Shown: piece by piece, positions 1 to 45,982 of the stretch | How positions within the stretch are numbered: position 1 is the stretch's first letter | How the letters are laid out: each line of letters opens with the position of its first letter | Source: a virus | Virus record (IMG/VR): IMGVR_UViG_3300047157_000050 | Coordinates: 1-45,982 of that record | Reading direction: 5' to 3' (one strand) | Length of the DNA: 45,982 nucleotides | The notes under the pieces: model-generated | What the model was told of the DNA's origin: nothing | Seen by the model: only the letters and a program-made list of their open reading frames with translations | Database searches by the model: none | Program-made: the position numbers and the translations under genes

Positions 1-14
1 AACAGGAGTAAATA

Positions 15-507
15 ATGGCATTAGAAAATGTAAACATAGGGCTTGCTAACTATTGGAAAGTTACTTGTCTTGACAAAGACGGAAACGTCAAATGGGAAGA
101 GAATAAAAAGAACCTAATTACTACAGTAGGTTTAAACCATATTCTAGATACACAATTTCACGCAAGTACACAAGAACACAACTTGGTACATAGGACTGAA
201 AGGAGCTGGTACTCCAGTAGCAGCAGACACTATGGCATCACACTCAAGCTGGGCAGAACTTACTGGCTATTCTGGTAACAGAAAAGAATGGACAGAAGGT
301 GCAGCATCAGGCGGTAGTATGACTAATAGTTCTAGCGTAGACTTTACAATTAACGCAACAGCTACAATTGCTGGTGCTTTTCTAAACACAGCAGCAACAG
401 GAACAGCAGGTACACTATACGGTGTAGTTGACTTTAGTTCTTCAAGAGCAGTAATCTCTGGTGACACACTACAGGTAACGGTAACAGTAACAGCTGCTTC
501 AGCATAA
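15..507 (+). pseudogene. Conserved tail protein A, left copy, frameshifted
   Basis: The product begins MALENVNIGLANYWKVTCLD and is the counterpart of the intact 163-residue protein at 41242-41733. The frame breaks near 170-180, where this copy has one base more than the other. The first part therefore reads 15-278 with a wrong tail, and the correct frame resumes to the stop at 507. A Shine-Dalgarno AGGAG lies just before the start. The family is a small virion-associated protein found upstream of fibre genes in marine phages; its exact role is unknown. The break is probably a sequencing error, because the other copy is whole. Confidence 0.7.
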
Positions 508-518
508 AGGAGTAGAGA

Positions 519-1073
519 ATGGCTTTAGAGGATTTAACAGGTACTAAGTACATAGATGACCTCGTAGCGACTAACCCAGCAGCAGGCGATAATGTCTCTG
601 AGGGTGATGACCATATACGAGGAATCAAGAATGTACTAAAGACTACATTCCCCAGCATTGATGGTGCAATAACTGCAACAGATACTGAGCTTAACTATGT
701 AGATGGTGTTACCTCTGCTATTCAAACTCAGATAGATACTAAGGCAGCAACGACTGCGGTAGTAACTAAGACATCAGCCACAGGGTCAGGTGCTCTGCCA
801 GCAGGTACAACAGCACAGAGAGATGGCTCACCTTCTGCTGGATTTATTAGATTTAACACAACAGATACGAGTGCTGAGATTTACGATGGTTCAGCTTGGA
901 GTCCAGTAGGCGGTGGTAATACGACAGACAAAGGTCTATACGAACACGCACATACCATATCAGCTAACTATAGCATAACAAGTGGCAACAACGCTATGAC
1001 TGCTGGTCCGATTACAATTAACTCAGGGGTTTCAGTCACGATTCCAACGGGTTCAACTTGGGTGATAGCATAA
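519..1073 (+). CDS. Tail-fibre-type structural protein B, left copy
   Basis: 184 residues. The N-terminal part has the pattern YIDDLVATNPAAGDNVSEGD followed by DHIR and a TELNYVDG element. This part is shared with the 206-residue protein at 7563-8183, so the two are paralogues. The C-terminal 30 residues (AGPITINSGVSVTIPTGSTW) form a beta-rich motif that recurs at 2053-2307. The start follows AAAGGAG. The stop overlaps the next start in TAATG, so translation is probably coupled. It is likely a short fibre or fibre-anchor subunit; the receptor is unknown. The right copy at 41745-42299 is nearly identical. Confidence 0.75.
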   Translation: MALEDLTGTKYIDDLVATNPAAGDNVSEGDDHIRGIKNVLKTTFPSIDGAITATDTELNYVDGVTSAIQTQIDTKAATTAVVTKTSATGSGALPAGTTAQRDGSPSAGFIRFNTTDTSAEIYDGSAWSPVGGGNTTDKGLYEHAHTISANYSITSGNNAMTAGPITINSGVSVTIPTGSTWVIA

Positions 1074-1802
1074 TGAGTAAAGTTAAAATACAAGGCAACG
1101 CATCAGGAACAGGGGTACTAACTATAACTGCTCCGAATACGAGTACAGACAGAACGATAACATTACCCGACACAACAGGTACTTTGTTAGATGAGAACTC
1201 TAGCGTACCAGCAGCCAACCTAACAGGCACAGTTGCAGATGCTAGGATTTCCAGCTCTAACAGCTTCTAAATTAACAGGGGCTTTACCAGCGATAAGTGC
1301 AGCTAACTTAACAGCCATTCCAGCAGCAAATGTTACAGGAACGTTACCAGCAATAGATGGAAGCAATCTTACTGGCATTTCTTCAGCTGCTGGCAGTTCA
1401 CATTTTCACGCAATCTTTAGCTCAAGCCAATGGAACAGTTATGCTGGAGGTAACAAAATAGGATTTGATAATACTTTTCGTAATGTAGGTAGTGATTTCA
1501 GCACATCAAATAATCGGTATGTAGCACCAGCAGATGGAGTTTATTATTTTTATTATTTGATTTATTCAGCTCTAAACGATGCTTCAAATGGTTTTACTTT
1601 TAGAAAAAATGGTGCGACTACTGACCTTGTTGACCGAAACCAACAAGTAACAACTTTTGACGAACACAATGCTGGAGACCACGTCCAGACTGGTACTCTT
1701 GTTGTTAATTTAAGTGCAAACGATTACATAGAAATTTACAGTACCACTCAAAGTGATTTGTACACAGGACATTCAAATTGGGGTGGCTTTAGAATATCTT
1801 AG
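1073..1802 (+). pseudogene. Tail fibre C, left allele, C1q-like head, frameshifted
   Basis: The gene starts at ATG 1073, overlapping the previous stop. It reads to about 1252, where an extra C shifts the frame, and continues in another frame to TAG at 1802. The N-terminal half matches the fibre at 42299-43073, with repeated LTGALPAI and LTAIPAAN units typical of fibre shafts. The C-terminal 140 residues are different: DFSTSNNRYVAPADGVYYF followed by beta-strand-rich sequence resembles a C1q/TNF-like jelly-roll head. It is likely a receptor-binding fibre. The shaft is shared and the head is swapped relative to the right copy. The indel is probably a sequence error. Confidence 0.65.
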
Positions 1803-1810
1803 GAAATATT

Positions 1811-2062
1811 ATGAATTATTTAGAACAGAAAGTATGGAACAAAAATCACAGTACAGTTTGGAGAGAAATAGTTTCTCGCTTTGGACAGTCTGAATATGAC
1901 GATGAAACAAAACGAGCTGCACATATGGAAACACTTAAAGCTGAATGGGATGCTAAAGATTATGCTAGAAAACGCAAAGCTAAATATGACTTACTTAATC
2001 AAGATGAAATGATGCAATTAAATCTGAGTTTCCAACACCATAGGAGTAACGAATGGCAATAA
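1811..2062 (+). CDS. Small fibre chaperone-like protein, probable frameshift near its end
   Basis: As read, the protein has 83 residues, starts MNYLEQKVWNKN and contains AKDYARKRKAKYDLLNQDE. The motif YARKRKxKYD is shared with 43083-43379, and a weaker form (YARNRAAEYP) occurs at 44165-44455. The last residues look wrong. One frame over, the sequence reads NDAIKSEFPTP and stops at 2041-2043, matching the IKAEFPKP ending of the right-copy protein. A one-base indel near 2008 is therefore likely and the real stop is probably 2043. Its place directly after a fibre gene suggests a dedicated fibre-assembly chaperone, which is inference. Confidence 0.55.
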   Translation: MNYLEQKVWNKNHSTVWREIVSRFGQSEYDDETKRAAHMETLKAEWDAKDYARKRKAKYDLLNQDEMMQLNLSFQHHRSNEWQ

Positions 2063-2307
2063 CAATTAGTGGCGGTGGAATAACAACAAACGAAATACTA
2101 AACGACACAATCCTTGCTGCCGATATTAATTCAGCAGTAGAGTTAGGTGGTCCAAGTTTAGGTGCTTCGAGTGTGATTAGAACCAATGCCCAAACAATAT
2201 CTGAAAATATAACCATTCCTAGTACATCTAATGGTATGAGTGCTGGACCTATAACAATCGCTGATGGCTACACAGTCACAGTCAACGGAAACTGGAGTGT
2301 GGTATGA
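2053..2307 (+). CDS. Short fibre-type protein
   Basis: 84 residues, starting MAITISGGGITTNEILND after AGGAGT. The C-terminal part, MSAGPITIADGYTVTVNGNW, is the same beta-rich anchor motif seen at the end of the protein at 519-1073. The N-terminus resembles that of the fibre at 43389-44168 (MAIVINGSGT), so the two occupy the same slot in the two alleles of the cassette. The stop overlaps the next start in ATGA. Function is unknown; a virion or fibre role is inferred from context. Confidence 0.6.
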   Translation: MAITISGGGITTNEILNDTILAADINSAVELGGPSLGASSVIRTNAQTISENITIPSTSNGMSAGPITIADGYTVTVNGNWSVV

Positions 2308-2443
2308 GTACATTACAGTTAAAGAATTAGCAGCACCAACTGGCTTTGATTTAAAAATAGCTGCTGGTGAAACGCTAGACCTCAAGAGTCAAGGCACAGT
2401 TACTATGCCTACTGGCACTCTTATGGAGGTAGCGGGGCAATAA
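2304..2443 (+). pseudogene. Very short fibre-type gene with a frameshift
   Basis: ATG at 2304 overlaps the previous stop. The frame hits TAG within nine codons. One base over, it reads KELAAPTGFDLKIAAGETLD and on through a PTGTLMEV ending to a stop at 2441-2443, which overlaps the next start in TAATG. The intact product would be about 46 residues and made of the same glycine/threonine-rich beta motif as its neighbours. It is either a sequencing indel or a decaying fibre fragment. Confidence 0.45.
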
Positions 2444-3057
2444 TGGCATCAAAAATTAAAGTAGACCAATTAGAAACCGCAGATGGTTCAGGCACTATAG
2501 CCTTACAGAATCAGCTATCGGGAATGACGAGTGCAAGTATGCCTACTGGTAGTGTGTTACAGGTACAAACTGGCTATCACAAGTGATGTTTCCAGCTGGT
2601 AGCTCAATACAAGCTAGTTCAGATAAGATTTTCAGCATCAATTACACCAAATAAATCAACTTCAAGCAAAATATTAATAAGAGGGACTTAGTTCCTTGCA
2701 GAGCTAACACCACAATTTTCTAACAACAAATAATAGCTGACCATTCAGGTCACAATATAAATAGAATAGGTGATGCAGCACAATCAATAATGTAGATTGT
2801 ACAAACAGGAAAATATATACACTTGGGCATTATGCAGCAAGTACGATAGTATGTACCTTGGTCAGTGATAGTAATACTGGAGGTATGTTCATGAAGTATT
2901 TTTAGCACTCACCTAACACTACAACTTCAATAGCTTATTACCACTCTAATGAAAGGTACTTCATCAGTTGCTGCTTCAGAATGCAAGTAACTATAACTCT
3001 AGTTCAGGACACGATGCTAATTTATCGTCAATAACACTTATGGAAATAGCGGGATGA
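2443..3057 (+). pseudogene. Broken tail-fibre gene
   Basis: It opens with MASKIKVDQLETADGSGTIA, a familiar start for phage fibre proteins, then stops at 2584-2586. Several indels follow. The end of the stretch reads MEIAG before TGA at 3055-3057, the same ending as the intact fibre at 43389-44168 (MMEIAG). So about 615 bases once coded a fibre of roughly 200 residues, now with multiple frameshifts. Because disruptions are dense here, either the sequence is poor or this allele is decaying. No other gene is visible between 2587 and 3084. Confidence 0.5.
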
Positions 3058-3084
3058 TTAATTTAATTTTAACAGGAGCAAGAA

Positions 3085-3852
3085 ATGGCAAATGAGATGA
3101 GTACAATAAAATCAAGTGACGAACATCTAACACTAAACGCTGATGGTTCTTCTAAGGATATAAAGTTCCAAGCCAACGGAGTAGAGAAAGCGAGTATCAG
3201 TTCTGCTGGTGCGTTTACTTCTACTACGATTGATGCGACCAAGCTGACAGGAGCGTTACCAGCCATATCGGGTGCTGCTTTAACAGGAGTTGGAGTTGCT
3301 GGTATTACATCAACTGCTGATGCAACTGCTATAACAATTGATAGTAGTGAGAATGTAGGTATTGGAACTACAAGCCCTTCTTCTCCATTACATCTTTCAG
3401 CAGTTAAAAATGATGGATGGGTTGCACAATTATTAAATACAGGCACAGGTTCAGATGCCAATGGAGTATTAATTAAAGCTGGTGTTGATGATGCAGACCT
3501 TATTCTACGATTACAACAAGCAGATGGTGGTGCTATATTAGATATAAAACACGATGGCAGAGGCTTGTCACAGTTTACTGCAAAGGCTTGGGCAAGATTT
3601 GAGAACAGTACATTACACGATTCACATAATTGCAGTAGTGTAAGTCAAAGCGGTAATACAGGTTATTATGATATTGCTTTTACAAATGCTATGACTAATG
3701 CAAACTACGCTGTAGCAGGTATGGCTCACGCAGACAGAATGTTGTCTTATCATTCAGCTCCTTCTACACAAAATCTTTATTTGTGGAGTTACAATTCAGC
3801 TGGTACTGCTGAAAATGGTAACTATCAATCAGTTATAGTTTTTGGAGATTAA
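3085..3852 (+). CDS. Tail fibre D, left copy (intact)
   Basis: 255 residues. The shaft contains TKLTGALPAISGAALTGVG and the widespread fibre element SENVGIGTTSPSSPLHLS. The C-terminal head, about residues 115-255, is rich in beta strands. The gene follows an AACAGGAG ribosome site. The right-hand counterpart at 44459-45225 is nearly identical but carries several indels, so this copy gives the best reading of the protein. It is probably a receptor-binding or accessory fibre. The start region differs from the right copy (MANEMSTIKSS here, MSTIQSSS there), which marks the edge of the swapped cassette. Confidence 0.7.
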   Translation: MANEMSTIKSSDEHLTLNADGSSKDIKFQANGVEKASISSAGAFTSTTIDATKLTGALPAISGAALTGVGVAGITSTADATAITIDSSENVGIGTTSPSSPLHLSAVKNDGWVAQLLNTGTGSDANGVLIKAGVDDADLILRLQQADGGAILDIKHDGRGLSQFTAKAWARFENSTLHDSHNCSSVSQSGNTGYYDIAFTNAMTNANYAVAGMAHADRMLSYHSAPSTQNLYLWSYNSAGTAENGNYQSVIVFGD

Positions 3853-3853
3853 T

Positions 3854-4138
3854 ATGAAAATAATATTTCATCATACTGAATCAAACACTCTTGGAGAAAT
3901 GACTCCAGCACCTAAGTTTTTAGCAACACTTGATGGTACTGAAGAAGAAAAAATGATTCATCTTGCTAATAAAGATTTACCTACTGGAACTAAGTATGAA
4001 ATTGTTGCAGACGATTATCTTCCTTCAGATAGAACATTTAGAATTGCTTGGGAATATGTAGCTGGTTCTGACGAAAAGACTTCAGAAGATTTAAGTGCAG
4101 AGGACTTAGCTAAATACAATATGAAGGAGAATAGATAA
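3854..4138 (+). CDS. Fibre-associated small protein, left copy
   Basis: 94 residues, MKIIFHHTESNTLGEMTPAP. ATG 3854 is preferred to an upstream TTG at 3842 because GGAG at 3844-3847 sits six bases before it and the previous gene stops at 3852. The sequence is acidic, with the ending EDLSAEDLAKYNMKENR. It overlaps the next gene in TAATG. The position after a fibre gene suggests an assembly factor; I do not recognise a named domain. The right copy at 45227-45513 is frameshifted. Confidence 0.65.
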   Translation: MKIIFHHTESNTLGEMTPAPKFLATLDGTEEEKMIHLANKDLPTGTKYEIVADDYLPSDRTFRIAWEYVAGSDEKTSEDLSAEDLAKYNMKENR

Positions 4139-4368
4139 TGCCAATGCAAATTAACATAAATAAGGCAAAGGCTGCTACTAAAGACAGACTGAGAGTAGAC
4201 AGAAAACCTCTGTTAGAAGAACAAGACATTCTCTTTATGAAGGCACAAGAAGCTGGTACATCAACTTCAGCTATTGTGACAGAAAAGCAAAGGCTCAGAG
4301 ATATTACAAATCAAGTAGATAGTATGACTACTACTGATGAGTTAAAGGCAGCTAAAGTAGAAGCCTGA
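4138..4368 (+). CDS. Tail-fibre assembly chaperone-like protein, left copy
   Basis: 76 residues, helical and charged. It contains INKAKAATKDRLRVDRKPLL and an ending RDITNQVDSMTTTDELKAAK. This resembles small phage chaperone-type proteins that follow fibre genes and share the pattern of an early Lys/Arg-rich helix, a middle LRD, and a late TxDELKA. Translation is coupled to both neighbours (TAATG at its start, TGATG at its end). The role is inferred from position and the general family look. Confidence 0.6.
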   Translation: MPMQININKAKAATKDRLRVDRKPLLEEQDILFMKAQEAGTSTSAIVTEKQRLRDITNQVDSMTTTDELKAAKVEA

Positions 4369-4958
4369 TGTCTCAAAGGCTGCGTAACAATTTGTATGCT
4401 TTTGTAGTTGTGTTCGCTTTCTGGTGCATATCGTTCTCAGTAATGGCTGCTGACCCTATTGTTACAAACAGTACAAGTAATAGCACAGTTACTACAAGTA
4501 CAGATGCTAAGAGTACAATAAGGACAAACCCACCTAGTGCAATTAGTCCGAGCATTAACGCAAGTAATAGTGACTTATGTATGGTAGGAGTTAGTGGAGC
4601 AGTACAGACACAGATACTAGGTATCAGTACAGGACAGGCTTACTCAGATGAGAACTGTATGAGATTAAAGAATGCAAAGGTACTCTATGATATGGGTATG
4701 AAGGTAGCAGCAGTTGCTTTAATGTGCCAAACGAGGTCGGTGTATGACGCAATGAAATTTGCCGGGACTCCCTGCCCGATAAACTCGCCCACTACAGGTG
4801 AGGGGCTAATAGGACAAGAAGCTACAGCAGAATGGAGATTGAATCCTAAGAAGATTCCAAAGAAACAACAGACAGCAAATATGGATAGAGGAGTATTTCT
4901 TGAGAAATTGGTTAGCGGTATTATTGGCGTTATCTTGCTCGCTATCCTCGTGGTCTGA
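4368..4958 (+). CDS. Secreted protein with N-terminal signal and C-terminal membrane helix
   Basis: 196 residues. Residues 9-27 (LYAFVVVFAFWCISFSVMA) form a signal peptide or signal anchor ending at an AxA-like site. A Ser/Thr/Asn-rich stretch follows. The middle has four cysteines, including MCQTRSVYDAMKFAGTPCPI, and the last 17 residues (SGIIGVILLAILVV) are a membrane helix. It opens a cluster of four membrane or secreted proteins. Function is unknown; a periplasmic lysis or envelope role is possible. The last 59 bases overlap the next gene. A partial second copy starts at 45746. Confidence 0.6.
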   Translation: MSQRLRNNLYAFVVVFAFWCISFSVMAADPIVTNSTSNSTVTTSTDAKSTIRTNPPSAISPSINASNSDLCMVGVSGAVQTQILGISTGQAYSDENCMRLKNAKVLYDMGMKVAAVALMCQTRSVYDAMKFAGTPCPINSPTTGEGLIGQEATAEWRLNPKKIPKKQQTANMDRGVFLEKLVSGIIGVILLAILVV

Positions 4959-6369
4959 CCCAGAGATAATTGAGCATCAGATTGCAGATGATGGCTGGGT
5001 TGAAGTACCTCTTGACTTTACTTTTCCTTTTTATGGAAATAGTTATGTCACTAGTTTTATGTTTAGTAACGGTGTTGTGGGGTTTCTTGACCCTCTTGAT
5101 GTACCCGGTACTGGCATTGTATATGATGGGTTGTGTTGTCAAGGACAGGACCTAAGTTCATTTACAGGTGTAAGATTTAATTACACCATAATGCCTTGGA
5201 ATACAGATTTAATAGACACAGGTGTAGGTAAATTTTATACACAAGGTGACTCCACATTTCAAAAGTATATGTGGGAAAATTTATCAGAGTATTACGACAG
5301 AAATACAAGTAATACATTTGACCTGACAATATACCCAATGGGTAACATAGATGTAAACTATGAGCAGGTACAAATAAATAACCACGCAGTAACAGTAGCA
5401 GTGGTAGGAGATTTAAGTCAAGGTGAGTACGAACAATGGTTCTATAATCATCCGACAAGTGGAGCAATCTTTTGGAACAGTCAAGAAGATGACCCAGTAG
5501 AGATAGCAAATGGAGAGAGTGTATGCAGTGTAATACCAGACAGTCATATCAGTTGTTTATACTACCCACAAGTCTATGCTGATAATGTGTATAATCAACA
5601 ATGTGCATTGGACCCTTTGTATGATTACGGATGTGATGGCTGGGACGATGCTTACATAGAAGAATATGTTGAGGAAGATATACCAGAAGTTTGGGAAACT
5701 AATGAGGAAGATATTGAATCGGTATTCGTCTTGGAAGAGCCAGAGATTTTTGAAGTAATAGAAATAGAAGCGTTGGATGATTACACTTTAATTGCCACCA
5801 CACTAGAAGAAGCAATACCAGAGATGGAAGACTTGTTTGAAGAGATGGCACAAGAAGAATTGATAGAGGAAATAGAAGCAGAGCTAGAAGAATTCCTAGA
5901 GCCAGAGTTAGAAGAAGAACCTTTAGAAGAATCAATAGAAGAGGAACTTGATGAGCCAGAGCCAGAAGAAGACACCGTACAAGAAGAACAAACAGAAGAA
6001 GAGCCAGAACAAGAAGCAATAGTAGAAGTTGTAGAGCAACCAGTATTAAAAAAGGTAGCAAAGAAAGCAAGTAAAAAAGATAAGATGCGAGAGATTATAG
6101 GCAACAAGCTAAAGAACCTTGCAACAGAAATGGGTGAGGCTGCATCACTAGAAGAACAACAAAAACTACAAAGCCTAATACTGGCACTCTTAAACTTTAA
6201 TGCTGGATTCAATAGCTACAACACACAACTACTTATTGATGGTGTATTTTATGAAGACAAAGGTATATACTTAGACAAAGACATACCAGACAATCAAAGA
6301 GGATTAAGAAACGGTTTGGCTAATGAAATACTACATAATAAACTAATGGACTTACAATGGCAGAAATAG
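4900..6369 (+). CDS. Secreted nidogen-like protein with long Glu-rich region
   Basis: 489 residues. The start is TTG 4900, chosen because GAGGAG at 4888-4893 lies six bases upstream and the first 19 residues (MRNWLAVLLALSCSLSSWS) form a signal peptide. Residues 25-210 resemble a nidogen-like beta domain, with GNSYVTSFMFSNGVVGFLD as the key element and several cysteines. Residues about 215-380 are extremely Glu-rich. A basic patch (VLKKVAKKASKKDK) and a helical C-terminus ending ANEILHNKLMDLQW follow. It may span the periplasm or decorate the envelope. No enzyme motif is seen. Confidence 0.6.
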   Translation: MRNWLAVLLALSCSLSSWSDPEIIEHQIADDGWVEVPLDFTFPFYGNSYVTSFMFSNGVVGFLDPLDVPGTGIVYDGLCCQGQDLSSFTGVRFNYTIMPWNTDLIDTGVGKFYTQGDSTFQKYMWENLSEYYDRNTSNTFDLTIYPMGNIDVNYEQVQINNHAVTVAVVGDLSQGEYEQWFYNHPTSGAIFWNSQEDDPVEIANGESVCSVIPDSHISCLYYPQVYADNVYNQQCALDPLYDYGCDGWDDAYIEEYVEEDIPEVWETNEEDIESVFVLEEPEIFEVIEIEALDDYTLIATTLEEAIPEMEDLFEEMAQEELIEEIEAELEEFLEPELEEEPLEESIEEELDEPEPEEDTVQEEQTEEEPEQEAIVEVVEQPVLKKVAKKASKKDKMREIIGNKLKNLATEMGEAASLEEQQKLQSLILALLNFNAGFNSYNTQLLIDGVFYEDKGIYLDKDIPDNQRGLRNGLANEILHNKLMDLQWQK

Positions 6370-6908
6370 AGTACGCAGGAGTTAAGGTAGGGGGTAGTAA
6401 GGCTCTACTAATAATACCCCTCTTAGGGACAATCCTTGGAGCTCTGTGGGGTGGTTTTGAAGTATATCAAAGATACTTAGATATGGAAGCCAAGATTGCT
6501 GCATTTGAGTCACCTGATTTGTCTGTTATAGAAAAAGATTTAGCAGTTATAAATGAGCATATGTCTACAGTAAATACACATATGGAGTTTGTTAGTAAAG
6601 AAATTGATTTGTTTAAAGAAGAACTAGACTTAATTAAAGCAAATGTTGATGAACAGATTACATATGTAAAGGAAGTAAAGAAGGATGTTAGAGAAGATAT
6701 GCGACACCTTGAAAGTATTGTTAATGATGTAGAAACTAAGTTACAGAAACAAAAAGAAAACTTAGCAACAATGATTGACAACGCTGACACAAGATTTGAC
6801 CAGAGAAGAGATGCTCTTTATTCTGACACGGATAGAAAGATTAAAGAAGTAGAAGAAAGACTTAACACAAGATTGCAAAGAGCATTGGATAACCCACTTG
6901 CTAACTAA
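6357..6908 (+). CDS. Membrane-anchored coiled-coil protein
   Basis: 183 residues. Residues 16-35 (ALLIIPLLGTILGALWGGF) form one membrane helix. Nearly all of the rest is predicted coiled coil, with long runs of heptad-like Leu/Ile/Val and charged residues. This architecture, one N-terminal helix plus a long coiled coil, is that of an inner-membrane spanin (Rz) or a virion membrane-contact protein. It overlaps the preceding gene by 13 bases. An i-spanin role is inference, as no partner o-spanin is adjacent; a small lipoprotein lies at 21023-21181. Confidence 0.5.
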   Translation: MAEIEYAGVKVGGSKALLIIPLLGTILGALWGGFEVYQRYLDMEAKIAAFESPDLSVIEKDLAVINEHMSTVNTHMEFVSKEIDLFKEELDLIKANVDEQITYVKEVKKDVREDMRHLESIVNDVETKLQKQKENLATMIDNADTRFDQRRDALYSDTDRKIKEVEERLNTRLQRALDNPLAN

Positions 6909-6917
6909 CAAGGAACT

Positions 6918-7127
6918 ATGGAAGATAATATTAATAGAATGCAACTTCAATTAGACAAACACTCTGGACAAATAGCAAAGCTGTTTAGCAAGATTGATGA
7001 CACTAATTTGTGCATACAGAAAATTAACACTTCTTTAATGCAAATTAAATGGGGAGTGTTTGGTGCATTTGCTTGGTACATTATAGGCCAAGTAGGGATT
7101 ATAGAAGCAATGAGGGTAGCGTTATGA
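6918..7127 (+). CDS. Small coiled-coil/membrane protein
   Basis: 69 residues. The N-terminal 40 are helical and polar (MQLQLDKHSGQIAKLFSKID). A hydrophobic segment, WGVFGAFAWYIIGQVGIIEA, lies near the C-terminus. Holin-like or hemolysin-XhlA-like shape, which is only a shape argument. The stop overlaps the next start in ATGA. Confidence 0.5.
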   Translation: MEDNINRMQLQLDKHSGQIAKLFSKIDDTNLCIQKINTSLMQIKWGVFGAFAWYIIGQVGIIEAMRVAL

Positions 7128-7561
7128 TAGCATTATTAACAAATGTAGCACCAATAGCATTAGGCTTTGTAGCTAAGTTGTTTGCACTTAAGAGTCAAGC
7201 AGCATCAGAAAATCAAAAGCTAATGATACAGAACTTGCAGGCACGCAACGATTCTATAAACCAAGCTAGAGACAGAGCAGATAAAGAAAGTCCAATGGCT
7301 GCACTTAACAGACGAGTCATTATATTTGTTATACTAGCACTAATTATATTTACACAAGTAGCTCCAGTGTTCTTTAATGTGCCAACAGTAATACCTACTG
7401 TAACAGAAGGCTTTAGTTTCTTTGGTATACAATTCACACCAGACATAATAGATTACATAGAGATACAGGCTGGTTCAGTATTAAAGATGGATGAAATTTT
7501 TGGCTGGGCTACAATGATAATAGAGTTCTATTTTGGAGCACAATTAGCAAAAGGAAAATAA
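7124..7561 (+). CDS. Membrane protein, holin-like candidate
   Basis: 145 residues from ATG 7124, which overlaps the previous stop. This start is preferred over a longer reading from 7049 because of that ATGA coupling. There is an N-terminal hydrophobic segment (LLTNVAPIALGFVAKLFAL), a polar helix, then a strong membrane helix (VIIFVILALIIFTQVAPVFF), and an amphipathic end with GWATMIIEFYFGAQLAKGK. It closes the membrane cluster 4368-7561. It may serve in lysis or host envelope contact. Confidence 0.5.
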   Translation: MIALLTNVAPIALGFVAKLFALKSQAASENQKLMIQNLQARNDSINQARDRADKESPMAALNRRVIIFVILALIIFTQVAPVFFNVPTVIPTVTEGFSFFGIQFTPDIIDYIEIQAGSVLKMDEIFGWATMIIEFYFGAQLAKGK

Positions 7562-7562
7562 C

Positions 7563-8183
7563 ATGGCATTAGAATCAACAACATACATAGATGGGCTAGT
7601 AGCAACAAACCCTACAGGCACAGACCCACGAAGTCAAGGCGATGACCACATAAGATTAGTTAAGTCAGCAGTAGCTGCTACTTTTCCTAACATTGCTGGT
7701 GCTATGACAGCTACGCACACAGAACTAAATAAGATAGATGGTTATACAGGTACAACAGCAGAGCTAAACTACAATGATGTACCAACATTAGGTACAGTAG
7801 AAGCATCAAGAACTGTAACTGCTGATGCTGTAGGAACAACAACTAATTTAAAGACCAAGAAGCAAACAGAAATTGTTAATGCAGTAGGTACAGTCAGTAC
7901 CTCAACAGCAATTAACTTTGCACTAGGAAATGTGGTTACTGCGGTACTTGCAAGTGGCGGAGCGTTTACTATAAGCAATGCACCTAGTTCTGGTATATAC
8001 GGTAAGTTTAAATTAATATTAACTAATGGTGGTACGGTAGCAGACCCTTGGCCAAGCAGTGTCAAGTTTGCTGGTGGTACTACGCCTACATTAACAACAA
8101 GCGGAATAGACATTCTTACATTTGAAACGATTGACGCAGGTACAAACTGGTATGCTGTAGTTGATGGTTTAAACATGAGCTAA
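7563..8183 (+). CDS. Tail structural protein, paralogue of protein B
   Basis: 206 residues. The first 75 repeat the pattern of the protein at 519-1073: TYIDGLVATNPTGTDPRSQG, DHIRLVKS, TFPNIAGAMTATHTELNKID. The C-terminal 100 residues differ and read as beta strands ending DAGTNWYAVVDGLNMS. This suggests a shared attachment domain carrying different distal domains. It lies directly before the tail nozzle gene, so a tail appendage is likely. Confidence 0.6.
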   Translation: MALESTTYIDGLVATNPTGTDPRSQGDDHIRLVKSAVAATFPNIAGAMTATHTELNKIDGYTGTTAELNYNDVPTLGTVEASRTVTADAVGTTTNLKTKKQTEIVNAVGTVSTSTAINFALGNVVTAVLASGGAFTISNAPSSGIYGKFKLILTNGGTVADPWPSSVKFAGGTTPTLTTSGIDILTFETIDAGTNWYAVVDGLNMS

Positions 8184-8186
8184 TAA

Positions 8187-9734
8187 ATGCCGGCACAAAT
8201 AACAGTATTAAATCCTACAGGTATTAACAGAGACATTGACTCGTATGAACTACCAGAAACGCAATGGTCTGATGGTAATAATATACAATTTGACAATGAC
8301 AAAACTGCCAAGGTATTAGGACAACAGCAAGTATTTGGTACGCCCACGGTAGCACCTTACTGGTTACTACCTTTTAACACTACTACTACTGATTACTGGT
8401 TGTATCCTAGTTTAACTAAAATATATAGAGTAAGCACATCTGGAACTACAACAACACACGCTAACATAACACGCTCTAGCGGTGGTGATTACTCAGCTAC
8501 TGCTGCTAAGGGATGGAACGGTGGAGTTTTAGGTGGTGTTGCTATACTTAACAATGGTGTTGATGACCCACAAATGTTAGGTTCTGCATCTTCTAATTTT
8601 GCTGACTTAACTAACTGGCCAAGCAGTACAACTTGCCAAGTTATTAGACCATTTAAAAGATTCTTAGTAGCACTAGACACAACAGAGTCAAGTACACGCT
8701 ACCCATTCAGAGTTAAGTGGTCACATCCAGCAGAGGGTGGTACAGTACCTACAACTTGGGACCCAGCAGATGCAACTAAGGATGCTGGCTATGTAGATTT
8801 ATCACAGTCTAATGGAAATGTAGTAGATTGTTTACCATTAGGTGATGTTAATATTATATATAAAGAAGATTCAATCTGGTCTATGGCATTTGAGGGTGGA
8901 CAGTCTATATTTGGATTTAGGCAACTATTTGATGATGTTGGTATCCTAGGTAGACACTGTGCAAAAAGTTTCGATAACAAGCATTTTGTGGTTGCTGAGG
9001 ATGACATATATATACATGATGGACAAACTAAGCAGTCAATTGTAGACCAGCAAATTAGAGATGAGCTATTTAACTCTATGCACCCAGACTACAAAACAAG
9101 AACTTTTGTAGCTGCGGACAGAGAAAAAAATGAGATGTGGGTATGCTTTGTATCTAACACAAATGACAGCAATGCGTTTGCAGACACAGCATATGTATAT
9201 AACTTTAGAAACAACAGCTGGTCTAAGAGAGACTTACCTTATGTAAGCTATATTTCTTGGGGTATTGTAGACACGGTAAGTACAAGTGACTGGTCAGAGT
9301 CAGGAGACTGGGATACAGATAGTGAGTCTTGGGATTCACCACTTAAGCCTAGCTTATTATTAGCTGCTACAAGTGCGACCAAATTATATGTATTAGGCAG
9401 TAATCAGAATGCAGGTACAGACTTTAGAGCATTTGTAGAAAAAGATAATATGCAATTAGGTTATCCGGGAACTAAAACTATACAAAAATTAGTACCCAGA
9501 ATAAGTGGTACTGGTTCAGTAGATTTTTATGTAGGTCAAGAGATGATGCCACACGAAGGCACGACATGGAAAGGGCCATATACATTTACTAGTGGTATAC
9601 ATTCAGAGATACCAGTCAGGGCTACTGGCAATTATTTAGGAATTAGGGCTGAGTCAACTGATGCAAACACATGGTCATTAGCTAACCTAGAAATTCATTG
9701 GACTCCTTCAGGTAACAGAGGCAAGGGTGTATGA
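8187..9734 (+). CDS. Tail nozzle/hub protein (T7 gp12 / P22 gp10-like)
   Basis: 515 residues. The start MPAQITVLNPTGINRDIDSY and the long series of beta-rich blades (GGVAILNNGVDDPQML, CQVIRPFKRFLVALDT, IYKEDSIWSMAF, DDVGILGRHCAKS) match the style of the beta-propeller nozzle protein that closes the short tail in podoviruses. The position, after an adaptor across the circular junction and before a gp13-like protein, supports this. The next gene overlaps by four bases (ATGA). Assignment is by pattern and synteny, not a database match. Confidence 0.65.
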   Translation: MPAQITVLNPTGINRDIDSYELPETQWSDGNNIQFDNDKTAKVLGQQQVFGTPTVAPYWLLPFNTTTTDYWLYPSLTKIYRVSTSGTTTTHANITRSSGGDYSATAAKGWNGGVLGGVAILNNGVDDPQMLGSASSNFADLTNWPSSTTCQVIRPFKRFLVALDTTESSTRYPFRVKWSHPAEGGTVPTTWDPADATKDAGYVDLSQSNGNVVDCLPLGDVNIIYKEDSIWSMAFEGGQSIFGFRQLFDDVGILGRHCAKSFDNKHFVVAEDDIYIHDGQTKQSIVDQQIRDELFNSMHPDYKTRTFVAADREKNEMWVCFVSNTNDSNAFADTAYVYNFRNNSWSKRDLPYVSYISWGIVDTVSTSDWSESGDWDTDSESWDSPLKPSLLLAATSATKLYVLGSNQNAGTDFRAFVEKDNMQLGYPGTKTIQKLVPRISGTGSVDFYVGQEMMPHEGTTWKGPYTFTSGIHSEIPVRATGNYLGIRAESTDANTWSLANLEIHWTPSGNRGKGV

Positions 9735-9979
9735 TTCGTTATTCACCTGCTCCTGTACCTAATAAACCAGAGGATTTACCAGCATATTTAAGAGAAGAGT
9801 TTGCTAGAATGTCTGCTATTATAGGCAACATTGCTGATGGGCATTATGATGAATCTAATACTGTACCATCAAAGCCTAGAGCCGGAGATGTAAGGTATGC
9901 AGATGGTACAAACTGGAATCCGGGTAGTGGTGAAGGAATATATTTATATTTGTCTACAGGAGCGTGGAGTAAACTTTGA
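9731..9979 (+). CDS. Conserved small virion protein
   Basis: 82 residues, starting MIRYSPAPVPNKPEDLPAYL. There is an amphipathic helix (REEFARMSAIIGNIADG) and a C-terminal Gly/Trp/Tyr-rich strand (GDVRYADGTNWNPGSGEGIY). Short proteins of this look sit between the nozzle and ejection genes in marine podoviruses. Overlaps both neighbours, so translation is coupled. Confidence 0.55.
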   Translation: MIRYSPAPVPNKPEDLPAYLREEFARMSAIIGNIADGHYDESNTVPSKPRAGDVRYADGTNWNPGSGEGIYLYLSTGAWSKL

Positions 9980-10383
9980 TTGAAGGGATAAGGTCGGGGG
10001 ATATTGAGGCTTGGTGGCCTCTCGTTGAAGAATACTTGAATGCTGCCCTTAAATTTGGTTTAGGCGAGTATAGTATTACTGATATAAAAAAGTCCTGTAT
10101 ATCGAAGAATATGCAGCTCTGGGTAAAAATAGGCACAGAAGTAGAGGGTGCTTTTATTACAAAGATAAGTGTATACCCTCAGAAAAATATATTATGTGTA
10201 TTGCTACTGGGTGGAAAAGAATTTATGACATGGAGAGATGAAGCAGATGCACTCCTAAATGCATTTGGAAAAGAAAACAACTGTGAGTATGTAGAACTAT
10301 TTGGTCGCAAAGGCTGGGGAAAGATACTTAAAGATATTAACTATGAAGAACAAACAAGATTATTTGCTAAGGAGATAACATAA
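9976..10383 (+). CDS. gp13-like internal virion protein with acetyltransferase-like fold
   Basis: 135 residues, from TTG 9976, which overlaps the previous stop in TTGA; no ATG is available nearby. The sequence EGIRSGDIEAWWPLVEEYLN and the late ELFGRKGWGKILKD are typical of a small phage family related to the GNAT fold. Catalytic activity is not shown. T7 gp13 has the same size (138 residues) and the same place after the nozzle. A role in assembling ejection proteins is inferred. Confidence 0.55.
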   Translation: MIEGIRSGDIEAWWPLVEEYLNAALKFGLGEYSITDIKKSCISKNMQLWVKIGTEVEGAFITKISVYPQKNILCVLLLGGKEFMTWRDEADALLNAFGKENNCEYVELFGRKGWGKILKDINYEEQTRLFAKEIT

Positions 10384-11183
10384 TGTCAAAAGGTGACAAT
10401 GTAGAAACAAAAGAAAACGAACCTTGGAGTCAAGCCTCGCCTTACATTACGGAAGGCTTCAAGGAAGCGTCTAATTTATATAACAATTTTAATCCTACTT
10501 ATTATAGTGGCACTACACAAGCAGGCTTTAGTCCAGACCAGTTAACAGCCCAGCAGGGTGTAAGAGATTTTGCTGTTAAAGGTGCTCCTGAATTAATGAA
10601 CCCAGCAATAGGTGCTTATCAAAGAGGTATGGATGCTAACATGTTAGATGTAGCTAAAAACCCATATGTGAATAACATGGCACAAGCAGCAGCAGACAGG
10701 GCTATGGGAAGTTTACAGCCAGAGCTAGCAAACATTAGAGGTGGTGCTATTATGTCAGGTGGATATGGTGGTGGCAGACAAGGTATTGCAGAAGGCAATG
10801 CTTTAGCAGGAGCAGCAGATTCAGCTAACCAAGCAGCAGCACAGATATATAGTAATGCTTATGGTCAAGGTATGGGACATCAGTTAGGAACAATGGGGCA
10901 AACAGGTGCTCTTATGGGTGCAGGATTCCAACCTTATTCTGCATTAATGACATCCGGAGAATCACAGCAAGCAAGAGAGCAGGCATTAATTGCTGATGCA
11001 CAAGCAGCTCACAACTTCAACATGAACATGCCTTACCAGAAATTCCAGAATTATCAATCTGGTATTGCAGGATTCCAACCAGCAATGGGTGCAGCAGGTT
11101 CATCAACAGAGACAACACCGGGCCCTAGTATGCTTAACACAATTGGCGTACTTGGTTCTACATTGTCTGGCTTTAACCGATAG
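10383..11183 (+). CDS. Internal virion (ejection) protein, gp14-like
   Basis: 266 residues, rich in Ala, Gly, Gln and Met with few charges. It includes GGYGGGRQGIAEGNALAGAA and NAYGQGMGHQLGTMGQTGAL. Such Ala/Gly-rich helical proteins at this position are the small ejection protein of T7-like phages (gp14 type), which inserts in the outer membrane during infection. It starts in a TAATG overlap with the gp13-like gene. There is no sequence-level catalytic motif. Confidence 0.6.
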   Translation: MSKGDNVETKENEPWSQASPYITEGFKEASNLYNNFNPTYYSGTTQAGFSPDQLTAQQGVRDFAVKGAPELMNPAIGAYQRGMDANMLDVAKNPYVNNMAQAAADRAMGSLQPELANIRGGAIMSGGYGGGRQGIAEGNALAGAADSANQAAAQIYSNAYGQGMGHQLGTMGQTGALMGAGFQPYSALMTSGESQQAREQALIADAQAAHNFNMNMPYQKFQNYQSGIAGFQPAMGAAGSSTETTPGPSMLNTIGVLGSTLSGFNR

Positions 11184-11192
11184 GAGTAAAAT

Positions 11193-11767
11193 ATGGCAAC
11201 CAACAATGCAAGACTATGGAATGTTTGGAAATCCAGTAGGAAAATATACAGCATCCTCATCAGCTAATGCCATCAGGCAACGACAGAGCTGCATATGAAA
11301 AGAAAATGGCTGATGTCTATTCTAATGTAAAAGTAGGTACTGACCTATTTGGTAATTCTATAAAAGGCTATACAGGAACATCAAACAATTCAACAGGTGT
11401 GAACCAATCAAGAGCAGGAATAAATGCACCGGGAATAAACTCAAGACCGACAGGTGGTAACTTAAGTTTTTCTCTTGGTGGAGGCAGAGGCGGAGGAGGT
11501 TCTGCACCAGCAGGTCCTAATGTTTCATTAACACCTCAAACATTTGCACCGTATGAAAGTACATACACTCCACCAACACCAGCAACACCAGTACCTTATG
11601 ACTATGCTACTAGAAGTCCTTATGTATATGGTGATGGACTTAGCAATGCAGGTGCAGCATATGACATATGGGGTTCTAAGCCGGGAACTAATCCTTATTT
11701 ATTAAGCTACACCAGCAGATTACACACCGGGAATACTAGGATTAGACCCAGTAACACTACCGGGTAA
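11193..11767 (+). pseudogene. Ejection-type protein, first part, with frameshifts
   Basis: ATG 11193 has an AGGAG site. The natural product seems to read MATNNA, then QDYGMFGNPVGKYTASSSAN one frame over, then from 11267 PSGNDRAAYEKKMADVYSN. Two single-base indels (near 11210 and 11265) break it. The long frame 11267-11767 ends in an unlikely tail. One frame over, the sequence reads ATPADYTPGILGLDPVTLPG directly into the next frame at 11769, so a third indel near 11710 is likely. The whole gene is then 11193-12311, about 373 residues, Gly/Pro/Asn-rich. Confidence 0.55.
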
Positions 11768-11768
11768 T

Positions 11769-12311
11769 ATGCCAAACAAAGGTGCAAATATAAATGCGTT
11801 GTCTAATGTAAAACAAAAGGACACTAGAACACCTGCACAACAACAATGGGATAGGATAGCAGCATATGCTTCACAAGAGGCACTTCCTAAACAAGAACTG
11901 AAGATGGCTTCTGACCAATATGCAGCTCGTTATGGTAATGAAATATTTAATAACGATAAAGCTAAGTTAGCTCAAATGTTTCCTAATACTAACTGGGATA
12001 ATTTTGCTACTCCAGAACTTAGGGCTGCAAATCAAGTAAAGTATACTGAACCAATGGCTGCAAATAAAGTATTAGCTGCTAAAGCATCAGCCCCTGTACC
12101 TGTTGCACCTACTAATCAAATTTCTAATAAAATGAATAGGGATAATGCAGCACCAGCTAAGCAAGCGAGTGCAGCAAAAGCTATTACTTCTTATTCAAAT
12201 AAGAAATCAACACCAGCCCCTAGGCCAACTGCTCCAGCAGGAGGATACAGTACAAAAAGTGTAAACAACAGTTTCTCAACACGAAGAGATGTTAGAAACA
12301 TTTTTGCATAA
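11769..12311 (+). CDS. Ejection-type protein, second part of the gene starting at 11193
   Basis: 180 residues as read, starting MPNKGANINALSNVKQKDTR. It is probably not a separate gene: the reading frame is open upstream and joins the preceding sequence (VTLPGNMPNKG) if one base is corrected near 11710. It contains a helical middle (QQQWDRIAAYASQEALPKQE) and a low-complexity Ala/Pro/Lys-rich end. No RBS of quality precedes ATG 11769. Confidence 0.55.
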   Translation: MPNKGANINALSNVKQKDTRTPAQQQWDRIAAYASQEALPKQELKMASDQYAARYGNEIFNNDKAKLAQMFPNTNWDNFATPELRAANQVKYTEPMAANKVLAAKASAPVPVAPTNQISNKMNRDNAAPAKQASAAKAITSYSNKKSTPAPRPTAPAGGYSTKSVNNSFSTRRDVRNIFA

Positions 12312-12316
12312 TTAAT

Positions 12317-12814
12317 ATGGAAACATTATTTGGTAACTTTAATTTAGAAGATATTTATAATGCATACCAATTTGCAGAGACAGGTTCTTTTAATAATCCT
12401 TGGATACGCACAGTAGCGGAGAATACACCCGGTGGTAGTACAGCCTATGGACCAGTACAAATAACTGGCGGTCTAATAGATGACTTTTATAATAATGAAA
12501 GAAGCATTTTTGATGACAATTCTGATATTGCACAAACCCTAAGAGGACAAGCTGCATTATATAGTCACTTTGGAAATGAAGAAGGATTAGCAGGGTATGA
12601 CCCTAAGTATGATTATAAAGGTGAGGGTATCGGTTTAACTGATATACAGAAAGTACAGTATAAAGATTTTGCTCAAGACATGATGCAAGATATGTGGAAC
12701 AAGAATAAGAATAAAGAAAACCCAGTACAAAGTTTTATAGAAGCATGGAGGGGTAAGACAATAGATGAAGACCCAGATTATTACAAAAGATTTAATACAT
12801 ACTTAGGAAGATAA
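12317..12814 (+). CDS. Virion-associated peptidoglycan transglycosylase-like protein
   Basis: 165 residues. The element QFAETGSFNNPWIRT with a Glu near residue 21, followed by GGSTAYGPVQITGGLI near residues 39-53, resembles the catalytic Glu and the S-x-x-G-x-x-Q motif of lytic transglycosylases. It sits among ejection proteins, so it is likely packaged to cut a local hole in peptidoglycan during DNA entry, as the transglycosylase part of T7 gp16 does. No classical endolysin is visible elsewhere, so a lysis role is also possible. Confidence 0.65.
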   Translation: METLFGNFNLEDIYNAYQFAETGSFNNPWIRTVAENTPGGSTAYGPVQITGGLIDDFYNNERSIFDDNSDIAQTLRGQAALYSHFGNEEGLAGYDPKYDYKGEGIGLTDIQKVQYKDFAQDMMQDMWNKNKNKENPVQSFIEAWRGKTIDEDPDYYKRFNTYLGR

Positions 12815-12815
12815 C

Positions 12816-14951
12816 ATGGCAATTGAAGAAGAAGATTTAAACTTGTGGCAAAAAGCAAACAACTGGTTTGACCAAAACATATTTGATTTTGACAGTTTAC
12901 CTAAAGGCTTTCCATTTAATATGTCTGATGCCGATAATTTATTTCGTGGTGGAGAGTCACAAGGAGAAACAGCTAGTAGGTTTGCTAGGCCACAAGAATA
13001 TCCTATTATGAATATGATAGAAGGTGCTAGCACATACTTAGAAAATTTAGATAGTCCATTTAAAGGGATGTGTATTTTACCAGATGGAAGAAGAACTCAA
13101 GTTGATAGAAAAACTTGTGATGTGTTAGGTGGTAGATTTGAAAGTACGCAAACTATTGAAGATGACATGATAAGAGAAGGCAGAAAACATGAGCCGGGTT
13201 CTTTTTCAGGTGCTCCTTACCAAGGAACTACCGGATTTTTAAATATGTCTGCAAAAAAGGCTGGTCATATTTTTGATGTAATGAATACTGCGGGTGTAAT
13301 GGATAATGAATTACAAAGAAAGGGATTAACTTGGACACCTGATGTTGTTAATTATTATTTAAAATATGGAAGATTGCCTGATGCTCAAGGAAGAGATGAT
13401 GTAGGTGGGGATATTCCTGATACAATAGATGCTGATGGTAATGTAATTCCGGGAAATGCAGCTCCTTACTTTGGTCAAGAGGGTCTACTTACTAGTAGAG
13501 AAATGGAATTAAGGTACCCTGACAGGTATGCAGAGAATGCTATTGCAAATAAAAGTATATTTGATGATGCTATGAGACAGGCAGAAGCGAGGAATGTTTT
13601 AGGTAAAAGCTCAGACCAAGTATATAACAATATGGAAGATGAGCTGTTCCTGCAACAAAAAGCAAGAGATGATGTGAAAAGAGAACAACAAGTTAGAGGA
13701 ATTCTTGATGAAAGAATGTCTGCCGATGCATCAGCAGCCCCTGCATACGGAGCTGAGCAAGCTATCTTACAAGAAGAGGCAAGACTAGAAGAGGAAAGAC
13801 AACAAAGACTTGCAAACATACAAAGCAATATAGCACAACAAGACGAGATGGAAAGTGGTTTTGTTAAATATCAAGTTACTGGTAACAACAATATTGATAG
13901 TGTTATTTCAGATGCTATAGATGCTACTGTTGAAACAGGAACCGCACTAGGAGAAAATGTAGCTGAGTTTACAGCAGACGCTATTGAAAAGCTAGGTCCC
14001 CTTGTAGAGGAAGGTATGGCACAAGCTAGCATGCTTGGTCAAGAAGCTATGGGCTATATGCAGGATGAAGTTATACCTGCAGCAACTAGTTTGTTTAAAG
14101 ATGCCTCAAATGCAGCGGTTGCTACAACTCAAAGTTTATTAGCAGATGACCCAGCAGATGAAAGTTCAAGTGAGGATATGGCTATTGATGGGGGCAAGAC
14201 TACTGATGGTAAGACTACTGATGTTAAGACTAATACAGTAACAACAAGTACAGACAGCAGTCAGGGCAGTAATGGAGAAGTTACTACTAAGAAACAAGCA
14301 GAAAAAGTTGTTAAGAAAACATTCTCTTCTGAGGGTGGATTTAACATGGACAGATTAACTAACCCATTGTCACCAGAGAATAAGGCTTGGTGGTTTGAGC
14401 AAAGACCGGGAGACATACCGGGTAACAATAGAGCAGTCGAGTTCTTTAACGCACTAGCTTATATTGGTACACCTCTTAAGTACAGACCAGCTAAGACTCC
14501 TATGGAAACTTTGCAGGAAAGAAGAATACAACATTCTAATAATCTAATGGATGCTGCTGCTTCTAGGCAGACAGCACTACAAGCTGGTAGCAATGCTGGT
14601 TTCACTAGATTAAAAGGAATGATAATAAAGCCAGAGACATTACAAAATAGTTACTTAAAAGATGATAAGTCTGATAGTTGGTTTAAGAGGACATTTTCTG
14701 GGGGTAAAACAGCCCTAGAAAAAGAAGCAGATTCTTATACAGCAGCAATTCAAATTAATCAGATAATGACTGAGTTAGCTATGGCTGGTGTGCCTCCTAG
14801 TAAAGCTGTTGCTGAAGGATTATATACAATAAGACAAGCAACTGGTAGACCTACCGTATCTGCAGATGGACAAGTAAGTGCAGAAGAAAAAAGATTGGCC
14901 TCTTTACCAAAGTCTGAATTAAGAGACATAATTAAAAAGCAGAGATCATGA
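12816..14951 (+). CDS. Large internal virion (ejection) protein, gp15-like position
   Basis: 711 residues, starting MAIEEEDLNLWQKANNWFDQ. It is mostly helical and acidic with Gln/Glu-rich coiled-coil stretches (EARLEEERQQRLANIQSN). There is a Thr/Ser/Lys low-complexity region near residues 455-490 (repeats of GKTTDGKTTDVKT). No transmembrane helix or enzymatic motif is seen. The order small Ala-rich protein, Gly/Pro protein, transglycosylase, this protein and then a 1,090-residue protein parallels gp14-gp15-gp16. It is probably part of the ejected trans-envelope channel. Confidence 0.6.
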   Translation: MAIEEEDLNLWQKANNWFDQNIFDFDSLPKGFPFNMSDADNLFRGGESQGETASRFARPQEYPIMNMIEGASTYLENLDSPFKGMCILPDGRRTQVDRKTCDVLGGRFESTQTIEDDMIREGRKHEPGSFSGAPYQGTTGFLNMSAKKAGHIFDVMNTAGVMDNELQRKGLTWTPDVVNYYLKYGRLPDAQGRDDVGGDIPDTIDADGNVIPGNAAPYFGQEGLLTSREMELRYPDRYAENAIANKSIFDDAMRQAEARNVLGKSSDQVYNNMEDELFLQQKARDDVKREQQVRGILDERMSADASAAPAYGAEQAILQEEARLEEERQQRLANIQSNIAQQDEMESGFVKYQVTGNNNIDSVISDAIDATVETGTALGENVAEFTADAIEKLGPLVEEGMAQASMLGQEAMGYMQDEVIPAATSLFKDASNAAVATTQSLLADDPADESSSEDMAIDGGKTTDGKTTDVKTNTVTTSTDSSQGSNGEVTTKKQAEKVVKKTFSSEGGFNMDRLTNPLSPENKAWWFEQRPGDIPGNNRAVEFFNALAYIGTPLKYRPAKTPMETLQERRIQHSNNLMDAAASRQTALQAGSNAGFTRLKGMIIKPETLQNSYLKDDKSDSWFKRTFSGGKTALEKEADSYTAAIQINQIMTELAMAGVPPSKAVAEGLYTIRQATGRPTVSADGQVSAEEKRLASLPKSELRDIIKKQRS

Positions 14952-15006
14952 AAGTGGTAACGCTGTTTCAAGTTATTTTTCATTAAAGCAATAATTAAAA
15001 TTTAAT

Positions 15007-15288
15007 ATGGCAACTAATTTCTTAGACGAAGAAGAGTTCGACTTAGATAATGCTAACACATTTCAGTTTGATGATACTTTATATAGTGATAGCAGAGTCA
15101 AAGATGATTCTATAATCTCCAGCTGGGACTTCTTCAAGATGAATCTTGGAGCAGGTCTTGAAAACTTTAACGAGTTGTATGACTCGTACATGCCAGATTT
15201 TCTTGCGGATGCTGGTCGTGCTTTATATGAGTCCGGTGCAGAAGGGATTAGAAGATTACTACCCAGAGTACCCTACTGGTTTATATAG
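15007..15288 (+). pseudogene. Giant ejection protein, fragment 1
   Basis: Start of a gene that runs 15007-18287 (about 1,093 residues when corrected) but is broken into five open segments by single-base indels. This segment reads MATNFLDEEEFDLDNANTFQ to ALYESGAEG. The true continuation is LEDYYPEYPTGLYSANDKLG one frame over, so an indel lies near 15245. The size and place suit the largest ejection protein (gp16-like core). All junction sequences remain meaningful in the shifted frame, which argues for sequencing errors rather than old decay. Confidence 0.6.
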
Positions 15289-15820
15289 TGCTAATGATAA
15301 ATTAGGTTGGGTCTTAGAAAGAACTTCAGAAGGTGCTGCAACTAATGCCGGGCTATTACTAGCTAGTGGTATTAGTCAGTCTATGATGAAGTCACCCATG
15401 CCATTAACTAAGGGTATGGGAGTAGCTGGACAGGCAGGAACTTTTGGCATGAACTGGCTACTGCAGTTTAATGAGAATGTAGGTGTACATACAGCAAACG
15501 CCAACAAAGATTTATCAGAGTTTACTGCAGAAGAAAGAGCTAAACTATTTGGAGCAAGTACAATCAATGCTTTACTTGACCAACTACCTAGAAACTTTGC
15601 AATCAAAGGAGTGGGTGGTAAGACTTACGACAAGAAAAGCATAAAAGAAATATACGAAAGATTTAGTAAGGCAGAGAAACAAGAGTTTGTCCAGTCTATG
15701 ATGGTGTTTGCTAAGAGAACCATGGGTACATCATTCAGGGAAATGCTTACTGAGTCAGGACAGACAGCAGTATCAGAACTTACTTCTGCTACAGGTGTTG
15801 AAGGATCTAAGGTCTGGTGA
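15146..15820 (+). pseudogene. Giant ejection protein, fragment 2
   Basis: Only the part from about 15246 belongs to the real protein; upstream residues in this frame are noise. It contains Gly/Ala/Met-rich hydrophobic stretches (GAATNAGLLLASGISQSMMK, MGVAGQAGTFGMNWLLQF) that could be membrane-active, then a charged helical part. The frame ends falsely in VEGSKVW. One base over, the sequence continues LRSGEQLAGAAAVGATGGAI, which places the indel near 15805. Confidence 0.55.
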
Positions 15821-16112
15821 ACAGTTAGCAGGAGCAGCTGCGGTTGGTGCTACCGGTGGTGCTATCATGGGCTCCGGTCCAGCTGGTATGGAAGCAGGTG
15901 CTTTTAATAGACAGCTAAAGAGAGACAGAAAATTACTAGAAGCAAGTAACGCACAAGAGATAGAAAAGGCACAAGAAAAGTTTACTGTTAATGTAAAAGA
16001 CTACGATAAGAAATACCAAGAACTAGTAGACACATACGAAGGTGAGGAGCTAGATGCTAAGATAGAAGAGCTTGAACCTGTAGAGGATGTTGCTTCCAGA
16101 GAATTTGTTTGA
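15708..16112 (+). pseudogene. Giant ejection protein, fragment 3
   Basis: The real part begins about 15805. LAGAAAVGATGGAIMGSGPA is a glycine-zipper-like hydrophobic segment suited to membrane insertion. A highly charged coiled-coil region follows (LLEASNAQEIEKAQEKF). The frame ends in ASREFV at 16112. The correct continuation, LLPENLFELGDAPALSGLSK, is one frame over, so an indel lies near 16090. Confidence 0.55.
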
Positions 16113-17685
16113 GTTGGGTGACGCGCCTGCACTTAGTGGCTTGTCTAAATATACTAGTATTATTGGTGACAGTTTACTAAATAAATCTACTGATTTTCTT
16201 GGTGATGTAAGAAGAGATAATGTAATGACAGGTGAGGATGCTTTTAGATTTGATAGAGCGTTGAGACCTTTAATTGATGTGGAGTCTGAGACAGGTGAGT
16301 ATCAAACAACACCGTCTTTTAATACTAAGAAGCACAACTATGTCGGAGAATTGCTGGCACCCTTTGGAGATATAAGAGATAAGTGGTCTACTGCATATCC
16401 TTTAATGGGACAATTTGGTAGTAAGATTGGAGAAAACATTGACAAGTTTGTGGGCCAATCCTTAGAAAATAAAATTGACCCTAAGTTAAAAGCCGAGCTT
16501 ACCAAAGAAATAGGCAGCAAGCAAATGAGAGAGCTTGAGCAGGATGCTAAAACAATACGAGGTATACAGAATAAAGTATATGATTTGTTAGCTAAGGCTT
16601 TAGGTAAGGATGGTTTAAAAATTACTTTTCATAAGAACTATCTAACTCGTGGTTTAGATAAAGATTCAATTAAAGCAGACCCTCAAGGTTTCTTAGATTC
16701 GTTAGAGAATGATGTTAAACTTGTAGAAGACAAACTTGACGAAGCCGGCAATGTAGTACAAACAGCACAAGAGGTAAGAGAGAATATACTTAATGATATT
16801 TTAAATGACATTGACCCTGCTATACTTACATCCGAACAAATAAGAAAGGTAAAGACAAGAACTGGCACAGGTAGACCATCATTTGAAAAGTCAAGAGATG
16901 GTAGGTGGAATAGACTTAATGACAGGTTTAGAAAGAAAAGTCCTTTTGAATCTGTAGGGGATTATTTACTTAATGCTTCTACTCGTCTGGCCTCTGCTGA
17001 ATCTTTTGGTGCCAACAGTGCTAACAGGTACAATGATGACATAAACCATCTATTAAAGAAAAATATTATTACAAACCCACAAGCTCAAAAAATGTGGGAT
17101 ATGTATGATGCATTACATAATGTATACAAGAGGCCACAAGACGAGACAGGAAGAACAAGGCAAAAAGCATACAAGACTATTGCTACTGCAGCAGCTGTTA
17201 AGTATCTAGGCATGGCTACCATATCTTCTATTACAGAACCTGCTTGGATAATACAAAGAAATGGTATAATCAATACCATGAAAGCTGCTCCTATTTTAGC
17301 AGGTACATTCTTAAAAGGTCTTAAGCGTTCTATCTACCAAGGCGGTGTTGGAACAGCACCTACCTCTTCTTTTGGCCGAGACCTGATTAGACTTATGGGA
17401 TTTGCTGTAGACCCTGCAATGAACGAGAGAGTAGAGAAATTATTTGCTGGTGACAGAAACGAATTCTTAGGGGTTTACTTTCGTACACCTGCTGGTGCGT
17501 TCCTGACACAGTACACAAACTTTGTGCGTACATGGGCTGCTGCTGCTGGATTAAAAAGAATAGAAAGTGAAGCTAGAAGATTAAAGAATATGAAAGGTGC
17601 TAGAAAGCAGAGACTAGTACAAGAGCTAAGAGAGAATGGTATGACTATTGATGACTTCCAATGCTATCTACAGAGCTGGTGGTAA
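16087..17685 (+). pseudogene. Giant ejection protein, fragment 4 (largest)
   Basis: 532 residues as read, mostly alpha-helical, with a Lys/Asp-rich middle and a hydrophobic region (TIATAAAVKYLGMATISSIT, NTMKAAPILAGTFLKGL) toward the C-terminus. This late part resembles the C-terminal helical regions of large polyvalent and ejection proteins of marine podoviruses. The end MTIDDFQCYLQSWW is false. One base over it reads NAIYRAGGNKIDVMNDAFLE, and after another indel near 17730 TKSDGTQTRVRDLLVPWLRK. Confidence 0.6.
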
Positions 17686-17765
17686 TAAAATAGATGTAAT
17701 GAATGACGCTTTCTTAGAAACAACTGATAACTAAGAGCGATGGTACTCAGACAAGAGTAAGAGAT

Positions 17766-18287
17766 TTGTTAGTGCCTTGGTTGCGTAAGCTAACTACTGA
17801 CGTGGCACTAGAACCTACTGCTACTAATAGACCATTGTGGATGTCTAATCCTGACATGCAATTATTAGCACAGCTTAAGTCTTTTCCTATTTTGTTTGGT
17901 AATACAATTGCTAGAAGAGTTATAAGAAAACTTAATCCTAAGAGTTGTACCCCTGCGTTAATGTCTCAGATGAGTACAATAGCTGCGACAGGTGCAGCAC
18001 TTGGTCTAGCAGCATTGGCTATGGAAATAAAGAAAGAGATTAGAGGCTCAGAAAGAGAGACCACTCTTGTCGACTTAATATCTGCAGTAGGTTTACCCTT
18101 GGTGGGTGAGACTTCATTATCTGGATATATAGGTGGTCCTGCTGTTAGTATAGTAGATGATTTCTTAGCATCAGCTTATGGTAACGGCTTGGCTGAGACC
18201 TTAGCTGAAACGCCAGAACAATTTTTTGATATTATATTAAGAGCTACTGTCGGTGCTCTTGGTGCCGAAGCATTTAAGGAGGATTAA
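17766..18287 (+). pseudogene. Giant ejection protein, fragment 5 (C-terminus)
   Basis: 173 residues as read. The frame is open upstream to about 17730, where it joins fragment 4 through two indels. It includes a hydrophobic helix (MSTIAATGAALGLAALAMEI) and a Gly-rich segment near VGETSLSGYIGGPAVSIVDD. The stop is followed directly by AGGATTAAGG and the next gene. It has no credible start of its own. Confidence 0.55.
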
Positions 18288-18289
18288 GG

Positions 18290-19786
18290 ATGCCTAGACA
18301 ATGTGGAATGGGACCGGGCAATGGGTTTTTACCCGGAGGAACTCTAGCTGCAACTAATAAAGAGCTCAATGATTTCTTTAAAAATATAGATGATATTGAA
18401 CAGGATGATAATCCTACTGGTCCAGATGTAGATAAAGATGGCAACATAACCTTAACTCATTTCAGTGAAGCTGACAATCTAGATGTTGTTGACCCAGACT
18501 TTTATGGTCAAGGATTACAGGGTAGTAATGCAAGGGTAAACAGGGGCTCAAATTTTGTGCCCTTTGCATCTTATGGTATTGACATGGGTAAACCTAAGGG
18601 TTACAAAAAAGAACCCGGTCTTGGCAAGGAGAGGTACACTACAAAGATACCAGCTAACAAGTTGTATAATGTAAGTGCAGACTCTAAGAATTTTAGAGAG
18701 AAAGCTAACGCAAGAGCAGCTGAGGCTGGAGAGGTGCAGGACTACAATGGATTGTTTATGGCCCAAGTATTAAAAGAGGCTGGGTATGCTGGTGTATGGG
18801 CTGACAATAGTTCTGGACTACAAGCTAGTATATGGGAAGTATTACCAGTAACAAAGCAAAAGACAGCTGAGGCAAACAAAGAAGACTTTGGAAGAATGAG
18901 GGATAACATGGGAGTATCTGATAAAAATATTGAGGACTGGACAAAGCTACAAGAAAAGAATGAATTTTTACAGCACCCTGTATTAAAGAAAATAGCAGAG
19001 CAAAGAATTGATAATCGTAATATATCAGAAGAGCAGTGGGCTGAGGCTGTACTAACATGGAATCCTATTGAGCCTATAGGAAAAGTACAAAAAATACCTA
19101 GTTATGGTGAGATGCTTAGTGCTTTAAAAATTAAAAGTATTAAGGGTCTAATTAAACCTGTGACATTACAACAACCTAGAAATAAAGCATACCGAATGGT
19201 TCCGGATGATAAGCGTGTAGCATCTCGATTAGATATACCTGCATACACAAGAGCTAATACATGGGTTGTTACTGTTCACGAGCCAGACCCAGCTCCAAGT
19301 AAAGCCGGACCAGTTATAGGATATGCTAAGTCAGCTGTTCTTGTTGGAGATTATAGAGGGCCAGTTACATTTAGTGATAGCCCTAGAGATTCTGAGCAAA
19401 TATCCGCAGGTAAAAATGAGAAAGGAAGAACGATTACTAAGTATCCTTTTGCTGTATTTACTGGTGCTTGGGTCAATGAGTCTGTAGAAACTACAACTGA
19501 AAGAGTAAAACAATATTTAAAAGACCCTGAATGGGCCGAGGTGGGTATGAATCCTAATAAGTTTGGTTATTTCTATATCAAATCAACTGGTCAAAAAATA
19601 CTTACATCACCAGAAGTGCTACAGGTAGGACCAGTAATGGTGGCTAGGATTTATCAGAATGGACAACAGGTAGCCACCATGGAAGATACTGCTTACAGTA
19701 GATTAAAAGGCACTACTGGTATTTCTAGACAGTTTGCTCAAACAGCTGATAGAATTGTTCAAGAACAGTTAGCCAGTAACTTTTGA
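18290..19786 (+). CDS. Polyvalent protein with ADP-ribosyltransferase-like domain
   Basis: 498 residues. Residues 52-190 (ITLTHFSEADNL, then VDPDFYGQGLQGSNARVN, PGLGKERYTTKIPANKLYNV, KEAGYAGVWADN) match the pattern of the ADP-ribosyltransferase-like domain common in phage polyvalent proteins. Residues about 310-475 (RLDIPAYTRANTWVVTVHE, AGPVIGYAKSAVL, AEVGMNPNKFGYFYIKSTGQ, SPEVLQVGPVMVA) match a second domain widespread in such proteins. The gene ends the ejection-protein block, so it may be injected to modify host proteins at once, as T4 Alt is. Catalytic residues cannot be assigned surely. Its end overlaps the converging gene by 28 bases. Confidence 0.6.
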   Translation: MPRQCGMGPGNGFLPGGTLAATNKELNDFFKNIDDIEQDDNPTGPDVDKDGNITLTHFSEADNLDVVDPDFYGQGLQGSNARVNRGSNFVPFASYGIDMGKPKGYKKEPGLGKERYTTKIPANKLYNVSADSKNFREKANARAAEAGEVQDYNGLFMAQVLKEAGYAGVWADNSSGLQASIWEVLPVTKQKTAEANKEDFGRMRDNMGVSDKNIEDWTKLQEKNEFLQHPVLKKIAEQRIDNRNISEEQWAEAVLTWNPIEPIGKVQKIPSYGEMLSALKIKSIKGLIKPVTLQQPRNKAYRMVPDDKRVASRLDIPAYTRANTWVVTVHEPDPAPSKAGPVIGYAKSAVLVGDYRGPVTFSDSPRDSEQISAGKNEKGRTITKYPFAVFTGAWVNESVETTTERVKQYLKDPEWAEVGMNPNKFGYFYIKSTGQKILTSPEVLQVGPVMVARIYQNGQQVATMEDTAYSRLKGTTGISRQFAQTADRIVQEQLASNF

Positions 19787-20154
19787 ATATTAACTAAATA
19801 TAGTTTAGAGGCCCTATGGTCTCCGCCCATGACAGTATAAGGTTTCATATCTTCCATTATCTTTCTTAGTTTGTCAGTATTAAAGACTAAACTACAGCAC
19901 AACTCACCATCCTTTACCAAGTTATGTACCCAGAGCTCTGCCTCTGTACTGGTCAGCCCAGATGGTTTACCATAGCTTTCAATCTCGATACAGATGTTAC
20001 CTGTACTCGCCCACTTATCCCTCTCTGTTTTTATCTCGCAAGTCTTGGCCCCAGAAAACATTTCATCTATATGTTTTTCCCACTGCTGACCAAACTCTAG
20101 GTCCACATCAAACTTACGCATCTCTTTTATATCCTTACTCTTGTTCAGTCCCAT
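19759..20154 (-). CDS. Putative PD-(D/E)XK-type nuclease-like protein
   Basis: 131 residues. FDVDLEFGQQWEKHIDEMFS is followed by KTCEIKTERDKWASTGNICI and LTSTEAELWVH. An early Asp/Glu pair, an EIK motif and a later Trp-rich strand suggest a restriction-endonuclease fold, as in small phage nucleases. This is a pattern-level guess. It is last in the early minus-strand operon, directly after the RusA-like gene, and overlaps it by 20 bases. Confidence 0.5.
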   Translation of the reverse strand: MGLNKSKDIKEMRKFDVDLEFGQQWEKHIDEMFSGAKTCEIKTERDKWASTGNICIEIESYGKPSGLTSTEAELWVHNLVKDGELCCSLVFNTDKLRKIMEDMKPYTVMGGDHRASKLYLVNIQKLLANCS

Positions 20155-20548
20155 GCTCTTCTCCTTTTATTTCTACGACAACATAGTTGTCCGTATCTAG
20201 GCCACCAAACTCTGTAGTAATCTTGGTAACATATTCGTAGTGGTCATCTTCAATTATATTATTCTCTACTAAAGCATCCATAAGAAACTTATGCATAGGA
20301 AATGTATAGTTATCTAAGTCTTTCTTTCTTTTGTTATTAAAAAATAGTTTGTAGTTAGGTTGTATTGTCTTGTACTTGGGCAATGTCTTTACCCATTCTT
20401 TCACTGTTGCATGGTATGCTTGCTTTACATTGTTCTTTTGTATGTAATGCATAGGAAAGAAATTGTTTAGACTAACCATGAGCTCCCTCTTCTTATCACC
20501 TCTGCCTTTACTAAATACAGGTAGCGGTAGTATTCCTTTGTTCTTCAT
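20135..20548 (-). CDS. rusA: RusA-type Holliday junction resolvase
   Basis: The preferred start is ATG 20548 (MKNKGILPLPVFSKGRGDKK), which overlaps the upstream stop in TAATG; a longer reading from 20572 adds eight residues. The protein has 137 residues. The motif NNKRKKDLDNYTFPMHKFLM followed by ALVENNIIEDDHYEYV holds the acidic residues (DLDN, EDD) expected for RusA-family resolvases, which cut four-way DNA junctions. In phages it trims branched DNA before packaging, the role of T7 gp3. Confidence 0.7.
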   Translation of the reverse strand: MKNKGILPLPVFSKGRGDKKRELMVSLNNFFPMHYIQKNNVKQAYHATVKEWVKTLPKYKTIQPNYKLFFNNKRKKDLDNYTFPMHKFLMDALVENNIIEDDHYEYVTKITTEFGGLDTDNYVVVEIKGEEHGTEQE

Positions 20549-20682
20549 TACTTTCTCCAGTCTGATTTCCAAAGTCTTGGGTTAGTGTCTTTCTTTTTCT
20601 TTTGTAATTCTTGGTAGAGTCTAGCAGTCTTGTCTAGTTGAACAAGACCACTAGGTTTCTTGATTGGCTTACTTGCCTCCAC
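20548..20682 (-). CDS. Tiny basic protein, GTG start
   Basis: 44 residues beginning VEASKPIKKPSGLVQLDKTA and ending TNPRLWKSDWRK. The GTG start at 20682 lies inside the end of the upstream membrane-protein gene, and its stop overlaps the resolvase start in TAATG. The frame is fully open between the two genes, and without it the operon would have a 120-base gap, which is unusual here. Basic and Lys-rich; function unknown. Confidence 0.5.
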   Translation of the reverse strand: MEASKPIKKPSGLVQLDKTARLYQELQKKKKDTNPRLWKSDWRK

Positions 20683-20908
20683 TCGTGATGTCTTTATCGA
20701 GTAGTTTCCAAATAATACCGGCTGCGATTATTCCTGCTAGTCCTGCATTACCAAGAGTCCAAACTATATCAAGTATAGAACCAATTACATTTCCTGTAAG
20801 GAAGGCTACCTTTTGTCCAAAGATAATCTGTAATACAATTGATAAGCTAATCAACTTAATACCTACATCTATAGCACCATCGGCACCATTCTTAATTTTC
20901 TCTAACAT
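20669..20908 (-). CDS. Small two-helix membrane protein, holin-like candidate
   Basis: 79 residues. Two hydrophobic segments: IDVGIKLISLSIVLQIIFG and IGSILDIVWTLGNAGLAGII (extending to IAAGIIW). A charged N-terminus and a short charged C-terminus flank them. Small proteins of this type are common in marine podoviruses, and a holin role is plausible given the adjacent lipoprotein gene. An AAAGGAG site precedes ATG 20908 and lies inside the preceding small gene. Confidence 0.55.
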   Translation of the reverse strand: MLEKIKNGADGAIDVGIKLISLSIVLQIIFGQKVAFLTGNVIGSILDIVWTLGNAGLAGIIAAGIIWKLLDKDITSGGK

Positions 20909-21026
20909 CTTTACTCCTTTCTTTTAGTTTAACATCTATCGCCTTGAGGATTTTCTCTATCTTTTTTTCTAGAGCAGGCACCTCTACCTTTTCTTTCCAT
21001 AGCTTTCGCATTAAACTTACTCTCAT
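20892..21026 (-). CDS. Tiny basic helical protein
   Basis: 44 residues, MRVSLMRKLWKEKVEVPALE and onward to LKAIDVKLKERSKD, basic and helical. The start overlaps the lipoprotein stop in ATGA, and the stop lies 17 bases into the next gene. The close packing supports translation. Function unknown. Confidence 0.5.
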   Translation of the reverse strand: MRVSLMRKLWKEKVEVPALEKKIEKILKAIDVKLKERSKDVREN

Positions 21027-21181
21027 ATCATCCACCCTACACACAGCCTGTCATGTGGTGGCGAGCAATTTAATTGTTGTTGTTCTACCTCTTGCTGGTG
21101 TAGCTTCTCTTCAAAAGCACTACATCCAGTTAAGCTAATAACAATAACCTGCAAAACTATTATTAATAATATCGTATTCAT
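21023..21181 (-). CDS. Small lipoprotein with lipobox, o-spanin candidate
   Basis: 52 residues starting MNTILLIIVLQVIVISLTGC. A hydrophobic signal leads to the lipobox LTGC at residues 17-20, so the mature protein would be a 33-residue outer-membrane lipoprotein (CSAFEEKLHQQEVEQQQLNC). Size and lipobox fit an Rz1-type outer spanin, although it is Gln-rich rather than Pro-rich. The start overlaps the RNR stop in ATGA. The gene is too short for most callers. If it is a spanin, its inner-membrane partner may be the coiled-coil protein at 6357-6908. Confidence 0.6.
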   Translation of the reverse strand: MNTILLIIVLQVIVISLTGCSAFEEKLHQQEVEQQQLNCSPPHDRLCVGWMI

Positions 21182-23124
21182 TCTATTTCCCTTTCTTCCT
21201 CAACTAAGTCAACTAATTCACAAACACTACCAGTACATGCCAATGTCTTTGTACCCACTGTCATATCTGTTAGCTCATACTGACTAATCAATTCCCAGTC
21301 AACAGACTTAGGCATTTTCTTAGCCAGTTCATTATATTCTTTCTTACTACAATCTTCATATGGTGCTTGTTGATATGAATGGTCCGAGTGTGGTAAGAAA
21401 CTAACACCACTTACCTCATCGAAGTGCTCATATACCCACGCACCTACCTGCATCCATTCATGTTCTCTAACACTTACAGTAACACTTGGTTTATGTTCGC
21501 AGTAATGTCTTTGATATGTAAGCCACAGTTCCAACTGTTCAATAGCAGTCCTATCATTCCTTAGTACAGCACCATCTGGAGCTTTCATAGGAAATGTAAA
21601 CACCTTAACACTATTAGGTTTCATTACATCCGGTTCACAAGGGATGCCTTGGTCCTCCATTAGCTGGGCTATGGGGTCTTTAGCATCTGCTCTTACTCTT
21701 CTAAAGTAATAATCGTTATGTCTGGTATGTATACCACTAGCACTGTCAACTAACTGACTGACTGTGCCACTAGGCTTGATGGCTGTGGTTGCAGTAGCTT
21801 GGTTAATGCCTAGTAGTTCTGACCAATGAGCATTAATTTCAACTACTTCTTTTCTAACTTTCTCAAGGAATTTTGGTAAGGCTTCCTTGTCCACAGAGCC
21901 ATTCATAAAACTATTATCCATTATACCAGTTAATGAGACTCCTAATAGGGATTCTTCTTCTGTATTTTTAACCCACTTAGGTCGTAATCTTTTAATATTT
22001 GTTAGTGATGCTTGGAATGTACCTAGTATAGTAGCTAACCTAGCCTTACGCATTATATCTTTTTGTGTGTCATCACCTCTTACTACAATCTCTGTTAAGT
22101 TACAGAACTGCCCATCTCTTAATATGATTTCACTGCAGGGATTACAACCAAAGTCATGGTCAGTATCTCTTCTGCCAATAGAAGCTACCTGTTTAATTGC
22201 TGCTTCTCTATTGAATATACCACGCTCACCAGACTTAGATTCGTACAAAGATGTCCATTCTTTCATAAAGATTCCAATGTCCGGCTTCTCTGTATAGCAT
22301 ACACTATTATTACTTAAAGCCATCTCTGGTGTATCACTCCACCACTGACCAGACTTAGCATTACGCATACGCTCATCGGTCAAATTACTTAGAGAAATCA
22401 ATGCACTACGCCTAACTCCACCCACTACAACTACCTCTGCTATCTTGCACATCATACGGTGTGCCTCATAGCTAGTTAATTTTCTACCTACTGCATCCTT
22501 AAACAAATTAGTAGAGAAGTGAAACAAGTCTAGTAAAGGCTCTGGTCCACTGGCCCGGCCTCCAAAGGTAGAAAGCCTAGCACCTTTAGGTCTTATCTTT
22601 GAGAAGTCCCACTTAGGCATCTCACCATCATAGAGATAGGTAATAAGTTTACGAAATGCAGATTGCCAGCCCTCTTTACTATCCTGTACAACAATAACAT
22701 CATCAACATCTACCATTTCTTCTGGTACCTCTGGTAGCTTGTTAACAAACTGTCTCTCTACACTAAACCCTACACCAGTGCCATGCATTAATACATATAA
22801 AGCCTCATCAAATGCTTTTGGATGGTCCACACTTAGATAGGCACAATTATATCCTGCTATATTATTATCTGCTAGTGCTTTACCTGCAGTCATTAGTGCT
22901 CTCATACTTGGCATAACTTCAAGGTTTAATACTGCATCCTCTAGTATTTTTCTTGTCTTAGGTATTAGCTCTTGGTTAGTATTCTCTTTCAAGTGTACTT
23001 CCATAAAGTCAAAGTACCTAGCTACTGTTTCTTTCCATGTCTCTCTTCTATTCTTCTCGGGTAGCCATCTCGCATACCTGCTTAGTGCTATAAAATTTTG
23101 GTAGTCATTTGGTAGTGTATTCAT
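21178..23124 (-). CDS. nrdJ: Adenosylcobalamin-dependent (class II) ribonucleotide reductase
   Basis: 648 residues, monomeric RTPR type. NCAYLSV (Cys near 94) and FCNLTE (Cys near 341) supply the active-site thiols. FGCNPCSEI near 326-333 holds the radical Cys with the Asn and Glu of the N-P-C-x-E motif. A C-terminal pair in ACTGSVCELV (about 630/635) would shuttle reducing power. The enzyme makes deoxyribonucleotides for phage DNA without oxygen or an NrdB subunit, but needs vitamin B12 from the host. It starts within the preceding gene (ATGA). Confidence 0.88.
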   Translation of the reverse strand: MNTLPNDYQNFIALSRYARWLPEKNRRETWKETVARYFDFMEVHLKENTNQELIPKTRKILEDAVLNLEVMPSMRALMTAGKALADNNIAGYNCAYLSVDHPKAFDEALYVLMHGTGVGFSVERQFVNKLPEVPEEMVDVDDVIVVQDSKEGWQSAFRKLITYLYDGEMPKWDFSKIRPKGARLSTFGGRASGPEPLLDLFHFSTNLFKDAVGRKLTSYEAHRMMCKIAEVVVVGGVRRSALISLSNLTDERMRNAKSGQWWSDTPEMALSNNSVCYTEKPDIGIFMKEWTSLYESKSGERGIFNREAAIKQVASIGRRDTDHDFGCNPCSEIILRDGQFCNLTEIVVRGDDTQKDIMRKARLATILGTFQASLTNIKRLRPKWVKNTEEESLLGVSLTGIMDNSFMNGSVDKEALPKFLEKVRKEVVEINAHWSELLGINQATATTAIKPSGTVSQLVDSASGIHTRHNDYYFRRVRADAKDPIAQLMEDQGIPCEPDVMKPNSVKVFTFPMKAPDGAVLRNDRTAIEQLELWLTYQRHYCEHKPSVTVSVREHEWMQVGAWVYEHFDEVSGVSFLPHSDHSYQQAPYEDCSKKEYNELAKKMPKSVDWELISQYELTDMTVGTKTLACTGSVCELVDLVEEEREIE

Positions 23125-23330
23125 TCTTCATCCTCCATTGGTGCGATTTCAATGTCAACCATTCTCTCGCCTTGTTCATCATAATAATCATAATACTTTA
23201 GTCTACCATTCCTGTGTAATAACACAGCAGTAGTAATACCTTTTTCATATGATTGTTTGTTTGTAAAGTATACTGTAACAGCTCCTGCTATTATTAGTAC
23301 ACTACATATTATTAAATATTCTAATCCCAT
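23121..23330 (-). CDS. Small membrane-anchored protein
   Basis: 69 residues. Residues 3-22 (LEYLIICSVLIIAGAVTVYF) form one membrane helix, followed by an acidic cytoplasmic tail (NGRLKYYDYYDEQGERMVD). It is translationally linked to the RNR gene downstream and to the 53-residue gene upstream. Function unknown. Confidence 0.55.
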   Translation of the reverse strand: MGLEYLIICSVLIIAGAVTVYFTNKQSYEKGITTAVLLHRNGRLKYYDYYDEQGERMVDIEIAPMEDEE

Positions 23331-23492
23331 TTACTGCTCCTCAAAATCTTCTAGAAATCTGTCTTTCTTTTCTATTAATTTATTTTCAAATGCATCTAGT
23401 AAATCCTCTGGCTCTATCTCTAACTCATCACATATAAGACAGGTATCATATGTCTTTGCAATGTAGGCCTTTAACTCTGGTAGCTGTTTCAA
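23331..23492 (-). CDS. Tiny acidic protein, TTG start
   Basis: 53 residues from TTG 23492, which overlaps the exonuclease stop: LKQLPELKAYIAKTYDTCLI, then CDELEIEPEDLLDAFENKLI. The pattern YDTCLICDxLEIxPEDLLDxF looks like a conserved small phage protein. The stop TAA abuts the next ATG (TAAATG). It is absent from ATG-only readings of this stretch. Function unknown. Confidence 0.6.
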   Translation of the reverse strand: MKQLPELKAYIAKTYDTCLICDELEIEPEDLLDAFENKLIEKKDRFLEDFEEQ

Positions 23493-24310
23493 AAGCTGGC
23501 TCCTGTATTGTCAACAAAATAATTAGTTATCTTGCCAGATGGGATTGGTCTTGCTATTAGACTACCATAACAGTCATTCTTAAAATTGCAGAATGAACAT
23601 GTCATGCACAACTTCTCTTCCCCTTGTTTGGTTAGAGTAGTAGCCTTAGCTAATCTCATTGGCGGTGTATCAGATTCCATCTTATCTTTTAAGTCAACAA
23701 TAAAAGTATCAACATCCTGCTCAAGTTCTTGTTTACATAACTTAAGAGTTGATTTGTTTTTATTTAAAGCAAGGAAGTAACCATGCTCTCTGTTGTCATT
23801 CTTACCATATGCAGATAACTGCTTAACATAACCAAAGCCATCATCTGCTATACCAGTGGGCGTAAACTTGTTGTCCCAAGACCAAGCACTAGCTGTCTTA
23901 ATATCCACTAGCTCACCATCAATAGTACAATCCTGTGAGCCATTAACTCCCTCTACAGTGTGTTTCTTTTGCTGGTCCTTTACCTCATGCCCTGCTAGTT
24001 TAATGAGAGCTACAAGAACAGCCTCAAGAACATGGCCCTGTAAGAAAGTGAGGTAAACATTACCATCTATCTCTTCTGGAGTATATCCTTTAACAGCATA
24101 CCATTGTGCTCTCTCACATCTACCTATACCAGACATTCTTAGTCCTGCTTTTTGTTCGTAAGGCTCAAAGGCATTCTTAATAGCCTCCTCTACCTCTCGC
24201 CCAGCCTGCATAGCTATTGCACTTAAGTCTCCATCATAATCCTTAGACTTCATTACTTCATACACATCTGGTATTAGCGTGTGTATGTTTTTACTGTTTG
24301 CTACTTTCAT
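23489..24310 (-). CDS. Cas4/RecB-like exonuclease with predicted iron-sulphur cluster
   Basis: 273 residues. The PD-(D/E)XK core is seen as His 93 in GHVLEAV, Asp 131 in TIDGE, the motif VDIKTA (Asp136/Lys138) and YVKQLSAYG (Gln 164). Cys65 in GRCERAQWY plus the C-terminal CMTCSFCNFKNDC provide ligands for a 4Fe-4S cluster, as in Cas4 and AddB nucleases. It sits where T7-like phages carry the 5'-3' exonuclease (gp6), so roles in host DNA breakdown, primer removal and recombination are likely. Confidence 0.75.
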   Translation of the reverse strand: MKVANSKNIHTLIPDVYEVMKSKDYDGDLSAIAMQAGREVEEAIKNAFEPYEQKAGLRMSGIGRCERAQWYAVKGYTPEEIDGNVYLTFLQGHVLEAVLVALIKLAGHEVKDQQKKHTVEGVNGSQDCTIDGELVDIKTASAWSWDNKFTPTGIADDGFGYVKQLSAYGKNDNREHGYFLALNKNKSTLKLCKQELEQDVDTFIVDLKDKMESDTPPMRLAKATTLTKQGEEKLCMTCSFCNFKNDCYGSLIARPIPSGKITNYFVDNTGASF

Positions 24311-24557
24311 TATTTTTCTCCCTCATTGTAATTTCTATTAGACGATTTAAATACCATTGTGCTTTCTTTAAATCTTCTAATCCATTCTTCATCTTATATC
24401 GAGTGACATATTTTACCACATTGCCCTCAAGAAAACTCATGTTCTTTGAGGTAATATAATCAATACATTCTATACCCTGTGTGTAGTGCTCTGGGTTGAT
24501 GTTGTCTGGTATTCTGTGCTCATTCCAGTCAACCTTAAATTCATTAGTGCGTTTCAT
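24291..24557 (-). CDS. DUF3310-family small protein
   Basis: 88 residues. NPEHYTQGIECIDYITSKNM followed by GNVVKYVTRYKMKNGLEDLK and AQWYLNRLIE is the characteristic DUF3310 (SaV-like) pattern. The family is widespread in phage replication modules; its function is not settled, and a nucleotide-metabolism role has been proposed. It overlaps the polymerase end and the exonuclease start. Confidence 0.75.
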   Translation of the reverse strand: MKRTNEFKVDWNEHRIPDNINPEHYTQGIECIDYITSKNMSFLEGNVVKYVTRYKMKNGLEDLKKAQWYLNRLIEITMREKNNESSKQ

Positions 24558-26277
24558 TCCAGCTCCTCCCTATTTTATACTCCCCAGTTATTGGACAGTT
24601 TAATTTATAATAATCTGTTGTCTCTTTCATAGCATCTACAATAAGCATACCAATGTAGTCTGCATCATTTGGATTACATTCAATCTGAATCTCATCATGT
24701 ATGACACCAATCTGTTTATACTTTAGGCCCTCATATTGTGCAAGACCATGAAAAATATCCCAAGCTCTCTTAGCTATGATGGCACCAGCACTCTGGAGTA
24801 GGAAGTTAAGGGATGCATGCTCACTCCTAACCCTAACTTTCCTACCATCCAAAGCATTTAGGTATCCTTTATCGGATGCCTTGCTTACCCGCTGTCTTAG
24901 TTTCTTTAATGCTGGCGTGTTATTTAAAAAGTTTTCTTTAAGTCTCTTGCCCTCTGCTATACCACCACCTGCAATACTGCCTATCTTCTTGTCACCTGCA
25001 CCATAAAGAAATGCATAAATAAATGTCTTAGCCTTATCCCTTGTATCCAGACCAGCTGACTTTTGATTGGCTGTATGTATATCACCAGTTAATATTTCTT
25101 TTGTGTAATTCTTATCATTCATATAGTGTGCAAGACATCTTAGCTCCAGCCCAGATAAGTCAGCACCTACAAGTACCTTGTCCTCTGGTACAGTAAATAA
25201 TGCTCTCATTTCTGGGCCATATTCTTTACCACTGGCTGTAACCTGCTGTAAATTTGGATTACTACTAGACATCCGGTGTGTGACAGTGCCCATAGTATGA
25301 ACTCGACTGTGTATTCTACCAGTTCTTTCATCTAGAGCATCCAACCATCCTTTAATCTGGCCCTGTCTTTTCTGTAGCATTAAGTATCTAGCTATCAGCT
25401 GTGCCTCTGGAATGTCCACATCCTTAAGTGTAGACTCATCCACCTTAGGCTTACCAGTCTCTGTAAATATACTAGGCTTCCAACCATAATGCATAAGATG
25501 CCTGCCTACCTGTTGCCTGCTACCTAAATTTAATTCTGGATAAGTCCAGTACCCATAGTCTTCATCATCATTAGTATAACAACCAAGGTCTACCTCATCT
25601 TGATAATACTTTGTCCTTGTATTATCTGCTTTAAATCTATTATCTACTGGTTTTTTACTAACCCATACAGGCAGGGGTGCAAAAGTCTTGTGTACTTCCT
25701 GCTCTGCTTTTCTTAGGTCATCATTAACTCGTTGTTGCAAATGCATAGCACCATGCTCATCAAATAGCCACCCATTTTTCTCTTGTACTGAGCATTGCCT
25801 TTTAATAGAATACTCTAAATCAATAGCATCCTCACTTAATCCTTTCTGCATCAGCAAGCGATACAATTGAGAAGTTATTTTTACATCCTGTATGCAATAG
25901 GCAACCATATCATCACTTAGTTTTGTCCAGTCATCATGGTCCCCTTTAGGATAGCCTAGGTACTCACCCCAGCTAGCTAATGAATGACCGCCCTCTCTTC
26001 TTGGGTTGTCCAGCTGACTTAACAAAAGAGTATCATGTATAAAGACATCCTTAAAGTCTATGCCCCAGACTTCTTCCAACACAGGTACATCAAAAGCTAT
26101 TCCATTATGGAAAACTAGGGTATGGCATATGCTCCTATCCTCCAGCCATTCCTTAAACTCCTCAGACTTGTAGAATACTGTTGTTTCTTGAGAGTATGTA
26201 TCCTGCACACACACGCACCAGATTATAGTAGCCTCAATACCATCAGTCTCTATGTCACAACTAAAAGTCTGAGGCAT
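24544..26277 (-). CDS. Family A DNA polymerase with 3'-5' exonuclease (T7 gp5-like)
   Basis: 577 residues. Exonuclease motifs: FSCDIETDG (Asp8, Glu10), FHNGIAFDVP (Asp63) and YCIQDVKIT (Asp131). Polymerase motif A is VGADLSGLELR (Asp372); motif B is RDKAKTFIYAFLYG (residues 413-426); motif C is VIHDEIQ (527-529). The residue equivalent to E. coli Pol I Phe762 and T7 Tyr526 is Tyr421, as in T7. It forms the replisome with the primase-helicase encoded just upstream. Shorter than T7 gp5 (704 residues), with a reduced thumb/linker region. Confidence 0.92.
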   Translation of the reverse strand: MPQTFSCDIETDGIEATIIWCVCVQDTYSQETTVFYKSEEFKEWLEDRSICHTLVFHNGIAFDVPVLEEVWGIDFKDVFIHDTLLLSQLDNPRREGGHSLASWGEYLGYPKGDHDDWTKLSDDMVAYCIQDVKITSQLYRLLMQKGLSEDAIDLEYSIKRQCSVQEKNGWLFDEHGAMHLQQRVNDDLRKAEQEVHKTFAPLPVWVSKKPVDNRFKADNTRTKYYQDEVDLGCYTNDDEDYGYWTYPELNLGSRQQVGRHLMHYGWKPSIFTETGKPKVDESTLKDVDIPEAQLIARYLMLQKRQGQIKGWLDALDERTGRIHSRVHTMGTVTHRMSSSNPNLQQVTASGKEYGPEMRALFTVPEDKVLVGADLSGLELRCLAHYMNDKNYTKEILTGDIHTANQKSAGLDTRDKAKTFIYAFLYGAGDKKIGSIAGGGIAEGKRLKENFLNNTPALKKLRQRVSKASDKGYLNALDGRKVRVRSEHASLNFLLQSAGAIIAKRAWDIFHGLAQYEGLKYKQIGVIHDEIQIECNPNDADYIGMLIVDAMKETTDYYKLNCPITGEYKIGRSWNETH

Positions 26278-27901
26278 CCGACCCTCCCATATCTGGATTG
26301 ATTCCTTTCTCTAGCCTAGCTTTTTCTGGGTTAAAGTATGCCCATCCAGCTTCACCAGTCTGACCCGTTCTTCTTAACTTAGGTACCCTTATCCTTGTTG
26401 AGTTCTTTGTGTACTCATCCTCAGCCAGTTTATCCCTAGAAAATAATATATTTGTATGGCAGGCCTGTGGTATTGCTCCACTGCCTTTCACATCATACTC
26501 ACTAATCTTGTGAGGATGAGAGCCATCATCTGGCTTTCTTGTATGCGTACTAAGTATGACTGCACATTTAGTCTCTTTGCATAGCTTAATAAATCTGTCC
26601 ATAACCTCTTCGATATTCTCGTTGCTTAAGTTCTTGATTGCAGTATGCAATGGGTCCACCAATATAATACCACAGTTCAATCCCTTTACAAAGTATCTTA
26701 TCTTAGAAAACATTTCATCAATATCAATACTACCACCACCATCATTATGTAGTTGTATCTTTGAGCCGAAGCCAATATCTATAGCAGACTCCATAATGAC
26801 ATCCACATTTAAATCTGTTGGCTTGACCAGTTGTAAATTCTCTGCAGTATGTACACTAACAACCTTTCTAATTGTCTCATCTATATTATCCTCTACCATG
26901 AAACATCCAATCCTTTCATTGGTTTTTGTGGCAAAGTGATAAATTAATTCATTAAGTATAGTAGTCTTACCAATACTAGTATGTGCCACAATAGATACTA
27001 ACTCACCTTTAGCTATACCTCCACGCATCATCTCATTTAGATTGCCAAATGAATCTGGAAGTGGTACCAATTCTGTATTCTTATAATCCAGTAACGCCTC
27101 TCTCATCTCTTCGATAGTAGCTACACCACTGACTGTATATTCCTTAGCGTCATTCCACCACTCATCATAGAATGCTTTACTATCCCCATTGGCTAAGTAA
27201 TCACTTGCATCCTTATGTTTGGCTAATGTTAATACCTTGCATTTGTTTGGACCGAGTATAGGTGCCACCTGCTTAGCTGAATCTCTGCCTGCCTCATCAT
27301 CATCAAAGCATATGACCACAGTCTCAAAAGAATCTATCCACTCTAAATTATTTTTTATATTTGATACAGAATTAGCACCATTATTAATAGAGACAACAGG
27401 CCACCTGCTACCAAACATCTCATAGGCCGAGCAACAATCCAATTCACCCTCTACAATGGTGAGAAATTTTCCTCCTGCTTTAAATAAATTCTGACCAAAT
27501 AACATATTAGTATTACTAGTATCACCCCATCCTCGGAATGCTTTATTCTCTACGGTCCTAGTCTTAATACCTACCATATCACCTCTTTGATTGTGATAAG
27601 GATAGTGGTGTTTAATAATATCACCCTTGCTATTCTTCTCACACTTCACCTTATACTTCTCTAAGGTCTCGGCCCTTAGCTTTCTATCTGGAAGAGAATA
27701 GTAATCCCCTCTGTAGTGTTTCATCCAGCTAGAATCTTTTATTTGTATTGGTTTGTTAGTATGCGTTACATGACCATGTGTGCCACAAGCATAACAATGA
27801 GTTTGGCCATCATCATAGACAGCAAGGTTATCACCTTTTGTGTCTTTTCCCATCTTTGCACAGTCTGGGCACTGCTCCTTTCGGATTAATTTATTATCCA
27901 T
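26261..27901 (-). CDS. Bifunctional primase-helicase (T7 gp4-like)
   Basis: 546 residues. Zinc-binding primase domain: Cys11, Cys14, Cys36, Cys39 (CPDC, CYAC). TOPRIM core: IVEGELDCCSA (Glu near 151) and CFDDDEAGRD (199-207). Helicase: Walker A AHTSIGKTT (306-314), Walker B GIILVDPLH (411-419) and STHTRKPDDG. The C-terminus is acidic and ends in Phe (SDASDF), as T7 gp4 does to contact the polymerase. It starts after the SSB terminator and overlaps the polymerase start by 17 bases. Confidence 0.92.
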   Translation of the reverse strand: MDNKLIRKEQCPDCAKMGKDTKGDNLAVYDDGQTHCYACGTHGHVTHTNKPIQIKDSSWMKHYRGDYYSLPDRKLRAETLEKYKVKCEKNSKGDIIKHHYPYHNQRGDMVGIKTRTVENKAFRGWGDTSNTNMLFGQNLFKAGGKFLTIVEGELDCCSAYEMFGSRWPVVSINNGANSVSNIKNNLEWIDSFETVVICFDDDEAGRDSAKQVAPILGPNKCKVLTLAKHKDASDYLANGDSKAFYDEWWNDAKEYTVSGVATIEEMREALLDYKNTELVPLPDSFGNLNEMMRGGIAKGELVSIVAHTSIGKTTILNELIYHFATKTNERIGCFMVEDNIDETIRKVVSVHTAENLQLVKPTDLNVDVIMESAIDIGFGSKIQLHNDGGGSIDIDEMFSKIRYFVKGLNCGIILVDPLHTAIKNLSNENIEEVMDRFIKLCKETKCAVILSTHTRKPDDGSHPHKISEYDVKGSGAIPQACHTNILFSRDKLAEDEYTKNSTRIRVPKLRRTGQTGEAGWAYFNPEKARLEKGINPDMGGSDASDF

Positions 27902-27925
27902 TTTGCTCCCTTACTTTAAATTAAA

Positions 27926-27948
27926 AGGGCTACCATGATAGTAGCCCT
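27926..27948 (-). terminator. Rho-independent terminator after the SSB gene
   Basis: On the minus strand AGGGCTAC and GTAGCCCT form an 8-base-pair stem with a seven-base loop, followed by TTTTAATTT. It lies 16 bases beyond the SSB stop and just before the primase-helicase gene. It probably limits readthrough, so SSB would be made in excess over the replisome enzymes. Confidence 0.75.
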
Positions 27949-27963
27949 AGACTTTATGACCAG

Positions 27964-28350
27964 TTAGAACTCGCTTTGGTCATACTCCTCCACACCCTCA
28001 GCCTTTTCATCCACTCGGATTCTCTCTAGGTATGTGTAAGCATCATAAGGTGCTTTACCTTTCTTGACTAGCATTGTAACCTTATCCCCAAATAAAGATA
28101 CATGAGAGGCATCAACTTCCTCCTTTTCAGCATTATAAACCTTAGGCTGGCCAAAGTCTATCTTACGCTTAGAAGTAATCTGTGTCTTACCCTCATAGTC
28201 ATTAGTCTTAAGACCGTTCTTCTCTGCTAGTTTCTTACCATCCTTATCTAAGGCAATTGTAAGTGTGTACTTACTCGTACCCATAAAGACATCCGGTGTA
28301 GTTAATTTATTGAAAACAACTTCACCCGTTAGTGGTAACATCTCACTCAT
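27964..28350 (-). CDS. Single-stranded DNA-binding protein (T7 gp2.5-like)
   Basis: 128 residues from ATG 28350, chosen over an ATG 33 bases upstream because AAAGGAG lies seven bases before it. The OB-fold-like core (LTGEVVFNKLTTPDVFMGTS, YTLTIALDKDGKKLAE) is followed by KTQITSKRKIDFGQPKV and an acidic tail ending in Phe (EEYDQSEF), the hallmark by which gp2.5 contacts polymerase and helicase. It has its own leader and terminator, so it is likely expressed as a strong single-gene unit. Confidence 0.82.
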   Translation of the reverse strand: MSEMLPLTGEVVFNKLTTPDVFMGTSKYTLTIALDKDGKKLAEKNGLKTNDYEGKTQITSKRKIDFGQPKVYNAEKEEVDASHVSLFGDKVTMLVKKGKAPYDAYTYLERIRVDEKAEGVEEYDQSEF

Positions 28351-28471
28351 ATTTAACTCCTTTATAGTTAACATTCTGCCCAAAGGCTGGGCTACCTAGT
28401 AGTTAATACTACTAAAAGTGCATTAAGAAAAATGGAAGTAAAAACTTAACGCACTCTTAGTAATACTAAGA

Positions 28472-28535
28472 ATCTATGTATGAATTACTAGTAGTATATA
28501 TATACTTAACAACTTCATAGTAACCATACATAGAT
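28472..28535. repeat. Long inverted repeat (hairpin or cruciform)
   Basis: ATCTATGTATG at 28472-28482 pairs perfectly with CATACATAGAT at 28525-28535. Inside it, TTACTA at 28485-28490 pairs with TAGTAA at 28518-28523. The loop contains the palindrome AGTATATATATACT. Confidence 0.75.
28486..28506. repeat. Palindromic 21-base motif, copy 1
   Basis: TACTAGTAGTATATATATACT contains the perfect 14-base palindrome AGTATATATATACT (28493-28506). Copy 2 at 33413-33433 differs at one base. Both lie in intergenic control regions. Confidence 0.7.
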
Positions 28536-28565
28536 ATATTGTACCAACTATTTTATGTTATGCAA

Positions 28566-28772
28566 TTAAAATTGTGGGTCATGTTCTTGTCCTTTGTCAA
28601 AAAGTTCTTGGTAGTAATCTGCCCTAGCTTTGTAGAAGTTATAATCTTTTATATTTTCTTCAAAGTCTGCATCATATTGTAGATTTCTGTACTTCTTAAG
28701 CATTACTGCTACATCTACCAGCTCATGTTCCACTTCCCAATTTCTTCCAGTCATACTATTGATATCAGTCAT
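28566..28772 (-). CDS. Small early protein of unknown function
   Basis: 68 residues, acidic and helical (VAVMLKKYRNLQYDADFEEN, FYKARADYYQELFDKGQEHD). The last gene of a tightly overlapping run of eleven small genes; its start overlaps the previous stop by eight bases. No recognisable domain. Confidence 0.6.
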   Translation of the reverse strand: MTDINSMTGRNWEVEHELVDVAVMLKKYRNLQYDADFEENIKDYNFYKARADYYQELFDKGQEHDPQF

Positions 28773-28938
28773 TCTTATCCAGCCATTCTTTCATATCTTT
28801 CTCAAACTCTGGCGTAGTCATTACATGGTGGGCGTATGCCATAGCATTATTCCAACTATCCTCAAAGTCTGTGCCAAAGGCCAGTTCATCCTTATTTTCA
28901 TAGGTGTAAGGTACACCATTTATATCTCTCTTAATCAT
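28765..28938 (-). CDS. Small early protein of unknown function
   Basis: 57 residues, MIKRDINGVPYTYENKDELA, then DFEDSWNNAMAYAHHVMTTP and ending EWLDKND. GAGGAGTAGAGATA precedes the start. It overlaps both neighbours by eight bases. Acidic, with no known motif. Confidence 0.6.
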   Translation of the reverse strand: MIKRDINGVPYTYENKDELAFGTDFEDSWNNAMAYAHHVMTTPEFEKDMKEWLDKND

Positions 28939-29137
28939 TATCTCTACTCCTCACTTTTATTATCATATCTTGTAGTTTTTGAGATTGTTTATCGTCTTCC
29001 CACTGGGTATTTATATTTAATAGGAAGTCTTCAAACTCATCTACAATCTCGCTTAAAGCGTCATTTTCTTTTTTTAAGGTCCTGTTAATCCTTAGGGCCT
29101 CATCATTGAAATGTTTATTATTATTTGGATTTGGCAT
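28931..29137 (-). CDS. Small early protein, helical
   Basis: 68 residues, MPNPNNNKHFNDEALRINRT followed by a heptad-like helix (LKKENDALSEIVDEFEDFLL). Possibly a small coiled-coil dimer. Unknown function; member of the compact early gene run. Confidence 0.55.
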   Translation of the reverse strand: MPNPNNNKHFNDEALRINRTLKKENDALSEIVDEFEDFLLNINTQWEDDKQSQKLQDMIIKVRSRDND

Positions 29138-29291
29138 AATCCTCCTTTATTTTCTTAAGTGTTTCTTCTGGTATAGACTCTTGTCCCATTAACATTTGTA
29201 ATGTTATACCATATTCCATGAAAAACTCAATATCTGAGCCATCATAAACATTCATTCCTATTTCTCTAAGTGTTTGCATTGCATCCATCAT
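29121..29291 (-). CDS. Small early protein of unknown function
   Basis: 56 residues, MMDAMQTLREIGMNVYDGSD and SIPEETLKKIKEDYAKSK. The start overlaps the previous stop in ATGA, and the end lies 17 bases into the next gene. Methionine-rich and helical. Confidence 0.55.
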   Translation of the reverse strand: MMDAMQTLREIGMNVYDGSDIEFFMEYGITLQMLMGQESIPEETLKKIKEDYAKSK

Positions 29292-29509
29292 TTTCCTCCA
29301 TTCAATCGTTTATCCATCAAATCCCACTCAACATCCTCTCGACTGGGCTGACCTGTTGACAGGGCCTTATCAACTGTCTCTTTTAAATCAACTTCAAGGA
29401 CCCTAAGTTGTTCTATTTTATCAGTTATTTCTTTATGCAGGGCTTTCTTTACTTTATTTTTTCTTATAATATCCTGCTCAAGTTTACCTAACCATCCAAA
29501 TCCATTCAT
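29288..29509 (-). CDS. Small early coiled-coil protein
   Basis: 73 residues, MNGFGWLGKLEQDIIRKNKV then a helix KALHKEITDKIEQLRVLEVD. Charged and helical throughout. Overlaps both neighbours by four bases. Unknown function. Confidence 0.55.
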   Translation of the reverse strand: MNGFGWLGKLEQDIIRKNKVKKALHKEITDKIEQLRVLEVDLKETVDKALSTGQPSREDVEWDLMDKRLNGGK

Positions 29510-29907
29510 TTTTCTACCTCCATATTTAGTATATTATTATTTTTACGCCACTCTTGACGCATTTTTTCACGATAGGCTAGCAAAGACCTAACATCCTTTT
29601 TAGTCATCACAAGCCCATTTCTATCATGTGGAGGGCCAGCAAGAGTGTGTAACATGCCATCCATCCAACTAGCTTTCAATTGTATCCCTGCAACAACCTC
29701 ATCTGGCTCATTTTCCCATTCCTTTGTTGAAGTCTGCAGTTGCCTACCTCCATGCCCCATCTCGGCCCATATGTAATCTGGTTGGGCAGAACGCTGGAGC
29801 CTGCTATAAGCACCTACATAGCTAAGCCCAGTTGCCTCCATAATTCTAGCAATAGTAACAATAGACCTATCAGCTAAAACATATTCCTTATGTAAATTCT
29901 TAGGCAT
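29506..29907 (-). CDS. Early protein with possible helix-turn-helix
   Basis: 133 residues from ATG 29907 (MPKNLHKEYVLADRSIVTIA); a longer reading from 29922 adds five residues. RSIVTIARIMEATGLSYVGA resembles a helix-turn-helix, so DNA binding is possible. The rest includes WAEMGHGGRQLQ and a basic C-terminal helix. A regulatory role is inference. Confidence 0.5.
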   Translation of the reverse strand: MPKNLHKEYVLADRSIVTIARIMEATGLSYVGAYSRLQRSAQPDYIWAEMGHGGRQLQTSTKEWENEPDEVVAGIQLKASWMDGMLHTLAGPPHDRNGLVMTKKDVRSLLAYREKMRQEWRKNNNILNMEVEK

Positions 29908-30088
29908 TATTATCCTCAACATGTTTAGTTACAAGTTTAACTGCTGGTGAGATAACTTCTACACTTTCCCAGCCTACGGTGTATCCATATTTCATTGCAT
30001 ACTCTCTAGCATCCATTTCATCATAGAATCGACCCATTTTACTACCAAAACCATCAGTAGCAAACCACATAATATTTTCTTTAATCAT
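29900..30088 (-). CDS. Small early protein of unknown function
   Basis: 62 residues, MIKENIMWFATDGFGSKMGR then FYDEMDAREYAMKYGYTVGW. Aromatic-rich alpha/beta pattern. Overlaps both neighbours by eight bases. No known domain. Confidence 0.55.
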   Translation of the reverse strand: MIKENIMWFATDGFGSKMGRFYDEMDAREYAMKYGYTVGWESVEVISPAVKLVTKHVEDNNA

Positions 30089-30422
30089 TTTTTACCTCCT
30101 TACCATTTGAAATTAGTGTCACACCATCCTTTGTATGGAAATCAATTTTACCCCCATATCCATAATGAATGTGCTCATCATGTAACTTAAGTTCCCAATT
30201 ATGATTGGCAAGAGACTCTATCAAGTCTTTTATTTGGTCAATCCTCTCTTGGGTACCATTAATATCACGCCAGTTAGACATCCCACTTAATTGTGCGTTG
30301 TCAATCCACCTTTTAGCATATTCTTTTCTGGTAAGTTGAATATCCTTACCGGTCCAGTTCTCAAAAGTTTGTGTTGTTATATTATCTATAGTTTTCATTG
30401 TGTCTTTTGCAAATTTACTCAT
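30081..30422 (-). CDS. Early protein of unknown function
   Basis: 113 residues, MSKFAKDTMKTIDNITTQTF, with a helical middle (TQERIDQIKDLIESLANHNW) and a beta-rich end (GYGGKIDFHTKDGVTLISNG). Start overlaps the previous stop. No recognised motif. Confidence 0.55.
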   Translation of the reverse strand: MSKFAKDTMKTIDNITTQTFENWTGKDIQLTRKEYAKRWIDNAQLSGMSNWRDINGTQERIDQIKDLIESLANHNWELKLHDEHIHYGYGGKIDFHTKDGVTLISNGKEVKND

Positions 30423-30630
30423 TATCTAACCTCCTTAATAAAATATTATTTTCTATATCACTTGTATTCACATGCCCAATTTCTTTCAGTTTAACTAATA
30501 TTTGTCTCATAGTCTCATCTGATTGAGAGGGTACACAATATAATTTATATACTAAATCAATCACTGGTCTGTATTTAGCATAGACCCTTTCTTCTGCATT
30601 TTCAATTGCTTTTGTTATAGTATCATTCAT
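30415..30630 (-). CDS. Small early helical protein
   Basis: 71 residues from ATG 30630, which overlaps the previous gene by eight bases and has GAGGA upstream; a longer reading from 30675 is less likely. MNDTITKAIENAEERVYAKY, then helical to the end. Unknown function. Confidence 0.55.
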   Translation of the reverse strand: MNDTITKAIENAEERVYAKYRPVIDLVYKLYCVPSQSDETMRQILVKLKEIGHVNTSDIENNILLRRLDNE

Positions 30631-30787
30631 CGGAGTCATCCTCCTCAATTTGTACAATTTCAGCCCACTCACCACAATGTGAGCAAAGCCCTATCCCATC
30701 TGTATTGGGAGTATATACTGGGGAATCACAGCAATTGCTCCATCCCTCTATTACTAAGTTTTCTGTAAACATTTTTCTAAACGACAT
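30623..30787 (-). CDS. Tiny zinc-ribbon-like protein
   Basis: 54 residues, MSFRKMFTENLVIEGWSNCC then GLCSHCGEWAEIVQIEEDD. NCC and CSHC are spaced like a single zinc ribbon. A strong GGAGGT site precedes ATG 30787. Small zinc ribbons in early phage modules often bind host proteins or nucleic acid; the function here is unknown. It opens the run of eleven overlapping small genes. Confidence 0.65.
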   Translation of the reverse strand: MSFRKMFTENLVIEGWSNCCDSPVYTPNTDGIGLCSHCGEWAEIVQIEEDDSDE

Positions 30788-30962
30788 TTTTACCTCCTTG
30801 GTATTATTATTTAATTTCTGGTAAGAATTTTAGCATGAATCTATAAATCTTGTCAACCCCTAAAATGGAAATAAATTGAAAATAAATGGGAAATCCTGGC
30901 CCAGCTTGGATAACTGGGCTCGAAATCTTCGATTCTAGGGACTTTTATTGGTTGGGTAATAC
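30788..30962. other. Intergenic region with two short hairpins
   Basis: GCCCAG/CTGGGC at 30899-30919 and TCGAA/TTCGA at 30920-30932 lie next to each other downstream of the glycosylase-like gene on the minus strand. No U-run follows closely, so termination is uncertain. The rest of the 175 bases is AT-rich and shows no gene. Confidence 0.45.
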
Positions 30963-31577
30963 CTAGGCCTTGGGTAAAATGGCCTCTATGTGATAATTAC
31001 TAACCTGCTGGCCTGTAGTCAATTTCTTATTGGCTATGTTTCCTGCTACATAATGGCACCAACTATCCCACCAGTAAGCGGTCCCTTTTTGTTGGGTCTG
31101 GGATACATAGGCTCTAATCTTTCGCATTTTGGACTCATGCTTTAAGGTTTTAGGTAATGATACTTGCGATTGTTTCCAGCCTAGGCGTTTGAGGTTATGA
31201 CTATCAATACAGGAAACATCAAAACCTAGTAGCTGTAATACAAATGCAGATTTAACCATTCCAAGGTTTGGCGTATCGTAAACATAAAGCAGGGCTTTTG
31301 AGATGTTTTCTACATCATCAAGGCCTTGGCTTACATATTGAGTTAATCTCTCAAATATGGCCTGTTTATGAGCCTCTACATACTCAAAGCCTGCACGCTT
31401 TAAGCCATAATTTAAATGCCTACATTCTGGGCCCTGCTGGTCTACCTCAAACATTTTATCTGCTAGGCCTTGAGTTGGTTGCTGGATTGATAGCAATACA
31501 AAAGTAAAACCCCTTACCATATTGTCTGGGCTGGCCAGCAAAAAATCTGCGATTATTTTATTGTCTTTTTTATACAT
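30963..31577 (-). CDS. HhH-GPD DNA glycosylase-like protein
   Basis: 204 residues. Residues 101-134 (DTPNLGMVKSAFVLQLLGFD, then VSCIDSHNLKRLGW) match the helix-hairpin-helix and downstream D-x-H-x-x-R-L-G part of the HhH-GPD superfamily, with Asp125 in the catalytic-Asp position. The N-terminus lacks a clear iron-sulphur motif. Early expression suggests removal of modified bases or action on host DNA. The fold call is by motif; substrate unknown. Confidence 0.6.
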   Translation of the reverse strand: MYKKDNKIIADFLLASPDNMVRGFTFVLLSIQQPTQGLADKMFEVDQQGPECRHLNYGLKRAGFEYVEAHKQAIFERLTQYVSQGLDDVENISKALLYVYDTPNLGMVKSAFVLQLLGFDVSCIDSHNLKRLGWKQSQVSLPKTLKHESKMRKIRAYVSQTQQKGTAYWWDSWCHYVAGNIANKKLTTGQQVSNYHIEAILPKA

Positions 31578-31602
31578 ATTTTATCCTGTAGTTTTGTTAC
31601 CT

Positions 31603-31625
31603 AAAAAGCCCCAATTAAGGGGCTT
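31603..31625 (-). terminator. Early-operon terminator 1
   Basis: On the minus strand AAGCCCC-TTAATT-GGGGCTT followed by TTTTT read from the stem end: a canonical rho-independent terminator between the genes at 31645-32205 and 30963-31577. The stem and flanking TTAGGTA are identical to terminator 2 at 32265-32287. Confidence 0.8.
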
Positions 31626-31644
31626 AGTAGGGCTGGCCTAGGGC

Positions 31645-32205
31645 CTAGTAAATATTACCGCTCCTTTGTAGGTATTCCTCCTCTCTTTGCTCAATTCTTC
31701 CATGATTTCTATGCCTCAAAAGAGAGTCCCAATTATCCATTGCCTTTTCATGGGTTTTTCTATTGTAGGCGGTAGCTGTTGAGAATGTCATAAGCTCCCC
31801 AGTTTCTGTATCAGCAGAACCTAAAAGCTCCAGCACATCTGCAAGGGTCTTGGCTTTGTAAGGGTAAGAATACATATGCCCAGTATAAAGGAATTCCCAG
31901 CATTCACCATTTGGAGCGTCAATATAGCCGAATTCGGTTTCCATTTCGCAGGTCTCATGCTCATCATTAAAGCCTAATTCACCAATGACCCAATACTCAT
32001 CAAATTTCATGATTCCGTAGGCCCAGCCCTCATTAGTTTTGTAGTAGTATGTTGTGGGCTTGTGCCAGCTACCAGTCCTATAATCAACCTTGACTAGAAC
32101 CTCGCTTGGTCCCTCGCCATTTTCAATTATCTTTTCTTCATAATACTTTCCAGCAAAGATTACTTGATTCCAACCGCCTATATTTTTAAGTGTTATATTT
32201 TCCAT
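31645..32205 (-). CDS. Early protein of unknown function
   Basis: 186 residues, rich in aromatic and acidic residues (KVDYRTGSWHKPTTYYYKTN, EGWAYGIMKFDEYWVIGELG). It looks like a beta-rich globular domain with a charged helical C-terminus (HRNHGRIEQREEEYLQRSGN). It lies between two near-identical terminators. AAGGATA precedes the start. No known family recognised; a host-takeover role is possible. Confidence 0.6.
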   Translation of the reverse strand: MENITLKNIGGWNQVIFAGKYYEEKIIENGEGPSEVLVKVDYRTGSWHKPTTYYYKTNEGWAYGIMKFDEYWVIGELGFNDEHETCEMETEFGYIDAPNGECWEFLYTGHMYSYPYKAKTLADVLELLGSADTETGELMTFSTATAYNRKTHEKAMDNWDSLLRHRNHGRIEQREEEYLQRSGNIY

Positions 32206-32310
32206 TTTATATCCTTATATGTCGCTTGGCTCTTGAGGGGGCCAAACTTGCCCTTTTGGTACCTAAAAAGCCCCTTGGTAGGGGCTTGGTAGGATAAGCA
32301 GGTTTAAGGC
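32206..32310. other. Short intergenic region with hairpins
   Basis: Holds early terminator 2 and, between it and the next start, a second inverted repeat TTGGC (32226-32230) / GCCAA (32241-32245). No gene seen. Confidence 0.5.
32265..32287 (-). terminator. Early-operon terminator 2
   Basis: On the minus strand AAGCCCC-TACCAA-GGGGCTT with TTTTT following. The stem is the same as terminator 1; only the loop differs. It lies downstream of the gene at 32311-32703. Confidence 0.8.
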
Positions 32311-32703
32311 TTAATTTGGGTATAGGTTACGCTCCCAGCTATGCTCACCGTATAGTATGCCATCAGCTAGGTCATCTAGTATTTCACTAATACTATCATC
32401 AGTAAAGCCACCACATGACATCTCATCATATTCATCATGCTCTTCTTGCTCAACTATATTGAATGATAGTTTGGGCCTGTAGTCCTCGGTCATATACACA
32501 TTTACAAGGCATGTAAGTTTATCTCTAACTGGCATATTCCTCTCGTTTGACCTAAGGGCTATATAAGCCACTTTAAATGGCTTGGCAGGCTTGGTATCCA
32601 TTAACTTATTTAATACCGTAGGTTGTAATAAATGGTCATGTGTATGGTCCTCAAATGACATCATATCTAATGTTACTATTGTATCGTTTATCATTGTTTT
32701 CAT
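32311..32703 (-). CDS. Acidic early protein of unknown function
   Basis: 130 residues, strongly acidic with EQEEHDEYDEMSCGGFTDDS and a late SEILDDLADGILYGEHSW. Acidic small early proteins of phages sometimes mimic DNA or bind host enzymes; that is speculation here. Preceded by AAGGAAATAAA. Second gene of the early block. Confidence 0.6.
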   Translation of the reverse strand: MKTMINDTIVTLDMMSFEDHTHDHLLQPTVLNKLMDTKPAKPFKVAYIALRSNERNMPVRDKLTCLVNVYMTEDYRPKLSFNIVEQEEHDEYDEMSCGGFTDDSISEILDDLADGILYGEHSWERNLYPN

Positions 32704-32720
32704 TTTATTTCCTTATGTTA

Positions 32721-32954
32721 TTAATCTAAATATCCGAATGCATTCTGGACCCATTCTTTACGGTCAATCTTGAACTGGGCTTTAATTTCTGCTAATGCTT
32801 TGGCCTCATTGCCATCAACTATAAGTGCGGAATAGTTCTGCTCTTCATAGTGTTTGGCCTCATTGAACTTAGCGTATGGTATCAGTCTTAGATTGTCACC
32901 ATCATTATTCTCAATGCTTATATACTCTAGGTATTGTCTTGTATCTGTCTTCAT
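32721..32954 (-). CDS. First early protein, unknown function
   Basis: 77 residues, MKTDTRQYLEYISIENNDGD, then NYSALIVDGNEAKALAEIKA and WVQNAFGYLD. AAGGAGG precedes the start at suitable distance. It is the first gene after the minus-strand promoter at 32999-33027, so it is probably expressed first on infection. No known domain. Confidence 0.6.
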   Translation of the reverse strand: MKTDTRQYLEYISIENNDGDNLRLIPYAKFNEAKHYEEQNYSALIVDGNEAKALAEIKAQFKIDRKEWVQNAFGYLD

Positions 32955-32998
32955 TTTGTGTGCCTCCTTGGCAAGTGCTGGTCAATTCCAGTACCCGT

Positions 32999-33027
32999 AG
33001 TATGACAGCATAAATTTGATATGTCAA
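32999..33027 (-). promoter_or_regulatory. Sigma-70-type early promoter
   Basis: On the minus strand TTGACA (33027-33022), a 17-base spacer and CATACT (33004-32999). The -35 box is perfect and the -10 matches four of six. It faces the early operon, with its first start codon 45 bases further on. Recognition by host polymerase would explain the absence of a phage RNA polymerase. Confidence 0.7.
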
Positions 33028-33375
33028 CAACTTTGGATAATAAAACTTTGAGAGGCTGGGATATTATGTCAAGGAATATAAGAAAACCATGAATCCATCC
33101 CAACTAGAAAAACTATCCATCCCATCCCAGCTACTGGCACAGATTTCCATCCTATCTGGTCCAGACTACGCCATCCATCCCAGAGAGTCCATCCTATCCC
33201 ATAATCCATGTATATGCGTGGGCGGAAAGCATGGAAAGTGCGAGGGGTACCCACCCTTCTGAGAAAATTTCTCCATCGGGCAAAGGGACCTCCATGTAAA
33301 ATTCTTATTTTTTCAATGTAGTACCTTGCATAACCAACTATTTTCGGCACTATGCAGAATTACTTAGTTATTATC
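33028..33375. other. Non-coding region with CCATCC repeats between divergent promoters
   Basis: About 350 bases with no convincing gene. Seven CCATCC units start at 33095, 33117, 33122, 33147, 33171, 33175 and 33189, giving a pyrimidine-rich plus strand and GGATGG-rich minus strand. A GC-richer stretch follows near 33216-33290. It lies upstream of the small terminase and outside both predicted transcripts, so a packaging recognition site or physical genome end is a good candidate. Confidence 0.5.
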
Positions 33376-33387
33376 TGGTATAATAAT
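33376..33387 (+). promoter_or_regulatory. Extended -10 promoter 1 for the structural operon
   Basis: TGGTATAATAAT contains TGnTATAAT, an extended -10 box with a perfect TATAAT (33379-33384). No good -35 is visible. The same 12-mer recurs at 33491-33502. Confidence 0.6.
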
Positions 33388-33412
33388 ACCTAGAATGAGC
33401 CCTAAAGAATAA

Positions 33413-33433
33413 TACTAATAGTATATATATACT
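33413..33433. repeat. Palindromic 21-base motif, copy 2
   Basis: TACTAATAGTATATATATACT, one base different from 28486-28506, with the perfect palindrome AGTATATATATACT at 33420-33433. It lies between the two extended -10 promoters of the structural operon, where a bound protein could block or activate transcription. Confidence 0.7.
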
Positions 33434-33490
33434 GGTAAGAGAAAACTTTGTAAGAATTCTAGGAATGAAGGGATAACTAATTTAAATTTA

Positions 33491-33502
33491 TGGTATAATA
33501 AT
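33491..33502 (+). promoter_or_regulatory. Extended -10 promoter 2, very close to the terminase start
   Basis: TGGTATAATAAT again, with TATAAT at 33494-33499. The expected transcription start is at about 33506-33508, on the ATG of the small terminase at 33508. No Shine-Dalgarno precedes that ATG, so a leaderless transcript is suggested. Confidence 0.6.
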
Positions 33503-33507
33503 AGTAT

Positions 33508-34095
33508 ATGGCAAATAAAGGTGAAATCTCTATAGACTCAGAAGACGAGATAAGAGAAATAGAGAAAGAATTAGAGGAAGAGTTGAGATATGCAGTAGCA
33601 TCTGCAAAGGGTGTAGTCCCAGCTGATGCTGTAATTAAGATTGAGCGTAAGAAAGGTAGACCAACTGGTGGACTTAGTGCAGAATCTAAGAAAGCTGGTG
33701 GTAAAAAGTCTAGAATTAAGCGTGGACAAACTTATAAACCTACAGATGATGACTATTCTAAGGTAGAAGAGATGGTTACTATAGGATTAGACCAGCATAC
33801 TATTTCTAAGGTTATGGGTATTAGTAATGCTACTCTAACTAAATATTATTCTCATAATTTACTAGTAGGTAAAGAGAAGCGTACCGCAAGAGTTGCCGGT
33901 GTTGCTTACGAGATGGCGGTCAGTGGGGAATCTCCTAGCATGACTACCTTTTGGTTAAAGACACAGGCCGGATGGTCTCCGAAACACCATGTTGTTGTAG
34001 AAGATAGACAGTTTGATATACAGTGGGCCAACGATGAGGCTGATATTGCAGACGCTAACCAAATGTTAAGGAATAAAGATAGTAAGGTACACTAA
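33508..34095 (+). CDS. terS: Terminase small subunit
   Basis: 195 residues. A charged N-terminus and a basic linker (KIERKKGRPTGGLSAESKKA, GGKKSRIKRGQ) precede a helix-turn-helix (LDQHTISKVMGISNATLTKY). A C-terminal part with TTFWLKTQAGWSPKHHVVV is typical of small terminases of this kind. It binds the packaging site and hands DNA to the large subunit. The start lacks a ribosome site. It lies next to the repeat-rich non-coding region, which may hold that site. Confidence 0.78.
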   Translation: MANKGEISIDSEDEIREIEKELEEELRYAVASAKGVVPADAVIKIERKKGRPTGGLSAESKKAGGKKSRIKRGQTYKPTDDDYSKVEEMVTIGLDQHTISKVMGISNATLTKYYSHNLLVGKEKRTARVAGVAYEMAVSGESPSMTTFWLKTQAGWSPKHHVVVEDRQFDIQWANDEADIADANQMLRNKDSKVH

Positions 34096-34100
34096 ACTTT

Positions 34101-35390
34101 ATGCAAGAGGAGAGAAAACCTATAGTAATACCCTATACACCTAGGGAATTACAAAGACATTTACACACAACTTTAGATAGATTTAATGTTGTAGTATGTC
34201 ATAGAAGGTTTGGCAAAACTGTATTTGCTATTAATCAGTTAATAAAAAGTTCTGTAGAAGATATACAAGCTGGTAAGAGACAACCTAGATATGCATACAT
34301 AGCACCACTATTTAAGCAAGCTAAGACAGTTGCTTGGGATGAATTAAAAAGGCTATGTGCTGTATTTCCTGATATTAAGTTTAATGAGGCAGAACTAAGA
34401 GCCGACTTTATGGGAGCTAGGATACAGCTCTACGGGGCAGACAATTACGACACTCTAAGGGGAATTTATTTAGATGGGGTCGTGCTTGATGAGTACGCTC
34501 AGATGAACCCTAAGATGTTCTCTGAAGTTATAAGGCCAGCACTATCAGATAGGAAAGGGTATGCCATATTTATTGGTACACCTAAAGGGAAAAACGAATT
34601 TTATGATTTATACCACTCTGCCCCAGAGAAGAAGGGATGGGCCAGATTCTTATACAAGGCGAGTGAAACAGGGATACTAGATGATGAAGAGCTTGAACTT
34701 GCGAAACAGGATATGGCAGAGACTGAATTTGAACAAGAATACGAGTGTTCTTGGTCTGCTGCACTTAGAGGTGCGTATTATGCTAAAGAGATTGAAACTG
34801 CTTATGAAGAAGACCGAGTGGGGAAAGTCCCTTATGACCCGGCTAAACAAGTAGTAACAGCATGGGACTTAGGAGTAAGTGACGCAACCTCAATTTGGTT
34901 CTGTCAATTTATAGGAAAAGCAGTACATGTTATAGACTATTATGAAAACTCCAATGAAGGACTACCTCATTATATAGAGGTACTCAATAGAAAGGGTTAT
35001 CATTATGGTGCACACATAGCACCACACGATATAGTAGTTAGAGAATTTTCTACTGGTAAGTCAAGACGAGACCTAGCATTTGACTTAGGCATAGACTTTC
35101 AAGTAGCACCAAAGTTAAAAGTAATGGATGGTATTGATACAACTAGAACCTACCTTAATAAGTGTTGGTTCGATGCAGAAAACACTAAGAAGGGATTAGA
35201 AGCATTACTACAGTATAGAAGTAGTTATGATGACAAGAAAAAGATATGGTCACAAAGACCAGTTCATGATTGGACATCACACGCTAGCGATGCATTTAGG
35301 TACTTGTGTGTAACAGATGTTGTATTCACAGGTAACGATAGTGTCTGGGGAAAGGAACTCCCTAAGACTGATTTAAGTTGGATAGTATAG
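34101..35390 (+). CDS. terL: Terminase large subunit (ATPase/nuclease)
   Basis: 429 residues. Walker A CHRRFGKT (33-40), Walker B GVVLDEYAQ (126-134), coupling motif IGTPKGK near 159. Nuclease residues are in TAWDLGVSDAT (Asp256), APHDIVVREF (Asp309) and HASDAFRYL (Asp near 397). It packages DNA through the portal and cuts the concatemer. The motor domain starts almost at once, with a short N-terminus. Follows the small subunit by five bases. Confidence 0.92.
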   Translation: MQEERKPIVIPYTPRELQRHLHTTLDRFNVVVCHRRFGKTVFAINQLIKSSVEDIQAGKRQPRYAYIAPLFKQAKTVAWDELKRLCAVFPDIKFNEAELRADFMGARIQLYGADNYDTLRGIYLDGVVLDEYAQMNPKMFSEVIRPALSDRKGYAIFIGTPKGKNEFYDLYHSAPEKKGWARFLYKASETGILDDEELELAKQDMAETEFEQEYECSWSAALRGAYYAKEIETAYEEDRVGKVPYDPAKQVVTAWDLGVSDATSIWFCQFIGKAVHVIDYYENSNEGLPHYIEVLNRKGYHYGAHIAPHDIVVREFSTGKSRRDLAFDLGIDFQVAPKLKVMDGIDTTRTYLNKCWFDAENTKKGLEALLQYRSSYDDKKKIWSQRPVHDWTSHASDAFRYLCVTDVVFTGNDSVWGKELPKTDLSWIV

Positions 35391-35398
35391 GAGAAGAT

Positions 35399-35536
35399 AT
35401 GAATCCGAAATGGTTAGAAAATAAAATATTAGAAATGGCACAGGACATTAAAGACCTTAAACATATTATGAAAGCAGTCAGTATGTCCACGCCACCACCT
35501 AAAGAAACAAAATACCCTATTAATAAAGGTAAATAA
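35399..35536 (+). CDS. Tiny protein between terminase and portal
   Basis: 45 residues, MNPKWLENKILEMAQDIKDL then a Pro-rich end TPPPKETKYPINKGK. TAGGAGAAGAT gives a ribosome site, and the frame fills the gap between terminase and portal exactly. Helical with a flexible tail; function unknown. Confidence 0.6.
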   Translation: MNPKWLENKILEMAQDIKDLKHIMKAVSMSTPPPKETKYPINKGK

Positions 35537-35539
35537 TTT

Positions 35540-37588
35540 ATGGCTAAAATGACAAAGAGGGAGCTATCTGCTCACTTAGAGCAAGAGATTAGTTCTGCTT
35601 TAGGGTATAAAGATGGTAAACTTACTACACAACGCTCAGATGCATTAGACCGTTATTACGGTAAGAAGTATGGTAATGAGCAAGAAGGTCGTTCTCAAAT
35701 TGTCACAAGAGATGTAGCAGATGTAATCGAATGGATTATGCCTAGCCTTATGAAGATATTTACTTCTGGGGACAAGGTAGTACAGTTTGAACCACAGGGA
35801 CCTGAAGATGTCAAAATGGCAAAGCAGTCTACAGATTATGTAAACCATGTCATAATGAGACAGAACCCGGGATTTTCTATTATATATCAATGGTTTAAGG
35901 ATGCACTGCTACAAAAGAACGGTATAGTTAAACACTACTGGGATGATACAAGTGAGACATTAAGAGAAGAGTATAAGAACTTAACAGAAGAAGAGTTTAC
36001 CGCCCTCTTAATGGAAGACAATGTTGAGGTATTAGAGCACACACAAAATGGCGGAGAAGAAGATGATGCACTTATTTCTTTACAGCCACAACAAATAACA
36101 CACGATGCTGTAGTACGCAGAACATATGATGATGGTCAGGTTAGAATAGAAGCTGTACCACCAGAAGAATTTTTAATAAACAAATATGCTAAGACAATAG
36201 AGGATGCTCGTTTTGTAGGACACAGGGTAAAAAGAACTAAGTCCGAATTAATACAACAAGGCTACCCTAAGAGTAAAATAGAGAATGTATTTAGTAATGA
36301 TGAAGCTGACTATAAAGCTGAAAGATTATCTAGATTCTCACACGAACAAGACAATTCACCAGAGGGTGACATTGATGATGGAATTTGGGTTACAGAATGT
36401 TACATGCGTGTTGATTTTGACAACGATGGCATTGCTGAACTAAGAAAAGTAACGAAGGTTGGAGATGAACTGTTAGATAATGAGGCCGTGGATAGTGTTC
36501 CCTTCTCCTCCCTTACACCTATACCAATGCCTCATAAGTTTTACGGTCTGAGTATTTATGACTTAATCTCCGACCTTCAACTCATTAAGACTACACTAAT
36601 GCGTAACTTGTTAGACAACATGTACCTAACAAATAATGGGCGATACGAGGTAGTGGAAGGTCAAGCAAATTTAGATGACCTAATGACTTCTAGACCGGGT
36701 GGTATTGTAAGAGTACGCACACCGGGTGCTGTTAACCCTCTGGGAACACCACAACTAGACCAGAACTCTTTTAATATGCTAGGATACCTAGACAGTATTA
36801 GAGAAGAGCGAACTGGCGTTAGTAAGAATTCAATGGGTCTATCTGAAGGTGGGTTAAAATCTCACCAAACTGCTACAGGCGTAGGTCAAGTAATGACCGC
36901 AGCACAGCAGAAAATAGAATTAATAGCTAGAATATTTGCTGAAACAGGAATGAAAGACCTAGCACAGTCTGTATATATGTTAGTACAGAAATTTGAAAAA
37001 CCAGAAAAACTTGTAAGATTAAACAACGAATGGACTACCTTATACCCACATGAATGGAAAACTAAGATGGACTGTACTGCACAAGTTGGTTTAGGTTTTG
37101 GAAATAAAGATATGAACCTTATGCACTTAGGTAGATTGTCGCAAACAATACAAATGATTGCACAACACCCAGCAGCAGGTATGCTACTTAAACCTAAAAA
37201 TGTATACAACTTAGTAGCCGAACAAATAAAAGCTATGGGCATGAAGAATGTAGATGATTTTATTACAGACCCGGGAGACCAAGATGTACAACAGCAGCAA
37301 GGTCCAAGCCCAGAAGAACAAGCCAAGCAAGCAGAAGCTCAGTTAAAACAACAAGAGCTGCAAATTAAGATGCAAAAGATACAACAAGAGTCTGCACTTA
37401 AGCAGCAAGAAATGCAAATTGATGCTCAAATAGCACAACAAGATTTAGAGCTTAAACAACAAGAAGCTAGTGTTGATATGCAAATTAAAGCACAAGAGTT
37501 AGAGATTAAGAAAGCAGAACTTGCACTTAAACAACAAGAACTTGAATTAGAAAGAGAACAGGAACGAGCAGTTAAAATAGGGAACTGA
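35540..37588 (+). CDS. Portal protein (P22-type)
   Basis: 682 residues. The N-terminal half has SQIVTRDVADVIEWIMPSLM and IYQWFKDALLQKNGIVKHYW, typical of the P22-like portal family. The middle has ERTGVSKNSMGLSEGGLKSH, and the end from about residue 590 is a Gln/Glu/Lys-rich coiled coil (EEQAKQAEAQLKQQELQIKM), which in P22 forms the portal barrel. The dodecamer is the DNA gate and tail attachment point. Position between terminase and scaffold agrees. Confidence 0.85.
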   Translation: MAKMTKRELSAHLEQEISSALGYKDGKLTTQRSDALDRYYGKKYGNEQEGRSQIVTRDVADVIEWIMPSLMKIFTSGDKVVQFEPQGPEDVKMAKQSTDYVNHVIMRQNPGFSIIYQWFKDALLQKNGIVKHYWDDTSETLREEYKNLTEEEFTALLMEDNVEVLEHTQNGGEEDDALISLQPQQITHDAVVRRTYDDGQVRIEAVPPEEFLINKYAKTIEDARFVGHRVKRTKSELIQQGYPKSKIENVFSNDEADYKAERLSRFSHEQDNSPEGDIDDGIWVTECYMRVDFDNDGIAELRKVTKVGDELLDNEAVDSVPFSSLTPIPMPHKFYGLSIYDLISDLQLIKTTLMRNLLDNMYLTNNGRYEVVEGQANLDDLMTSRPGGIVRVRTPGAVNPLGTPQLDQNSFNMLGYLDSIREERTGVSKNSMGLSEGGLKSHQTATGVGQVMTAAQQKIELIARIFAETGMKDLAQSVYMLVQKFEKPEKLVRLNNEWTTLYPHEWKTKMDCTAQVGLGFGNKDMNLMHLGRLSQTIQMIAQHPAAGMLLKPKNVYNLVAEQIKAMGMKNVDDFITDPGDQDVQQQQGPSPEEQAKQAEAQLKQQELQIKMQKIQQESALKQQEMQIDAQIAQQDLELKQQEASVDMQIKAQELEIKKAELALKQQELELEREQERAVKIGN

Positions 37589-37590
37589 TT

Positions 37591-37842
37591 ATGGAAAAGG
37601 GAGAAGAGATAGCAAGGGCAGACCAAGCTAAACAAATTTTAGAACATCCTCTATATGTAGAGGCTCTAGCCACAGTAAGAGAAGCGTTAATTGACCATCT
37701 CTTAAATACCAGAGTAGCCGAGGAAGTGGAAAGAGACAGATTGTATATAACAATCAAAGCATTAGACTTAGTGCATCAGCACATACAGTCAGTGCTTGAA
37801 ACAGGCACACTTGCTGAGAAGGAGCAAGAATTTTTTAATTAA
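37591..37842 (+). CDS. Small helical head-module protein
   Basis: 83 residues, MEKGEEIARADQAKQILEHP then EALIDHLLNTRVAEEVERDR. All alpha-helical and charged. Small proteins with this pattern follow the portal in several podoviruses; function unknown, maybe head assembly. Only two bases separate it from the portal stop. Confidence 0.6.
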   Translation: MEKGEEIARADQAKQILEHPLYVEALATVREALIDHLLNTRVAEEVERDRLYITIKALDLVHQHIQSVLETGTLAEKEQEFFN

Positions 37843-37858
37843 GCGTGAGGAGTAACCA

Positions 37859-38899
37859 ATGGATTCTGCAGAGAACACCCAAGAAGTTGTAAATAATAAT
37901 AGAGCAGATGCAGGTACAACTGCTGAAGCAAGTAATAAAATCCTTAGTATGTGGGACTCAGAAGAGCAAACCGCAAGCGAGGTAGCCGATACCCCTGTTG
38001 ACGAGGAAGTGGTAGAGGAAACACAGGAAGCTGAAGAGGTAGAAGAAGAAGCCCCAGAATCGGAAGAGGAAGGACAAGCTGAAGAAGAAACCGAAGAAGA
38101 GGTAGAAGAAGAAGAGTTTGAAGTAGTAGCGGAAGAAGACTTAAAATATACTATTAAAGTAGATGGAGAGGAATTAGAAGTTGGTATTGATGAGCTTAAG
38201 AACGGATACCAAAGGCAGGCTGACTATACTCGTAAGTCTCAGGCACTAGCTGAGCAGCGTAAGGAGACAGAAGCAATTCAGTCCGAGCGTATGCAACTAG
38301 AGCAAGAGAGGCAAATGTACGCAAATGGTTTACAGATGTTGCAAGAGCAACAATCGGCCAAGCTAAACGAGTTTAATAGTGTAGACTGGGAGTCTTTAAA
38401 AACAGAAGACCCTTATGCTTACATGATAAAGAAAGAAGAGTTTAGGGATGCACAAGAAAAAGTGCAAGGCGTAGCACAGCAACAACAGTATGTTCAACAA
38501 GAACAAATGCAGCAGCAACAAGCTGCTAAAGCAGAGTTTGTAAGAACAGAATATGCTAGGCTCGTTGAGGCTTTACCAGAGTGGGAAAATAAAGAATCTA
38601 CTATTAAAAAAGATATTAGAGACTATGCTTCTACTGTAGGTTTTCGACCAGAAGAGATTGACCAGTTAGCAGACCATCGTAGTGTTTTAGTAATTCAAAA
38701 AGCTATGGAATATGATAAGCTAACAAAGAAGGTAGCTCCAAAGAAGAAAGCGGTAAAGAAAGTACCCAAAGTTCAGAAGTCCGGAAGAGGAAACTCAAAA
38801 GAAGATGCAGCCACTGAAGCTATTAAGAAAAAGCGTACAAGGTTACAGAAGTCAGGCAAACAACAAGATGCTGCTTCTGTCTTTTATGATATGCTTTAA
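37859..38899 (+). CDS. Capsid scaffolding protein
   Basis: 346 residues. Residues about 40-110 are extremely acidic. A short beta segment (YTIKVDGEELEVGIDELKNG, YQRQADYTRKSQALAEQRKE) begins a long Gln-rich coiled coil, and the C-terminus is basic (KKVAPKKKAVKKVPKVQKSG). An acidic N-terminus, coiled coil and basic tail is the classical scaffold layout, where the basic end binds coat protein. The gene lies directly before the coat gene. Confidence 0.82.
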   Translation: MDSAENTQEVVNNNRADAGTTAEASNKILSMWDSEEQTASEVADTPVDEEVVEETQEAEEVEEEAPESEEEGQAEEETEEEVEEEEFEVVAEEDLKYTIKVDGEELEVGIDELKNGYQRQADYTRKSQALAEQRKETEAIQSERMQLEQERQMYANGLQMLQEQQSAKLNEFNSVDWESLKTEDPYAYMIKKEEFRDAQEKVQGVAQQQQYVQQEQMQQQQAAKAEFVRTEYARLVEALPEWENKESTIKKDIRDYASTVGFRPEEIDQLADHRSVLVIQKAMEYDKLTKKVAPKKKAVKKVPKVQKSGRGNSKEDAATEAIKKKRTRLQKSGKQQDAASVFYDML

Positions 38900-38910
38900 G
38901 GAGATAGGTA

Positions 38911-39813
38911 ATGCCTACACAATTTAAGACATACGATGCAAATGCAATCCGTGAGGATTTGTCAGATGTCATCTATGATATTTCACCAACGGATACTCCG
39001 TTCCTCTCTAGTATTACTGGTAAAGGTTCAGTATCTAACACTCTATTTGAGTGGCAAACAGAAGCACTTGCTGCTGCTGTAATTAATAACTACCATGTTG
39101 AAGGAGCTGCTGCTGGTACAGCTGCAACTACTGATACAACTCGTGTATCTAACCAAACACAAATTTCTAAGAAAGTTGTTGAGGTTACTGGTACTCACGA
39201 GACTGTAAACAACGCTGGTAAAAAGTCAGAACTGGCTCACCAATTAGCAAAGGCTTCTAAAGAGCTTAAGCGTGATATGGAAGGTTCACTACTAGCTGAC
39301 AATGCTGCTGCTGCGGGTAACGCAACAACTGCTCGTGAAACTCGTGGTGCTGCTAACTGGATTACAACTAATGTTGTAGATGCTGGTACTACTAGTACAC
39401 ACGCTGCTATGACTGAAGCTGATGTTCTTTTGGCTGCTGAAAAAGTATGGACACAAGGCGGTGAAGCGTCTACAATCCTACTTGGTGCAACTAACAAGAA
39501 GTTAATCACAGCTATGTCAGGTCGTGCTGATGCGGTTCGCTCAGTAGCAGATAACAATATGACTATTCAAAACTCAGTTGATGTATATGTATCAGACTTT
39601 GGTACTTACAACATTGTTATGGATAGATTCTGTGACCAAGACATCGTTTACTTCCTAGACCACGACATGTGGTCAGTTGACTACTTGCGTGATTTCCAAA
39701 CTTTGGATATTGCAAGAGAAGGTGACTCAGAGAAGAAAATGCTTCTGGTTGAGTATGGTCTAAGATGTGGCAACGAAGCTGCCAACGCTAAGATTAGATA
39801 CACTACAGGTTAA
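38911..39813 (+). CDS. Major capsid protein
   Basis: 300 residues, MPTQFKTYDANAIREDLSDV, with FLSSITGKGSVSNTLFEWQT, KKVVEVTGTHETVNNAGKKS and a late VDVYVSDFGTYNIVMDRFCD. This pattern is that of the short HK97-fold coat proteins of the SU10-like family. Codon use is markedly more regular than in neighbouring genes, as expected for the most abundant product. GGAGATAGGTA precedes the start. A strong terminator follows. Confidence 0.82.
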   Translation: MPTQFKTYDANAIREDLSDVIYDISPTDTPFLSSITGKGSVSNTLFEWQTEALAAAVINNYHVEGAAAGTAATTDTTRVSNQTQISKKVVEVTGTHETVNNAGKKSELAHQLAKASKELKRDMEGSLLADNAAAAGNATTARETRGAANWITTNVVDAGTTSTHAAMTEADVLLAAEKVWTQGGEASTILLGATNKKLITAMSGRADAVRSVADNNMTIQNSVDVYVSDFGTYNIVMDRFCDQDIVYFLDHDMWSVDYLRDFQTLDIAREGDSEKKMLLVEYGLRCGNEAANAKIRYTTG

Positions 39814-39824
39814 TATAACCGACT

Positions 39825-39848
39825 ACCACCCTAGGCAACTAGGGTGGT
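39825..39848 (+). terminator. Rho-independent terminator after the coat gene
   Basis: ACCACCCTAG-GCAA-CTAGGGTGGT forms a perfect ten-base-pair stem with a four-base loop, followed by TTACATT. It lies 12 bases after the capsid stop. The weak U-run would let part of the transcripts continue into tail genes, giving an excess of coat message. Confidence 0.8.
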
Positions 39849-39855
39849 TTACATT

Positions 39856-40149
39856 ATGGCAATTGATACAAAAATAATAGCAAATTTAGATGGAAGCCTT
39901 ACAGTAGCTAGTCAGCAAAATGACAAGGTAGTTAAAAAACTAGCCGAGCTAAACACAAAAGATAAGTTCCATAACAGAAGTACACAATACAAAGGTGATT
40001 CAGTAATGTCTCACAAAGTAGCAAGCATACCACTTATTGTGGTAGAACAAATGATGCGAGAAGGCATATGGGGAAACCAAGAAAGAATGAAGGTTTGGAT
40101 GAACGACCCAGCTAACGCTATGTGGAGAACTACTAAAGGAAAAGTATAA
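39856..40149 (+). CDS. Small conserved structural-module protein
   Basis: 97 residues from ATG 39856 (MAIDTKIIANLDGSLTVASQ); a GTG at 39844 lies in the terminator stem and is less likely. It contains VMSHKVASIPLIVVEQMMRE and a Trp/Met-rich end (WMNDPANAMWRTTKGKV). Its ribosome site would have to lie in the hairpin (AGGGTGG), so the hairpin may also limit its translation. Ends in a TAATG overlap. Function unknown. Confidence 0.6.
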   Translation: MAIDTKIIANLDGSLTVASQQNDKVVKKLAELNTKDKFHNRSTQYKGDSVMSHKVASIPLIVVEQMMREGIWGNQERMKVWMNDPANAMWRTTKGKV

Positions 40150-40793
40150 TGGCATTAAGTACATTTACAGAATTAAAAGATGCAGTAGCAGACTGGTTAG
40201 ACAGGTCAGACCTGACCACAAGAATACCAGACTTTATTGCACTAGCAGAAGCTAGAATTAATAGGGAGATACGCATACGCCCTATGGAAGTAAGAAGTAC
40301 AATGACCACTACAGCAGGCAATCAATATTTTAATCTGCCGGGTGGTTACATACAAATGCGTAACATACAACTAAATACAAATCCTACTACACCTCTCGAG
40401 TATATTACACCAGAGATGTTAGATAGGTTATATGGTAGCAGTACAACAGGTAAGCCAAGAGCCTATACGCTTATTGGAGACGAGATTCAATTAGCACCTA
40501 TACCTGATTCAGCCTACACATTAGAAATGGCTTTCTATGAGAAATTTACAGCATTGGGTGATGGTACATCAGGTACAGTCACAAGCAACTGGTTAACTAA
40601 GAATGCACCAGACATATTATTATATGGTGCTCTTATGGAAGCAGAGCCTTTTATTAAGAATGATGAAAGAGTAGCAGTGTGGCTAAATGGCTATGGTAAT
40701 GCTATAGACAAACTACAAAAAGCAGACCAAAGAGATAGACACTCTGGCTCTGCAATGAGAGTAAGAAACATTTACTCTGGAGTTGAAGGCTAA
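40149..40793 (+). CDS. Head-tail adaptor protein
   Basis: 214 residues, MALSTFTELKDAVADWLDRS, then FIALAEARINREIRIRPMEV, GNQYFNLPGGYIQMRNIQL and LTKNAPDILLYGALMEAEPF. This helix-strand-helix pattern and length match the adaptor family of podoviruses (T7 gp11 / P22 gp4 type), which connects portal and nozzle. Overlaps the next gene in TAATG. Assignment by pattern and synteny. Confidence 0.7.
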   Translation: MALSTFTELKDAVADWLDRSDLTTRIPDFIALAEARINREIRIRPMEVRSTMTTTAGNQYFNLPGGYIQMRNIQLNTNPTTPLEYITPEMLDRLYGSSTTGKPRAYTLIGDEIQLAPIPDSAYTLEMAFYEKFTALGDGTSGTVTSNWLTKNAPDILLYGALMEAEPFIKNDERVAVWLNGYGNAIDKLQKADQRDRHSGSAMRVRNIYSGVEG

Positions 40794-41224
40794 TGGCATC
40801 TAGCACTTGGTCAGCAGACTCATCAACTTGGTCAGGTAATTCCTACATATGGGATAACAGTACATACCAAGTAACAGCCACTATGACCCAGACTATATTG
40901 TCAAAGTCATTACTAGAAGATACTGTATTCCCTAGAGGAGTAACGATAGGTGGTAGTTACGGAATGTCTGGTACAACAGCACATGTTATGCCAGCATCTA
41001 TTTCACTAGCAAACTCTGGTGATGTAGCAAACAGTCAGACAGCACAGATTCCAGTTAGTGGAACTCTGGCAGGAACAAGTAACATAAAGAATAATGTAAA
41101 CTTTCCAGAAAGTGGAACAATGGGTATGACTAGTTCTGCCTCTAGTGACAACACATTCTTATGGAACGATGTAGAGGAAGATACGGACACACTTTGGACA
41201 AAGATAAGTGACCCAGATGAATAA
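40793..41224 (+). CDS. Minor structural protein of unknown role
   Basis: 143 residues with an N-terminal Trp/Ser repeat (SSTWSADSSTWSGNSYIWDN), then Ser/Thr/Gly-rich beta segments and a C-terminal FLWNDVEEDTDTLWTKISDP. Low-charge beta-rich sequence between the adaptor and fibre genes suggests a tail component. No family recognised with certainty. Confidence 0.55.
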   Translation: MASSTWSADSSTWSGNSYIWDNSTYQVTATMTQTILSKSLLEDTVFPRGVTIGGSYGMSGTTAHVMPASISLANSGDVANSQTAQIPVSGTLAGTSNIKNNVNFPESGTMGMTSSASSDNTFLWNDVEEDTDTLWTKISDPDE

Positions 41225-41241
41225 CACAACAGGAGTATACA

Positions 41242-41733
41242 ATGACATTAGATAATGTAAACATAGGGCTGGCTAACTTTTGGAAAGTTACTTGTCTTGA
41301 TAAAGATGGCAACATCAAATGGGAAGAGAATAAAAAGAACCTAATTACTACAGTAGGGTTAAACCATATTCTAGATACACAATTTCACGCAAGTACACAA
41401 GTTACTACTTGGTACATAGGACTAAAAGGAGCTGGTACTCCAGTAGCAGCAGACACGATGGCATCACACTCAAGCTGGGCAGAACTTGCTGGCTATGCTG
41501 GTAACAGAAAAGAATGGACAGAAGGTGCAGCATCAAGTGGTAGTATGACTAACAGTTCTAGCGTAGACTTTACAATTAACGCAACAGCAACAGTAGCTGG
41601 TGCTTTTCTAAACACAGCAGCAACAGGAACAGCAGGTACACTATACGGTGTAGTTGACTTTAGTTCTTCAAGAGCAGTAATCTCTGGTGACACACTACAG
41701 GTAACGGTAACAGTAACAGCTGCTTCAGCATAA
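41242..41733 (+). CDS. Conserved tail protein A, right copy (intact)
   Basis: 163 residues, MTLDNVNIGLANFWKVTCLD, with HASTQVTTWYIGLKGAGTPV and a beta-rich end (GVVDFSSSRAVISGDTLQVT). It is the complete version of the gene broken at 15-507. Shows about ten base changes beyond the indel, so the two copies are not one sequence read twice. ACAGGAGTATACA precedes the start. A short beta-rich virion protein; role unknown. Confidence 0.7.
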   Translation: MTLDNVNIGLANFWKVTCLDKDGNIKWEENKKNLITTVGLNHILDTQFHASTQVTTWYIGLKGAGTPVAADTMASHSSWAELAGYAGNRKEWTEGAASSGSMTNSSSVDFTINATATVAGAFLNTAATGTAGTLYGVVDFSSSRAVISGDTLQVTVTVTAASA

Positions 41734-41744
41734 AGGAGTAGAGA

Positions 41745-42299
41745 ATGGCTTTAGAGGATTTAACAGGTACTAAGTACATAGATGACCTCGTATCGACTAA
41801 CCCAGCAGCGGGCGATAATGTCTCTGAGGGTGATGACCATATACGAGGAATCAAGAATGTACTAAAAACTACATTCCCTAATATTGATGGTGCGGTTACA
41901 CCAACAGATACTGAGATTAATTATGTAGGTGGTGTTACCTCTGCTATTCAAACTCAGATAAATACTAAGGCAGCAACTACTGCGGTAGTAACTAAGACAT
42001 CAGCCACAGGGTCAGGTGCTTTGCCAGCAGGTACAACAGGTCAGCGAGATGGCTCACCTTCTGCTGGTTTCATTAGGTTTAACACAACAGATACCAGTGC
42101 TGAGATTTATGATGGTTCAGCTTGGACTCCAGTAGGCGGTGGTAACACTACAGACAAAGGTCTATACGAACACGCACACACCATAGCAGCTAACTATAGC
42201 ATAACAAGTGGCAACAACGCTATGACTGCTGGGCCTATTACAATTAACTCAGGGGTATCAGTCACAGTACCTACTGGTTCAACTTGGGTGATAGCATAA
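41745..42299 (+). CDS. Tail-fibre-type structural protein B, right copy
   Basis: 184 residues, nearly identical to 519-1073. Differences include AVTPTDTEINYVGG here against AITATDTELNYVDG there. Because several substitutions cluster, the copies come from related but distinct genomes, or have diverged. It has the same attachment-type N-terminus (YIDDLVSTNPAAGDNVSEGD) and beta-rich C-terminus. The stop overlaps the next start in TAATG. Confidence 0.75.
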   Translation: MALEDLTGTKYIDDLVSTNPAAGDNVSEGDDHIRGIKNVLKTTFPNIDGAVTPTDTEINYVGGVTSAIQTQINTKAATTAVVTKTSATGSGALPAGTTGQRDGSPSAGFIRFNTTDTSAEIYDGSAWTPVGGGNTTDKGLYEHAHTIAANYSITSGNNAMTAGPITINSGVSVTVPTGSTWVIA

Positions 42300-43073
42300 T
42301 GAGCAAAAGTTAAAATACAAGGTAACGCTTCAGGAACAGGGGTACTAACTGTAACTGCTCCGAATACGAGTACAGACAGAACGATAACATTACCTGACAC
42401 AACAGGTACTTTGTTAGATGAGAACTCTAGCGTACCAGCAGCTAACTTAACAGGCACAGTTGCAGATGCTAGGATTTCAGCTCTAACAGCTTCTAAATTA
42501 ACTGGAGCTTTACCAGCGATTAGTGGTGCTAGTTTAACAGCTATTCCAGCAGCAAATCTTACAGGTTCTTTGCCTGCGGGTATGGGTGGAAAAATATTGA
42601 GTTATGCTGGTGGACAAATTCAAATGACTAGTAATATAGCTCATTCAGGTTCTTGCACAAAAACAGCTACTGGAGTTACTTTTTCTATAACTTCAACCGT
42701 AACAAATTCAAATTTTATAATTGACGCTTCAGGATGGACTCCACACATTAATACTGCTCCTTCAGGAGGTAATACTGGTGCTGGTCATTGGTTATATAGA
42801 AAAGTAAATAGTGGGAGTTATTCTAGTGCTACTACTCATCCTGTATATAGCCGTTATATAAATGGTAACGCAGCTTACAATTGGGATGAAGATACAGGTC
42901 ATTGCCACGTTTATGATAGTGCTTTAACACATACTGCTGGAGATACAATAACCTATCAATTTTATGTTGAAGCATATAATTGTGGTGATACGGGATATTT
43001 TAATCACTTAGGTGGTGGCAGCTCAGGCACTGAGTCCCTAACACTGAATTGGACAATTTTAGAAGTTAACTAG
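42299..43073 (+). CDS. Tail fibre C, right allele, alternative head
   Basis: Start ATG 42299 (MSK), but an extra A in a homopolymer near 42305-42308 shifts the frame; from 42309 it reads VKIQGNASGTGVLTVTAPNT to the stop at 43073, about 257 residues in all. The shaft with LTASKLTGALPAISGASLTA equals the left allele. From about 42570 the head is different: MGGKILSYAGGQIQMTSNIA, then a beta-rich domain with HWLYRKVNSGSYSSATTH and an ending SLTLNWTILEVN, a common marine fibre head. Likely receptor-binding. Confidence 0.7.
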
Positions 43074-43082
43074 GACATACTT

Positions 43083-43379
43083 ATGATTACAACAATAGAT
43101 GCAATAAAATCATTAGCACCCAACGCATTATGGACTTTACCATTTGATAAAGTATTAATATGGAAGTCCGATGATATTGTACAACCTACTCAAGCAGAAA
43201 TAGATGCTGAAGTAATTAGACTTCAAGCAGTCTACGACTCACAAGAATACGCAAGAAAACGCAAAGTTAAATACGATGAGTTAAATCAATTTGAATTAAT
43301 CAGCGATGATTCTATTAATGGCACGACTACACACAAGGATGCCATAGTAGCGATTAAAGCTGAGTTTCCAAAACCATAG
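43083..43379 (+). CDS. Fibre chaperone-like protein
   Basis: 98 residues, MITTIDAIKSLAPNALWTLP, then QAEIDAEVIRLQAVYDSQEY, ARKRKVKYDELNQFEL and an ending AIVAIKAEFPKP. It shares EIDAEVIRLQA and the YARKRK region with 44165-44455, so these are paralogues, each directly downstream of a fibre gene. Fits a dedicated fibre assembly chaperone, as in other phages; inference from arrangement. Intact, unlike its counterpart at 1811-2062. Confidence 0.6.
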   Translation: MITTIDAIKSLAPNALWTLPFDKVLIWKSDDIVQPTQAEIDAEVIRLQAVYDSQEYARKRKVKYDELNQFELISDDSINGTTTHKDAIVAIKAEFPKP

Positions 43380-43388
43380 GAGTAACGA

Positions 43389-44168
43389 ATGGCAATAGTA
43401 ATTAATGGTTCAGGCACAGTAACAGGACTATCTGTTGGTGGATTGCCTGATGGAACAGTCGATGCTGGAACACTAGCAAGTAATGCAGTTACAGAAGCTA
43501 AGATAGCATCAAGTGCTGTAGTAACTGCAAAACTAAACGATGATGCTGTGACAAATGCTAAGATGGCTAACGATGCTATTACAGAACACGAGTTAGCTGG
43601 AAGTGCTGTAGTAACCGCAGCTATAAACGATGATGCAATTACAGCAGCTAAACTAGCTAGTGGAGTTGGCGGTAAAATATTACAAGTAGTTACAGGAGAA
43701 CTAACATCTCACGTTCAAATGGCAACTACATCTTGGCAAAATACAGGATTAACAGCAAATATTACACCATCTGCTACATCAAGTAAGATTCTTATAACAG
43801 TTTCTTTTGGTAAAGCACAAACAACTCAATCTAATGGAGACCATACTTATTCAATGAGATTATTAAGACAGGTAGGTGGCACAAATTATGACTCTGATTT
43901 AAATGGTGTTGCAGATGGTAGTAGGTCAAGAGCGTTGTTTTCACAAGGCGGACATTCATATAACGCAAGTCACTCTATGGGCGGTTTTAGTATAACAGGA
44001 GTGGATTCTCCTAACACAACTTCAGAAATTACATACTATGCACAAGCTTGGCCACAGTCTGGAAGTTATCCACTTATTCTTAATGGTGTAAGTAATAATA
44101 CTAATGATGCTAATACTTATCACTCAAGGACAAAAGCAATTCTAACAATGATGGAGATAGCGGGATGA
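43389..44168 (+). CDS. Tail fibre with repeat shaft
   Basis: 259 residues. The N-terminal half carries tandem 13-14-residue units of the type NAVTEAKIASSAVVTAKL, DDAVTNAKMANDAITEHEL, typical of trimeric fibre shafts. From about residue 95 (GGKILQVVTGELTSHVQMAT) a common marine fibre head begins and ends TKAILTMMEIAG. Absent from the left cassette, where 2053-3057 occupies the slot. Overlaps the next gene in ATGA. Confidence 0.7.
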   Translation: MAIVINGSGTVTGLSVGGLPDGTVDAGTLASNAVTEAKIASSAVVTAKLNDDAVTNAKMANDAITEHELAGSAVVTAAINDDAITAAKLASGVGGKILQVVTGELTSHVQMATTSWQNTGLTANITPSATSSKILITVSFGKAQTTQSNGDHTYSMRLLRQVGGTNYDSDLNGVADGSRSRALFSQGGHSYNASHSMGGFSITGVDSPNTTSEITYYAQAWPQSGSYPLILNGVSNNTNDANTYHSRTKAILTMMEIAG

Positions 44169-44455
44169 TAATAGGAAAAGGTGAAGCCATACTATCTTTA
44201 AAGCCAAACGCTGAATGGATAATTCGTGGAGATACATTGGAATGGATAGATACTGAACAAACAGAACCAACTACATCAGAAATAGATGCTGAAGTAATTA
44301 GACTTCAAGCAGCCTACGATGCTAAAGCCTACGCTAGAAATAGAGCAGCAGAATACCCATCAATAGCAGACCAACTAGATGACATATACCACAACGGTAT
44401 TGATGCTTGGAAAGCTACTATTAAGACAACCAAAGACAAATATCCGAAGGAGTAA
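44165..44455 (+). CDS. Fibre chaperone-like protein, paralogue
   Basis: 96 residues, MIIGKGEAILSLKPNAEWII, EIDAEVIRLQAAYDAKAYAR and an end IDAWKATIKTTKDKYPKE. Its middle is shared with 43083-43379. Start overlaps the fibre stop. It pairs with the fibre at 43389-44168. Role inferred from the repeated fibre-plus-small-gene arrangement. Confidence 0.6.
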   Translation: MIIGKGEAILSLKPNAEWIIRGDTLEWIDTEQTEPTTSEIDAEVIRLQAAYDAKAYARNRAAEYPSIADQLDDIYHNGIDAWKATIKTTKDKYPKE

Positions 44456-44458
44456 CGA

Positions 44459-45225
44459 ATGTCAACAATTCAAAGCTCAAGTGACAGAACACCTTAACAC
44501 TAAACGCTGATGGTTCTTCTAAGGATATAAAGTTCCAAGCCAACGGAGTAGAGAAAGCGAGTATCAGTTCTAGCTGGTGCGTTTACTTCTACTACGATTG
44601 ATGCGACCAAATTGACAGGAGCGTTACCAGCCATATCGGGTGCTGCTTTAACAGGAGTTGGAGTCGCTGGTATTACATCAACTGCTGATGCAACTGCTAT
44701 AACAATTGATAGCTAGTGAGAATGTAGGTATTGGAACTACAAGCCCTTCTTCTCCATTACATCTTTCAGCAGTTAAAAATGATGGATGGGTTGCACAATT
44801 ATTAAATACAGGCACAGGTTCAGATGCCAATGGAGTATTAATTAAAGCTGGTGTTGATGATGCAGACCTTATTCTACGATTACAACAAGCAGATGGTGGT
44901 GCTATATTAGATATAAAACACGATGGCAGAGGCTTGTCACAGTTTACTGCAAAGGCTTGGGCAAGATTTGAGAACAGTACATTACACGATTCACATAATT
45001 GCAGTAGTGTAAGTCAAAGCGGTAATACAGGTTACTATGCTATAACTTTTACAAATGCTATGGCTAATGCAAACTATGCTGTAGCAGGTATGGCTCACGC
45101 AGATAGAATGCTATCTTATCATTCACAACCCACTGCTTCACAAAAGCTTTATATGTGGAGCTATAATTCAGCTGGCAATGCTGAAAATGGTGATTATCAA
45201 TCAGTTAGTAGTTTTTGGAGATTAA
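44459..45225 (+). pseudogene. Tail fibre D, right copy, several frameshifts
   Basis: Counterpart of the intact fibre at 3085-3852. ATG 44459 (MSTIQSSSD after correction) follows AAGGAGTAACGA. Indels near 44490, 44572, 44714 and 45208 break the frame; the longest open part is 44706-45230. The correct stop by comparison is TAA 45223-45225. Two short differences in the head (for example QPTASQKLYMW against APSTQNLYLW) are real substitutions, while the indels look like sequencing errors. Confidence 0.6.
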
Positions 45226-45226
45226 T

Positions 45227-45513
45227 ATGAAAATAATATTTCATCACGCTGAATCAAACACTCTTGGAGAAATGAGTCCAGCTCCTCAGTTTTTAGCAAC
45301 ACTTGACTGGTACTGAAGAAGAAAAAATGATTCATCTTGCTAATAAAGATTTACCTACTGGAACTAAGTATGAAATTGTTGCTGACGATTATTTACCTTC
45401 AGACAGAACATTCAGAATTGCTTGGGAATATGTAGCTGGTTCTGACGAAAAGACTTCAGCAGATTTAAGTGCTGAAGATTTAGCTAAATACAATATGAAG
45501 GAGAATCTGATAA
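45227..45513 (+). pseudogene. Fibre-associated small protein, right copy, frameshifted
   Basis: Counterpart of 3854-4138. ATG 45227 reads MKIIFHHAESNTLGEMSPAP, then an extra C near 45306 shifts the frame; the rest is open from 45303. A further extra base near 45508 destroys the stop, which by comparison is 45511-45513. Confidence 0.55.
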
Positions 45514-45746
45514 TGCCAATGCAAATTAACATAGATAAAGCAAAGGCTGCTACTAAAGACAGACTTAGAGCATGAGAGAAAACCTGTGTTAGAGGCACAA
45601 GACATTCTTTTTATGAAGGCACAGGAAGCTGGCTCAGATCAACTTCAGCTATTGTGACAGAGAAGCAAAGGCTCAGAGATATTACAAAGCAAGTAGATAG
45701 TATGACTACGACTGATGAATTAAAGGCAGCTAAAGTAGAAGCCTAA
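45513..45746 (+). pseudogene. Fibre assembly chaperone-like protein, right copy, frameshifted
   Basis: Counterpart of 4138-4368, starting MPMQINIDKAKAATKDRLRA. Indels near 45574 and 45635 break it. The correct end overlaps the next start in TAATG at 45744-45748. Confidence 0.5.
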
Positions 45747-45982
45747 TGTCTGACAGACTGCGTAACAATTTGTAATAGCTGGGTTTGTAGTTGTGTTCGC
45801 TTTCTGGATAGCATATTGTTCTCAGTTAATGGCTGCTGACCCTATCGTAACAAACAGTACAAGCAATAGCACAGTTACTACAAGTACAGATGCTAAGAGT
45901 ACAATAAGGACAAACCCACCTAGTGCAATTAGTCCGAGCATTAACGCAAGTAATAGTGACTTATGTATGGTAGGAGTTAGTG
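45746..45982 (+). pseudogene. Signal-peptide protein, right copy, partial and frameshifted
   Basis: Counterpart of the first 77 residues of 4368-4958, cut by the window end. The signal-peptide region near 45773-45825 carries several indels, then the Ser/Thr/Asn-rich part matches almost base for base. Confidence 0.5.

Follow-up and report, generated by a model that had tools for sequence, protein, structure and literature searches.

The 45,982 bases analysed here (the window), which make up one whole virus record, are very probably a wrap-around metagenomic assembly, likely from long reads, of co-occurring podovirus strains, in which the two ends come from different strains and the fibre cassette has been swapped as a host-recognition module. 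The assembly would have run beyond one turn of a genome of about 41 kb and into a sister strain. If several co-occurring strains differed in the fibre cassette, the two contig ends would derive from different strains and overlap at 94% with another cassette between, and no single genome need hold both cassettes. We infer both this assembly history and recombination as the process behind the swap.

Geometry and gene content of the end overlap

Self-blastn showed that the overlap is direct and extends from base 1 through the final base of the window. The left arms align with 3 and the right arms with 13 gap openings (E = 0 for both), and between them a middle of 1.8–1.9 kb is replaced (1340-3111 versus 42566-44476). 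The features are as follows, with allele A in the head copy and allele B in the tail copy.

1-1339, + strand: left arm of the head copy in the diverged overlap (counterpart 41228-42565, 93.96%)
15-507, + strand: 163-aa marker gene preceding the adapter; a +1 indel at 173-177 breaks it
519-1073, + strand: allele A of the adapter gene, encoding 184 aa, with codon 81 at base 759
1073-1802, + strand: allele A of fibre slot 1, with leader MSKVKIQGN, stalk repeats and a C1q head; frameshifted near 1250
1340-3111, + strand: fibre cassette, allele A (replaced middle in self-blastn)
1811-2062, + strand: small gene behind the C1q fibre; judging by position, a putative chaperone
2014-2072 (= 43350-43408), + strand: stretch common to A and B, 59 bp, 90%, from small-gene end to next-gene start
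2053-2307, + strand: conserved 84-aa gene (MAITISG...NGNWSVV)
2308-3058, + strand: two fibre-gene remnants with frameshifts, one with leader ITVKEL and one with MASKIKVDQ
3032-3058 (= 44143-44169), + strand: stretch common to A and B, 27 bp, 89%, fibre C-terminus and stop
3085-3852, + strand: last fibre slot of the head copy, leader MSTIKSSDEHLTLNADG; PHROG 11355 tail fiber, E 2.3e-10
3112-4596, + strand: head copy, right arm (counterpart 44477-45982, 94.09%)
3854-4368, + strand: two small genes behind the last fibre; the second matches PHROG 4912 tail fiber assembly, E 0.001
34101-41224, + strand: backbone left of the cassette with terminase, portal, scaffold, major capsid protein and virion genes
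41228-42565, + strand: tail copy, left arm (counterpart 1-1339)
41745-42299, + strand: adapter gene, allele B; N-terminal dock, then the shared part from codon 81 (base 41985)
42299-43073, + strand: fibre slot 1, allele B; same leader as A but another head; an indel at 42298-42304 disturbs its start
43083-43379, + strand: small gene, putative chaperone; PHROG 9114, E 1.4e-16
43389-44168, + strand: second fibre, allele B, leader MAIVINGSGTVTG; PHROG 892 tail fiber, E 1.9e-16
44165-44455, + strand: small gene, putative chaperone; PHROG 9114, E 1.4e-27
44477-45982, + strand: right arm of the tail copy; carries insertions of 1-2 bases relative to the covering relatives

The first-pass annotation had placed the arms correctly within a few bases, but its description of them as near-identical was too strong, since they agree at about 94% and substitutions alone amount to 5.8% (78/1,337) in the left and 4.6% (68/1,485) in the right arms. 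Its claim of an unrelated or only distantly related middle of about 1.8 kb was borne out, as alleles A and B share only three short blastn stretches, 2014-2072 and 3032-3058, which are gene edges, and 1956-2008 (54 columns, 80%). The different gene number that it reported is partly blurred by frameshifts in both copies: reading frames are disturbed near 175, 1250, 2010 and 2305 and within about 2560-3030 in the head copy, and at 42304 and in several places from 44486 on in the tail copy. In a Mu-type invertible fibre segment, the alternative heads lie in inverted orientation; such a segment was ruled out here, for the two cassettes have the same orientation and self-comparison of the window at E 1e-5 gave no inverted match in its list.

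By sequence comparison, the swapped region is a true cassette, consisting of an adapter gene followed by up to five fibre genes. Its annotation, with C1q and tail fibre family matches, points to host-recognition genes; the fibres may bind receptors and the cassette may set the host range. The slot-1 head of allele A matches C1q (PF00386, E 3e-9), and heads of this type are followed, in L120 and L101/G006, by a longer relative of the small gene at 1811-2062. The leader MSTIKSSDEHLTLNADG of the last fibre slot also occurs in relatives; for the last fibre of the head copy itself, phage records gave no match. Of the two small genes behind this fibre, the second also gave a sub-threshold match to Phage_tail_APC and the first had no family match in the family profile scans. 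Residues 9-68 of the allele B adapter match PDB chain 9nxk_A 'Tail fibers protein' (E 1.3e-11), and a literature search with the code 9NXK found no paper; the structure prediction of the adapter had a mean pLDDT of 36 and was set aside.

Copy number in relatives and origin of the overlap

The 163-aa marker gene occurs once in each of the 14 other contiguous cassette-spanning records, in each of 2 further records where the cassette is spanned only across the record's own ends, and in 52/52 other marker-bearing loci (counted after dropping loci from records already included whole); only the window has two. A phage genome that truly has both cassettes, that is, a diverged duplication giving two fibre sets, would account for their presence within one record. 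However, none of the 14 records or 52 loci has a second marker copy, the limits of the repeat would need to coincide exactly with both ends of the contig, and the eight near-complete relatives measure only 40.3–42.4 kb versus 45,982 bases in the window, whose excess is about the length of the overlap. Tandem duplication was rejected on the marker count and is very unlikely. G013 is 47.5 kb long, but has its own overlap of 4.3 kb at 88%, which stops short of its end.

Overlaps touching both ends were found in 4 of the 12 records of at least 35 kb, namely the window, G004 (455 bp, 90.8%), G006 (157 bp, 84%) and G012 (1,106 bp, 94.9%). Where the backbones align, and only there, the overlaps could be placed in window coordinates: at 39.3-39.8 kb in G004, near 33.1 kb (extrapolated) in G006 and near 16-20 kb in G013. 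None of 232 shorter loci has an end overlap, which is a weak control because many of them are pieces cut at the flank limit. For two pieces of 35-kb records, a DNA search found no phage.

The nature of the differences between the copies was also considered. In the intact adapter gene, substitutions between head and tail copy fall on codon positions 1/2/3 as 9/4/25, a pattern like that of true strain divergence; sequencing error was therefore rejected as their source, and accepted for many of the indels. Among bases covered by at least 3 relatives, frame-shifting indels found only in the window number 8 in 4,558 end bases versus 1 in 15,395 body bases (Fisher p 5.3e-5), the body being sampled mainly at 4.6-11 kb and 33.4-41.2 kb, as 11-33 kb has few close relatives. 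One of the indels, the +1 at 173-177 in the marker gene, is present in 0/10 covering relatives. From these indels, the record is probably a long-read assembly. Unique indels are scarce in G004 (0.11 per kb) and G013 (0.10 per kb), both of which have divergent end overlaps, thus such overlaps are not tied to one technology.

These data bear also on the possibility that the window is a single real molecule whose terminal repeats differ. Such a terminal-redundancy heterozygote would have been packaged from a concatemer recombined between two co-infecting strains. A direct, terminal and diverged repeat of about 4.7 kb would be expected of it, and relatives too have unlike end overlaps. Nevertheless, the concentration of indels at the ends, with nearly none in the testable body, fits a consensus contig better than one molecule. 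The overlaps also vary in genome position and in length (157 bp to 4.7 kb), although headful packaging could produce such variation as well; we consider this origin very unlikely. Thus, of the two options offered by the first-pass annotation, the joining of two strains is favoured by the single marker in 14/14 records, the overlaps elsewhere in relatives and the window-only indels at the ends, while one molecule carrying both alleles is not.

Similarity to relatives around the cassette also favours the joining of strains. The left arm of the head copy is about 98% identical to G002, G003 and G007 over 1-1039 or more, and 94–96% to G001 and G006; the outer arm (1-1200) is thus nearer to the former three than to G006. 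The left arm of the tail copy is 98% identical to G001 over 41227-42409 and, in its first 746 bases, 98% to G006. G006 also matches at 97.3% over 3553-6400, from the end of the right arm into unique sequence, and at 97–99.5% over 39.8-41.8 kb (left flank and start of the tail copy). It is more distant away from the cassette (77–87% at 7-11 and 21-28 kb), so that to speak of one backbone strain is a local statement.

One of the alleles might instead be a chimera with an unrelated phage, absent from this phage group. Frameshifts occur in both copies, and the heads of allele B (about 42,566-43,202 and 43,491-44,164) match only short stalk pieces in 13 records. On the other hand, the C1q head of allele A and its small gene are present in G006, of the same lineage, 2034-2415 is present in G002, G003 and G004, also of that lineage, and the leaders and small-gene ends of allele B are present in G001, G002 and G005. 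A chimeric allele is hence scarcely credible, and the joining of co-occurring strains by assembly stays the preferred reading.

Exchange borders in the fibre cassette

The fibre genes of the cassette have conserved leaders and variable heads, with small chaperone-like genes alongside, and in relatives the borders between leader and head are visible at the sequence level. A second border lies in the adapter, where closely similar sequence follows different N-terminal docks from codon 81 on. This shared part is found in phages with very different virion genes, and the same recognition module occurs, by sequence comparison, on distantly related backbones. The border at codon 81 is base-sharp between the window lineage (lineage A) and two others and gradual in a fourth: dock D is 63–77% identical just past codon 81, and its full-length matches to the window adapter begin at residues 36-61. 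Docks B and C are alike upstream of codon 81 (63–83%). In 5 of 20 lineage-A rows, counted with an 80% cut-off of our choice that excluded 15 rows below it, the shared part is entered late, at codon 134 and not at 81. The swap boundaries announced by the first-pass annotation are thus supported, more by the leader/head and adapter borders of the relatives than by the two copies alone.

We suppose that co-infecting phages would recombine in the conserved leaders, at gene ends and in the adapter, so replacing the heads, and that the small gene behind a head would often be exchanged along with it. A link between head and chaperone stands above shuffles at 40% clustering (AMI 0.44, shuffle maximum 0.14), in a set from which L104, which duplicates L105, had been removed together with rows other than fibres and units whose small gene and head end are identical. 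The link fades under stricter clustering, to 0.12 (0.12) and 0.14 (0.10), with only 4 same-head pairs left. The link between head and leader at 40% is 0.11, within the shuffles (maximum 0.16). No reverse transcriptase of a diversity-generating retroelement was found among the window ORFs scanned, a subset of the total.

More tentatively, several deeply divergent virion lineages of ocean phages might share a single pool of multi-fibre cassettes. A lineage-specific N-terminal dock would then be followed by a plug and a slot-1 leader common to all, and by further fibre slots, which would amount to a plug-and-socket host-range system across families. If that were true, one crossover could equip a virion with a complete new set of heads together with their chaperones, as plug, leader and further slots would lie together behind each dock. 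Where phages have unrelated or barely related virion genes yet near-identical adapter sequence, the frequency with which host-range parts move, and the phages between which they do so, could be tested directly.

Lineage and comparison with known systems

The backbone at 34101-41224 has family matches to PHROG 2/2472, 1216, 3927, 1328 and 2941, among which the portal, scaffold and capsid homologues (PHROG 1216, 3927, 1328) stand in LUZ24/PaP3-type order. The window phage is best read as a marine podovirus of about 41 kb distantly related to LUZ24/PaP3. It resembles these podoviruses (Bruynoghevirus) in homologous portal and capsid (PHROG 1216, 1328), the capsid being 41% identical to that of PaP3. 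However, the capsid protein is less than 60% identical to all 322 matching phage records (46.5% for the top listed one), and the close DNA kinship to LUZ24 that would mark a member of the genus Bruynoghevirus is absent, with a single 146-base piece at 70.7% within 34.0-41.2 kb. In genome contigs, the capsid matched at 22 loci, many in alphaproteobacterial records, with 21 at 35–46% identity and one short match at 50%, which is too weak for naming a host.

Read as a duplication, the overlap would mislead, and wrap-around records would pass for longer, two-cassette genomes; it is best taken as an assembly trait of microdiverse phage populations. According to the available portions of two reports, long-read viromes yield contigs over genomic islands with alternative gene arrangements (PMC6487183), and multi-strain components tangle long-read assemblies and give chimeric contigs, as described for viralFlye (PMC8862349); divergent contig-end overlaps like that of the window are not described in those portions.

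The cassette itself shows where the recognition genes of marine phages are exchanged: in leaders, at gene ends and inside the adapter. In metaviromic islands, host-recognition genes (tail fibre, C1q-domain and putative tail fibre assembly) vary among related co-occurring marine phages (PMC3909814), and the C1q head of allele A is a point of likeness. Those islands are defined by under-recruitment of reads, whereas the window cassette is known from sequence alone; moreover, the accessible text describes for them neither an ordered fibre row nor a common border such as the window cassette has. In the Alteromonas phages A5, V22 and P24, a fibre and its cognate chaperone are common to phages of different virion type (PMC10579305). 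The likeness is one of description, and the window differs in having several fibre slots behind one adapter and in that different docks precede the shared part in cassettes of its type. The cassette is thus a variant of the known metaviromic islands and shared host-recognition modules.

Overlapping ends of the window

The window, a single entire virus record of 45,982 bases, carries genes for terminase, portal (PHROG 1216), scaffold (PHROG 3927), capsid (PHROG 1328), polymerase, primase-helicase and ribonucleotide reductase, and this gene set places it near the LUZ24/PaP3-type podoviruses, yet distant from them. Its capsid shares less than 60% identity with all 322 matching phage records (PaP3, 41%), and the eight related near-complete records measure 40.3–42.4 kb. 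In addition, GC skew is negative over the minus-strand genes at 19500-33000 and positive elsewhere, and a 711-aa gene at 12816-14951 has no family match and is largely absent from close relatives, of which only G003, G007 and G013 match it, weakly and in part. The features of the overlap are as follows.

1-4596: head copy, with swapped middle allele A at 1340-3111
41228-45982: tail copy, with swapped middle allele B at 42566-44476
519-1073 and 41745-42299: 184-aa adapter gene beside alleles A and B (codon 81 at bases 759 and 41985)

Self-comparison gave two direct matches, 1-1339 with 41228-42565 (93.96%) and 3112-4596 with 44477-45982 (94.09%), with next to no similarity in the stretches that separate these arms, and the overlap extends from the first base of the window to the last. 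The overlap coordinates of the first-pass annotation thus hold, while its description of the arms as near-identical does not, since 4.6–5.8% of aligned bases differ, in the adapter gene mainly at third codon positions. Identity is patchy along the overlap: aligned bases stay identical over stretches of 368 and 197 (gaps ignored), longer than any such stretch in 2,000 shuffles (maxima 236 and 183), as would be expected if both strains had exchanged or recently shared pieces. At 39.8-41.8 kb, which covers the left flank and the beginning of the tail copy, the related record G006 is 97–99.5% identical to the window, and at 3553-6400, where the head copy ends and the right flank follows, 97.3%; the first 1.2 kb of the head copy is closer to G002, G003 and G007 (about 98%). 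Outside the cassette surroundings G006 shows 77–92% identity, so that its closeness to the window is local only.

Origin of the overlap

A 163-aa gene immediately upstream of the adapter was used as the cassette marker. It is single in each of the 14 other records or loci with unbroken sequence from it to a gene at the far end of the cassette, in G003 and G008, where such a span exists only when their own ends are crossed, and in 52 of 52 other loci carrying it. Diverged overlaps touching both ends occur in four of the 12 records of at least 35 kb, including G012 of another lineage, and a fifth record, G013, has one that stops short of its end. The end overlap of G013 (L190-L192), 1-4306 with 41663-45968, covers 4.3 kb of a structural gene region at 88% identity. 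In window coordinates the positions vary, lying in the capsid region in G004, near 33.1 kb (extrapolated) in G006 and near 16–20 kb in G013. Neither a packaging site nor some peculiarity of the fibre cassette would produce this pattern; contigs running past one genome turn in a strain mixture would. Strain mixtures and chimeric contigs are described for long-read assemblies (PMC8862349). The overlap of the window is most likely ordinary in origin.

Indels were counted where they shift the frame against every covering relative, at bases covered by at least three relatives. The window ends hold eight in 4,558 bases and the body one in 15,395 bases, located before ORF 33508 (Fisher p 5.3e-5). Given this crowding, the window resembles a consensus contig whose ends were poorly corrected, probably one assembled from long reads. 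The rates are 0.76–0.90 per kb in G001, G003 and G006, which share one IMG sample number, 0.37 in G002, 0.51 (on less than 2 kb) in G012, and 0–0.17 in G004, G005, G007, G008, G009, G010, G011 and G013.

Slots, heads and small genes of the fibre cassette

In relatives, the cassette runs from the adapter through slot 1, an 84-aa gene and further slots (fibre genes with conserved leaders and variable heads), with small genes interspersed. The slot 1 leader is M[S/A]KVKIQG and the later leaders are MSTLEVK, MASKIK, MPTEISG and MSTIKSS. All five slots are present in, for example, L087, L120, G004, G009 and G012; in other relatives some are missing or replaced, and the LUZ24-like loci L015, L046, L145, L160 and G013 have other genes at this place. 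The last ~58 residues of the 84-aa gene (2053-2304 in the window) match 189 phage records, mostly cyanophages.

The first head of allele A is a C1q domain, allele B has as its second small gene a member of PHROG 9114, and other small genes weakly resemble tail fibre assembly proteins; from family matches and position the small genes are putative chaperones. Within the swapped part, the stretches common to A and B are gene edges. A head and its small gene can switch leader together: the C1q unit of allele A occupies slot 1 in the window and L120, and stands behind a different leader in G006. Among 48 units clustered at 40%, head type predicts small-gene type (AMI 0.44 against a shuffle maximum of 0.14), and the head-leader link does not rise above shuffles (0.11 against 0.16); stricter clustering leaves four same-head pairs, with the head/small-gene link at or barely over the shuffle maximum. 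In the 28709 region of G001 (L163; cassette ORF 1982-2455), a fibre leader continues in frame into the C-terminal end of a small chaperone-like gene, either through head deletion or through an error.

Adapter docks and the codon-81 border

Residues 9-68 of the adapter resemble the N-terminus of PDB 9nxk 'Tail fibers protein' (E 1.3e-11), which fits a dock role for this part. In the 51 rows whose identity after codon 81 is 80% or more, four N-terminal types were distinguished, with 21, 15, 7 and 5 rows and 86–100, 87–96, 89–96 and 84–86% identity after the border, respectively, plus two leftovers and one cut row. When motifs are counted over distinct records, homology extends to codon 81-83 in 15/20 rows of lineage A (that of the window), 17/17 of B, 7/7 of C and 5/5 of D, and starts at codon 134 in the other five A rows. 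A hand count found the slot-1 leader with an intact start after the adapter in 31 of 49 rows, covering all four types; the others are mostly cut or, in the case of the tail copy, frameshifted. At the DNA level the border of A against B or C is sharp: 30-base bins show 17–47% identity ahead of codon 81, and the first bin after it shows 87–100%. For D the transition is gradual, and B and C have common sequence further upstream; thus, codon 81 is a common border for lineage A but is not universal. Apart from the adapter, gene 7563-8183 opens with 65 residues (7563-7748) that are 55% identical to the N-terminal dock of the adapter; this second copy is also present in relatives, and the product is perhaps a second docked appendage protein.

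The virion genes behind the docks differ widely. Compared with the window, B loci show 22–26% identity in the portal and 37–39% in the terminase, and D loci 32–33% in the portal and 35–36% in the capsid. The two near-complete C records, G009 and G012, have no portal, scaffold, capsid, polymerase, primase or reductase match to the window; the comparison of these backbone genes gave a match in the terminase only (43–51% over about 200 residues). The 515-aa virion gene at 8187-9734 of the window has an additional match to PHROG 14417 'tail fiber protein; host specificity' and is possibly a second host-recognition gene outside the cassette.

The host-range and receptor-binding role of the cassette and the chaperone role of its small genes are putative, as read from the sequence. 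Among the open-licence papers found, titles and abstract openings name no ordered row of several slots that shares an adapter border. Metaviromic islands are described as variable host-recognition genes of marine phages (PMC3909814), long reads are reported to show islands of this type with alternative gene arrangements (PMC6487183), and distantly related Alteromonas phages are reported to have common fibre and chaperone modules (PMC10579305). The cassette is akin to such known host-recognition modules, and gives an uncommonly clear view of the module joins.

What the first reader, a model, noticed from the sequence alone, without database searches (positions are those of the whole stretch)
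18290..19786. ADP-ribosyltransferase-like polyvalent protein at the end of the ejection block
The N-terminal domain resembles the ART domain of polyvalent proteins and the C-terminal domain a common partner domain. Polyvalent proteins are thought to travel with invading DNA and disarm host defences or modify host machinery. Here the gene follows the internal virion proteins and is read with them, so the product may be packaged and injected with the genome of a small podovirus, comparable in logic to T4 Alt.
Basis: partly seen in the sequence, partly recalled or inferred. Interest (0 to 1): 0.72.

Follow-up and report, generated by a model that had tools for sequence, protein, structure and literature searches.

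The report
ADP-ribosyltransferase-like protein in phage ejection slot
A small ocean-type phage carries, directly behind the genes for the proteins it pushes into its host, a modular protein whose front half folds like enzymes that chemically tag host proteins; the fold is predicted, but neither the enzyme activity nor its presence in the particle has been shown.

Summary
ORF 18290-19786 (498 aa, strong Shine-Dalgarno, 2 nt behind the last ejection-protein ORF) is real, with dN/dS about 0.18 against a relative. Residues ~46-195 match no Pfam family, ART-PolyVal included, and profile comparison with ART-PolyVal is not significant. However, an AlphaFold2 model built on 38 relatives (pLDDT 82) matches ADP-ribosyltransferases: AcrIF11 (6kyf) is first in the PDB, followed by MbcT, EcPltA, PARP4 and tankyrases; phage "PolyVal ADP-ribosyltransferases" appear among viral models. 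So it is an ART-fold family of its own, not a PF18760 member. H57 is universal. E183 is invariant only among the five slot orthologues, and the strand-2 tyrosine is imperfect, so catalysis is likely but unproven. Residues ~258-455 are a second, widespread phage domain (RLDIPAY...DPEW...GMNP) without a known fold; the two domains are often linked, in both orders. In relatives, the same slot holds the ART domain alone, ART+second domain, or ART+second domain+a third module, all behind a conserved MPRxCxMGxxNGF leader. That is modular polyvalent behaviour in a LUZ24/PaP3-like podovirus. Packaging and injection remain inferred.

The parts
18276..18282 (+). Shine-Dalgarno AAGGAGG, inside the 3' end of the preceding ORF
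   Evidence: read directly
18290..19786 (+). 498-aa two-domain protein, last gene of the late block
   Evidence: dN/dS about 0.18 against L002
18290..18328 (+). conserved N-terminal leader MPRxCxMGxxNGF (residues 1-13), found only in this slot gene; candidate packaging or docking tag
   Evidence: invariant in window, L002, L261, L262, L263; collection scan of the degenerate DNA pattern hit 4 contigs, all this gene
18425..18874 (+). ART-fold domain (residues 46-195)
   Evidence: AF2 pLDDT 81.7, pTM 0.78; Foldseek PDB top AcrIF11 6kyf, then MbcT, EcPltA, PARP4, tankyrases; BFVD PolyVal ADP-ribosyltransferase E 3.7e-5
18458..18460 (+). H57, strand-1 histidine
   Evidence: 38 of 38 relatives
18572..18574 (+). 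Y95, nearest tyrosine to the expected strand-2 position; the consensus Y column is S94 here
   Evidence: Y in 4 of 5 slot orthologues, F in L263
18836..18838 (+). E183, strand-5 acid
   Evidence: invariant in 5 slot orthologues; variable (N, E, D, others) in the wider family
18875..19060 (+). linker (residues 196-257), fastest-evolving part
   Evidence: dN 0.098, dS 0.33
19061..19654 (+). second domain (residues 258-455), RLDIPAY...DPEW...GMNP...FY...QVGP; unknown fold
   Evidence: 484 relatives; PF25735 in 6 of 24 relatives, best E 6.2e-9; no PDB fold match
15007..18287 (+). ejection/internal virion protein gene directly upstream, broken into pieces in this window
   Evidence: phrog_6958; intact as 1091 aa in L002; PaP3 orf19 counterpart

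Best explanation
The gene encodes a small, modular polyvalent effector of a LUZ24/PaP3-like podovirus. Its first ~45 residues are a leader and flexible arm; residues 46-195 are an ADP-ribosyltransferase-fold domain of a family not covered by Pfam; residues 258-455 are a second, phage-specific domain that often travels with it, probably for target binding or substrate specificity. Proposed course: the protein is made late with the ejection proteins, enters the head or ejection complex (perhaps through the MPRxCxMGxxNGF leader), goes into the next host cell with the DNA, and there transfers ADP-ribose from NAD+ to a host protein to favour infection, as T4 Alt does on RNA polymerase or AcrIF11 on the CRISPR Csy complex. 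Shown: gene, selection, genome position, domain modularity, predicted ART fold. Inferred: NAD+ use, packaging, injection, host target.
For: ART fold: AF2 model from 38 relatives; PDB Foldseek hits led by AcrIF11 (prob 0.99, E 5.5e-3) with four further ART kinds in the top nine; BFVD hits to PolyVal ADP-ribosyltransferases, a MuF fusion and a vRNAP protein. 6kyf is AcrIF11, an NAD-bound ART with a required strand-5 acid, D115 (PMC12421852). H57 universal, E183 invariant in slot orthologues. Packaging context: last gene of the late block, coupled to the ejection gene; relatives of the domain sit in giant polyvalent proteins with LPD22/LPD38 and beside ART-PolyVal, in a protein annotated 'structural protein' in Flavobacterium elemo phages, and the second domain in giant ORFs between portal and capsid genes of CRP-9, CRP-207 and MW202701. 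Modularity: same slot holds ART alone (L262), ART+second domain (window, L002), or three modules (L261, L263). Literature: ARTs are the commonest modifying domain of phage polyvalent proteins, predicted to be head-packaged (PMC5512222, PMC9503650).
Against: No sequence-profile match to any ART family. Foldseek to PDB is modest (best E 5.5e-3, TM 0.43-0.50). The strand-5 acid is not conserved in the wider family, and the strand-2 tyrosine column is S94 here with Y95 next to it (F in L263), so some members may be inactive. No proteomics: virion presence is unknown. PaP3 has an unrelated protein in the same slot and BroderSalsa has none, so it is accessory.
Confidence: 0.5

Rival explanations
1. 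ART fold retained but catalysis lost: the domain binds NAD+/ADP-ribose or a protein partner and serves as an adaptor or sponge rather than an enzyme, with the second domain doing the work.
For: Strand-5 acid not conserved across 38 relatives (N 9, E 6, D 4, others) and strand-2 Y column is S in window. The second domain is found alone or in other contexts far more often.
Against: H57 is universal; E183, E108, Y116, Y126 and D131 are invariant among orthologues at about 36% identity; L262 keeps the ART domain alone in the slot, so this domain has a function without the second.
Confidence: 0.22
2. A structural or ejection-complex component of the virion with no host-directed activity; the domains are scaffold modules.
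For: Same slot in PaP3 holds orf20, annotated virion structural protein; an elemo relative is annotated as structural protein.
Against: PaP3 orf20 is unrelated, and BroderSalsa has no gene in the slot, so the slot is not needed for ejection. Module number varies among close relatives, unlike a fixed structural part.
Confidence: 0.15
3. A late-expressed intracellular effector that is never packaged: it modifies host or phage proteins in the producing cell late in infection.
For: It lies at the end of the late block and no packaging signal has been demonstrated.
Against: Homologous domains are embedded in giant proteins next to portal or capsid genes or in annotated structural proteins; a conserved leader unique to this slot suggests targeting.
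Confidence: 0.13

Closest known systems
AcrIF11 (PDB 6kyf), phage/plasmid anti-CRISPR ADP-ribosyltransferase
   Same: Closest solved fold to the N-terminal domain (Foldseek prob 0.99); HxS start motif and an acid in the last strand (H20, S22, D146/E147 in AcrIF11Pae2; PMC12421852).
   Different: No sequence similarity found; AcrIF11 is a standalone anti-CRISPR, this one is a late-block, ejection-slot, two-domain protein; target unknown.
ART-PolyVal (PF18760), Tox-ART-HYD2 clade of polyvalent proteins
   Same: Predicted fold, H in strand 1, modular neighbours, phage giant proteins; structural match to BFVD 'PolyVal ADP-Ribosyltransferase'.
   Different: No Pfam match in window or 38 relatives; occurs beside a true ART-PolyVal in L090; strand-5 residue E/variable rather than D; extra conserved PE.GLG..Y and LY..D motifs.
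Phage T4 Alt
   Same: Proposed logic: late-made, head-packaged, injected ART (PMC5512222).
   Different: Alt is of the R-S-E clade; here H-(Y)-E; packaging not shown; different phage type.
Phage_L5_gp82 (PF25735) / phrog_586
   Same: Weak profile matches to the second domain through relatives.
   Different: The window protein itself does not match; function of L5 gp82 not found in the papers searched.
Ejection-slot genes of Bruynoghevirus PaP3 (orf20, orf21)
   Same: Same genome position after the large internal virion protein.
   Different: No detectable similarity of orf20; orf21 not compared.

Membership tests
ART superfamily (fold) | Split beta-sandwich ADP-ribosyltransferase fold | tested here: met
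   AF2 + Foldseek PDB and BFVD; predicted model only, modest E-values against PDB
ART superfamily (fold) | NAD+ binding and ADP-ribosyl transfer | not testable with these tools
   needs biochemistry
ART-PolyVal PF18760 / Tox-ART-HYD2 | Match to the Pfam profile above its gathering score | tested here: not met
   hhalign to ART-PolyVal-type alignments not significant
ART-PolyVal PF18760 / Tox-ART-HYD2 | Histidine in strand 1 | tested here: met
   H57, 38 of 38
ART-PolyVal PF18760 / Tox-ART-HYD2 | Tyrosine in strand 2 | tested here: inconclusive
   column is Y in 34 of 38, S94 in window with Y95 adjacent; F in L263
ART-PolyVal PF18760 / Tox-ART-HYD2 | Aspartate in strand 5 | tested here: not met
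   E183 in window, invariant E in slot clade, variable elsewhere
Phage polyvalent proteins | Several unrelated globular domains in one polypeptide, exchanged among relatives | tested here: met
Phage polyvalent proteins | Encoded by a phage with portal-terminase packaging, near virion genes | tested here: met
   portal phrog_1216 and terminase, ejection genes
Phage polyvalent proteins | Carried in the virion and delivered with DNA | not testable with these tools
   no proteomics for relatives found
T4 Alt family | R-S-E active site (Alt/VIP2 clade) | tested here: not met
   H57 universal at strand 1; no Alt/VIP2 profile match
AcrIF11 family | Sequence homology to AcrIF11 | tested here: not met
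   fold similarity only; no sequence match to it in the PDB profile search
[quoted passage not shown]
   needs biochemistry; host and target unknown
LPD families (large polyvalent protein associated domains) | Pfam LPD profile match for residues 258-455 | tested here: not met

The most novel reading that the evidence does not exclude
A cargo slot behind the ejection genes of marine LUZ24-like podoviruses: a short conserved leader (MPRxCxMGxxNGF) acts as the packaging/ejection tag, an ART-fold enzyme of a new family is the constant payload, and further effector modules are added or lost behind it, so that a 45-kb podovirus delivers enzymes with its genome much as large phages do.
Probability: 0.3. 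Interest if true: 0.72.

Novelty: new variant of a known kind. Interest (0 to 1): 0.52.

Why it matters
Phage ARTs injected with DNA are known mainly from T4 and predicted from giant polyvalent proteins. Here is a compact, clearly bounded version in a small podovirus, with natural one-, two- and three-module versions in the same slot and a short conserved leader, which makes packaging signal, enzyme activity and target separately testable. It also defines an ART-fold family and a common partner domain that the family libraries searched here do not name.

Tried and rejected
Pfam, PHROGs and PDB sequence searches with the whole protein gave nothing usable, nor did NCBIfam with relatives. Weak PDB profile hits (xylose isomerase-like 4ovx, E 0.0035) cover only ~50 residues of the middle of the domain and disagree with the fold search, so I discarded them. 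hhalign of the domain against ART-PolyVal-type profiles was not significant, locally or globally; the template was truncated by its first row, so that is a weak negative. The second domain's model (pLDDT 75) had no PDB match, so no activity is assigned; a second ART domain there was considered and not supported. Homology with PaP3 orf20 in the same slot was tested and rejected. No plasmid match. Bacterial-genome hits of the second domain were only a few contigs of metagenome-assembled genomes, probably phage. The third module of L263 looked kinase-like by eye but had no PDB or Pfam match, so this is not claimed. Papers on elemo or LUZ24 virion proteomics that would settle packaging were not found.

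Full report
What is there. The ORF at 18290-19786 (+) is 498 aa, starts with ATG 7 nt behind AAGGAGG and 2 nt behind the preceding stop codon. A relative in L002 is 94% identical over its full length, with dN 0.032 and dS 0.178, so it is a gene under purifying selection. It is the last gene of the + strand late block and meets the - strand block tail to tail (19759-20154).

Where it is. The phage is related to the LUZ24/PaP3 group. The ORF at 8187-9734 is 38% identical to proteins of PaP3/LUZ24-type Pseudomonas phages, the ejection protein matches PaP3 orf19, and portal, terminase, DNA polymerase and helicase-primase have PHROG matches. Marine LUZ24-like lineages are known from metagenomes (PMC10386132). 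Upstream lie a 'DNA ejection protein' (10383-11183) and the internal virion protein (phrog_6958). In this window that last ejection gene is split over several frames (15007-18287), whereas L002 has one 1091-aa ORF; single-base differences explain the breaks. In PaP3 the same slot holds orf20, unrelated to our protein; in BroderSalsa it is empty.

The N-terminal domain. Sequence libraries are silent: Pfam, PHROGs and the PDB by sequence. tblastn gave weak leads to giant proteins of Flavobacterium elemo phages and of Nostoc and Microcystis phages, which a profile turned into firm relatives. Searching with that alignment returned 80 IMG/VR loci. The 38-sequence alignment A6 shows invariant H57, Y116, Y126, D131 and G165, and nearly invariant R82, E108, G110, G112, Y166 and V187. 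The AlphaFold2 model has mean pLDDT 81.7 and pTM 0.78. Foldseek against the PDB puts AcrIF11 first (6kyf, probability 0.99, E 5.5e-3), followed among the first nine by MbcT, EcPltA, PARP4 and tankyrases, all ART-fold proteins (the fold assignment of these named proteins is established knowledge). That 6kyf is AcrIF11 is stated in PMC12421852. Against viral models, after the family's own relatives, come a 'PolyVal ADP-Ribosyltransferase' (E 3.7e-5, probability 1.00), ART-PolyVal-like proteins, a MuF fusion and a vRNAP protein. The PDB scores are modest, but the agreement among independent ART hits is hard to explain otherwise.

Not a Pfam ART-PolyVal member. None of 38 relatives matches PF18760 even at E 10. 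In L090 the domain (residues 617-759) sits next to a separate canonical ART-PolyVal domain (783-898). Profile-profile comparison is not significant. I therefore file it as an ART-fold family of its own. Iyer et al. define the polyvalent ART active site as H, Y, D in strands 1, 2 and 5 (PMC5512222). Here H57 fits; the strand-2 tyrosine column is Y in 34 of 38 but S94 in the window, with Y95 beside it; strand 5 has E183, invariant among five slot orthologues at about 36% identity but variable in the wider family. Catalysis by this member is likely; by the whole family it is doubtful.

The C-terminal domain. Residues 258-455 carry RLDIPAY, a conserved H and Y, DPEW, GMNP, FY and QVGP. It is very common: 484 relatives in one scan. 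It sits in giant ORFs between portal and capsid genes of CRP-9, CRP-207 and MW202701. Relatives match PF25735 (L5 gp82) with E down to 6e-9; the window protein itself does not. Its model has no PDB counterpart. The two domains lie in one ORF or in neighbouring ORFs in 33 of 165 loci, in both orders. That sample was gathered by searching for either domain, and some loci are overlapping pieces of one contig, so the fraction is not an unbiased rate, but the repeated linkage in both orders suggests that they work together.

A modular slot. Three more relatives of the ejection gene or leader show what follows it: L262 has a 198-aa protein that is the ART domain alone; L261 has the ART domain, the second domain and a third HDxxGH-type domain, with the reading frame interrupted in the middle; L263 has ART, second domain and a different, unidentified third part running off the contig. 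All begin MPRxCxMGxxNGF, followed by an unconserved arm. A scan of 2.9 million viral contigs for the degenerate leader found four contigs, all with this gene. Between window and L002 the DNA is mostly 95-100% identical from about 15,000 to 18,880 and drops to ~87-95% exactly behind the ART domain, which fits exchange at the domain border.

How it most likely works. Made late with the ejection proteins, taken into the particle, injected, and modifying a host protein with ADP-ribose. Phage ARTs in such contexts are predicted to be head-packaged (PMC5512222, PMC9503650). Gene, selection, position, modularity and predicted fold are shown here; NAD+ use, packaging, injection and target are inferred. 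I put 0.5 on the full account, about 0.85 on the fold alone and about 0.6 on virion delivery.

Novelty. The kind is known; the family, the compact form in a small podovirus, the leader and the graded module series are new as far as the tools show. Paper searches found no description of this domain pair.

Noticed in passing
window 15007-18287 against L002 4723-7998: The large ejection-protein gene is intact (1091 aa) in the relative but broken in the window by single-base length differences; sequencing error or real decay cannot be told apart here.
   Followed up: partly
window ~18,880: Sharp drop in identity to L002 (about 98% to 87%) exactly at the end of the ART domain, suggesting recombination at the domain border.
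   Followed up: partly
L090 7236-8126: The ART-fold domain lies in tandem with a canonical ART-PolyVal domain inside a 2217-aa protein that also has LPD22 and a radical SAM domain.
   Followed up: partly
L261 8276-9235; also consensus of A5: A further uncharacterised phage module with an HDxxGH ... ETRGQNS signature recurs beside both domains; no Pfam match.
   Followed up: no
L263 1641-2018: A different third module behind the second domain, truncated at the contig end; no Pfam or PDB match.
   Followed up: partly
window 1233-1802: C1q domain (PF00386, E 3.3e-9) in a 189-aa protein.
   Followed up: no
window 21178-23124 (-): 648-aa ORF that reads like a ribonucleotide reductase; not tested.
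   Followed up: no

Follow-up and report, generated by a model that had tools for sequence, protein, structure and literature searches.

Matched control sites in two operons are an arrangement of an already known kind. In phage lambda, the leader RNA elements nutL and nutR (boxB), like the put elements of HK022, lie behind the promoters of two oppositely directed operons, and among lambdoid phages boxB changes from phage to phage along with N. The lambda operators OL and OR form a matched pair of partly palindromic sites, located at divergent control regions, and their specificity also changes between phages. In RNAI/RNAII of ColE1 and CopA/CopT of R1, hairpins with complementary loops form kissing loops. 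For gene 32 (Ssb) of phages T4 and RB69, a published study (PMC535899) describes an autogenous translational operator with an RNA target in the translation start region, and RNA targets that diverge between these related phages.

The locus described here resembles gene 32 in having a predicted structured leader ahead of a gene for a phage ssDNA-binding protein (SSB), a likeness of anatomy alone; it differs in that the protein is of the gp2.5/Enc34 type, that two large hairpins stand behind the gene's own promoter, and that a second leader, that of the terminase, has the same tip. With lambda nut and HK022 put it shares paired leader elements at oppositely directed operons, whereas here no shared stem sequence was seen, the shared part has a mixed orientation, no N-like protein was found and one of the sites belongs to the late operon. 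Unlike OL and OR, the sites fall within hairpins that are predicted to be transcribed, and the search for a co-varying repressor gene found none. The loops are complementary in some lineages, as in ColE1 and R1, but they are encoded 5 kb apart and do not overlap, and in other lineages they are identical. As far as we could find, two unrelated leader hairpins with tips that co-evolve in either orientation have not been described in the literature, and the two leaders offer undescribed candidate structured RNAs in an uncultured marine phage group.

The window phage and its 21-base repeat

The window, that is, the whole stretch of DNA analysed (45,982 nt, IMGVR_UViG_3300047157_000050), comes from an uncultured marine phage whose TerL is 52-54% identical to that of HTVC010P-type pelagiphages. 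Its genes include a DnaB-type primase/helicase, PolA and a B12-type ribonucleotide reductase, and no tRNA genes were found in it. The region matched none of 50,697 phage records at the DNA level, the SSB protein had no match in phage records, and the bacterial genomes searched for host assignment gave TerL relatives alone, at no more than 54% identity. The replication operon consists of SSB, primase and polymerase, and the late operon holds packaging genes behind the TerS leader. PHROG 112 was matched by 7 of 16 members of the SSB family; the predicted SSB structure (pLDDT 84.7) matched Enc34 SSB (E 1e-5) and T7 gp2.5 (E 4e-4). The genes and the two copies of the repeat are as follows.

27964..28350, minus strand: SSB gene (128 aa, gp2.5/Enc34-type ssDNA-binding protein), first gene of the replication operon
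33508..34095, plus strand: TerS, small terminase subunit (PHROG 309, E 1.6e-9)
28486-28506, plus strand: motif copy 1, TACTAGTAGTATATATATACT, identical in six close relatives and the window
33413-33433, plus strand: motif copy 2, TACTAATAGTATATATATACT, in the apical part of the TerS leader hairpin

An earlier reading of this DNA, made from the sequence alone, had reported one 21-base motif at 28486 and 33413, with a perfectly palindromic 14-base core and both copies in non-coding control regions. These observations are correct. The copies are identical at 20 of 21 positions, AGTATATATATACT is a perfect 14-base palindrome, and both copies lie outside all plausible genes, the first between SSB (start 28350) and an ORF ending at 28566, and the second upstream of TerS (start 33508). 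The form TACTARTAGTATATATATACT has exactly two occurrences, one in the SSB leader and one ahead of TerS, with no degenerate forms elsewhere in the window. By itself the 14-mer is unremarkable, because 0.68 matches with two or fewer mismatches are expected by chance (no others were found in the window). In contrast, the 21-mer with up to three mismatches has two window matches against 0.01 expected, a number reached in 0 of 100 shuffles; the 21-mer pair, unlike the palindrome, could not occur by chance.

When the window and its relatives were scanned, as the sequence-only reading had proposed, the motif was restricted to the two gaps and kept in close relatives. Among 2.9 million IMG/VR contigs the exact 21-mer occurs in eight, all of them relatives of the window phage, and every copy sits in the SSB gap or the TerS gap. 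The core of the motif is kept within the window clade: the TerS gap of the nearest relatives holds AGTATATATATACT (in L013, L050 and L059, AGTATATATTTACT), and the distance of this core to the TerS start barely varies (78-88 nt). A plain TA microsatellite was ruled out, since the flank TACTARTAG is kept and non-repetitive tips are common to both sites in other lineages.

Predicted structured leaders of SSB and TerS

The sequences of relatives were aligned at both gaps, and further scans for relatives added few contigs. In pattern scans, every match that forms a leader is upstream of SSB or TerS; the remaining matches do not form a leader. The SSB leader has the following order from the promoter to the gene, and many relatives have TTGACA-like -35 boxes as well.

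28538..28543, minus strand: putative -10 element TACAAT (GGTACAAT) of the SSB promoter, from sequence, with its position aligned in relatives
28474..28533, minus strand: H1, the first hairpin, whose apical part holds the motif (fold; stem covariation in relatives)
28404..28468, minus strand: long hairpin with a 24-25 bp stem and the pyrimidine loop UUUUUACUUCCAUUUUU (pairing, covariation, fold)
28357..28362, minus strand: AAGGAG ribosome-binding site of SSB, from sequence, kept in relatives

The SSB leader of the window folds with a z of -6.35. In the long hairpin (22 sequences), 95.5% of cells are paired and 13 of 25 pairs have two-sided changes, with every slid control far below the true register; division into three small hairpins was ruled out by the fold and the pair counts, which give one stem. 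Read on the transcript strand, non-Watson-Crick pairs between good pairs are G.U in 11 contexts compared to 2 for A.C, which indicates that the long hairpin acts as RNA. It combines compensatory changes with G.U on the transcript strand, as expected of a conserved structured phage leader RNA, and the long hairpin and its pyrimidine loop are probably a separate element controlling the stability or translation of the SSB mRNA. The stem of H1 shows covariation of 0.293, compared to 0.162 after shuffling, in 14 relatives with equal arm lengths; the window is outside this count because its arm lengths differ. Unlike that of the long hairpin, the strand test of H1 (10 G.U versus 6 A.C contexts) does not decide the strand. 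The SSB promoter and H1 are absent from L143-L145, which retain the TerS hairpin, and thus H1 is dispensable in some phages.

Several relatives have further features in this gap. In L143:4392-4596, L144:4396-4600 and L145:3289-3493, an upstream reading frame appears to extend up to the long hairpin. In L122:8330-8534, the long hairpin is separated from the SSB start by ~150-190 bases that are absent from other leaders and have no Rfam match. In L107 (contig of L007) and L113 (contig of L031), a terminator-like hairpin and T run (GGTAGGCAGAAATGTCTACCTTTTTTT and GGGAGCAGAAATGCTCCTTTTTT) just upstream of the SSB promoter divides the early genes from the SSB operon.

The TerS leader contains the following elements.

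33379..33384, plus strand: -10 TATAAT of the putative promoter P1, aligned in relatives
33389..33463, plus strand: hairpin CCTAGAA...TTCTAGG, whose apical part holds the motif (fold; covariation)
33494..33499, plus strand: TATAAT of the putative P2 just before the TerS ATG, conserved in relatives

GGTATAAT is the -10 ahead of the TerS leader, and GGTATAATA is found in the window at P1 and P2 only. Covariation in the TerS hairpin is 0.136, compared to 0.057 after shuffling (20 relatives), and 4 of 8 pairs of its inner helix have two-sided changes. The outer CCTAG/CTAGG is no test alone because it was used to find the hairpin, but the unselected alignment also contains it. The TerS leader of the window folds with a z of -2.56, and the hairpin folds better as the opposite strand; its strand test (2 G.U versus 0 A.C contexts) is not decisive.

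No Rfam 15 covariance model reached the gathering threshold anywhere in the window, L122, L116, L097 or L160, and at E<=10 the interval 27900-33600 gave weak below-threshold scores only, none of them on either leader.

Tip pairs across lineages

The tips of the TerS and SSB (H1) hairpins were compared in 49 contigs, in which 32 lineages have both leaders comparable. The tips differ completely between lineages, while within a genome the similarity of the two tips far exceeds that of shuffled pairs. The summed local scores of own pairs were 773 in the same sense and 679 in antisense, each versus 501 for shuffled pairs (p<1e-4 each), in a test that treats lineages as exchangeable and in which AT-rich tips inflate some scores. 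The tips of L097, L112, L031, L110 and L019 are not low-complexity; those of L097 are common over 38 of 38 bases, and those of L112 over 35 of 38. About one third of the 32 lineages (L020, L048, L129 and others) have no convincing match. L031, with CA-rich tips, is close in most genes to L017/L007, with TTTATATAAA-type tips, and both tips differ. That both tips of a genome evolve together in most lineages points to a paired control element.

Most matched lineages favour one orientation. The same-sense match is preferred in L097, L031, L110, L007, L037 and L055, and the antisense match in the window type (L014), L015, L059, L121, L124, L127 and L019. The same RNA-sense element in both leaders, as in lambda-type nut/boxB, is thus not general here: it is seen in L097, L031 and L007, whereas antisense is better in L014, L015, L019, L059 and L121.

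A search of the genomes and contigs examined for a third tip copy or a complementary phage RNA gave chance-level matches only, with two copies in each. As an exception, L097 and L112 carry part of the tip once more, in inverted orientation and immediately upstream of the SSB -10 (L097:5431-5445 and L112:4800-4812; CATCAGAAGTATGAT and CATCAGAAGTGTG), which makes an inverted repeat across the promoter. Extra tip copies in promoters were rejected as a general rule, being clear in L097 and L112 only.

Comparison of near-identical genomes with different tips, together with distance tests, gave no convincing phage protein that varies with the tip type; two families adjoining the leader correlate weakly with the tips in the distance tests, which linkage could explain. 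TerS and SSB were rejected as readers of the tip: both are 91-99% identical between L031 and L007/L037 despite the different tips, and tip specificity is therefore unlikely to belong to them. The sequence-only reading had suggested a pull-down with a helix-turn-helix candidate (gene at 29506-29922 here). No homologue of it was detected in L017, L031, L037, L055, L104, L110 or L111, most of which have matched tips, and the gene was dropped as a universal factor. Since genomes that are nearly identical in most genes carry different tips, a common factor, if there is one, is not among the obvious phage proteins; it may come from the host.

Proposed mechanism and alternatives

We judge it an even call that the co-evolving pair of tips coordinates the replication and late operons through common recognition, by a factor or by direct contact. 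At the sequence level, the proposal is based on the sigma-70-like -10 upstream, the covarying stem below each tip and the co-evolution of tips within genomes in most lineages. Transcripts would carry both leader hairpins, and both tips would serve one common recognition event, in which the recognizer would be a lineage-specific trans-acting factor or the two leaders in direct contact; through this shared recognition the replication and late operons would be regulated together. The sequence-only reading had proposed that the two copies may coordinate an early-late switch. A role in coordinating the two operons is reasonable because the repeat is real, confined to the control gaps and kept in close relatives, and because the two sites evolve together, although the larger hairpin around each copy had not been seen in that reading.

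Recognition in the nascent RNA is the favoured form, because the shared segment tops a covarying stem at both places, and recognition as double-stranded DNA is nearly as likely, because both orientations occur. No single RNA mechanism covers all lineages since the orientation is mixed, a freedom that favours double-stranded DNA or, alternatively, a solution that differs from lineage to lineage. More tentatively, the pair may be a two-site switch in which the tips of unrelated leader RNAs must match each other or a common partner. If this is true, the tip sequence, and even its orientation, is free to change if both tips change together. A distant pair that changes together in either orientation calls for a mechanism linking replication and late expression, and the natural variants, including genomes without one hairpin, make the pattern testable.

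Possible, though we doubt it, is an arrangement of double-stranded DNA operators, in which the two sites are bound by one lineage-specific dimer, either a repressor or an activator, and the hairpins are a separate matter. Such operators would account for same-sense and antisense copies alike, for the palindromic core in the window clade, and for the inverted partial copy upstream of the SSB -10 in L097 and L112, but they leave unexplained why the site always tops a covarying stem in both leaders. The matched stretches of ~38 bases in L097 and L112 are long for one operator, the extra promoter copies are not general, and a co-varying DNA-binding protein was not found, with the helix-turn-helix candidate undetected in several lineages. 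The suggestion that the palindrome is the site of a dimeric regulator may still hold, but not in the form of a simple conserved operator, which is ruled out because at these two positions other relatives (L097, L031) carry tips that are quite unlike it and often not palindromic. Across the lineages compared, the palindrome is a special case of one clade and not a general feature.

Direct contact between the leaders, with the loop of the TerS leader RNA pairing with that of the SSB leader RNA, is an unlikely form of common recognition; equally unlikely is its consequence, that late transcription shuts off or stabilises the message of the replication operon. The predicted T:S duplex energy is -16.1 kcal/mol within genomes, compared to -10.8 kcal/mol over all pairings (p<2e-4), and the predicted duplex is strong in L059, L121, L127, L014 (window type), L137 and L019. 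Thus, the complementary loops of antisense kissing-loop systems are found on average but not in all members, since the loops of L097, L031 and L110 are identical instead. In addition, the single difference between the window copies would put an A.C mismatch into the duplex, and self-complementary tips give rise to apparent complementarity.

We also hold it improbable that recombination or template switching maintains the likeness of the tips without a shared ligand. Such homogenisation without function would fit the patchy sharing, the free orientation, the varied lengths of the shared stretches and the lack of a partner gene among those searched. However, outside the shared stretch the two leaders have different flanking sequences, which leaves little substrate for ordinary gene conversion; beneath the tips, the TerS and H1 stems are maintained by compensatory change, and the core is kept in the window clade. 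That the tips mark replication start sites, another suggestion of the sequence-only reading, is very improbable: AT-rich palindromes adjoin the SSB gene and the cumulative GC skew turns near 33 kb, but the turn coincides with, and is explained by, the change in gene orientation there, nothing further was found in support, and the tips vary between relatives, unlike SSB, primase and polymerase, which are conserved in them.

Additional observations

In nearly all relatives, as at window positions 33492-33510, only a few bases separate TATAAT from the TerS ATG and there is no Shine-Dalgarno sequence, and P2 is possibly the leaderless start of the late mRNA. Upstream of the late promoter, CCATCC / GGGATGG words are repeated at 33090-33260, a stretch that is possibly the leader of the leftward early operon. 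Window positions 1-4596 and 41228-45982 repeat each other with ~85-100% identity at an offset of ~41.2-41.4 kb, and the contig seems to overrun one genome unit, joining two strain variants.
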